Translations under genes and position numbers: made by a program
Source of the DNA: Sedimenticola sp.
GTDB taxonomy: Bacteria > Pseudomonadota > Gammaproteobacteria > Chromatiales > Chromatiaceae
DNA length: 34,103 bases
Direction: 5' to 3'
Assembly (NCBI GenBank): GCA_027068795.1
Contig: JAMOMB010000132.1
Location: 1-34,103 of the forward strand
Part shown: in pieces, positions 1 through 34,103 of the stretch
Layout of the letters: each line of letters opens with the position of its first letter
How positions within the stretch are numbered: the stretch's first letter is position 1
Notes under the pieces: model-generated
Seen by the model: only the letters and a program-made list of their open reading frames with translations
Told to the model about the DNA's origin: nothing
The model's database searches: none

Positions 1-1
1 G

Positions 2-1327
2 AACTTCTACCAGATCCAGACCAAGTTCCGCGACGAGATCCGCCCGCGCTTTGGCGTCATGCGCGCCCGGGAGTTTCTCATGAAGGACGCCTATTCCTTC
101 CATGTGAACCAGGCATCCCTGCAACAGACCTATGATCTGATGCACGCCACCTACAGCCGCATCTTTGAACGCTGCGGCCTGGATTTCCGCCCCGTGGCCG
201 CCGACACCGGCGCCATTGGCGGCAGCGGCTCCCATGAATTCCATGTGCTGGCCGACGCCGGCGAGGACGCCATCGCCTTTTCCACGGAAAGCGACTACGC
301 CGCCAATGTGGAGCTGGCCGAGGCCATCCCCGCCGTCAACGAGCGCCCTGCGCCTGCAAAGGACATGGCGCTGGTGGATACGCCAAACGCTAGAACCATT
401 GTGGAACTGGTGGAGCAATTCGGCCTGCCCATGGAGCAGACGGTGAAGACCCTGGTGGTGGAAGCCGCCGAGGGTGGTCTCATCGCCCTGCTGGTGCGCG
501 GCGACCACGAACTGAACGAGATCAAGGCGGAAAAGCTGCCCCAGGTGGCCTCGCCCCTGCGCTTCGCCACGGAAGAGGAGATCCGCGAGGCCATCGGCGC
601 CGGGCCCGGCTCCCTGGGACCGGTGAACCTGCCCATTCCCGCCATTGCCGACCGCTCCGTGGCCGTGTTGGCGGACTTTTCCGCCGGCGCCAACATGGAC
701 GGCAAGCACTGGTTCGGCATCAACTGGGAGCGGGATGCGCCCCTGCCCGAGGTGGCGGACATCCGCAATGTGGTGGAAGGCGATCCCAGCCCCGACGGCA
801 AGGGCACCCTCACCATCGCCCGGGGCATCGAGGTGGGCCACATCTTCCAGCTGGGCACCAAGTATTCCGAGGCCATGAACGCCACGGTGCTGGACGAGAA
901 CGGCAAGGCCGTGACCATGACCATGGGCTGCTACGGCATCGGCGTGTCCCGTGTCGTTGGCGCCGCCATTGAACAGCACCATGACGACCAGGGCATCATC
1001 TGGCCCCTGAGCATTGCGCCCTTCCAGGTTTCCCTGCTGCCCATGCAGATGAAGAAGTCGGAAAAAGTGCGCAAGGCGGCGGAAACGCTCTATCAGCAAC
1101 TCCTGGCAGGGGGGATCGAAATCCTGTTCGACGACCGCGACCAGCGCCCCGGCATCATGTTCGCCGACCATGAACTCATGGGGATCCCCATGCGCATCGT
1201 GGTGGGTGAGCGCAGCCTGGACAGAGGCGAGGTGGAATTCCGCGCCCGCACAGATAACGACAACACGATGATTCCCCTGGAAGGGATCGTCAACCACATC
1301 AAACAACAAATGGAATCAAACTCATGA
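2..1327 (+). CDS. proS: Prolyl-tRNA synthetase, C-terminal ~441 residues (5' end outside window)
   Basis: The frame is open from the first bases, so the gene starts upstream; bacterial ProS is about 570 residues and roughly 130 are missing. The enzyme charges tRNA-Pro in the cytoplasm. Class II motif 2 is visible ([16 protein letters not shown], visible residues ~14-30). The YbaK/ProX-type editing insertion follows (~105-250), then motif 3 ([17 protein letters not shown]) and a C-terminal anticodon-binding domain ending near [12 protein letters not shown]. The insertion marks this as the bacterial type that clears Ala-tRNA-Pro. The stop codon overlaps the fabA start (ATGA at 1324-1327), so the two are probably translationally coupled. 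No defect is seen in the visible part. Confidence 0.97.
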
Positions 1328-1839
1328 CCCGAGCCAGCTCCTTCAGCAAAGAAGAACTGATCAAATGCGGCCACGGCGAACTCTTTGGACCTGGCAATGC
1401 CCAGCTCCCCATCGACAAGATGCTGATGATGGACCGCATTACCCATATTGCCGACGAAGGCGGACAGCATGGGAAAGGATTGATCACCGCGGAACTGGAT
1501 ATTCATCCCGATCTGTGGTTCTTCGCCTGCCACTTCCCCGGCGACCCGGTAATGCCCGGCTGCCTGGGTCTGGACGCCATGTGGCAGCTGGTGGGATTTT
1601 ATCTCGGCTGGCTGGGCAATCCCGGGCATGGCCGGGCCCTGGGCGTGGGCGAGGTGAAATTCACCGGGCAAGTCCTTCCCAAAGCCGGGACGGTCAAGTA
1701 TACCATTGATATCAAAAGGGTTATTGCGAGAAAACTGGTGCTGGGCATTGCTGACGGAAAACTGGAGGTAGACGGTCGGGAAATCTACACCGCCAGGGAT
1801 CTGCGTGTGGGCCTGTTCACATCTACCGATGGCTTCTGA
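1324..1839 (+). CDS. fabA: 3-hydroxydecanoyl-ACP dehydratase/isomerase FabA
   Basis: FabA dehydrates 3-hydroxydecanoyl-ACP and isomerises the trans-2 product to cis-3, the branch point of anaerobic unsaturated fatty acid synthesis. The 171-residue length matches E. coli FabA (172). The catalytic pair is in place: His70 in [15 protein letters not shown] and Asp84 in LGLDAMWQ, which is the FabA rather than FabZ pattern. It is a soluble cytoplasmic hot-dog-fold dimer. The usual partner fabB is not adjacent; the gene follows proS with a 4-bp overlap and is followed by an 88-bp gap before cpdA. Confidence 0.96.
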
Positions 1840-1927
1840 GCAGGAGTTCACATTCTGCCCACCTTGATATGTCAATCATGATTTTTCGGGTATAGGGTAG
1901 GAGTTCCCAACCATGCCTTGAGAAATC

Positions 1928-2731
1928 ATGAACAACCCACGTCAGGGATCAGACCTCCACATACTCCAGGTCAGCGACTGCCATTTGTATGCCGACCCCG
2001 CCGGAACATTACTGGGGTTGAATACCCTGGACGCCTTGCAGCAGGTGTTGTCCAGCGCCTGTGCCCAAACCCCGCCAGACATGGTTGTAGTCACCGGCGA
2101 CCTGGCGCATGATGGCTCGAAGGCAGGCTATCATTCCCTTGCCAAAGCCCTGGCTCGCACTCATTGCCCTGGCGCCGCCATCCCGGGCAATCATGATCAT
2201 GTGCTGAGCATGAAAAATGTGCTGGAAAAGCACCGGATCCCCACTGGCGGAACAATAGACCTGGGAAACTGGCGCCTGATTCTGCTCAACTCCCAGGTGC
2301 CGGGAAAAGAACATGGCCATCTGTCCCGGAACGAGCTGGAAATGCTGGATGACGCCCTGGAAAACGCACCGCCCCATATCCTGATCTTTCTGCATCACCA
2401 ACCCGTGCCTGTGGGCAGTAGCTGGCTGGACAATATCGGCCTGGACAACGGCCAGGAGCTGTTTTCCCGAATCAAGGACAATCTGGCGGTAAAAGGCGTC
2501 GTCTGGGGGCATGTGCATCAGCCCTGGGAAGGCCGGCTGGGGCATTTGCAATTGCTGGCCACGCCCTCCACCTGCATCCAGTTCTCGCCCCGGCAGGATG
2601 CGTTTGGACTGGACGCGCTGCCTCCCGGATGGCGCATGCTTACCCTGGGCAGGAATGGTACGCTGCAATCAGAGGTCCATCATATTCCGCACATGCCCAA
2701 GGGACTGATCGCGGATTCAGCCGGCTACTGA
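1928..2731 (+). CDS. cpdA: 3',5'-cyclic-AMP phosphodiesterase CpdA-like metallophosphoesterase
   Basis: This 267-residue calcineurin-like phosphoesterase has all the metal-binding blocks: DCH (Asp17, His19), GDLAHD (Asp58), GNHD (Asn88-His89), LHHQP (His156-157) and GHVHQ (194-197). Size and motif order match CpdA (E. coli 275 residues), which hydrolyses cAMP to AMP and so tunes CRP signalling. No signal peptide is seen, so it is cytoplasmic. Its last 15 bp overlap the 3' end of the convergent sfsA gene. The exact nucleotide substrate cannot be proven from sequence; a related class III phosphodiesterase role is the alternative. Confidence 0.85.
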   Translation: MNNPRQGSDLHILQVSDCHLYADPAGTLLGLNTLDALQQVLSSACAQTPPDMVVVTGDLAHDGSKAGYHSLAKALARTHCPGAAIPGNHDHVLSMKNVLEKHRIPTGGTIDLGNWRLILLNSQVPGKEHGHLSRNELEMLDDALENAPPHILIFLHHQPVPVGSSWLDNIGLDNGQELFSRIKDNLAVKGVVWGHVHQPWEGRLGHLQLLATPSTCIQFSPRQDAFGLDALPPGWRMLTLGRNGTLQSEVHHIPHMPKGLIADSAGY

Positions 2732-3433
2732 CAAATCCACAGGAACAGCTTCTGCAGCAACAATCCCCCCGGCGGTGTGATGCAAACGCAGCGCAATCAC
2801 CTCCACGCCCTGTTCCACTACCTGGCGCAGCAGCCGGCCGTATTCGGGATCCACATCATCCGCAGGACGGAAGCAGCGGCCTTCCGGTCGGTTCAGGGCA
2901 TACAGGATCACGCCCCGGCAAGCGTTCTTCACTAGCGCCTCGAGATCCTCCAAATGCCTGCTGCCCCGCGCCGAGACCGCATCCGGGAAAGACAGGCAGT
3001 CCTCCTGCAACAGGGTTACGTTTTTCACTTCCACCCATGCATCTGCGCCAGACCCTTGTTGCAGAAAAAAATCCAGGCGGCTGCCACAGCCCGGCAACGG
3101 CGGCGTCGCTTCACGACGGATTCTGGCATAGCCTTCAAGCCCCGGTATCCGCTCCTGGCGCAAGGCTTCTTCTATCACCGGATTGGTGCGCTGGGTGTTG
3201 ACGCCAACCCAACCGTTCCCCATATCCACACGCTCCAGGGTCCAGGCAAGCTTGCGCCGGGGGTTGTCGCTGTGGCTGAGTTGCACGGGCGCGCCCGGCG
3301 CCCAGCAACCGGTCATGCGTCCGGTATTGGGCACATGCGCCACCACCTGCTCGCCGCCATCCAGCTCCACATCCGCTAGAAAACGCTTGTAGCGCGTTAA
3401 AATACGGCCGCTGACCAGTGGTGGCAATTCCAT
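2717..3433 (-). CDS. sfsA: SfsA family protein (sugar fermentation stimulation / nuclease-like)
   Basis: A 238-residue SfsA-family protein; E. coli SfsA is 234. The family hallmark VAHVPNTGRMTGCWAPG is near residues 35-50. The later blocks GSRLDFFLQ, AWVEVKNVTLL and FPDAVSARGSRHLEDL contain the acidic and lysine residues (D-x-F, E-V-K) of the nuclease-like core. The original phenotype was stimulation of maltose genes; the biochemical role remains unclear. I chose the ATG at 3433 because GGAAGTG sits just upstream, although the frame stays open for 26 more codons. It is convergent with and overlaps cpdA by 15 bp. Confidence 0.9.
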   Translation of the reverse strand: MELPPLVSGRILTRYKRFLADVELDGGEQVVAHVPNTGRMTGCWAPGAPVQLSHSDNPRRKLAWTLERVDMGNGWVGVNTQRTNPVIEEALRQERIPGLEGYARIRREATPPLPGCGSRLDFFLQQGSGADAWVEVKNVTLLQEDCLSFPDAVSARGSRHLEDLEALVKNACRGVILYALNRPEGRCFRPADDVDPEYGRLLRQVVEQGVEVIALRLHHTAGGIVAAEAVPVDLSVAG

Positions 3434-3526
3434 GAAAGCACTTCCAAATCTGTAGGTTTTCAGGCAGGATGGGTTGAATCCGAGTCCAGAGTTTAGGGGT
3501 TCAGGCGACAAAAAGGTCAGTACGTT

Positions 3527-4060
3527 ATGAGTTCCCGTAGCAAATCAATACTCTTTTCCGGCATTGCTGCAGGAATGTTACTGCATGGTCTGCATGCGTA
3601 CGCGGAGCGCGCCTATGCCCCCCTGCCCGGCTCCTATCGACCAACCGGGGAATTCCCCGGCCAGGGCAACCAGCAATTTGCGCCTTCCATTCAGGAGAAC
3701 CGCCAGGCAGGCGCGCACCAACCCCGCCCTCCCCAAGGGAGTCAATACCCGCCGACTTTCTATGGCATGCCTGCTTATGCTACCGGAAGCAATTATTTTC
3801 CCTATGGGTATCCAGCCGGCGCCCTGCCCGGGGGTATCGCGCCAGCCTATGGCTCGCCGCCCGGCGTCACGCCAAAGTGGAGCGGCCAGCCCTATCCACC
3901 CGCCCCTCCCGCATACGGCCAGCAGCCCGCCACCCCAGCGCCCCGGCCTTTCGCCAATCCAGCAGAAGCGGAAAATACCTTTATGCAGCGCCCCGACAAT
4001 TCCGGTTTCGGCAGGAACGACAGCCGCTTCCGCCCCCCGGAATTGAAAGGAACACCCTGA
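3527..4060 (+). CDS. Secreted Pro/Gly/Tyr/Gln-rich low-complexity protein of unknown function
   Basis: I do not recognise a family. The 177-residue product begins with a clear Sec signal peptide (KSILFSGIAAGMLLHGLHAYA, probable cleavage before ERAY). The rest is low complexity, rich in Pro, Gly, Tyr and Gln, with recurring PYPPAPPAYGQ-like and YGxPAGA-like stretches and no cysteines in the mature part. That composition suggests an unstructured periplasmic, surface or matrix protein, though this is inference. It is divergent from sfsA (93-bp gap) and convergent with the efflux adaptor gene. Coding is supported by the signal peptide and by its fit between neighbours; an antisense frame exists but shows no features. 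Confidence 0.6.
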   Translation: MSSRSKSILFSGIAAGMLLHGLHAYAERAYAPLPGSYRPTGEFPGQGNQQFAPSIQENRQAGAHQPRPPQGSQYPPTFYGMPAYATGSNYFPYGYPAGALPGGIAPAYGSPPGVTPKWSGQPYPPAPPAYGQQPATPAPRPFANPAEAENTFMQRPDNSGFGRNDSRFRPPELKGTP

Positions 4061-4151
4061 CATTTTTCAGCCGGTGTGAAAGCCCGGGCGCGGCGTATAT
4101 CCCGCAACCATGCGTCCCGTACACGGCCGGAAACGACGCGGCGCACACAGC

Positions 4152-4877
4152 TCATTCCAACCGTACTCTCACAGCCATTCCCGGCTCTGCTTCCTGGCTC
4201 TTCACCCAGGCATCGAGCCGCCAGGAGGACTCTTCCCCCGCCACCGGCCTCAATACGAATCCGGCAGCCTGTCGCCACTGATCCCCGACCAATACCTGAA
4301 CGGCATCAATCCGTGGCCTCTCCGGCAGCAGCAGGGTGAGCTTCAGGGCATCCACGGCGGCGAGCACCAGCAAGGGCTGAATCTCCAGGGCGTTCTGCAA
4401 CGGCTGGCCTTGCCACGCCAGCACCTCCAGTATGCGGCCATCCACGGGGGCGATGACGCGCGAACGCTCCAGGTTCAACTTTGCCTGCACCAGTTCGGCT
4501 GCGGCATCCTGCTTTCTTGCTTCGGCTTCCAGTCTTCCGATGCGGGCTTTTTGCATTTCATGATCTGACAACAGGGTTCGGTCATACAATTCCCTGGCCC
4601 TGTTTTCCTCCCGCAGCGCTTCACCCAGCAGGCTTTCCGCCCGCGCAAGCCTGGACTGCGCCCGCCGCTGTTGCGCCAGAAACTCCCGTTGATCCAGCTG
4701 CAGCAACAACTCTCCCTGCCGGACCATCTGTCCGGGCTGGACACGCACCTCCCCTACAACGCCGGAAACGAGGGTGCCCAGGGCCAGTTGCCTGCCCGGC
4801 TCCAGGTGCGCCCTGTATTCTCCCGCAACCGCCAAGGACATTGCCAGCAGCAGAAACAACAATGTGAAATACCTCAT
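4152..4877 (-). CDS. Periplasmic adaptor (HlyD/RND membrane-fusion family), small
   Basis: A 241-residue membrane-fusion protein with signal peptide (MRYFTLLFLLLAMSLAVAG). A lipoyl/barrel-sandwich half follows (GVVGEVRVQPGQMVRQGELLLQLD, ~37-62), then an alpha-helical hairpin rich in Ala/Arg/Glu/Leu (~63-135), the returning lipoyl half (SRVIAPVDGRILEVLAWQGQPL) and a short beta-barrel region. Such proteins bridge an inner-membrane pump and a TolC channel. At 241 residues it is shorter than usual RND adaptors (~350-400) and lacks a full membrane-proximal domain. It overlaps the tolC-like stop by 4 bp with a strong GGAGG upstream. No pump gene follows. Confidence 0.85.
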   Translation of the reverse strand: MRYFTLLFLLLAMSLAVAGEYRAHLEPGRQLALGTLVSGVVGEVRVQPGQMVRQGELLLQLDQREFLAQQRRAQSRLARAESLLGEALREENRARELYDRTLLSDHEMQKARIGRLEAEARKQDAAAELVQAKLNLERSRVIAPVDGRILEVLAWQGQPLQNALEIQPLLVLAAVDALKLTLLLPERPRIDAVQVLVGDQWRQAAGFVLRPVAGEESSWRLDAWVKSQEAEPGMAVRVRLE

Positions 4878-6169
4878 CCTTCCTGCTCCTCCTGTTGTAA
4901 CAGCTCATCTTGCAGCAACTCACCAGTGAGCATCCTGATTCGCATCTGGTTGATCATCCACTGGTACTGCAGCTTCGCCTTCTCCAGTTTTACCGCCGAG
5001 ATCTGTACCATGGCATCCCCCAGATCCGTGGTGCGTTCCAGGTCATACAAGGCGCGGCTGCGATCAAGATAGAGATCCCGATATTCCTCGCGCACCTGCA
5101 ATTCATCCAGCTTGCGGCGCAGGACATCCTGCTCCAGCCGCAGCTCCAGCACCTGTTGGCGCAATGCAAGCTCCAGCTTTCTTTTCAAGGCCTGGTACTC
5201 CATCAGCTCCGCGCGCGCCCTGGCCGCTTCGGCATTCTCACGACCACCGTTGTATAGCGGCATTTCCAGCACCAAAGCTGCGCGAAACGGGGAGGTAGAA
5301 CCAGTATCCCTGTGATATTGATAGGCGCCGAGCTCGCCCCGGAGCACGGGACCATAGCGTTTTTGCGCTGCAACCAACAGCTGCTCCGCCGCCGCAATGT
5401 GTTTTCGCAGGGATTGCAGCGCAGCATTGTTCCGCAACGCTTTCTCGGCGAGAATTTCCGGCGCCGGCAATGTGACGCCCATGTCCGGCGGGAGCGGAGG
5501 AATCAGCTCGCTGGGAATTTCCTCCGGGCGATTCAGGGCCAGGGCAAGGCGCAGGCGCATGCTGCGCTGCTTCACTTCGGTGGCGGCGCGGCGACTCAAT
5601 GCTTTCTCATACCGGCTCTGGTTTTCCAGCAGCTCGATATCCGACAGCTTCCCCAGCTCATGCCGGTTCCTCAAACTGTTCAGGCGCACATAGGCAATGG
5701 CCAGGGCTTCGTTGTCACGCACATACTCCAGATCCGCAAGGAGCACCTCCAGGAAGGCTTGCAGCACCCGAATCCGCTGCTGCTGCCTTTCACTCAAACC
5801 ATCCCATCGGGCCGCTTCCAGGCTGGAGCGGGCAGATGCCTGTTTGGCTCTGGTATAGCCAAAATCATACAACCGTTTTTCCACCAGCAATCCCAGCCGG
5901 CTGTCATTGTTTTCCTGATAACTCGAAAGCGTCGATGGCTCCAGATATTGCAGGCGGCCTTCCAGCAGAATACGCAAGTCGTCACTGCTTTCCTCGGCCA
6001 GGAGCATCGCTCCCGCACCCGCCTCCCTGGCCCTCGCTTCCTGGATGGAAGGATGATGCGCATCCGCCAGATTCAGCGCCTGGGGCAAAGTCAGCGGCTG
6101 GGGCAAGGGCTCCGCCAGCAATCCGGTGGCGGCAAACAGCAAACCGGACAATATCAGCGTTTTGCCCAT
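4874..6169 (-). CDS. TolC-family outer membrane efflux channel
   Basis: A 431-residue outer-membrane efflux protein (OEP family). A signal peptide (MGKTLILSGLLFAATGLLA) is followed by the typical opening LTLPQALNLADAHHPSIQEA. Two OEP repeats of long amphipathic helices follow, with the second starting around LPAPEILAEKALRNNAALQSLRK. The strand-forming segments GELGAYQYHRD and RAALVLEMPLYNGGRE match the beta-barrel part of TolC homologues. It starts 1 bp after the thioredoxin gene stop and overlaps the adaptor start by 4 bp, so the three are co-translated. The substrate is unknown. Confidence 0.9.
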   Translation of the reverse strand: MGKTLILSGLLFAATGLLAEPLPQPLTLPQALNLADAHHPSIQEARAREAGAGAMLLAEESSDDLRILLEGRLQYLEPSTLSSYQENNDSRLGLLVEKRLYDFGYTRAKQASARSSLEAARWDGLSERQQQRIRVLQAFLEVLLADLEYVRDNEALAIAYVRLNSLRNRHELGKLSDIELLENQSRYEKALSRRAATEVKQRSMRLRLALALNRPEEIPSELIPPLPPDMGVTLPAPEILAEKALRNNAALQSLRKHIAAAEQLLVAAQKRYGPVLRGELGAYQYHRDTGSTSPFRAALVLEMPLYNGGRENAEAARARAELMEYQALKRKLELALRQQVLELRLEQDVLRRKLDELQVREEYRDLYLDRSRALYDLERTTDLGDAMVQISAVKLEKAKLQYQWMINQMRIRMLTGELLQDELLQQEEQEG

Positions 6170-6170
6170 C

Positions 6171-6692
6171 TCAACGCTTGGCGGCCTCCCGCTTGTAGCG
6201 GGTGAAACTGGTGTTCAGGTATTCCTGCTCCACGATGTATTTGCCCAGCAACATGAATTCCTCGCTATCCTTGGTTGCGCCGGTATAACGCCCACCCTTA
6301 ATGGGTTCTCCCTGCAGGTCAAAAAACTGGAACACCGGAGTGGCGCGTACACGAAGCTGCTTGAACGCAAAATCTTTCATCGTGGTGGGCCTGCCCTTGA
6401 AGTCCGTGATCTCTATGCCTCCTTCAATGTCCACGCTGAAGATCAGGAAGTGCTTCTTGTAATAGTCCTGCACTTCCGGCTGATTGAGCACCGTGGTTTT
6501 CATGCGGTGACAAAATGGACATTCCTCCATTTCAAACATGATGAGGATACCCTTCTTTCCCTGTTCACGGGCAGTCTGCAACTCTTCGGTAAAATCACCA
6601 AAGGTCTGGTCAAAAAAATACTGTTCCGCATCCCTGGGGCTGGCGGACGCCCCGACAGACAGCACCAGCAACAATGCCAGCAGTGCTTTCAT
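6171..6692 (-). CDS. Periplasmic thioredoxin-like protein, SoxW type
   Basis: A 173-residue exported thioredoxin-fold protein. A signal peptide (MKALLALLLVLSVGASA) precedes the domain. The redox motif CPFC is at Cys58-Cys61 in FEMEECPFCHRM, and the cis-proline is Pro119 in VRATPVFQFF. This layout matches SoxW-like and DsbD-gamma/thioredoxin_2 proteins, which pass electrons to periplasmic partners; SoxW is tied to thiosulfate oxidation in sulfur oxidisers. It overlaps the upstream TlpA-like gene by 4 bp and has GGAGGAG before its ATG. Which substrate it reduces cannot be read from the sequence. Confidence 0.85.
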   Translation of the reverse strand: MKALLALLLVLSVGASASPRDAEQYFFDQTFGDFTEELQTAREQGKKGILIMFEMEECPFCHRMKTTVLNQPEVQDYYKKHFLIFSVDIEGGIEITDFKGRPTTMKDFAFKQLRVRATPVFQFFDLQGEPIKGGRYTGATKDSEEFMLLGKYIVEQEYLNTSFTRYKREAAKR

Positions 6693-7183
6693 GGGTTTTC
6701 TCCTCCTGCATTCTTATAGTTCGCAATAAAGCTTTCTATGGACTTGCCATCGATAAATCCGATTTGGCGGGCGACCACCTCTCCATCCGGGGTTACCAGA
6801 AAGGTGGTTGGCAAGCCGGGAACCGCGCCCAACACCTCTTCCGGACGACCACCCACCCGCAAAACCGGATAGGAGAGGGAATGCTCCCGCACGAAGGCGC
6901 GCAGCCTGCCCACCTCGATATCCTCCATATTCAGGCCCAACACTAGCGCATCCCTGTCTTTGTGGCTATTGTGGAAAACCTCAAGTTCCGGCAGTTCCTC
7001 CAGACAAGGCGGGCACCAGGTGGCCCAGTAGTTCACCACGACCCATTTGCCCCGGTAATCCGACAGCCTATGCAGCTTTCCATCCAGATCCGGATAGGAA
7101 AAATCCACACCCGAGGCTGCGGTTGCCTGGATATGCATCAGTAGCAACAAGCCAATGATAATATTTTTGTATACCCGCATCAT
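6689..7183 (-). CDS. TlpA/ResA-family thiol:disulfide oxidoreductase
   Basis: A 164-residue TlpA-like periplasmic thioredoxin. An N-terminal hydrophobic anchor or signal (IIIGLLLLMHIQATA) is followed by VDFSYPDLDGKLHRLSDYRGKWVVVNYWATWCPPC. The active site is Cys57-Cys60 and the cis-proline is near residue 125 in GLPTTFLV. Relatives reduce apocytochrome c haem-binding cysteines or copper-site cysteines, so a role in maturing the many c-type cytochromes of this organism is plausible but unproven. It is the first gene of the four-gene minus-strand operon. Two adjacent ATGs (7183 and 7180) are possible starts. Confidence 0.88.
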   Translation of the reverse strand: MMRVYKNIIIGLLLLMHIQATAASGVDFSYPDLDGKLHRLSDYRGKWVVVNYWATWCPPCLEELPELEVFHNSHKDRDALVLGLNMEDIEVGRLRAFVREHSLSYPVLRVGGRPEEVLGAVPGLPTTFLVTPDGEVVARQIGFIDGKSIESFIANYKNAGGENP

Positions 7184-7544
7184 GTTCTTTTAACCTATGA
7201 CAGCGTTTCTGATAAGATTCAGCACATGCAAGCCGCAAAAACAGCGATCCGGCAGCCCCGGCAAAATGCAAATGGCGCTTCGCCACCTGCTTTGGAAAAA
7301 CTGTAACCGCTCCGGCTAGAGGCACAACAGGTGAGCCACCACAACGTGAAGCCGTTCCTTGATTTTCCGTCGTCGTTACCGATAGTCTTGTACATCAAGC
7401 TCTATCCACAACACAAACTACAATTATCGCGGATCTGGGCCCGGGAGGTATTTTGCGCTTACATCCCACACAACCTCACCCATCGCAAGCTCGTTCCATT
7501 ACCACCTTGCCTGAAACAATGAGGCATACTGCAGGAGAAATTTG
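7184..7544. other. Divergent intergenic region, tlpA-like / pstS-like genes
   Basis: About 360 bp separate the two divergent operons. Beyond the candidate promoter above, and a TACAAT at 7419-7424 without a good -35, I see no RNA gene or strong hairpin. Short open frames here (for example around 7331-7522) lack a ribosome binding site and any recognisable composition. Confidence 0.5.
7210..7238 (-). promoter_or_regulatory. Possible sigma-70 promoter of the thioredoxin/efflux operon
   Basis: On the minus strand TTGCGG (7238-7233) and TTATCA (7215-7210) are separated by exactly 17 bp. That would place transcription start about 20 bp before the tlpA-like ATG at 7183. The -10 match is modest, so this is a candidate only. 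Confidence 0.3.
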
Positions 7545-8495
7545 GTGAAAAACAACCTGATCATTGTGTTTGGACTTCTGTTAGCCATTACCGGTGTTCA
7601 AGCCGCTGAAAACCAGACAGACTCGCTCCCGAATATCAACGATGATCCACGCACTTTGCGCTGGGCAGGCTGCGGCATCACCAAGAAAGCCTTCATGAAA
7701 GAGCTGGCTGCGGAATATGAAAAAATCTATGGTGTGCGCTTCATCCTGGAAGGAGGCGGAGCCACCAAAGGCATCCGGCGGGTAAAAGACCGCAGCGTCA
7801 ACATTGGCGGGGCCTGCAGGCCCAAGATTGCGGGCGCCGCAGAGGAACGCTTCGTACGCATGACCCCGGTGGCCTGGGACGCCCTCGTGGTAATGGTGCA
7901 CAAGGACAATCCGGCATCCAATATCAGCCTGAAACAGGTAAAGGATCTCTACGAGGGCAAAATAACCAACTGGAAAGAACTGGGAGGAAATGACGCACCC
8001 ATAGAATTGCTGGTTCGCAAGGGAAAAATATCCGGGGTAGGCAGCACCCTCAGGCAACTTGTATGGGGAAACCCGGATCAGGAGTTCACGGGATCGGCAG
8101 AGTACCCGTCATCCGGGCCACTGGAGAAAGCCATAGAGGAAAACCCCAACGCCATCGGGATTTCCGGCATTTCCAGCGCCAGAAAACGCGACGTCAAGCT
8201 CCTCGCCCTGGAAGGAAAAACACCAGATTATGAAAACATCAAGTCCGGACATTACCTGCTTTACCGGCCCCTCTACGTCACCTACATGATGCGCGACAAC
8301 CCGCATTTGAAAGAAATAAAACGCTTTATCTCCTTTGCGCTCTCCAAAAAAGGCCGGGAAATCATACGCGCCCAGGGGGTCGTGCCCTATCTCGATGCAA
8401 TTGCGCTTACGTCAAAACAAAAAGAGCAGCGCGAAACCGTACGCCAGTTGCAGGAACAAAGAGCCACCAAAGGCGCAGCGACGGGAGCTCCCTAG
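7545..8495 (+). CDS. PstS-like periplasmic substrate-binding protein (orphan)
   Basis: A 316-residue PBP_like_2/PstS-type binding protein with signal peptide (MKNNLIIVFGLLLAITGVQA). The phosphate-binding-type loop EGGGATKGIRRV is followed by VNIGGACRPK, VAWDALVVMVHKDNP, ISLKQVKDLYEGKITNWKELGG and NAIGISGIS, all usual PstS blocks. I prefer the GTG at 7545 over the TTG at 7542 because AGGAG at 7533-7537 gives 7-bp spacing to GTG and only 4 to TTG. No pstCAB permease genes are nearby, so it may serve a remote transporter, sensing, or another oxyanion. The C-terminal ~30 residues are polar and rich in Gln/Arg/Lys. Confidence 0.85.
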   Translation: MKNNLIIVFGLLLAITGVQAAENQTDSLPNINDDPRTLRWAGCGITKKAFMKELAAEYEKIYGVRFILEGGGATKGIRRVKDRSVNIGGACRPKIAGAAEERFVRMTPVAWDALVVMVHKDNPASNISLKQVKDLYEGKITNWKELGGNDAPIELLVRKGKISGVGSTLRQLVWGNPDQEFTGSAEYPSSGPLEKAIEENPNAIGISGISSARKRDVKLLALEGKTPDYENIKSGHYLLYRPLYVTYMMRDNPHLKEIKRFISFALSKKGREIIRAQGVVPYLDAIALTSKQKEQRETVRQLQEQRATKGAATGAP

Positions 8496-8644
8496 CTCGG
8501 ATGCTTCACTCAGGCGTACGAGGGCGGACGCAAGCCGTGACCCGGCTCCACTTTGTACTTTGCTACTATTCCAACAATATCCATGGATAACATGCGCGTA
8601 TCTTTATTTTTCGGTGACTGGGCGAACTATCCGGCTAGCATCTG

Positions 8645-9856
8645 CTATTGTTGACCTGGAGGGTTTCCCTGCTCCAATGCAGCAAGAGGCTGGCTGAGTA
8701 TTTCCGCAAGGGAAAGATCCACCCGCCGATACAATTCCCCCAAAACCGGGCCTTTGGGCCAAGCCGGCTCAGAGGCAACGGGTAAGCGATGGTCTGCCGC
8801 AAGATACACCTCGTACAGGGTGATATCCTGACTGCCCCGGGCCAATAGCCAGCGCCCTTTGTCATTGCGCTCTACCAGCTTGCGCGCCCGCAGCTTCAGC
8901 AACAGATGCTCGGCATCCGCACTGCAGTGCTGCAGTTTGCGCAAGGCCAGTGCAGCGCCTTTTTTCTGGGCATGGGCCAGTTGCAACAACAGACAAAGCA
9001 TATTCTCCAGTTCCGCCGCCGCATCATCCCCATGCCGCACCAGCTGCCGGTATACGCCCAGCCCGTAAGTGAACTCCGCCCCTAGCAGCACCACCAGCCA
9101 GGACAGGTAGATCCACAATAAAAAGATAGGAATCGCCGCCAATGCCCCATAGATGGCTTCATAGGTGGGAAAGGTGGTGAGATACCAGGCAAAACCCTGT
9201 TTGGTAAACTCAAACAATACGGCGGCAACAGTGCCGCCCAGCATTGCATGCCAGAACCTGACCGGCCGATTGGGCACCAGCCAGTACAGCAGGGTGAATG
9301 CCACGCCGGAAGTCAGGGTCGGCACCCACTCGAGCAGGGTGCGGCCCATGCCGCTGGTCGTGGCTTCGGAAATCATGGGCAGTGAAATCAGGTAGGAAGT
9401 GGCCAGCACGCTTGCCCCGACCAGCACCGGCCCCATGGACAAGATCGCCCAATACACCAGAAATTTGCTCAGCGCCCGCCGTTTGCGCCGGACTTTCCAG
9501 ATCGCATTGAAGGTCTTGTCAATGGTGGCCATCAGCATGATGGCCACTACCAACAGGGCCAGAAAACCCACGCCGCTGAGCCGGGACGCCTTGCTGCTGA
9601 ATTCCAGCAGATACTGATGCACCACTTCCCCGGAAGCAGGCATGAAATTCTGAAAAATGAAATCCTGTACCATGTCACTGACTTTCTCGGCAATGGGAAA
9701 TGCCGACAGGATGGCAAGCACCACCGTCATCAGTGGCACCAGCGAAAGCAAGGTGGTATAGGCGAGAGAAGCCGCCCTTTCCAGCCCGCCGTCTGCAAGG
9801 AAACGCATCATGACGCGGCGCAGGAAAATCGCGGCTGTGGACAGAAACCCTGGCAT
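8645..9856 (-). CDS. YihY/BrkB-family inner membrane protein
   Basis: A 403-residue member of the YihY (formerly 'ribonuclease BN'/BrkB) family. The signature LAYTTLLSLVPLMTVVLAILSAFP is near residues 30-53. About six transmembrane segments end around FLLWIYLSWLVVLLGAEFTYGL (~residue 255-277), followed by a soluble C-terminal domain of about 125 residues. The RNase BN label was an early misassignment; function is unsettled (proposed transporter). The ATG at 9856 is preceded by AGGGTTC. It is divergent from arsC, with a 120-bp gap. The 149 bp after pstS carry no recognised element. Confidence 0.9.
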   Translation of the reverse strand: MPGFLSTAAIFLRRVMMRFLADGGLERAASLAYTTLLSLVPLMTVVLAILSAFPIAEKVSDMVQDFIFQNFMPASGEVVHQYLLEFSSKASRLSGVGFLALLVVAIMLMATIDKTFNAIWKVRRKRRALSKFLVYWAILSMGPVLVGASVLATSYLISLPMISEATTSGMGRTLLEWVPTLTSGVAFTLLYWLVPNRPVRFWHAMLGGTVAAVLFEFTKQGFAWYLTTFPTYEAIYGALAAIPIFLLWIYLSWLVVLLGAEFTYGLGVYRQLVRHGDDAAAELENMLCLLLQLAHAQKKGAALALRKLQHCSADAEHLLLKLRARKLVERNDKGRWLLARGSQDITLYEVYLAADHRLPVASEPAWPKGPVLGELYRRVDLSLAEILSQPLAALEQGNPPGQQ

Positions 9857-9976
9857 GATGAACCCTGAGAAATATGGAATTTTACAGGGTACTGAAAACC
9901 AGCGGTTTGTGATACCCCTACACCCCGCCCATATTCCCGTTTACAATCTGCCTACCAAGCATTCCAGGAGTTCCCC

Positions 9977-11605
<1,629 letters not shown>

Positions 11606-11615
<10 letters not shown>

Positions 11616-12163
11616 CCCGGCTGGCCCACAGTATTCTCGGCCAGCATCTTCAACCTGGCGACTTGGCAATCGACGCTACCGCCGGCAACGGCCATGACTG
11701 CTGCTTTCTCGCCCGGCAGGTTGGATCCACAGGGCGGGTTTTCGCCTTCGATATTCAGCGGCAGGCGCTGGAGAATACCGCGCAACAGTTGCAAAAACAG
11801 GGATTAGCGGCGCAGGTGCAGCTCATTCACCATGGACACCAGCAGATGCGGGACAAACTTCCCGCCGGCATCCAGGGGAAAATCCGGGCTGCCGTCTTCA
11901 ATCTTGGCTATCTGCCCCATGGTGACAAAAACACCATCACCACCAGCGCCACCACCCTGCCCGCACTGCAACAGGCCCGGGAGCTGCTTTGCCCGGAAGG
12001 CGTCATCAGCGTACTCGCCTACCGGGGACATCCGGGCGGCGAAGAAGAAGCTTCCGCAGTGGAGCGACAGCTACGGGAGCTGGCCTCGGGCAGCTTGCAA
12101 CTGAGCCGCTTCGAATCCCCCGGCCCGGTGCTGCTCGTACTCGCAGCCCGCAGGCATGATTGA
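11606..12163 (+). CDS. Class I SAM methyltransferase, PF06962 (MnmM/YtqB-like)
   Basis: A 185-residue SAM-dependent methyltransferase of the 'rRNA_methylase' family (PF06962). SAM motif I is AIDATAGNGHDCCFLA (~22-36). The family signature FNLGYLPHGDKNTITT follows, then LLCPEGVISVLAYRGHPGGEEE. The best-known member, Bacillus YtqB (MnmM), methylates the wobble base of tRNA (mnm5s2U34); a tRNA role is therefore more likely than the rRNA name implies. The start at 11606 overlaps hda by 10 bp; the frame extends upstream but only through hda coding sequence. It overlaps the YqaA gene by 8 bp. Confidence 0.82.
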
Positions 12164-12587
12164 AAACGGCGGATTGTGGGGGCTGTTCTTCAGCAGCTTT
12201 CTGGCCGCAACCCTGTTGCCGGGCGGCTCCGAGGCGATGTTGCTGTGGCTGAACTATCAGCAAAGCTACAGCCCGGCGCTGTTATTGCTGGCCGCGACCC
12301 TGGGCAACACCCTGGGGGGACTCAGCAGCTGGGGCATTGGCCGCTGGCTGCGCTATCGTTTCCCTGAAGCGGGATTGCACAAACCGCGTCAGAAAAAAGC
12401 CCTGGCCTGGCTGGAAAAGCACGGTTCGCCACTCTTGCTGCTGTCCTGGGTTCCCATCATCGGCGACCCCCTGTGTGTAGCCGCGGGCTGGACGCGCATG
12501 CCCTTGTTCCAGTCAGCCCTGTTCATCGCCCTGGGAAAAGGCGCTCGCTATGGCTTGCTGCTGTGGTTATCATCAACACCGGATTGA
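12156..12587 (+). CDS. YqaA-family small inner membrane protein (DedA/VTT-like)
   Basis: A 143-residue membrane protein of the YqaA group within the SNARE-associated/DedA (VTT) superfamily. Visible are GGLWGLFFSSFLAATLLPGGSEAML, a helix AATLGNTLGGLSSWGIGRWL with a conserved Gly-Asn pattern, and SWVPIIGDPLCVAAGWTRMP. Related DedA proteins act in lipid or lipid-carrier flipping; for YqaA itself no activity is established. It overlaps the methyltransferase by 8 bp and is followed 13 bp later by the histidine phosphatase, in one tight operon from arsC onward. Confidence 0.85.
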   Translation: MIENGGLWGLFFSSFLAATLLPGGSEAMLLWLNYQQSYSPALLLLAATLGNTLGGLSSWGIGRWLRYRFPEAGLHKPRQKKALAWLEKHGSPLLLLSWVPIIGDPLCVAAGWTRMPLFQSALFIALGKGARYGLLLWLSSTPD

Positions 12588-12600
12588 ACAAACAACAACC

Positions 12601-13242
12601 ATGCAAGCCGTCACCTCAGTGAAAACCACCCGCATCGACCTCATACGCCACGGCGAACCCCGGGGAGGGCGCCTGTACCGCGGCGCCAACATCGATGATC
12701 CGCTCAGCGAAAAGGGCTGGCGGCAAATGTGGCGGGCAGTGGGAGAACAGAACCACTGGCAGCAGATCGTAAGCTCTCCAATGCTGCGCTGTCTGGCTTT
12801 CGCCCAGGCCCTTGCGCACAGGCATGGCTTGCCGGTGAGCACGGAAAACAATTTTCGCGAAGTGGGTTTTGGCGACTGGGAAGGTAGCAGCCCGGACGAA
12901 ATCAAACAAACACGCCCCCGCGAATACCGGGCCTTTTATGCAGACCCGGTAAGCAACCGTCCCCGGAATGCGGAAGACCTGCACCAATTCGGAGATCGCA
13001 TAGCAACTGCGTTGGAACAGACAGCGGCACGGTTTCACGGCCAGAATATTCTCATCGTCGCCCATGCCGGAGTCATACGCGCCGCCCTGGGCTATGTCTT
13101 GGAAGCGCCCGCCGCCACCTGGTACCGCACCAGGATCAACAATGCAGGCATCAGCCGCTTCCTGTTTACTTCACAGGGGAAACAGCTTGTGTTTCATAAT
13201 CTGCCTCGTTTGCAGGGTGGAGCAACAGATCCGCCGGAATAA
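12601..13242 (+). CDS. Histidine phosphatase family protein (CobC/phosphoglycerate mutase-like)
   Basis: A 213-residue branch 1 histidine phosphatase. The catalytic loop is LIRHGEP (Arg16-His17-Gly18). The block FREVGFGDWEG is characteristic of CobC-like phosphatases, and the second histidine is in ILIVAHAGVIRAALG. CobC removes the phosphate from alpha-ribazole phosphate in cobalamin synthesis, but no cobalamin genes are here, so the substrate is open. The ATG at 12601 is preferred since the open extension upstream runs through the YqaA 3' end. Its last 77 bp overlap the convergent gene on the minus strand. Confidence 0.85.
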   Translation: MQAVTSVKTTRIDLIRHGEPRGGRLYRGANIDDPLSEKGWRQMWRAVGEQNHWQQIVSSPMLRCLAFAQALAHRHGLPVSTENNFREVGFGDWEGSSPDEIKQTRPREYRAFYADPVSNRPRNAEDLHQFGDRIATALEQTAARFHGQNILIVAHAGVIRAALGYVLEAPAATWYRTRINNAGISRFLFTSQGKQLVFHNLPRLQGGATDPPE

Positions 13243-14380
13243 ACTCCCCGGCGGGAACGGCCAGCGCCTGGGCGTTCTTTTCCAGGAGTAAAAAGCGCTC
13301 ATCCAGAACCTTGGCGTATACCTGCTGCAAAGATGCTTTCAACTGCTCTTGCTGGATGGTTATGGCAGCATGGATATCGTTTTCAAACCCCTCCCGGTTC
13401 AATGCTTCATCCAGTTCGATCACTGCCTTGTCGATGGCCACCCATGCCACCAGGCCGCCAATTGCGCCACAAACCAGTGCTCCCGGCCCGGCAGGACTGC
13501 AAATTGCCGCGCCGGCGCCAGCGCCCGCCAGCGCCCCACCGCCTTTGACTGCCGATTTGGTCGCCAGCTTGGCAAGCAGCGCAGAAGCCGCATGAAAGCT
13601 CTTGGTCGCCGCAATCTCCGCCACAGTCTTTTTCACCACAGCCGCTCCCATGCCCTTGGCCAGGGCAGCACCGGTTCCGGTCGCCGCCAGGGTGGCGAAT
13701 ACCTGGCGGTTGATATCCGCAGTGCTGGGCTGCAGGTTGGAGACAAACAATTGATCCAGGTTCAGGCTGTCGCCGGCAACGCTTCCCCCCGCCCCCGGCG
13801 ACCAGGAGTTGGCGGAAACAAACAACTGCAATTGCGCGGCCAGCCTGCCTCCTGACTCCTGCATGCCGCGCAGCAAGCGGTCGTTCAGATCCACCAGCAT
13901 GGCTTCCAGGTTCACATCCAGCGCCGCCGGCAGAAAAACCGTTTCCCGGAGGCGCTGCTCCAGATAATCCGCCATGTCGCCGCCAACGGCATGGGCATAG
14001 CGCATATATTCTCCGGTAAGGGAGTAATACCAATCTGCGAAGGCCTCGACATGCCCATGCACCGGCGCAAACGCCGCATCCACGGCCGCGTCGATTTGTT
14101 GTTGCAACTGCTGATGCAGCATCTTTCTTTCGGCGTCCACCGCGTCCTGCATATCCAGGGACAGCTGCAGGCGCTTTGCTTCCGGGATTACTCTTTGTTC
14201 CCCATTGAGAATCACGTACAGCAAGGCCTGAACAGGCGCAGCCTGCTGCTGCACCTGCATTTCGGCCAGTTGTTTGCCTCCGCGCAGCAGGGCGAAGCTG
14301 GCAAACAACGCCAGCAGCACGATCATGGCGAAGAAGCCCAGCCATACCCTTCTCGAAGAAGATGCTTTACCGTGGCTCAT
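13166..14380 (-). CDS. Unknown membrane-anchored protein with Gly/Ala-rich C-terminal segment
   Basis: I do not recognise a family with certainty. The 404-residue product has an N-terminal membrane helix (VWLGFFAMIVLLALFASFALL). A long, probably helical periplasmic part follows (EAKRLQLSLDMQDAVDAERKMLHQQLQQQIDAAVDAAF). Near residue 280-325 lies a Gly/Ala-rich hydrophobic stretch (GGGALAGAGAGAAICSP...ALVCGAIGGLVAWVAIDKAV) that could form a glycine-zipper hairpin, as seen in small-molecule channels or pore-forming proteins. A TTG at 14404 would add eight residues. It lies 7 bp after the next membrane protein gene, and its 3' end overlaps the convergent phosphatase gene by 77 bp. Confidence 0.7.
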   Translation of the reverse strand: MSHGKASSSRRVWLGFFAMIVLLALFASFALLRGGKQLAEMQVQQQAAPVQALLYVILNGEQRVIPEAKRLQLSLDMQDAVDAERKMLHQQLQQQIDAAVDAAFAPVHGHVEAFADWYYSLTGEYMRYAHAVGGDMADYLEQRLRETVFLPAALDVNLEAMLVDLNDRLLRGMQESGGRLAAQLQLFVSANSWSPGAGGSVAGDSLNLDQLFVSNLQPSTADINRQVFATLAATGTGAALAKGMGAAVVKKTVAEIAATKSFHAASALLAKLATKSAVKGGGALAGAGAGAAICSPAGPGALVCGAIGGLVAWVAIDKAVIELDEALNREGFENDIHAAITIQQEQLKASLQQVYAKVLDERFLLLEKNAQALAVPAGEFIPADLLLHPANEADYETQAVSPVK

Positions 14381-14387
14381 AACTCCA

Positions 14388-15161
14388 TCACCCCGCTCCG
14401 GCAAAATCCGGCCTTCGGATCAAGGTTCCCAGAAGCGCACGGTTCCATGCCCAGAGGGAAAGAGCGGACCAGAAAAAAAACAGCAGCCAGCCGGCGATCC
14501 TGCTCCAGGCGTTATCGAAGGATTCCAGCCCCTGATGGACAAAGCGCCCCGCCAGGGCATGCTGCACGGCCTGCAGCCGCGCCAGCGGCGACATCAGGTC
14601 GCAGGCCAGTCGTTCCTGCTGCGCCGCATGCAGCACGGTTTCCTGCCAGGACATGTTTTTGTATGCAATCTGTTTTTCGAACATCTGTCCGCTCGCCAGC
14701 AATAGCGCCAGCAACAAGGTATTGACCGTTACCAGAATGCGCCGGGCGATAACACCGGATTGCCCCGGCTTTACCTGGGTGTGCAATAACGCCCGAAGCC
14801 AGCCATGAATAGTGTACATGAGAATGGCATTGGCGAGCAGCACCCACCAAAACCACGGGGGCCAGTCCAGTGCTTCAAGAAACAGGACAAAGGTAAAGAG
14901 CGTGGCCTTCACCACCTGCCACAGCATCAGGAACATTTTCCGGGACAGCAACCGGGACAGCCAGCTGTCATCCCGCAAATACATGCCCACCATGGCGCGC
15001 CGCCGCATCAACGCCACTTCCAGCATGTTCAGCGCGATCAGACCCAGAACGGGGAACATCAGCGCCAGTACAATCAGGCAGGGCAAACGATCCTTCCCCA
15101 GAGACCAGGCGGCCAGGGCCAGGCCAGGCAGGAACATATATGGCAAGCCGGTCAAGCGCAA
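14388..15161 (-). CDS. Unknown polytopic membrane protein
   Basis: A 257-residue protein, family not recognised. Hydrophobic segments suggest five or six membrane helices: LPGLALAAWSLG, CLIVLALMFPVLGLIALNML, VVKATLFTFVLFLEAL, WFWWVLLANAILMYTI, VNTLLLALLLASG and IAGWLLFFFWSALSLWAW. A soluble loop of about 60 residues (KNMSWQETVLHAAQQERLACDLMSPLARLQ) lies between the last two. The annotated start is the TTG at 15161, 1 bp after the DUF3820 stop; an ATG at 15137 is the alternative, and neither has a good ribosome site. It probably works with the downstream 404-residue protein. Confidence 0.65.
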   Translation of the reverse strand: MRLTGLPYMFLPGLALAAWSLGKDRLPCLIVLALMFPVLGLIALNMLEVALMRRRAMVGMYLRDDSWLSRLLSRKMFLMLWQVVKATLFTFVLFLEALDWPPWFWWVLLANAILMYTIHGWLRALLHTQVKPGQSGVIARRILVTVNTLLLALLLASGQMFEKQIAYKNMSWQETVLHAAQQERLACDLMSPLARLQAVQHALAGRFVHQGLESFDNAWSRIAGWLLFFFWSALSLWAWNRALLGTLIRRPDFAGAG

Positions 15162-15162
15162 C

Positions 15163-15390
15163 TCAATGCACCGTGGGAAGTTTTTTCAGGGGTTCAATCA
15201 GGTGCTCAAGGCCATTGCGCTTTATCTCCAGGGCAAGCTGCATTAACTCCCCCAGTTTTCCTTGCGGAAAGCCTTTGTTGGAAAACCACAGCAAGTAGGG
15301 CTCGGGAAGATCGATGAGCAGGCGGCCCTCGTACTTCCCGAAGGGCATGGGGGTTTTGGCCAGTTTCAGCAGGTCTGTCTTGTCAAACAT
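15163..15390 (-). CDS. DUF3820 family small protein
   Basis: A 75-residue protein with the DUF3820 core MPFGKYEGRLLIDLPEPYLLWFSNKGFPQGKLGELMQLALEIKRNGL. The family has been labelled 'putative quorum-sensing-regulated virulence factor', and its short MxFGKYKG-type motif also occurs beside exonuclease domains; function is unknown. The ATG at 15390 is chosen as the conserved start; an upstream open extension runs into the terminator stem at 15435-15453. It sits downstream of the Idr-like operon but beyond a strong terminator, so it is likely transcribed with the following membrane genes. Confidence 0.8.
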   Translation of the reverse strand: MFDKTDLLKLAKTPMPFGKYEGRLLIDLPEPYLLWFSNKGFPQGKLGELMQLALEIKRNGLEHLIEPLKKLPTVH

Positions 15391-15430
15391 GATCGGAACG
15401 GCAGGTGCTTTCAGGGTTGTACCATAACAG

Positions 15431-15453
15431 AAAAGGGCGGCCAGTGGCCGCCC
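15431..15453 (-). terminator. Intrinsic terminator of the Idr-like operon
   Basis: The inverted repeat GGGCGGCC (15435-15442) / GGCCGCCC (15446-15453) has an 8-bp perfect GC stem and a 3-nt loop. On the minus strand it is followed by TTTTCTGTT. It begins 28 bp after the molybdopterin subunit stop, so it ends that operon. Confidence 0.85.
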
Positions 15454-15480
15454 CTTGTTTCCCCCCAAGCTGGCGGAAAC

Positions 15481-18174
15481 TTACACTACATTGCGCGGTG
15501 CAAAAGACATATGCGTGAACTCATGCTTGTATTTGGATTCCCCGATCTTCTTGACATGAGAAACCCCCATCTTGTAGTTGTAGTTTCCGCTGATCTGGTC
15601 AGGCACCCGGCCTTGCAGGACGTTGGAAGGCTGGCTGGTGTTGATGAAGTAGGAATACATGGTTCCCTTCTTCACATGGGGCGTAACAATGGCTACTGCT
15701 TCCACAGCCGCCTTGTTCAGCTCGATCCAACCGTTCTTCATCAATTCCGCAAAGTTGAAGTCCGACCCGTGCACACCCTTGATGGTCTGGCGGAATACCG
15801 GCACCCGGTCGGTGTACAACAGGATCCTGTCTCCAGATTCGATGCCACGAGCAGCGGCGTCATCAGGATGGATCTCGGTCCAGTTCTCCGGCCAGCGCTG
15901 GGCGATATAGGCGCGACGATCCACATCATCGAAACCGGACTGCCAGATCTCGTTGATACGACCGTTGGTATGCCAGAGTTCATCGCCCTTGGGGCTCATC
16001 CACTCCCAGTAATCGGAGAACAGATCCCAGGGATGCTTCTGCAGGTTGACTTTGCCCGTCTGGGAATTGAAATGGGTCATCTTCTTGTTGACCATATTTG
16101 CACCCTGGGTGCGGCCTTCCATTTCCATCTTTTCCGGGGTCATTTCGGTGTCATGCAATCGTACGCTGCCCAACAGCTCTCCGGTCTTGTAGTTGTAGAA
16201 GGTCGGCCCCTGGATGCCTTCGGTGCCCATTTCACGCAGCTTCTCATGCAGGGTCTTGCCCTCTTTATGGGCCGCCACCTTGATCATGTGATAGGCCTTG
16301 CGGTTGCCGCGACTGAAGCGGGAAGACTCCTCGCATACTTCATTGGAGTTTTTCCAGTCGTAGCCATCAAAGCCCATGCGTTGCGCCAGCTGCGCAACAA
16401 TCCACCAGTCCGGCTTGGCATCGCCCGGCGCGTCATAGAACTTGGAATACAGGCGGATGCGGCGCTCGCCATTGGCCCGCACAAAATCCTCCTCGCCCCA
16501 GGTTGCCGCCGGCAGTACGATATCGGCAAACTTGGAGCCAATGGGATCGCGCAGGTAGATGTCCTGATTGAGCACCACCGTGCCGCCAGAATCCATGCGC
16601 TTTTTCAACGTATCGATAATGGCCTGCTTGTTGGAGGAACGCACCTGGTGGGGATTGTTGGTAACCAGCTCCTCAAACTTGTCGTTCAGCCCCTGGGCTC
16701 CGCACATGGCCTGAATCCAGGTGGTGCCGACCACATGGGCAAAGCGGGTGTAACCGGAATAGAAATAGCGGTCACAGTCCATGGCCTGGCGACGGCGGCC
16801 AGGACGCTTCTGCGGAGACTTGTTGCGAGGGAGGCCGGCGCCACCGGTGCCACCGCGCTGGTGTCCGCCAAAACGACCGACCACCCGCCCAGGACGCCCG
16901 CCTGCGCCACATATGGTGGCCAGGGTACTCACGGCGTTGGTGTTGCCGGTATTGTTGGACCAATAGAAGCCCTTCTCGATACCCAGGGAAGTCTTGGGGC
17001 GGGAGCCGTCCGCCCTGGGTTTGGCCATCCACTCCGCAGCCTGGTAGATCTGCTCTACGGGAATATTGGCGATGCGGGCGGCTTCTTTTGGATCGTATTC
17101 CTTCTGCGCGAGATTCCACTTCTTGTAGTCGTCGAAGCCCTTGGTCTGGAACTTGCCCCAGGTGGTGCGCCATTGCCAGGGCGTATTGCGGGTGCCCTGA
17201 CCGAAACCGGAACTGGACTCCCACTTGTTGTTGACCCATTTCTTGATCCATTCCTTGTCCTCCCAGCCATTTTCAATAATGACCCGGGCAATCGCGCCCA
17301 GAACAGGGACATCCGTGCCTGGATCCAGCTGAATGAACAAGGCATTGCCCCTGCTCTTGGCGTAGGCGACGCCAGCAGTCTCCCGCACGTTCAGCCAGAT
17401 CGTCTTCTGCCCCTGGTCGATGGCCGGTTTCATGAACTGGTTGAAGATCATGGTCTTGGTTTCATACGGATCGGTGCCGCAGATCATCAACACCTCCGCT
17501 TCGCCCCAGTCCTTGTACGCCGGGCCAAAGTTGTCGAAACCCGCATCCCGGAATCCGGGCGTGGATGTCACATCAGCCGGCGTATCATGGAAGGTGAAGT
17601 TGGCGGTATTGATGGCGCCCTTGGAAAACTTGGAAAGGGCATAGGTGTTTTCCACAAACTGATAGGAAAAAGTCTTCATTCCGTAGGCATTGGCCCCGTG
17701 AACCTTCACCGTATGCTTGATCAGCTCGGCCGCAACATCCAGCGCGGTATCCCAGGAAACCGGCTGCAAGGCGCCGTTGATGCGAATCATGGGCGACATG
17801 AGGCGGTCTCTGGTGGGTTTGTTGGGGTTGTAGCACTTCTCGGCAATGGTGCCGCCACGTATGGAGGAATCACCGCCGATATTGACTACCTTGGAGTCCT
17901 TGTCAGGAACGATGATCACATTGTGCGGCTTGCCGTTGTGCATCACCACATTGTGCTGCGTAGGCGCAACCCAGGCCTGCAGGGGGCCTGTGGGGAAGTC
18001 CACGCCAAAGGCGTTCTGCGAGGCCTTGGGACCACCGTCTTTCGCATCCGCCGGCCAGCGGTAGATCTTGTAGCCGCAGGCAACAATGCAGTAGTCACAG
18101 CAGGTCGTCAGCACTTCCGCATTCTTGGGAGGCAGCGGGGTTTTATCTTCTGGAACATAATCGAGTATAGACAT
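15481..18174 (-). CDS. idrA: AioA/IdrA-type molybdopterin oxidoreductase catalytic subunit (iodate reductase-like)
   Basis: An 897-residue Mo-bis-MGD enzyme of the arsenite oxidase branch of the DMSO reductase superfamily. The N-terminal cluster motif is Cys26-x2-Cys29-x3-Cys33 (CDYCIVACGYKIYRW), as in the AioA 3Fe-4S site. Ser104 lies 71 residues after the third Cys, the same distance as in AioA. By recalled alignment, arsenite-site residues His195, Arg419 and His423 correspond to His196, Arg434 and His438 (RFGGHQ), but Glu203 is Ser204. No signal peptide is present, so it likely rides out on the Tat signal of the Rieske partner. The neighbouring pair of di-heme peroxidases is the hallmark of iodate reductase clusters. 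GGGAGGAT precedes the ATG. Alternative: another Aio-like oxyanion enzyme. Confidence 0.8.
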   Translation of the reverse strand: MSILDYVPEDKTPLPPKNAEVLTTCCDYCIVACGYKIYRWPADAKDGGPKASQNAFGVDFPTGPLQAWVAPTQHNVVMHNGKPHNVIIVPDKDSKVVNIGGDSSIRGGTIAEKCYNPNKPTRDRLMSPMIRINGALQPVSWDTALDVAAELIKHTVKVHGANAYGMKTFSYQFVENTYALSKFSKGAINTANFTFHDTPADVTSTPGFRDAGFDNFGPAYKDWGEAEVLMICGTDPYETKTMIFNQFMKPAIDQGQKTIWLNVRETAGVAYAKSRGNALFIQLDPGTDVPVLGAIARVIIENGWEDKEWIKKWVNNKWESSSGFGQGTRNTPWQWRTTWGKFQTKGFDDYKKWNLAQKEYDPKEAARIANIPVEQIYQAAEWMAKPRADGSRPKTSLGIEKGFYWSNNTGNTNAVSTLATICGAGGRPGRVVGRFGGHQRGGTGGAGLPRNKSPQKRPGRRRQAMDCDRYFYSGYTRFAHVVGTTWIQAMCGAQGLNDKFEELVTNNPHQVRSSNKQAIIDTLKKRMDSGGTVVLNQDIYLRDPIGSKFADIVLPAATWGEEDFVRANGERRIRLYSKFYDAPGDAKPDWWIVAQLAQRMGFDGYDWKNSNEVCEESSRFSRGNRKAYHMIKVAAHKEGKTLHEKLREMGTEGIQGPTFYNYKTGELLGSVRLHDTEMTPEKMEMEGRTQGANMVNKKMTHFNSQTGKVNLQKHPWDLFSDYWEWMSPKGDELWHTNGRINEIWQSGFDDVDRRAYIAQRWPENWTEIHPDDAAARGIESGDRILLYTDRVPVFRQTIKGVHGSDFNFAELMKNGWIELNKAAVEAVAIVTPHVKKGTMYSYFINTSQPSNVLQGRVPDQISGNYNYKMGVSHVKKIGESKYKHEFTHMSFAPRNVV

Positions 18175-18187
18175 CTATTTATCCTCC

Positions 18188-18763
18188 CTAGGCATCCATC
18201 AGGTTTTCGTTACGGCCAAACAGCAGCCCCATAATGCCAACGGCATATACATCATCACCATCGACCTCCAGCAATACCTGAGGAATGCTCTGGTAAGCCT
18301 GCCCGGACACGATAATGCCGTGACGGGTCAGGTCATAGGTGGACAAATGCAAGGGGCATTGGCCCAGCACACGATGCTCGCCCACGGCCTGATACTTGCC
18401 ATTCATGGGTCCACCCTGATGCGTACAAAGGTAGCTGAACGCCACCACATCACGTTGGGAACCGACGCCGCCACCGGCCTTGGCGCCTCCCATCTTCACG
18501 ACGAAACATTGGGAATTGGGACCGTCATCAGGATAATTGAAATCCAGTGGCTGGTTGTCTTTGAGCTGACTCAACTGGGCCACTTTCTTGCGCGGATAGC
18601 TGACCACCCGCGCCTTGGCCTGAGCCTCGCCGGGAAAAAGGCTGATGGATATGGTGCTGGCAGCCACCGCGGCCGTGCCTGAATACATCAGGAACTGGCG
18701 GCGATTCAACATGCACCGGCCATGATCAGCCGCTGTTTCATCTTTTTTCTTTATATCGCTCAT
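18188..18763 (-). CDS. idrB: Rieske 2Fe-2S small subunit with Tat signal (AioB/IdrB-like)
   Basis: A 191-residue Rieske protein. The twin-arginine signal LNRRQFLMYSGTAAVAAS (Arg21-Arg22) leads to the cleavage-like site AQA. Cluster ligands are Cys113/His115 in YLCTHQGG and Cys136/His139 in QCPLHLS. It passes electrons between the molybdopterin subunit and periplasmic cytochromes or the membrane. The extra cysteine pair that forms a disulfide beside the cluster in Alcaligenes AioB is absent (Gly118 and Leu138 in those positions), as in some other members. Its ATG overlaps the upstream peroxidase stop (TAATG) with GGAGG 6 bp before, and it lies 13 bp ahead of the catalytic subunit. Confidence 0.88.
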   Translation of the reverse strand: MSDIKKKDETAADHGRCMLNRRQFLMYSGTAAVAASTISISLFPGEAQAKARVVSYPRKKVAQLSQLKDNQPLDFNYPDDGPNSQCFVVKMGGAKAGGGVGSQRDVVAFSYLCTHQGGPMNGKYQAVGEHRVLGQCPLHLSTYDLTRHGIIVSGQAYQSIPQVLLEVDGDDVYAVGIMGLLFGRNENLMDA

Positions 18764-19992
18764 TATTTTGCCTCCTGTGCGGCTTCCAGTTCAGCCTTGG
18801 TGAACAGAGGTGCGTAATCCGGCATCGGTGGTTTTTCCATCAGGATCTCTTCGCCAGAGAAAGCTTCCAGGAACGCTACCAGGTCTTCTTTTTCCTCATC
18901 CGTCAGGCCCAGGGGCTTGATCAACTTGGATTTGTTCTCGGGATAGGCGGTAGTACGGCCTTCTTCGTCAAAGCCGCCGCGGTTGTAAAAATCCACCACC
19001 TCTTCCATGGTGTAGAAAACGCCATTGTGCATGTAGGGCGCGGTATAGGCCGTATAGCGCAACGATGGCGTACGGAACTTGCCTTTGTCCCACTTGTTCT
19101 TGCCACGGAAGTAGAAACCCGGGTCAGCCTTGGTGGTTCGATAGCCTTCTTCGGTCATGCCCTTGGCATAGAGCTCGAAGCGGAAAGTCACCTGGGCCAA
19201 GCCATCTTCTTCCCAACGCTTGTTCGGCGGGACGCCTATATTGTGATAATCCTGATCCGAGGCCAGTTCACCATTGTGGCATTGGATACAGCCCGCCTTG
19301 CCGTTGAACAGCGCCATACCGCGCACCTGCTCTTCACTCAGGGCGCTCTTGTCTCCCAACAGATACTTATCCAAAGGGGTATCTCGCTGCACCAGAGTAC
19401 GCTCGAATGCGGCAATGGCTCTCCAGGCGTCGCCGATCAACGGCCACTCGGTGCCAAACACTTCTTTGAAGCGCTTGCGGTATCCGGGAATCAGCGCCAG
19501 CCGGGATTCCATAATGTCATTTTCACCATTACCTGCTACACCGCCTTTTGCAGCAGAAGGCGCCTGCTTCTCTAGGGAAGGCACTGAACCGGCCCAAAAC
19601 AAACGTCCGTAATATGCACTGTTGATAATTGTCTGGCTGTTGCGCCAGTGAACCGTACCGGGATAGCCGCGGGAGAAATCTTCCGCCCAGGCCCAGCCTT
19701 GATCCGGCTCATGGCAGGTGGAGCAACCCGTGGACGCATCACCGCCAATACGGGGATCAAAAAACAAGATCTTGCCCAGTTCAATTTTGGCCGGCGTCTG
19801 CTTGTTGTCCGGCGGAATCGGCGGCGGGCCCAGGGGAGCCAGCGGCGGCGGGCCGGATTGCGCGGTTCTGGCAGCCATGGCCTTTCCGGATGCGGCGCTT
19901 CCGGATTTTGTTTCCTGCGCCTGGCAAGCTGTCAATACTACGGTCGCAACGGCAGCCGCAACGAGGGTAGGAGCGATCTTCTTTATACTCAT
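18763..19992 (-). CDS. Di-heme cytochrome c peroxidase/MauG-like lipoprotein (IdrP-like)
   Basis: A 409-residue CcpA/MauG-family protein. The N terminus has a lipoprotein signal (VVLTACQ, Cys23) followed by a Pro-rich linker (GPPPLAPLGPPPIPP). Haem motifs are CSTCH (90-94) and CIQCH (235-239), with the usual LGKILFFDPRIGGD, NSQTIINSAYYGRLFWAG and TPSLRYTAYTAPYMHNG blocks. In iodate reductase clusters two such proteins, IdrP1 and IdrP2, are thought to remove hydrogen peroxide made during iodate reduction. This protein and the next are clearly paralogous but diverged. Strong AGGAG precedes the ATG; the gap to the upstream peroxidase gene is 14 bp. Which of P1 or P2 it corresponds to cannot be settled by eye. 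Confidence 0.87.
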   Translation of the reverse strand: MSIKKIAPTLVAAAVATVVLTACQAQETKSGSAASGKAMAARTAQSGPPPLAPLGPPPIPPDNKQTPAKIELGKILFFDPRIGGDASTGCSTCHEPDQGWAWAEDFSRGYPGTVHWRNSQTIINSAYYGRLFWAGSVPSLEKQAPSAAKGGVAGNGENDIMESRLALIPGYRKRFKEVFGTEWPLIGDAWRAIAAFERTLVQRDTPLDKYLLGDKSALSEEQVRGMALFNGKAGCIQCHNGELASDQDYHNIGVPPNKRWEEDGLAQVTFRFELYAKGMTEEGYRTTKADPGFYFRGKNKWDKGKFRTPSLRYTAYTAPYMHNGVFYTMEEVVDFYNRGGFDEEGRTTAYPENKSKLIKPLGLTDEEKEDLVAFLEAFSGEEILMEKPPMPDYAPLFTKAELEAAQEAK

Positions 19993-20006
19993 GACATTCT
20001 CCTCGA

Positions 20007-21113
20007 TTAGTTACGGACCTGCGTCCAGTTTTCGATTACGGGATATTCAGCCGGATAGGGCTGATCCCACACATATTCGGGACCGGTTAGCGGGTCACCG
20101 GAAAGAGATTCAAGAAACGCCACCAAATCCTTCTTTTCATTGGCGCTCAGACCAAGAGGCTTGAGCTTCTTGCTCTTGTTGCTGTCCTTCCCTCCGCCAT
20201 TGTTATAGAACTCGACCACATCGGGCAGGGTCTTGATCATGCCGTTGTGCATATAGGGGGCGCTGTATTTGAGCTCCCGCAATGACGGGGTGATGAACTT
20301 GCCCATATCCTTCTTTTCCAGGGTTATATTGAAATACCCCGGGTCACGCTTCATGTTCCTGTAATTGGGTATGCCCTGGAACATGGCAAACGCCATAAAC
20401 GCCTGATGGTTCATTGGATCCAGGAACACATCAAAATTTTCCGGAACCCCCGTATTATGCGGTTTCTGATCCGTCAGCAAGGGTCCATTGTGACACTGGA
20501 TACAACCTGCCTTGCCCTTGAACAGCTTCATGCCGCGTTTTGCAGAGGCGGACATCGTGCCCTTGTCAAAAGGCGCGCCCGTGGAAGTGAGGGTCTTCAG
20601 GTATTCAGGAATCGCCTTGCGCACGGAGCCGTTGGAAGGTTCACCGTAGCCGGCTTCCTTGAACATCTTGACGTACAAGGGATCCTGCTTCATGCGCTCC
20701 TGCATGATGCGCATGTCCATGTTCATGATGTAGTCTTCCGTGATCATTTCACGGGTCATGTCATTCAGGTTGGTGCCGATACGCCCATCCCAGTTCCAGA
20801 TATTCTTGTGGGCCGTATTCACCAGGGAAGAAGCATTACGAAAATGCCCGTTTCCAGGATAGCCTGGAGACAGCGCCTCTTTGCTGGCATATGCCTTCTC
20901 CGGCACATGGCAGTCGGAGCAGGCAATACCCGCATCCCCCGACAGGCGCTTGTCAAAGAACAGGCGCTTGCCCAGCGCGGCTTTCGCCTTGTCAATTTTT
21001 AACTGCGGTAAGGGTCCGATATCCGGATAGCTGGCGGCTTGCGCCGTCACAACCAATCCGACCCCCAGTGTGGCGGCCAGCAAAGCACGCCCCGTTGAGA
21101 CTCTTACAACCAT
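20007..21113 (-). CDS. Di-heme cytochrome c peroxidase/MauG-like periplasmic protein (IdrP-like), first gene of operon
   Basis: A 368-residue di-heme peroxidase-family protein with a cleavable signal (ALLAATLGVGLVVTAQA, mature end ASYPDIG). Haem motifs are CSDCH (65-69) and CIQCH (204-208); common blocks are LGKRLFFDKRLSGD, NASSLVNTAHKNIWNWDGR and TPSLRELKYSAPYMHNG. Unlike its partner it is a soluble periplasmic protein rather than a lipoprotein. The ATG at 21113 is chosen for its GGAGG (CTGGAGGAAATCCA) and because the signal peptide begins there; an open frame runs 60 codons further upstream without signal-like character. It leads the operon and carries the regulatory region with the FNR box. 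Confidence 0.87.
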   Translation of the reverse strand: MVVRVSTGRALLAATLGVGLVVTAQAASYPDIGPLPQLKIDKAKAALGKRLFFDKRLSGDAGIACSDCHVPEKAYASKEALSPGYPGNGHFRNASSLVNTAHKNIWNWDGRIGTNLNDMTREMITEDYIMNMDMRIMQERMKQDPLYVKMFKEAGYGEPSNGSVRKAIPEYLKTLTSTGAPFDKGTMSASAKRGMKLFKGKAGCIQCHNGPLLTDQKPHNTGVPENFDVFLDPMNHQAFMAFAMFQGIPNYRNMKRDPGYFNITLEKKDMGKFITPSLRELKYSAPYMHNGMIKTLPDVVEFYNNGGGKDSNKSKKLKPLGLSANEKKDLVAFLESLSGDPLTGPEYVWDQPYPAEYPVIENWTQVRN

Positions 21114-21158
21114 TGGATTTCCTCCAGGTCTATTATCAATTTGCCGGTATTGGGAGAC

Positions 21159-21175
21159 TTGGTTGCAACAACCAA
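21159..21175. repeat. Perfect 7-bp inverted repeat in the leader of the Idr-like operon
   Basis: TTGGTTG and CAACCAA flank a CAA spacer, 46 bp before the first start codon. It could be an operator or an RNA hairpin in the 5' leader; no matching regulator is encoded nearby. Confidence 0.45.
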
Positions 21176-21279
21176 TAACACGCGAACAACCGGCAGCCTG
21201 CCCACTACCATGCACAAAGCAGACCAATACGAAGAAGTTCCGCCAAAGCCCGTCAAAACCATGCTTTAGGTCAAACTTG

Positions 21280-21293
21280 TTGATCCAGATCAA
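21280..21293 (-). promoter_or_regulatory. FNR/Anr-type binding site upstream of the Idr-like operon
   Basis: TTGATCCAGATCAA is an exact match to the FNR consensus TTGAT-N4-ATCAA. It is centred about 173 bp before the start codon of the first peroxidase gene, and no plus-strand gene is near. This predicts induction under low oxygen. I do not find a convincing -10 hexamer at the class II spacing, so the exact promoter is unresolved. Confidence 0.7.
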
Positions 21294-21426
21294 AAACCCA
21301 CAGTATTTGTATTGAATAAATCGTTCTATTCACCCTGGGCAGGGCACCAATTTATTCAGGGTAAGCGGTTGCTCTCAAATGTTACGGCTGGGCGCGCAAG
21401 GCAACGGGAAAATTCTGCGCCGGGTG

Positions 21427-21449
21427 AAAAAATAGTCTCAGCAGAGCCT
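21427..21449 (-). terminator. Probable intrinsic terminator after the Sco gene
   Basis: On the minus strand AGGCTC-TGCT-GAGACT forms a 6-bp stem with one mismatch, followed by ATTTTTTC. It lies 22 bp after the Sco stop codon. The stem is weak, so efficiency is uncertain. Confidence 0.45.
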
Positions 21450-21471
21450 ATTGGATTGGTGTTGACAGGCC

Positions 21472-22068
21472 CTAGTTTCCTTCCAACACATAACGAATGG
21501 CCTCGCTGATCACTACCGGTGAGGTGCCATGGGGAAAGATAAAGCGCAGTTCTCCATTCGGCGCAATCAGGTAGGTGGCGGCGGAATGATTGACGGCATA
21601 GCCAAAGGCAGAGCCTTCCAATTCCACTTCATAATACTGGGCGCCATAGCGCGCAGCGGCATCGGCAAGCTCTTTTTCACCGCCGGTCACTCCCATGAAA
21701 TTGGGATGGAAGTAGTCCACATACTCATCCAGCAGTTCCGGTGTATCTCTTTTTGGATCGACGCTGACAAAAACGCCAACCACCTTTTCCAGCTCTTTTT
21801 CATCGAGTTCATTGAACGCCTGGGCCAGGTAGGAAAGCGAGGTCGGGCAAACATCCGGGCATTGGGTATAGCCAAAATACAGCAGCACCACTTTACCCCG
21901 GTAGTCCTTCAGGGCAAAGACGCCTTTGCTGCTGTGCAAAGCAAAATCCCCCCCCGGCGGAGCCTCGGTGACCGCGGGCGTTTCGGCATTGCCCTCAGGC
22001 TGGCCTTGCGCCAGGAGCAAGGGCGTCCACAGCAGCCATAAAACCAGCCATGCAGCTTTATAATTCAT
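21472..22068 (-). CDS. SCO1/SenC/PrrC-family copper chaperone
   Basis: A 198-residue periplasmic Sco protein with signal or anchor (WLVLWLLWTPLLLAQG). The copper site is Cys70-x3-Cys74 in GYTQCPDVCPTSLSYL and His161 in YAVNHSAATYLIAP. Sco proteins deliver copper to, or reduce the CuA site of, haem-copper oxidases and to NosZ. Its place at the end of a cytochrome bd-family operon, which has no classic copper oxidase, is unusual and suggests a copper need for this oxidase or the nearby cupredoxin. I chose the ATG at 22068, where the signal begins, rather than an upstream start at 22188 that would overlap the cytochrome gene. Confidence 0.88.
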   Translation of the reverse strand: MNYKAAWLVLWLLWTPLLLAQGQPEGNAETPAVTEAPPGGDFALHSSKGVFALKDYRGKVVLLYFGYTQCPDVCPTSLSYLAQAFNELDEKELEKVVGVFVSVDPKRDTPELLDEYVDYFHPNFMGVTGGEKELADAAARYGAQYYEVELEGSAFGYAVNHSAATYLIAPNGELRFIFPHGTSPVVISEAIRYVLEGN

Positions 22069-22102
22069 ATCTCTACTCGATGCAGGCGCCTGCAGCCTGC
22101 GT

Positions 22103-24520
22103 TCATGAAACCCGTTGTTTGCGCTGCGACCGCACCAGCAGCACCCCGGCAAGAAACACCAGAAAGCCGATGCCCGCCGGAACGCCATAGATCTTCAGCG
22201 TGTTGGTTTCCGGCGGCAGAATCAACCAGTACCAGGTGGTCAGGGTATGTTTTGCCCCGGCCTCCCCGTTGCTGCCGTCCCAGTTGGCAAAGGATACAGG
22301 AATAAACTGTCCTTCATCGAACAATACGTCGCCATTCGCCGAATATCTGGGGCGCTTCATCAGCACCCGCCAACGCCCTTCCTTCCATTCACCAGTGGCG
22401 CTGAGGCTGACATCCTTCTCCCTGGGCTTGAGCGTATTGTCGGGACCAGCACCGTCCAGCAACATCGCAACAGGTTCGCGCTTCGGCTCTACACTGCCCG
22501 CATTCCAGTACCAGATGGTGGTCTTGTTTTTGGCGTCACCATGGCGATACAACGGCTTTTTCACCATGGGCGCTGACATATAGCCATCTTCGTGGGGGAA
22601 TTGTATGGCGAAGGCATCCGCATGCATCTCCAGATTCTCGTCCTGCAATTCGCTGAAGTATTTGTCTCCCGGCACGCTCATGGTGCGGTCGTTCACCTCC
22701 AGCAGGAAGGCGATTTCTTTTTCATTGTACAAAGCGCGCACGGTAACTGCATCGTTCAATGGCGTAAACAGGCGCTCTTCCTTGATGATGTTGGGAACCA
22801 GATGCAAGGTAACCGCCGGCGCTCCGGACCAGCGTTCATCATCAACAGATGATGGCAACTCCCCTTCCAGCTTCTTGCTGCTGACCACAGGGCCATCTTC
22901 GGGCTGCACCGTGGTTTCCCGCAAGCTGTATACGAAGTTGGCGATATGCCAGCGATCTTCCAGACTTACCGGATCCTCATTGCCTTCTTCCAAAGCACGG
23001 TGCGCGGGCATGGGCGTACCAGGAATGCCAATGGACATGCGGGAATAGATCGCCTTGATGGTTTCATCCCGCTCCTTGTCTGCAGCAGCCAGTGATTGGG
23101 TGGCGCGCCAGGTCCAGGGTTTGGTCAGGTCCCGTGGCCAGATGCGGTTCCCCCAGTCGTCTTCCAGTTTTTTCCCGGAGCGGATATTGCCCCGGCCATC
23201 ATAGCCGTGGCATTCGGAACAGGATTTGCGAAATGCCTCCCTGCCTTTTTCCACCGATTCTCCGGAATATGGGATCTGCCCGGCGAGCGGCTCGACTTCG
23301 GTTATTACCCTAAAATCGGTTTTGGTATAGAAACCATCGTCGTCAAAGGCTTCTTCATCCGCATCCTCGGGCGGCCAGGCCATGGTGATATCAAAACCCT
23401 TGATTACCGGAATCAGGCTGCGGATCTGCTCATCGGTAAGCAAGGCACGCCCCTTGATTCCCCAGCCGGGCATGGCGGTGCCGGGCAGCCCGACCTTTAT
23501 GGTGGCGAACAGATCCTCATCCCGTGGCAGCTGGGTGCCCGGAGAACTCTTATACTTGAACAGCGCCAGGCTGAAATCCCGGGGTTTGGGATACATGAAC
23601 TCCGCCGCCACGCCATCACCGGCGCCGGTCTCGCCATGGCAGACTTCGCAGCGGAGCTTGTACAACTCCTTGCCCATGATGTTTTTGCGGCGGGCCAGCA
23701 CCTCATCTTTCATGCCGGTTACGATCTTGGAAATCTCGGGGTCCCAGATGCGCGGCACCTGCCCGTTGTAGTCGAAGATGAAGTTGATCACATCCCAGAC
23801 ATCTTTTTCTTCCAGCATTTCATGCCATACCGGCATGGCGGAATTCCAGGGCGTACCCTCCACAGGCAGGCCCGGACCGCCGGTAACGATGCGCCAGAAC
23901 AGGAAGGCTTCCTGCAACTGGGGAATAATGGTGGGATCCTGGAAATTGATCGGCTGGGGATTGAAGCCATGGGCATAATGTCCCTTGCCATCCAGCAAAT
24001 CCCCGTGACAATAGAAACAGTTCTTGTAATAGACGTCCCGCCCCGCGATGACGGATTCCTCGTACTTGCTCCAGCCTGCCTCCTTGTCTTTGGCCAATGC
24101 ATCCAGGATCTCATTGCGCACGGGGTTTTCCAGCGTCGCCAGATCATAGGTCTTGTTGTACACCTTGACCGTGGCGGGGGGCGCGGGATGCACCTGACGC
24201 AGCTCCACCGGCGCTTCCAGAGAAGGCCTGACCACACCATAGGCAACATAGGCCACCAGCAAGGGAATAGCGATGAGAAAGAACCAGCGCAGCAAAACCC
24301 TGTCATCATTTCGCAGGGTCGCCAGTATGGGCGCCTTGAATTCATTCCATTTCTCGTCATCAAAGGCGAAATACAAAAGAATGCCGATGATGGTAATGAT
24401 CATGTACTGGATCATCAGGGTTTTCGGCAGCACCGGCGGAAAAGCATTGTCGAAAACCAGCCAGGCCAGTACGGCAGCGATTACGGCCTGCCAGAATGCA
24501 GTAATGCGCAAGCCTTTCAT
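22103..24520 (-). CDS. Membrane tri-heme cytochrome c with C-terminal ethylbenzene-dehydrogenase-gamma-like heme domain
   Basis: An 805-residue multidomain protein. Three membrane helices come first (~10-25, 36-52, 78-97). Three cytochrome c domains follow, with CFYCH (168-172), CEVCH (291-295) and CSECH (434-438). Residues ~560-770 resemble the EB_dh heme-b-binding domain of the gamma subunits of ethylbenzene dehydrogenase and DMSO-reductase-type enzymes (blocks ERLFTPLNDAVTVRALYNEKEIAFLLEVND and HADAFAIQFPHEDGY). One C-terminal helix ends the chain (VPAGIGFLVFLAGVLLV). It probably relays electrons in the periplasm between a soluble donor and the oxidase. It overlaps the di-heme cytochrome gene by 4 bp. 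The EB_dh call is by pattern memory and should be profile-checked. Confidence 0.82.
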   Translation of the reverse strand: MKGLRITAFWQAVIAAVLAWLVFDNAFPPVLPKTLMIQYMIITIIGILLYFAFDDEKWNEFKAPILATLRNDDRVLLRWFFLIAIPLLVAYVAYGVVRPSLEAPVELRQVHPAPPATVKVYNKTYDLATLENPVRNEILDALAKDKEAGWSKYEESVIAGRDVYYKNCFYCHGDLLDGKGHYAHGFNPQPINFQDPTIIPQLQEAFLFWRIVTGGPGLPVEGTPWNSAMPVWHEMLEEKDVWDVINFIFDYNGQVPRIWDPEISKIVTGMKDEVLARRKNIMGKELYKLRCEVCHGETGAGDGVAAEFMYPKPRDFSLALFKYKSSPGTQLPRDEDLFATIKVGLPGTAMPGWGIKGRALLTDEQIRSLIPVIKGFDITMAWPPEDADEEAFDDDGFYTKTDFRVITEVEPLAGQIPYSGESVEKGREAFRKSCSECHGYDGRGNIRSGKKLEDDWGNRIWPRDLTKPWTWRATQSLAAADKERDETIKAIYSRMSIGIPGTPMPAHRALEEGNEDPVSLEDRWHIANFVYSLRETTVQPEDGPVVSSKKLEGELPSSVDDERWSGAPAVTLHLVPNIIKEERLFTPLNDAVTVRALYNEKEIAFLLEVNDRTMSVPGDKYFSELQDENLEMHADAFAIQFPHEDGYMSAPMVKKPLYRHGDAKNKTTIWYWNAGSVEPKREPVAMLLDGAGPDNTLKPREKDVSLSATGEWKEGRWRVLMKRPRYSANGDVLFDEGQFIPVSFANWDGSNGEAGAKHTLTTWYWLILPPETNTLKIYGVPAGIGFLVFLAGVLLVRSQRKQRVS

Positions 24521-25350
24521 CCTTTCTTCTCCGCCAGATAGTTCACGATCATCTCCAACTCACTCACGGTCATCTTGGATGCAAAATCAGAGGGCATGGC
24601 GGGCGGAAAACCTTCGGCCACCACCGCGTTTGGATCAACAATGCTTTGCCGCAGCTGCGCCTTGCTCAGGCGCAAGCCGACATCCAGCAAGCTCGGACCT
24701 ACCAGCGTATCCCTGCTATCCATTGCATGGCAGGAAGCGCATGCATATTTGGTCAATGCCTCTTCCGCTGTCGCCGCCGGGGCCGGGGCCTTTCTCCCCT
24801 CATCGCCGGCAACCGCCGAAGCCACTTCCGCCGCTGCTTCCGCCGCAGGCAAGGCCACGGTAACCTCGCCGCCATCTTTCGCCTGCAACCAGGCGATCAC
24901 GGCATCGACCTCTATCGGCGTGAGCTGTATAGGGGGCTTGTCCACCATGGGCATGGGCGACTCGGTATCATTACTGCCCTTTTTCCCCCAGCCGGCGACA
25001 ACATATTTGCCAGGATGAAGCAGGGACTCCCGGATATATTCCTCGGCATTCTTCGCATCACCCTGATAACGCTCATCCGCCAAATGCTTGTTGGCCAGCG
25101 CCACCATATCCTCTCCTGCAATATCCGGCGCCCGTCCCAGGGGGGCGGGCTGATGGCACAGGGTACAGGTGCCCTTGTTGTGGAAGATCTCTTCTCCCAG
25201 GGCAATGAAGCTTTCCATGGTCAGGGAGCCGAGATCCACCTCCTTTTCCACAGGAGCCTCCCCCTTTACCTGAGGAAGCAGATACGTCACCAGGGTAAAG
25301 AGCAGGGTCAACCCCAGACTGAATGCCAATGTCTTGAAAAGCACGCTCAT
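24517..25350 (-). CDS. Membrane-anchored di-heme cytochrome c
   Basis: A 277-residue protein with an N-terminal uncleaved helix (LAFSLGLTLLFTLVTYLLPQ). Two class I cytochrome c domains carry CTLCH (62-66) and CASCH (204-208). The linker between them is Ala/Glu/Pro rich (AAEAAAEVASAVAGDEGRKAPAPAATAEE). Methionines downstream of each motif (SPMPMV; PPAMPSDF) could be axial ligands. Its 4-bp overlaps with both the oxidase subunit and the tri-heme cytochrome indicate a stoichiometric complex. In the cytochrome bd superfamily, branches lacking the quinol loop are associated with cytochrome c subunits, which suits this gene. Confidence 0.88.
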   Translation of the reverse strand: MSVLFKTLAFSLGLTLLFTLVTYLLPQVKGEAPVEKEVDLGSLTMESFIALGEEIFHNKGTCTLCHQPAPLGRAPDIAGEDMVALANKHLADERYQGDAKNAEEYIRESLLHPGKYVVAGWGKKGSNDTESPMPMVDKPPIQLTPIEVDAVIAWLQAKDGGEVTVALPAAEAAAEVASAVAGDEGRKAPAPAATAEEALTKYACASCHAMDSRDTLVGPSLLDVGLRLSKAQLRQSIVDPNAVVAEGFPPAMPSDFASKMTVSELEMIVNYLAEKKG

Positions 25351-27251
25351 GCCTCACCTCCTGCCGCCGCGACGACAGGCTTCGGCTGCTTGCTCCCGCT
25401 CAGGCTCGCCACCCAGAACATGAACAGCACACACAGCAGGAACAGCACCGTCACCAGGGTGATCATGTTTCCTGCATAGCCGATGGCGGGAATAAAATTG
25501 TCCGGCGAGTTGTCCTTCATCACCGTATACACATGCCAGTGGGTCTTTACCGAAGAACGCACATAACCCATCAAGGCCATGAGCCAGGTAAAGGCGATGG
25601 GCAAGGCAAACAATGCATACTGCGCACGGTCCGGAATGCGTCCCCAATGGGACGGCAGCACCTTGGCTTTCTTGAACATCAGGGAATCGATCACCAGTCC
25701 GAACACAATGACCACCAGAGTGGTCATTACCTGGGCAACGGAAGAGCCCACCTTGTACACGGTATTGGTGAAGTAGCCATAGTACACGCCGAGGAAAATA
25801 ATATTCACCACAGCGCCTAGGTATACGGCGATCATCAGCGCATTCCCCATGGGCGCCCAGCTCACCGTGGCCACCTTGTCGGAACGGCGATAGATCTGGA
25901 AGGAAAGGAAGGTTGCGATCAACATCAGGTTCACCGCAATATTCTTTGCCGGCATGATGCCCAGCGGGCCAAGAATATGGTGATGACTCCCTCCCAGCAG
26001 GGATATTTCGGAAGCGGAAAGTATCAATGTGTGGGGCGTCACCCAGATGAGGAAGCAGACCACCAACACAAAGGCGATAATTTTTATCAGCCCCTTGTAG
26101 CGCTCCGAACCATCGGTGCGTGACATCCCCGACCACAGATAGAAATTGCCGGCCAGCAAGATGGTGCCAATGAGCACCGCCTGCACGATAAACAGCCAGG
26201 CGAGAATGCCGCCCATGGCGGTAATGCCCATTTGCTGCGAATAGGCATAGATTTCCGCCATCAGCCAGTAACCGGCGAAAGGCAAGGGCAAGAAGGACAG
26301 GATGGCGATGAAATTCGAAGTGTAGCCCATCCAGTCATAGTGGGCGCGTTTGACCGGATCCTTGGCGCTGAGGAATTTGAACGCCGCATAGGCGCCGACC
26401 ACGGCGCCGCCAAAGGCGATATTGGCGATGAAACGATGCAGATTGATGGGATTCCACAACGGCCCCTTCATCACCTCCCAGATATTGCCGACCACCACGC
26501 CCGCTTCGTCCACCCCGGACGGCGCCATCATGAACGTCGCCCAGGAATTGGCCATTACCATAATCGTCAGACCCGATGCGTTCAGCAACAACCCCAGGGT
26601 GAGATGCACCCATTTCAAATTTCCATAGCGGAGCGCATTCCAGCCGTAGTAATACACATACAGAAAGAAGCTCTCGAAAAAGAACAGGCCCGCATACACC
26701 AGCCACTGGGAGCCGAATACATGCATCAAATAGGCCATTAGATCCGGATACAGCAAAAACAAGGCCAGCGCCAGGGATCCGCCAAAGATGGCGGTAATGG
26801 AAAAACCCGTGAGGCTGATCTTCATGAACTCATGGGCCATGTCGTCATAGCGATCATCACGAGTGTAGACGCCAACCAGCTCGATCAACAGTACAAACAA
26901 GGGCACCGCCAGCACCAAGGCGCCAAAGAACAGGTGCATCTGGGCCAACACCCACACCACAGCCCTGCTGCTGACGCCGATGTTGGGGTAATCCGCGGAA
27001 CTGAGCCTGGGAGCCGCTCTCGGCTCCGCCTCCTGCTCCTGAATTGCAGCGGTTTCCACATGTACCTCGACCGGCGGCTGGCCCTGCAGGCGAACCTCTC
27101 CAATGGGCGCAATGCGCTCCTGGGCGCTGTCCATGCCGGTGCCGGCCCGAGCCACATCCGCCAGGCCGAAAACCAGCAATATCAGCATCGAAAGCAACAT
27201 CACCGCAAAACGGCCGCCGCCTGTGGGGTGTATGGATTCTGTCTGCTTCAT
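25347..27251 (-). CDS. CydA-like cytochrome bd-superfamily oxidase subunit, non-quinol type
   Basis: A 634-residue polytopic protein. An N-terminal ~90-residue extension with a hydrophobic signal/anchor precedes a CydA-like core. Key CydA positions seen: His106 in LAQMHLFFGALVLA (E. coli His19), Glu193 in FFFESFF (Glu107) and His272 in INLHRFIANIAFGGA (His186). No glutamate is found where E. coli has Glu99, and the GRQPW quinol-oxidase signature is absent; a GYVRSSVKTHWHV block occupies the late region instead. This points to one of the cytochrome c-associated bd-superfamily branches rather than a quinol oxidase. No CydB is encoded. It reduces, presumably, O2 or a related acceptor at the membrane with electrons from the downstream cytochromes c. 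Confidence 0.8.
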   Translation of the reverse strand: MKQTESIHPTGGGRFAVMLLSMLILLVFGLADVARAGTGMDSAQERIAPIGEVRLQGQPPVEVHVETAAIQEQEAEPRAAPRLSSADYPNIGVSSRAVVWVLAQMHLFFGALVLAVPLFVLLIELVGVYTRDDRYDDMAHEFMKISLTGFSITAIFGGSLALALFLLYPDLMAYLMHVFGSQWLVYAGLFFFESFFLYVYYYGWNALRYGNLKWVHLTLGLLLNASGLTIMVMANSWATFMMAPSGVDEAGVVVGNIWEVMKGPLWNPINLHRFIANIAFGGAVVGAYAAFKFLSAKDPVKRAHYDWMGYTSNFIAILSFLPLPFAGYWLMAEIYAYSQQMGITAMGGILAWLFIVQAVLIGTILLAGNFYLWSGMSRTDGSERYKGLIKIIAFVLVVCFLIWVTPHTLILSASEISLLGGSHHHILGPLGIMPAKNIAVNLMLIATFLSFQIYRRSDKVATVSWAPMGNALMIAVYLGAVVNIIFLGVYYGYFTNTVYKVGSSVAQVMTTLVVIVFGLVIDSLMFKKAKVLPSHWGRIPDRAQYALFALPIAFTWLMALMGYVRSSVKTHWHVYTVMKDNSPDNFIPAIGYAGNMITLVTVLFLLCVLFMFWVASLSGSKQPKPVVAAAGGEA

Positions 27252-27255
27252 CGTT

Positions 27256-27405
27256 TTAACCCGCTGGCGTCAAATCCAGGTTCAAGGGCAATCCCTGCAT
27301 ACCCATGACGAGATGATCCAGCCCGTAATAGAACGCCAGCATGATGATGATGGCCACAATCAGCGCCGCCAGCCGGCCTGCAATTCCCAAGTTGTTCTGT
27401 TCCAT
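27256..27405 (-). CDS. 49-residue single-helix membrane protein, oxidase-associated
   Basis: A small frame with start ATG at 27405, preceded by GGGAGCGGAGG, and stop 4 bp before the CydA-like start. The product has one hydrophobic segment (LAALIVAIIIMLAFYYGLDHLVMG) and a short polar tail. Position, ribosome site and topology support a real subunit, analogous in kind to CydX or CcoQ small oxidase subunits but with no similarity I recognise. Confidence 0.75.
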   Translation of the reverse strand: MEQNNLGIAGRLAALIVAIIIMLAFYYGLDHLVMGMQGLPLNLDLTPAG

Positions 27406-27424
27406 GTTGCCTCCGCTCCCACTC

Positions 27425-27583
27425 CTAACCGTGATCCACCGTAACGCCGCCGGAATAGATCAGCAGCCAGTAGAAAAAAACCAGCAGCGCAACCAGGGTG
27501 CCGTAAAACAGCTTCTTTCCCCAGTTGCCCTGCTCCCCGGATGCCGATGGTGAGGATTTCGCTTCTTCCGGTAATTCGGCCAT
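27425..27583 (-). CDS. 52-residue single-helix membrane protein, first gene of oxidase operon
   Basis: Starts with ATG at 27583 behind AGGAG and ends 19 bp before the next small gene. The N-terminal ~24 residues are polar (MAELPEEAKSSPSASGEQGN) and are followed by one helix (LFYGTLVALLVFFYWLLIYSGG) and a short VTVDHG tail. It is probably a one-pass subunit or assembly peptide of the CydA-like oxidase. No family recognised. Confidence 0.75.
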   Translation of the reverse strand: MAELPEEAKSSPSASGEQGNWGKKLFYGTLVALLVFFYWLLIYSGGVTVDHG

Positions 27584-27637
27584 GCTGAATCTCCTGACAG
27601 ATAATTGAGAACGACTACGGCTTGCCTCCCATGATGG

Positions 27638-27656
27638 TTAGCAAAAACCAAGCCAA
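27638..27656 (-). promoter_or_regulatory. Sigma-54-type promoter of the oxidase operon
   Basis: Minus strand TTGGCTTGGTTTTTGCTAA has GG and GC exactly 10 bp apart and matches the sigma-54 consensus TGGCACG-N4-TTGCW at TGGC, the G, and TTGC plus T. Transcription would start near 27629, about 46 bp before the first start codon. Enhancer-like motifs lie 100-280 bp upstream. Confidence 0.6.
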
Positions 27657-27752
27657 CAACATGACCCGGGTGATAAGCTATTGAAATGCACCGTCGCAAG
27701 ACAGATAACGGGATTTACGGGCATATCTGCAAGGAACATTTCCTCTGGTTTC

Positions 27753-27768
27753 TTGAACAAAGCATTCA
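27753..27768. promoter_or_regulatory. Putative enhancer motif copy A
   Basis: TTGAACAAAGCATTCA matches copy B at 14 of 16 positions (consensus TTGAACAA-W-GC-R-TTCA, with GAA-N7-TTC symmetry). A perfect AGGAA-CAT-TTCCT inverted repeat lies just left at 27732-27744. A looser TGAAC/TTCAA pair is at 27784-27800. Confidence 0.5.
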
Positions 27769-27902
27769 CACCAAAAGCACTGCTGAACGAAATCCTTCAA
27801 ACTTCACGCACCGCTTTCCCCTCGCTCCCTGTCTCTGGCGGAAGCGATCCCGGAGCCGATGTTGTACATTTTGGCGCATCCGGAATCCGCTGCCGCTCAT
27901 TA

Positions 27903-27918
27903 TTGAACAATGCGTTCA
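27903..27918. promoter_or_regulatory. Putative enhancer motif copy B (perfect inverted repeat)
   Basis: TTGAACAATGCGTTCA lies within a perfect 7-bp inverted repeat ATTGAAC/GTTCAAT (27902-27920, 5-bp spacer). It starts exactly 150 bp after copy A. It is about 95 bp upstream of the predicted start from the plus-strand sigma-54-like promoter, a normal place for an enhancer-binding protein. Confidence 0.5.
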
Positions 27919-27979
27919 ATGCCTCCTGCGGCATATCGCCCAATCCCCTCATGAACAAGCATATTTTTTGCCTCCCTGG

Positions 27980-27996
27980 TGGCATGAAAACTGCAT
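27980..27996 (+). promoter_or_regulatory. Sigma-54-type promoter of the HEAT-repeat operon
   Basis: TGGCATGAAAACTGCAT has GG (27981-27982) and GC (27993-27994) 10 bp apart; it matches the consensus except T for C in the -24 element and C for T before TGC. Predicted start near 28006, about 33 bp before the HEAT gene ATG. Confidence 0.45.
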
Positions 27997-28038
27997 GACC
28001 TTCCACTCAAACCCGTCACAGGAATTTCAGACAGCGCC

Positions 28039-30444
28039 ATGACAACATACAGAGAAACCGTGGATACCTTGTGCCAGCTCGTTCAAACCGGCGACGAAGC
28101 AGATCGCTGCTATGCGGCCCGCACCCTGGGCCTGCTGCGAGACACGGCATCCATCGAAACCCTGATCGAACACCTCCGGGATGAGGATCTGGACGTTGCC
28201 ATCGACGCCGCAGAAGCACTGGGAAATATCGGCTCGGCGGAAGCCGTGCCCGCGTTGATCGAGTCCCTGGAGAACGACCCCAGCGGCGAAGTATGCACCA
28301 TGGTGGCCGTTGCCCTGGGCAAGATCGGCAGCACTGAGGCCATCGATCCTTTGCTGAAAATCTGCCTGGAGCGCCCACAGGACATGGAATGGAACGATGA
28401 CTGGGATACCTGGTGGGATGTGCAGAAGGCCGCCGTCCACGCGCTGGGAAAGCTGGGGGCGGAAACCGCCGTGGACAGTTTGGCGGCCCTCATCGATGAT
28501 GAATGCCAGCAAGACATGGAGCCGGATATTCTCAATGCGCTGATCCGCATGGGTGGCAGCGGCGAAGCCAAGGTCATCAAACGGCTGCAAAACCCGGACA
28601 GCGCTTCCATCCATCGCCGCAGGGCGGCTCATGCGCTGGCGCGGTCATCTTCCGTCGAGGCCACCAAGGCATTGGGGCGCGCACTGACCGATCCCGCCGC
28701 GGATGTACGCGCAGAAGCCGCCTTGTCCCTTGCATCGCAGAACGCCGTTTCCTATTTAAGCGCCCTGACCTTGCTGTTGCGCGATCCGGACAACCAGGTA
28801 CGCCAGGCCGCGCTCAAAGCCGTGACCCGGCTGGCGCAGAACAGCGACAATGCACCCAATGTGGAAGAAGCCTTCCAGGGCATGCTGGCCGACCCCGACC
28901 CGGAGGTGCGCGCCATCCTGTATTCCATGCTGCTGCCCGTCGTTCCCGACAATCCGTTATCGGAAGAAAATTTCCAGCGGGTGCTCGAGCGCATCTCCGA
29001 CCCGTCCGCCGAAGCGGCCGCCGCCGCCTGCGCCCTGCTCGGCGCCAACAGAAACACGGCGGCCATTTCACCCCTGCTGGAAATCGTCAGCGACAGCAGC
29101 GCCCACCCCATGGTGCGAAAAGAGGCTGCTACCGCCATCGGCAGCCTGGGACGCATCGACGTAGACGTACTCAGCACCCTGGAGAACACCATCACGGACG
29201 AGCAGCAGGTAGTGCGCCTGGCGGCCCTGGAGGCCTTGATGGAACTGGAAAAAACCGGCCTGATCACACCACCGGACGACGAAGAAGCACCACTGCCACG
29301 CCCCCTGGATCTAATCATGGGCGCGTTGAACGGAGAAATCACCATTCCGCAGCCGCCGCCTCCCGCCCCGGTAGAAGTGACCCTGGATACCGGTATCGAC
29401 AAGGGAGAAGCGCCACAGGCCGATAGTGAAAACCCGCCCGAAGAAACCGATACAATCGCAGAGACCGCAGAATCCGATCTCGATCTTCCGCAAACACCCG
29501 CACAAATCGTTGCCGAAGGCGAGGTGGCGCCCGCCATGTCCACCCTGGACGCCATTCACATGGCGAATGTGGAAACCATGCTGGCCACGCCGCACGCCCC
29601 GGAAGAGATGGCCGATGAAACCACCATGGAATACCTGGAAATCGTGGCGCACAACAAGGAACTCATGCGGCGCATGCGCTCCAATCGGAGAATCGACGCC
29701 CAGCAGGACATACGCCGCCTGGCGGCGCATGTCCTGGCGGAAACCAACGAAGAGGAAGCCCTGAAAACCCTGACACAGGCGCTAAACGACGACGCCGCCC
29801 CCGTGCGCCGGGAGGCGGCGGACTCCATCGGCCTCATGGCCAAACGCAATCCGCAGCTTGCCGGCCTCACCGACGCCGTTGGCACCCTGATTACCCAACT
29901 GGCCATTGGCGACCTGGATCAAAAAATCACCAGCGCCAGGGCATTGAGCTACATTGGCCACCGCGCAGCCCTGGTTCCTCTGCTGGAGGCGCTCAAGGCC
30001 CCGGAGTTCACCTTGCGCACCCAGGCCATCGACGCCCTGGCGCGCCTCTCCCTCAACAGCCGGGATCCCGCTGAAGCAGATCACATGGTCGTACGCGATG
30101 TGCCGCCGTTGAGCGTCGCCCGCCGGCTCATGGAATGCCTGGAGGACAATGAAATGGCGGTTCGTGTCGCTGCCGCCAGAGGGCTGGCAAGAATACTCAA
30201 ACCCTTGCGGGAAGAATCCTTTACCCGCAAGGCGGTCGAAAAAATTGTCGATGGCGTTACCATCGGCACGGGAGAAGAAGCCAGGCTGATTGGCCGCGCA
30301 CTGCGCGAATTCGACACCGATCTTGCGAACAGCATATTGCTGGCAAACCTCAAACAGGCCGACGACAGCGTCAAGCGCAGCGTATACATTGAAATGATAG
30401 AAGAATTGCTGACTGTACAAGATCACTCTGAGCAGGCAGCCTGA
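28039..30444 (+). CDS. HEAT-repeat protein, cytoplasmic scaffold
   Basis: An 801-residue protein built of HEAT/PBS-lyase-like repeats such as CYAARTLGLLRDTASIETLIEHLRDEDLDVAIDAAEALGNIGS. About nine or more run through the N-terminal ~415 residues and about five more through ~545-790. A Pro/Glu/Asp-rich linker (roughly residues 415-520, genomic 29280-29600) separates the two blocks. No signal peptide or membrane helix is seen, so it is cytoplasmic and likely a protein-binding scaffold. PBS-lyase-type HEAT repeats also occur in bilin lyases and in cofactor-handling proteins. It leads the plus-strand operon behind a sigma-54-like promoter. The ribosome site is poor, and no earlier start is better. 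Confidence 0.88.
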   Translation: MTTYRETVDTLCQLVQTGDEADRCYAARTLGLLRDTASIETLIEHLRDEDLDVAIDAAEALGNIGSAEAVPALIESLENDPSGEVCTMVAVALGKIGSTEAIDPLLKICLERPQDMEWNDDWDTWWDVQKAAVHALGKLGAETAVDSLAALIDDECQQDMEPDILNALIRMGGSGEAKVIKRLQNPDSASIHRRRAAHALARSSSVEATKALGRALTDPAADVRAEAALSLASQNAVSYLSALTLLLRDPDNQVRQAALKAVTRLAQNSDNAPNVEEAFQGMLADPDPEVRAILYSMLLPVVPDNPLSEENFQRVLERISDPSAEAAAAACALLGANRNTAAISPLLEIVSDSSAHPMVRKEAATAIGSLGRIDVDVLSTLENTITDEQQVVRLAALEALMELEKTGLITPPDDEEAPLPRPLDLIMGALNGEITIPQPPPPAPVEVTLDTGIDKGEAPQADSENPPEETDTIAETAESDLDLPQTPAQIVAEGEVAPAMSTLDAIHMANVETMLATPHAPEEMADETTMEYLEIVAHNKELMRRMRSNRRIDAQQDIRRLAAHVLAETNEEEALKTLTQALNDDAAPVRREAADSIGLMAKRNPQLAGLTDAVGTLITQLAIGDLDQKITSARALSYIGHRAALVPLLEALKAPEFTLRTQAIDALARLSLNSRDPAEADHMVVRDVPPLSVARRLMECLEDNEMAVRVAAARGLARILKPLREESFTRKAVEKIVDGVTIGTGEEARLIGRALREFDTDLANSILLANLKQADDSVKRSVYIEMIEELLTVQDHSEQAA

Positions 30445-30467
30445 AACCATACTCGGGAGACAGCACC

Positions 30468-31208
30468 ATGAAAAAAGCATTCATCACCCTCAGCATCGCC
30501 GGCATATGCGCCCTGCCTCTGGCGGCCCAATCAGCCTACAAGGAGATCAGCGTCTCCAACGGCGGCACCATTACCGGCAGCGTGAAATTCGCGGGCAAGG
30601 ATCAGCCGCCAAAGACCTATACCATCTCCAAGGACAATGACGTATGCGGCACCGGGGTGCGTAAAATCGATTTTGTACGGGTGGAAAACGGACACCTGCT
30701 GGATACTGTGGTCTACCTGGAGAAAGTCAAGGAGGGCAAGCCCTTCCCGGCCGATGTGGGCGACGCCACCATTGATCAGAAGGGCTGTGAGTTCAAGCCC
30801 TTCCTGCAGGTCATGAAGAACAAGGCCACTCTCGCCGCGGTAAATGACGATCCCATTCTGCATAACATTCACACCTACGAGTTGATTCGCGGTGACGCCA
30901 AAGGCCCGAAAAAGACCCTCACCAACGTCAGCCAGCCCAAACCCGGCGTGGTGAAATCCACCATCAAGGTCAGAAAAGGCCCCGCCATGAAAGTGGAGTG
31001 CGACGCCCACGACTTCATGCACGGATTCGTCTTCATCGCCAAGAACCCGTACTTTGCAAGAGTGGCGGATGATGGCAGTTTCACCATCGAGGACGTTCCT
31101 CCCGGCAAATACACGATCAAGGCCTGGCATGGCATGCTGAAAAACCAGAAGGCAAAAGTGACCGTGGACGCCGGCGGTACGGCAACCGTTGACTTCACTT
31201 TCAAGTAA
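30468..31208 (+). CDS. Periplasmic cupredoxin-like protein with carboxypeptidase-regulatory-type C-terminus
   Basis: A 246-residue exported protein (signal MKKAFITLSIAGICALPLAAQSA). The central part resembles a cupredoxin. His132/His135 occur in LHNIHTYE, and the later loop has Cys178-x2-His181-x2-Met184 in VECDAHDFMHGFVFI, which fits type 1 copper ligands. The C-terminal ~55 residues (DDGSFTIEDVPPGKYTIKAWHGMLKNQKAKVTVDAGGTATVDFTF) form a beta-sandwich of the carboxypeptidase-regulatory type. A GGAG lies just upstream; the gap to the HEAT gene is 23 bp. It may shuttle electrons or copper with the Sco chaperone and cytochromes of the divergent operon; this is inference. Confidence 0.82.
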   Translation: MKKAFITLSIAGICALPLAAQSAYKEISVSNGGTITGSVKFAGKDQPPKTYTISKDNDVCGTGVRKIDFVRVENGHLLDTVVYLEKVKEGKPFPADVGDATIDQKGCEFKPFLQVMKNKATLAAVNDDPILHNIHTYELIRGDAKGPKKTLTNVSQPKPGVVKSTIKVRKGPAMKVECDAHDFMHGFVFIAKNPYFARVADDGSFTIEDVPPGKYTIKAWHGMLKNQKAKVTVDAGGTATVDFTFK

Positions 31209-31214
31209 GCCGGC

Positions 31215-31343
31215 ATGAAATCCGCAACAGTGGCTGCAAAACACAAATGGCGGCCCAGCCTCATGGACATCATGGCAATTGTCGCCGCCATCATCAACCT
31301 GGTGGTGATCGGCTACATCATCGGCTACTGGTTGCTGCATTGA
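31215..31343 (+). CDS. 42-residue single-helix membrane peptide
   Basis: A small frame starting 6 bp after the cupredoxin stop. A basic N-terminus (MKSATVAAKHKWRPSLMD) precedes one helix (IMAIVAAIINLVVIGYIIGYWLLH). The ribosome site is weak, so translation is probably coupled to the gene before. The positive-inside pattern and the operon position support it; the family is not recognised. Confidence 0.6.
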   Translation: MKSATVAAKHKWRPSLMDIMAIVAAIINLVVIGYIIGYWLLH

Positions 31344-31345
31344 TA

Positions 31346-31382
31346 TCCGCACACCGTCAACCTGATGTTGATGGCGTGCGGA
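31346..31382 (+). other. Long intra-operon hairpin before the universal stress gene
   Basis: Arms 31346-31361 and 31367-31382 pair over 16 positions: TCCGCAC with GTGCGGA, CC with GG and TCAAC with GTTGA, plus one A-C mismatch and one G-T pair. The loop is CTGAT. No T-run follows, so it is more likely an mRNA processing or stability element than a terminator. Confidence 0.6.
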
Positions 31383-31460
31383 CAAGACACATACCATCCC
31401 CCAGCCGTGAATCGTCCGATGCGCCAGTCACGGCTGACTCTCTATTCCGCAGGCCCATGC

Positions 31461-33686
31461 ATGAATGCGCAAGCACAAGACAGACCCGAAACGGCCCCTG
31501 AACTTCCCGGCTACTCCTCCGTCCTGCTGGCGGTTGATTCCTCGGATCACGCCAACCGGGGGATCCTGGAAGCCATCGCCCTGGCAGGGCATTATCAAGC
31601 GCGACTCACGGCGACTCATGTATACGCCGCGAAGCTCCATGACGCGCGCTTCCGCCAAATGGAAGGCGGGTTGCCGGAACAATTCCGTGAAGAACAGGAG
31701 CTGGAACGGCAGCGGGACGTGCATGACGATCTCATCAGCCGGGGACTGTCCATCATCACCGACTCCTATCTGGATCAGGTGGAAACAGCCGCCGCGGACA
31801 AGCTCCAGGTGCAACGTCGCTCCCTGGAAGGGAAAAACTACCGCGAACTGGCAAATGAGGCCAACAGTGGCAACTACGACCTGCTGGTCATGGGATCCCT
31901 TGGCCTGGGCGCCGTCAAGGGCAGCCGCCTGGGCACGGTCTGCCAGCGCGTATCCCGGCGCAGCGCCATTGACACCCTCATCATCAAAGACCCCGACCGC
32001 CGGCTTGATGAAGGCCCCATCGTAGTCGGCGTGGATGGTTCGGCAAAGTCCTACGGCGGCCTGCTCACCGCTTTGAGCCTGGCGAGGATCTGGAATGCGC
32101 AAATCAAGGTGGTATCCGCTTTCGACCCCTATTATCACTACGTCGCCTTCAACCGCATCGCCGGAGTATTGTCCGAAGAGGCCGGCAAGGTATTCAAGTT
32201 CCAGGAGCAGGAAAAGCTCCACGAGGAAATCATCGACTCCGGCCTGGCGAAGATCTACCAGGGACATTTGTCCGTGGCGCAGTCCATTGCCGCAGATCAT
32301 GGCATGGAAGTGGAGACGGTACTGCTGGACGGCAAACCCCATGAGGTCATCAACCGCTATCTGCAGGAAACCAGGCCATCCCTGCTCCTACTTGGAACCA
32401 CCGGCATCCACGCCGATCCGGAACTGGACATTGGCGGCAATACGGAATACCTGCTCAACGACGCTCCCTGCGCCGTGCTGCTCAGCCAGCGGGAATACCA
32501 GCCCCAGGTGGACAGACTGGCCTCTGTGAGCACATCCTGGAGCCGCGAAGCCGAAGCCCGCATGGAACGGGTGCCTTCCTTTGTACGCAGCATGGCGCGC
32601 ATGGCCATCCTGCGCTATGCCCAAGAGAAAGGCCACACCGTCATTACCGCAAGCATCGTCGAGGAAGCCACGGCGCAACTCATGCCCGGCCATGCCGAGC
32701 AAGCCATGGGCGAAATCGTGGAAGCCTATGACCGGGGCGACCTCAAACGCAAGCCGGAAACCAGAGTGATGCGCTGGAGCGAAGCGGCCACCGCCCTGCT
32801 ACTCACCGTCAAGGATCTGAGCTTGCGCGGCAACCTGAGCATGCGGGCGGAAAAGAAGGCCCGCACCGCAGGCAGCCAAACTGTCGAGGCTGAACACATA
32901 CAGGCCTTTCTCGACAAAAGCATTCCCACCGCCCCCTTTGCGCCAGGAACGGAAGCCGCCCTGCCCGGCAAGCGGAACGCTACCGACCTTCAGACCGGGA
33001 AGAAAGAGGCCGCCCTGCAATGGCAGGCCGCAGCCCTTGCCCGGCTCATGCGCGTTCCGGAAGGATTCATGCGCGACAGTTCCCGGCAACGCATCGAAAA
33101 CTACGCAAGAAAACGGGGGCTGACAGAAATCAGTCTGAAAACCACAGAAGCAGGCCTGACCGAAGCACGCAAGGCCATGGAAGCACAGATGACCACTGCT
33201 TCCGCCACGGAAAAACCTGCGCCATCCGACGAGGAAGCCCGCTGCCCTTTTTCCGCAATGAAAAGCATCGCAGCAGATTCAAAACCTGCATCCACCGCAG
33301 AAATCCAATGGGATAAAGAAGCGGAAGCCCTGCTGAATGGCATACCGTCCGGTTTTTGCCGGGACATGACCCGCAAGGCGGCCCAGGCAATCGCCGCCCG
33401 GAACGACATGAGCATCATCAAACCCGCATTCGTACAGCAGGTATTGCAAACTTTTCAATCCGGTTCAGAGCAACATAGGGAAACCATGCCTTGGGAAACC
33501 GCCGCCAGGGAACGCATCGACAAAGCACCGGATATGGTGCGCGGCATGCTGATCAAGGAAATCGAAGCCTGGAGCCGGCAGGAGGGCCTGCAACAGGTGA
33601 GCGAAGAAGCCGTAAATGCAGTAAAAGCCATCTGGAGGGAACACGGCGCCTTCCACCTCACGCCAAGCAATCCCCGCAATGGATAA
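31461..33686 (+). CDS. Double universal stress protein fused to five PCP_red-like repeats
   Basis: A 741-residue protein from the ATG at 31461. Two UspA domains lie at ~17-178 (SSVLLAVDSSDHANRG... DLLVMGSLGLGAVKGSRLGTV) and ~186-342 (IVVGVDGSAKSYGG... LLLLGTTGIHA). Five copies of a ~48-residue module follow at ~360, 439, 521, 617 and 678, each starting with Trp and a pattern W-x3-A-x4-L-x2-[IV]-P-x2-[FV]-x-R; they match the PCP_red domain found at the C terminus of the protochlorophyllide reductase ChlB subunit. Copy 2 is the most degenerate. An ATG at 31365 would extend the frame but lies in the hairpin loop and has no ribosome site. Function unknown; possible sensor or scaffold for haem-like cofactors. 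Confidence 0.8.
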   Translation: MNAQAQDRPETAPELPGYSSVLLAVDSSDHANRGILEAIALAGHYQARLTATHVYAAKLHDARFRQMEGGLPEQFREEQELERQRDVHDDLISRGLSIITDSYLDQVETAAADKLQVQRRSLEGKNYRELANEANSGNYDLLVMGSLGLGAVKGSRLGTVCQRVSRRSAIDTLIIKDPDRRLDEGPIVVGVDGSAKSYGGLLTALSLARIWNAQIKVVSAFDPYYHYVAFNRIAGVLSEEAGKVFKFQEQEKLHEEIIDSGLAKIYQGHLSVAQSIAADHGMEVETVLLDGKPHEVINRYLQETRPSLLLLGTTGIHADPELDIGGNTEYLLNDAPCAVLLSQREYQPQVDRLASVSTSWSREAEARMERVPSFVRSMARMAILRYAQEKGHTVITASIVEEATAQLMPGHAEQAMGEIVEAYDRGDLKRKPETRVMRWSEAATALLLTVKDLSLRGNLSMRAEKKARTAGSQTVEAEHIQAFLDKSIPTAPFAPGTEAALPGKRNATDLQTGKKEAALQWQAAALARLMRVPEGFMRDSSRQRIENYARKRGLTEISLKTTEAGLTEARKAMEAQMTTASATEKPAPSDEEARCPFSAMKSIAADSKPASTAEIQWDKEAEALLNGIPSGFCRDMTRKAAQAIAARNDMSIIKPAFVQQVLQTFQSGSEQHRETMPWETAARERIDKAPDMVRGMLIKEIEAWSRQEGLQQVSEEAVNAVKAIWREHGAFHLTPSNPRNG

Positions 33687-34103
33687 GGATCTGTTTCTCA
33701 TCGCCATCAACCTGACGCGCCGCTGCAACCTGGCTTGCGCCCACTGCTACATGGACGCCGAAACCCGGGACGCCGGGGGTGACGAGGAACTCAGCACCGC
33801 GGAAGTCAAAAACCTGCTGGATGAAATTGCATCCCGCAGCAGTGAAACCATGGTGGTGCTCACCGGCGGCGAACCCCTGCTGCGACGGGATCTGGAAACC
33901 CTGGTCGCCCACGGCAGTCAATTGGGGCTTTCCATCGTGGTGGGCACCAACGGCGTACTGCTCAGCGAAGCCCGGGTACGAACCCTGAAAGCCGCTGGCG
34001 CGCTGGGGGTGGGCATCAGCCTGGATTCCCTGGATCCCGAAAGCCACGACAGTTTTCGCGGCTGCCCCGGAAGCTGGGAAAAAACCCTGGCGGGCATGGA
34101 TCA
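33679..34103 (+). CDS. Radical SAM protein, N-terminal 141 residues (truncated by window end)
   Basis: The start ATG overlaps the stress-protein stop (ATGGATAA), so the two are translationally coupled. The 4Fe-4S motif is Cys16-x3-Cys20-x2-Cys23 in NLTRRCNLACAHCY, followed by LTGGEPLLRRDLETLV (GGEP motif), VVGTNGVLLSE and VGISLDSLDPESHDSFRG. This resembles the haem d1/haem b synthesis radical SAM proteins (NirJ, AhbC/D) and the SPASM group. Which one cannot be decided without the C-terminal half, where SPASM-type cysteines would lie. The link to cytochromes suggests cofactor modification, by inference. Confidence 0.85.
   Translation, partial: MDKDLFLIAINLTRRCNLACAHCYMDAETRDAGGDEELSTAEVKNLLDEIASRSSETMVVLTGGEPLLRRDLETLVAHGSQLGLSIVVGTNGVLLSEARVRTLKAAGALGVGISLDSLDPESHDSFRGCPGSWEKTLAGMD

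Follow-up and report, generated by a model that had tools for sequence, protein, structure and literature searches.

The window, meaning the whole 34,103-nucleotide stretch analyzed here (Sedimenticola sp., GenBank assembly GCA_027068795.1, contig JAMOMB010000132.1), carries a four-gene idr-like operon on the minus strand, cytochrome, membrane protein, and copper chaperone-like genes upstream of it, and beside these a divergent trio of HEAT-repeat, cupredoxin-like, and universal-stress/PCP_red genes:

15432..15456 (-), hairpin resembling a terminator, following idrA, with a stem of 11 pairs and a T-rich tail
15481..18174 (-), idrA-like catalytic subunit, 897 aa, Mo-bisPGD/[3Fe-4S], marine-type clade, Ser204
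18188..18763 (-), idrB-like Rieske subunit, 191 aa, Tat motif, CxHx20CxxH
18763..19992 (-), idrP1-like di-heme MauG/CCP protein, 409 aa, lipobox-like LTAC
20007..21113 (-), idrP2-like di-heme MauG/CCP protein, 368 aa, signal-peptide-looking N-terminus (by eye)
21472..22068 (-), SCO1/SenC copper chaperone-like protein, 198 aa, with CxxxC; its start was assigned in this analysis
22103..24520 (-), triheme c-type cytochrome with predicted membrane helices and a fused EB_dh/type II DMSO-reductase gamma-like domain, 805 aa
24517..25350 (-), di-heme c-type cytochrome, 277 aa
25347..27251 (-), membrane protein resembling cytochrome bd subunit I, 634 aa, lacking a GRQPW-type motif
28039..30444 (+), HEAT-repeat protein, 801 aa, transcribed away from the bd-like gene
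30468..31208 (+), candidate exported cupredoxin, 246 aa, HNxH...CxxHxxM, C-terminal carboxypeptidase-regulatory-like domain
31365..33686 (+), 773-aa protein in which two stretches are of universal-stress and four of PCP_red type

The four idr-like genes all lie on the minus strand within 15431-21113 and are tightly packed, with a 14 bp gap between P2 and P1, a 1 bp overlap between P1 and idrB, and a 13 bp gap between idrB and idrA. They form the Aio-like pair with two peroxidases that a sequence-only reading of this DNA had described, and its further claims of a terminator right behind the catalytic gene and of one lipoprotein peroxidase agree with the hairpin (15456-15432) and the lipobox-like LTAC of P1. 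The catalytic protein contains Rieske_3 and Molybdopterin domains and the reported IdrA motif CX2CX3CX70S, the Rieske protein has the Tat motif NRRQFL, and P1 and P2 have two CxxCH motifs apiece. The Rieske spacing is x20 in the window and the gammaproteobacterial loci and x18 in loci L096-L098 and Azonexus; the window thus does not match the CXHX18CX2H reported for DN11, and the difference is treated as variation that sets no defining limit. P2 lies upstream on the same strand in all 66 loci with at least 3 kb of upstream sequence (from the best 79 homologous loci of a longer list), which excludes a chance arrangement, and among the matches listed the P2-P1-B-A order is constant and both peroxidases are present in all 66. 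The sequence-only reading was right that the peroxidase genes come first and the catalytic gene last, but the idea that this order is unusual was rejected: idrP2,P1,B,A is the usual order according to PMC10989891, and the peroxidase-first arrangement is standard, occurring also on an Azonexus plasmid. Motifs, gene order, and phylogeny support the proposed idrABP1P2-type identity, which makes this operon one more example of the known idr kind.

A quick LG+G4 tree, which carried long-branch warnings, splits 100 IdrA rows from seven AioA-like rows with an SH-aLRT of 100; L032 and L040 were too short and were left out. The catalytic subunit, for which such a phylogeny had been suggested, groups with IdrA, neither inside the arsenite oxidase clade nor outside both IdrA and AioA beside characterized members of another activity. 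It belongs to a large clade, mostly of marine origin, that is sister to the Rhodocyclales-type IdrA, the group containing Azonexus L018, which was used as a stand-in for the IdrA of Pseudomonas sp. SCT, Denitromonas sp. IR-12, and Azoarcus sp. DN11. Identity is 49% to this Azonexus (Rhodocyclales) protein and about 26-29% to plasmid-borne annotated AioA among the matches listed. At the position of Ser204 in the catalytic protein, which we take to match Glu203 of AioA, the residue is mostly Ser in the marine-type clade and Asp in the canonical type, and this one pocket residue separates the marine type from the Rhodocyclales type. No iodate-reducing member of the marine-type clade was found in the literature searched, and PMC8801600 places all iodate respirers confirmed by experiment up to 2022 in one small clade that comprises ten genomes. 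Three marine alphas tested in 2024 may or may not belong to the marine-type clade. The published mass of the R. azorensis IdrA (WP_093034476.1; 99.4 kDa) is closer to three canonical-type alphas (99.17-99.41) than to ten marine-type ones (99.72-100.26), a weak hint against the marine clade being the tested one. The host, Sedimenticola or a close relative, was put forward earlier as a candidate iodate reducer and stays a candidate, given an identity of only 49% to the Azonexus protein and the different pocket residue.

The N-terminal half of the bd-like protein aligns with CydA and keeps the H19 and E107 equivalents, and the E99 equivalent is Tyr in 25/25 bd-like rows by these alignments. The C-terminal half is not alignable with CydA, and the GRQPW-type motif, presumably that of quinol-oxidizing cytochrome bd, was looked for in the protein and is absent. 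Because this motif is missing and no CydB-like gene was recognized beside the bd-like gene, the protein falls outside the definition of a quinol-oxidizing CydAB. Its AlphaFold model is unusable (mean pLDDT 42); that of the triheme protein is moderate (mean pLDDT 58), and the C-terminal domain of the latter matches type II DMSO-reductase gamma below the family cut-off. The 246-aa protein is a candidate cupredoxin by its motif, which we take to be of the amicyanin-like type 1 copper kind and whose H132, H135, C178, H181, and M184 are invariant in 15/15 rows; profile searches gave Copper-bind (E 0.058) in one of the 15 rows, and a PDB search gave no copper protein match. A recent island was also considered from base composition and rejected, there being no clear break in G+C: the universal-stress and HEAT-repeat genes stand at 0.60 and 0.615, the left flank at 0.589, and the remaining genes (idr, SCO, cytochrome, bd-like, and cupredoxin-like) at 0.53-0.58.

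The bd-like protein and IdrA tend to occur in the same genomes. Among 369 gammaproteobacterial genomes, 16 contain the bd-like protein, 15 IdrA, and 11 both (Fisher 1.5e-14, counting related genomes as independent), leaving five with only the bd-like protein and four with only IdrA. In 248 genomes of a family from another class, the numbers are 6, 12, and 5 (Fisher 6e-7, with the same treatment of relatives), and 7/12 IdrA carriers lack the bd-like protein. These searches scored the best two or three candidates per genome, so counts may be low, and AioA-like matches in G032, G144, and G279 (32-35% identity) were excluded from the IdrA counts. Two genomes entered in the Fisher tables as bd-only and absent from the rpoB rows are less clear: the G126 contig breaks off within the bd-like gene, and the G015 contig stops ~560 bp behind SCO, in an open reading frame other than P2. 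On an rpoB tree, 9-10 of 11 independent pairs were concordant for the two proteins and 0-1 opposed (median p 0.004). This tree holds 84 genomes, namely 41/46 hand-chosen ones (17 picked as IdrA or bd-like carriers and 29 for comparison) and 43/45 relatives with an rpoB match; frames were chosen by BLAST, and G041 and G049 were left out for split genes. Within one genus of 15 genomes, the IdrA, bd-like, and cupredoxin-like genes are found in the same six. In G780, a single stretch of ~17 kb (L151) holds all ten genes.

The recurring genes, hereafter the module, are separated from idr loci of another layout. Among the matches listed, 48 loci have at least 9.2 kb upstream, and 25 of these contain the triheme gene, nine a sensor kinase, and none both. 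The separation is not absolute: G158, outside this set, has next to its bd-like gene a pair that looks like a regulator and a kinase (from start sequences only), and kinase-like matches lie 3-4 kb downstream at three bd loci (L023, L037, L041).

Gene content, gene order, clade, and co-occurrence are observed, and the recurring cytochrome genes probably belong to the same system as Idr; the interval singled out by the sequence-only reading covers the four idr genes but misses the upstream half of this apparent single system. We favor, with a probability of roughly 0.55, an Idr-type periplasmic molybdoenzyme that reduces iodate or a related oxyanion and works with the neighboring membrane module. 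IdrA (Mo-bisPGD, [3Fe-4S]), the Rieske protein IdrB, and the two di-heme peroxidases would constitute the periplasmic enzyme, whose most likely activity is the low-oxygen reduction of iodate or of a closely related oxyanion. Its partners would be the bd-like heme protein, the di-heme cytochrome c, the membrane-anchored triheme/heme-b cytochrome, and the copper-protein candidate, which may take part in electron transfer. The module would link the respiratory chain to IdrB by electron transfer, presumably toward the latter, replacing a c551/bc1 route, and the peroxidases would destroy H2O2 or other by-product oxidants.

The strongest competitor, quite possible if somewhat doubtful, is that the module is a cytochrome c-fed oxygen reductase (OR-N-like) standing beside Idr rather than its electron donor, which would keep oxygen low, burn oxygen or peroxide derived from hypoiodite, or switch electrons between oxygen and iodate. 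The CydA-aligned half with its H19 and E107 equivalents and the lack of a GRQPW-type motif fit such a role, as do a G026 relative lying near heme/oxidase-assembly-looking genes (start sequences by eye), the likely use of cytochrome c by OR-N type CydA (PMC10839748), and the oxygen sensitivity suggested for R. azorensis Idr in PMC11445184. The uniform Tyr at the E99 equivalent speaks against it, and the tendency of the module to occupy the place of the two-component/c551 genes fits an electron partner equally well. That the module and operon are merely a co-traveling linked island with no joint function is unlikely. Joint transfer of linked genes could explain much of the co-occurrence: IdrA and the bd-like gene lie within ~18 kb on one contig in 7/11 joint carriers of the 369-genome set, and idr genes are mobile according to PMC8692401. 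However, the two are on separate contigs in the other four carriers (G186, G235, G246, and G250, the G250 module being >130 kb from both contig ends), and rearranged yet retained gene sets occur in G158, G260, G359, and G838.

It is rather less probable again that Idr works as an oxidase, in the manner of AioBA acting on arsenite, with electrons from a reduced substrate running through IdrA, IdrB, and cytochromes into a bd-like oxygen reductase. The AioA enzyme family, the lost acidic pocket residue, the adjacent putative oxygen reductase, and the many loci from lineages that we take to be sulfur oxidizers would suit this direction, but the two peroxidases of all 66 flanked loci among the matches listed do not, and Idr is reductive where tested (PMC8692401, PMC10149662, PMC11445184). 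A misread arsenite oxidase is hardly credible and largely refuted: although the window protein passes the NCBIfam arsenite_ox_L (AioA) model (397 bits, cut-off 359), its low identity to AioA and separate position in the tree, the peroxidase pair of the operon, and the replacement of Glu203 in 100/100 IdrA rows speak against it, and arsenite oxidase was ruled out on tree separation and pocket residue.

Idr-type enzymes help control marine iodine, and the module of the favored reading may show the route by which electrons reach them. The gene set recurs along with idrA in Gammaproteobacteria and in one family outside that class, and supplies concrete candidates for this missing route. More tentatively than any oxygen-reductase role, the marine-type Idr might be a separate redox system, in which the Ser-pocket enzyme, copper protein, triheme/heme-b cytochrome, and bd-like protein form a dedicated membrane complex. 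In sulfur bacteria, animal symbionts among them, such a complex would join the redox chemistry of iodine or another oxyanion to the quinol or the oxygen branch, and the marine-type Idr may use another substrate, or run in another direction, than the tested iodate reductases. Because the marine type differs in the pocket residue, scoring every idrA as an iodate reductase in ocean surveys may be unsafe.

Amongst known systems, the literature searched held no paper that brought iodate, idrA, and cytochrome bd together, and none that set iodate reduction beside at least two of idrA, Thiodiazotropha, Endoriftia, symbionts, and cupredoxin. Sedimenticola thiotaurini was previously named a putative iodate reducer with an idr cluster (PMC8692401); no link of that cluster to the bd module was found in the literature searched, and in the S. 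thiotaurini-labeled metagenome-assembled genome HyVt-443 (L026, 85%) the genes follow one another as in the window, bd-cytochrome-P2-P1-B-A. Sedimenticola hydrogenitrophicus SB48 (L030) carries two idr copies. Reyes-Umana et al. described the idr cluster as lacking a quinone oxidoreductase and its surroundings as poorly conserved, and an electron route via c551 and bc1 has been proposed for Denitromonas Idr. The closest described relatives, the idrABP1P2 genes of SCT, IR-12, and DN11, share with the window the P2-P1-B-A order, the IdrA iron-sulfur motif, the Tat Rieske protein, and two di-heme peroxidases, whereas the window differs in its Rieske spacing (x20 versus x18 in DN11), its pocket residue (Ser versus Asp), and its IdrA, which is 49% identical to that of Azonexus, the stand-in used here. 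The window operon is neighbored by bd, cytochrome, and copper-protein genes, while some members of the SCT/IR-12/DN11 clade have a two-component system, c551, and moaA. AioBA has in common with the window Idr the enzyme family, the iron-sulfur and Rieske subunits, and the aligned pocket His, Arg, and His, but has Glu203, is without peroxidases, and forms a separate clade. The EbdC/ClrC-like type II DMSO-reductase gamma subunits resemble the C-terminal domain of the triheme protein (a match below cut-off); in the window, however, one protein combines this domain with membrane helices and three c-type heme motifs, and the neighboring molybdoenzyme is of the Aio family. Like the window bd gene, OR-N type CydA has a CydA-like N-terminal half, adjoining c-type cytochrome genes, and no visible quinol site; what distinguishes the window gene is its linkage to Idr.

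The four genes of the iodate-reductase-type (idr) operon lie on the minus strand at 15481-21113, where the sequence-only reading had placed them, and their domains and motifs agree with the gene types that it proposed (an AioA-family catalytic subunit, a Tat Rieske subunit and two di-heme peroxidases). The catalytic subunit contains the IdrA motif CX2CX3CX70S, the Rieske protein a Tat motif, and P1 and P2 two CxxCH motifs each. The peroxidase predicted to be a lipoprotein is P1, which carries a lipobox, and the terminator expected behind the catalytic gene was recovered as a terminator-like hairpin. The host genome is 2.29 Mb and 84% complete.

Features of the idr operon and neighboring module (Idr proteins and the four upstream minus-strand proteins assigned by domain search)
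20007-21113, minus: P2, CCP_MauG domain
18763-19992, minus: P1, CCP_MauG domain
18188-18763, minus: Rieske subunit (IdrB), Rieske domain
15481-18174, minus: catalytic subunit (IdrA), 897 residues, Rieske_3 and Molybdopterin domains
15456-15432, minus: terminator-like hairpin with T-rich tail, closing the idr operon
Upstream of the idr operon, minus: cytochrome bd subunit I-like protein
Upstream of the idr operon, minus: di-heme cytochrome c
Upstream of the idr operon, minus: triheme cytochrome fused to an EB_dh domain
Upstream of the idr operon, minus: SCO
Divergent from the bd-like gene: HEAT-repeat protein
Divergent from the bd-like gene: exported cupredoxin-like protein
31365-33686, divergent from the bd-like gene: universal-stress/PCP_red protein (two universal-stress and four protochlorophyllide-reductase C-terminal stretches)

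A small QSregVF_b family gene (15163-15468) directly follows the idrA terminator and keeps this position in a sister species (L020, 85%), and a minus-strand cluster at 4152-7183 encodes HlyD-like, outer-membrane efflux and two thioredoxin-like proteins.

Relatives of the window IdrA are encoded in at least 472 stretches of genome contigs, the best 80 of which form 79 loci (L020-L098; 67-96% identity) carried by Sedimenticola, Candidatus Thiodiazotropha, tubeworm endosymbionts, Thiomargarita, Vibrio, Moritella and Endozoicomonas, among others; idr carriage by S. thiotaurini, Vibrio and Moritella was previously listed in PMC8692401. A MAG labeled Sedimenticola sp. 4281-140 (L020), of the same genus, is 95% identical in IdrA and shares the neighborhood of the window. 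Of these 79 loci, 66 extend 3 kb or more upstream, and in all 66 P2 lies upstream on the same strand; all full-length P1 (62/62) and P2 (68/68) proteins of L017-L098 have two CxxCH motifs. The peroxidase-first, catalytic-last order is present as first described, but it is not peculiar to this genome, since P2, P1, B, A is the normal idr order according to PMC10989891. Sedimenticola hydrogenitrophicus SB48 has two idr operons ~7 kb apart on one contig (L030:7039-12676 and 19558-22675, the second cut by the end of the locus), and strain SN1189 likewise has IdrA on two contigs (L028, L031). An 80% identical operon in a MAG labeled Candidatus Polarisedimenticolaceae (Acidobacteriota; L033) reflects either transfer or a binning error.

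In a quick LG+G4 tree with long-branch warnings (107 rows, including two identical pairs and omitting the short L032 and L040), the phylogenetic comparison suggested by the sequence-only reading placed the catalytic subunit among 100 IdrA rows, split from 7 AioA-like rows (SH-aLRT 100). Within IdrA, the window falls in a mainly marine group (92 rows, support 99), outside the canonical group (7 rows, including Azonexus and Thiothrix plasmids and G158; support 100), and it shares 49% identity with the Azonexus protein. At the pocket position aligned with AioA Glu203, Glu occurs in 7/7 AioA-like rows, Asp in 7/7 canonical rows and in genome G378, Ser in 76/79 and Ala in 3/79 marine gammaproteobacterial rows, and Ser in 11/11 alpha-type and 2/2 f112 rows; the aligned His196, Arg434 and His438 are common to every row. 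The window protein therefore belongs to the Idr type in both its descent and the genes that accompany it, yet it lies apart from the group holding the Rhodocyclales type. The IdrA-like row from G378 (L126) is unresolved at the IdrA base; IdrB accompanies it, P1 and P2 matches are absent from the 18 kb covered, and it possibly resembles the unknown clade that PMC8692401 describes as lying between Aio and Idr. In the genome family f223, whose class differs from that of the window, 12 of 248 genomes contain IdrA (10 at 65-67% and 2 at 49-52% identity to the window); the family is probably alphaproteobacterial, because its marine-type rows group with the named alphaproteobacteria L096-L098.

Upstream, the bd-like/cytochrome and cytochrome/triheme gene pairs overlap by 4 bp, the triheme-to-SCO gap is 34 bp, and SCO lies 358 bp from P2. 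For 48 named loci (from the best 80 of at least 472) 9.2 kb or more of upstream sequence is available: the triheme gene is upstream in 25 and the bd-like gene linked in 22, a sensor kinase takes the place of the triheme gene within the 9 kb upstream in 9, 14 have neither and none has both. This split is not absolute, because kinase-like matches lie 3-4 kb downstream in L023, L037 and L041, and G158 has a regulator- and kinase-looking pair after the bd-like gene (start sequences only). One genome (G780, L151) shows the complete order bd-cyt-triheme-P2-P1-B-A-HEAT-cupredoxin-USP with one extra ORF. The G158 locus (L124/L125, ~18 kb), with canonical-type IdrA, contains A, B, P1, P2, cupredoxin-like, USP, a split triheme gene, cytochrome and bd-like genes, and lacks a HEAT match. 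The universal-stress/PCP_red protein recurs next to the bd module. Besides a closer copy, L127, L128 and L153 carry another, more distant bd-like/cytochrome set (~41-48% identity in its bd-like part), located downstream of both idrA and the HEAT gene.

IdrA and the bd-like protein also co-occur across genomes, in tests that count related genomes as independent: 15 and 16 of 369 gammaproteobacterial genomes, 11 with both (IdrA at ≥50% identity; Fisher 1.5e-14), 12 and 6 of the 248 f223 genomes, 5 with both (6e-7), and 9 and 11 of 55 relatives, 8 with both (1.2e-6). The sole IdrA-only relative (G027) is 40% complete. The cupredoxin-like protein (32% identity in G047, 55% in G026) occurs in the identical 11/55 genomes as the bd-like protein, and in a 15-genome genus all three proteins are in the same 6 genomes. 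An rpoB tree of 84 genomes, some of them chosen by hand, offers 11 independent pairs whose branches are supported; the bd-like gene tracks IdrA in 9-10 of these pairs and runs against it in 0-1 (median p 0.004). Linkage alone does not account for all cases, because the genes are on separate contigs in G186, G235, G246 and G250, the G250 module lying >130 kb from both ends of a 305-kb contig.

The favored reading is a periplasmic oxyanion reductase that would receive electrons from the cytochrome and copper-protein module, with P1 and P2 presumably serving in clean-up. The triheme protein keeps three CxxCH motifs in 24/24 full-length copies and matches type II DMSO-reductase gamma subunits at 1.2e-20, a score that stays under the cut-off of that family. 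Among copies of the di-heme cytochrome, 17/22 have two CxxCH and 5/22 have three. HNxH and CxxHxxM are conserved in 15/15 rows of the cupredoxin-like protein, but profile searches do not confirm a copper fold; one distant homolog adjoins SCO near cbb3 oxidase genes (L247) and another is flanked on both sides by c-type cytochromes (L246). In the main rival reading, the bd-like protein would reduce oxygen alongside Idr. Its N-terminal half aligns with solved cytochrome bd subunit I (profiles, best E 9.6e-15), with H106 at the E. coli His19 position, E193 at that of Glu107 and Tyr at that of Glu99, and its C-terminal half gave no such alignment; H272 coincides with or directly adjoins the heme b558 ligand, depending on the alignment. 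OR-N type relatives likely accept electrons from cytochrome c, according to PMC10839748. Idr working in the oxidative direction is a less likely reading.

The link between Idr and the bd module appears unreported, because no paper in the literature searched, where most subscription journals are missing, joins iodate, IdrA and cytochrome bd. In PMC8692401, a dedicated quinone oxidoreductase is noted as absent, and the Denitromonas model runs via bc1 and c551, whereas in the window the cytochrome and copper-protein module would feed Idr.
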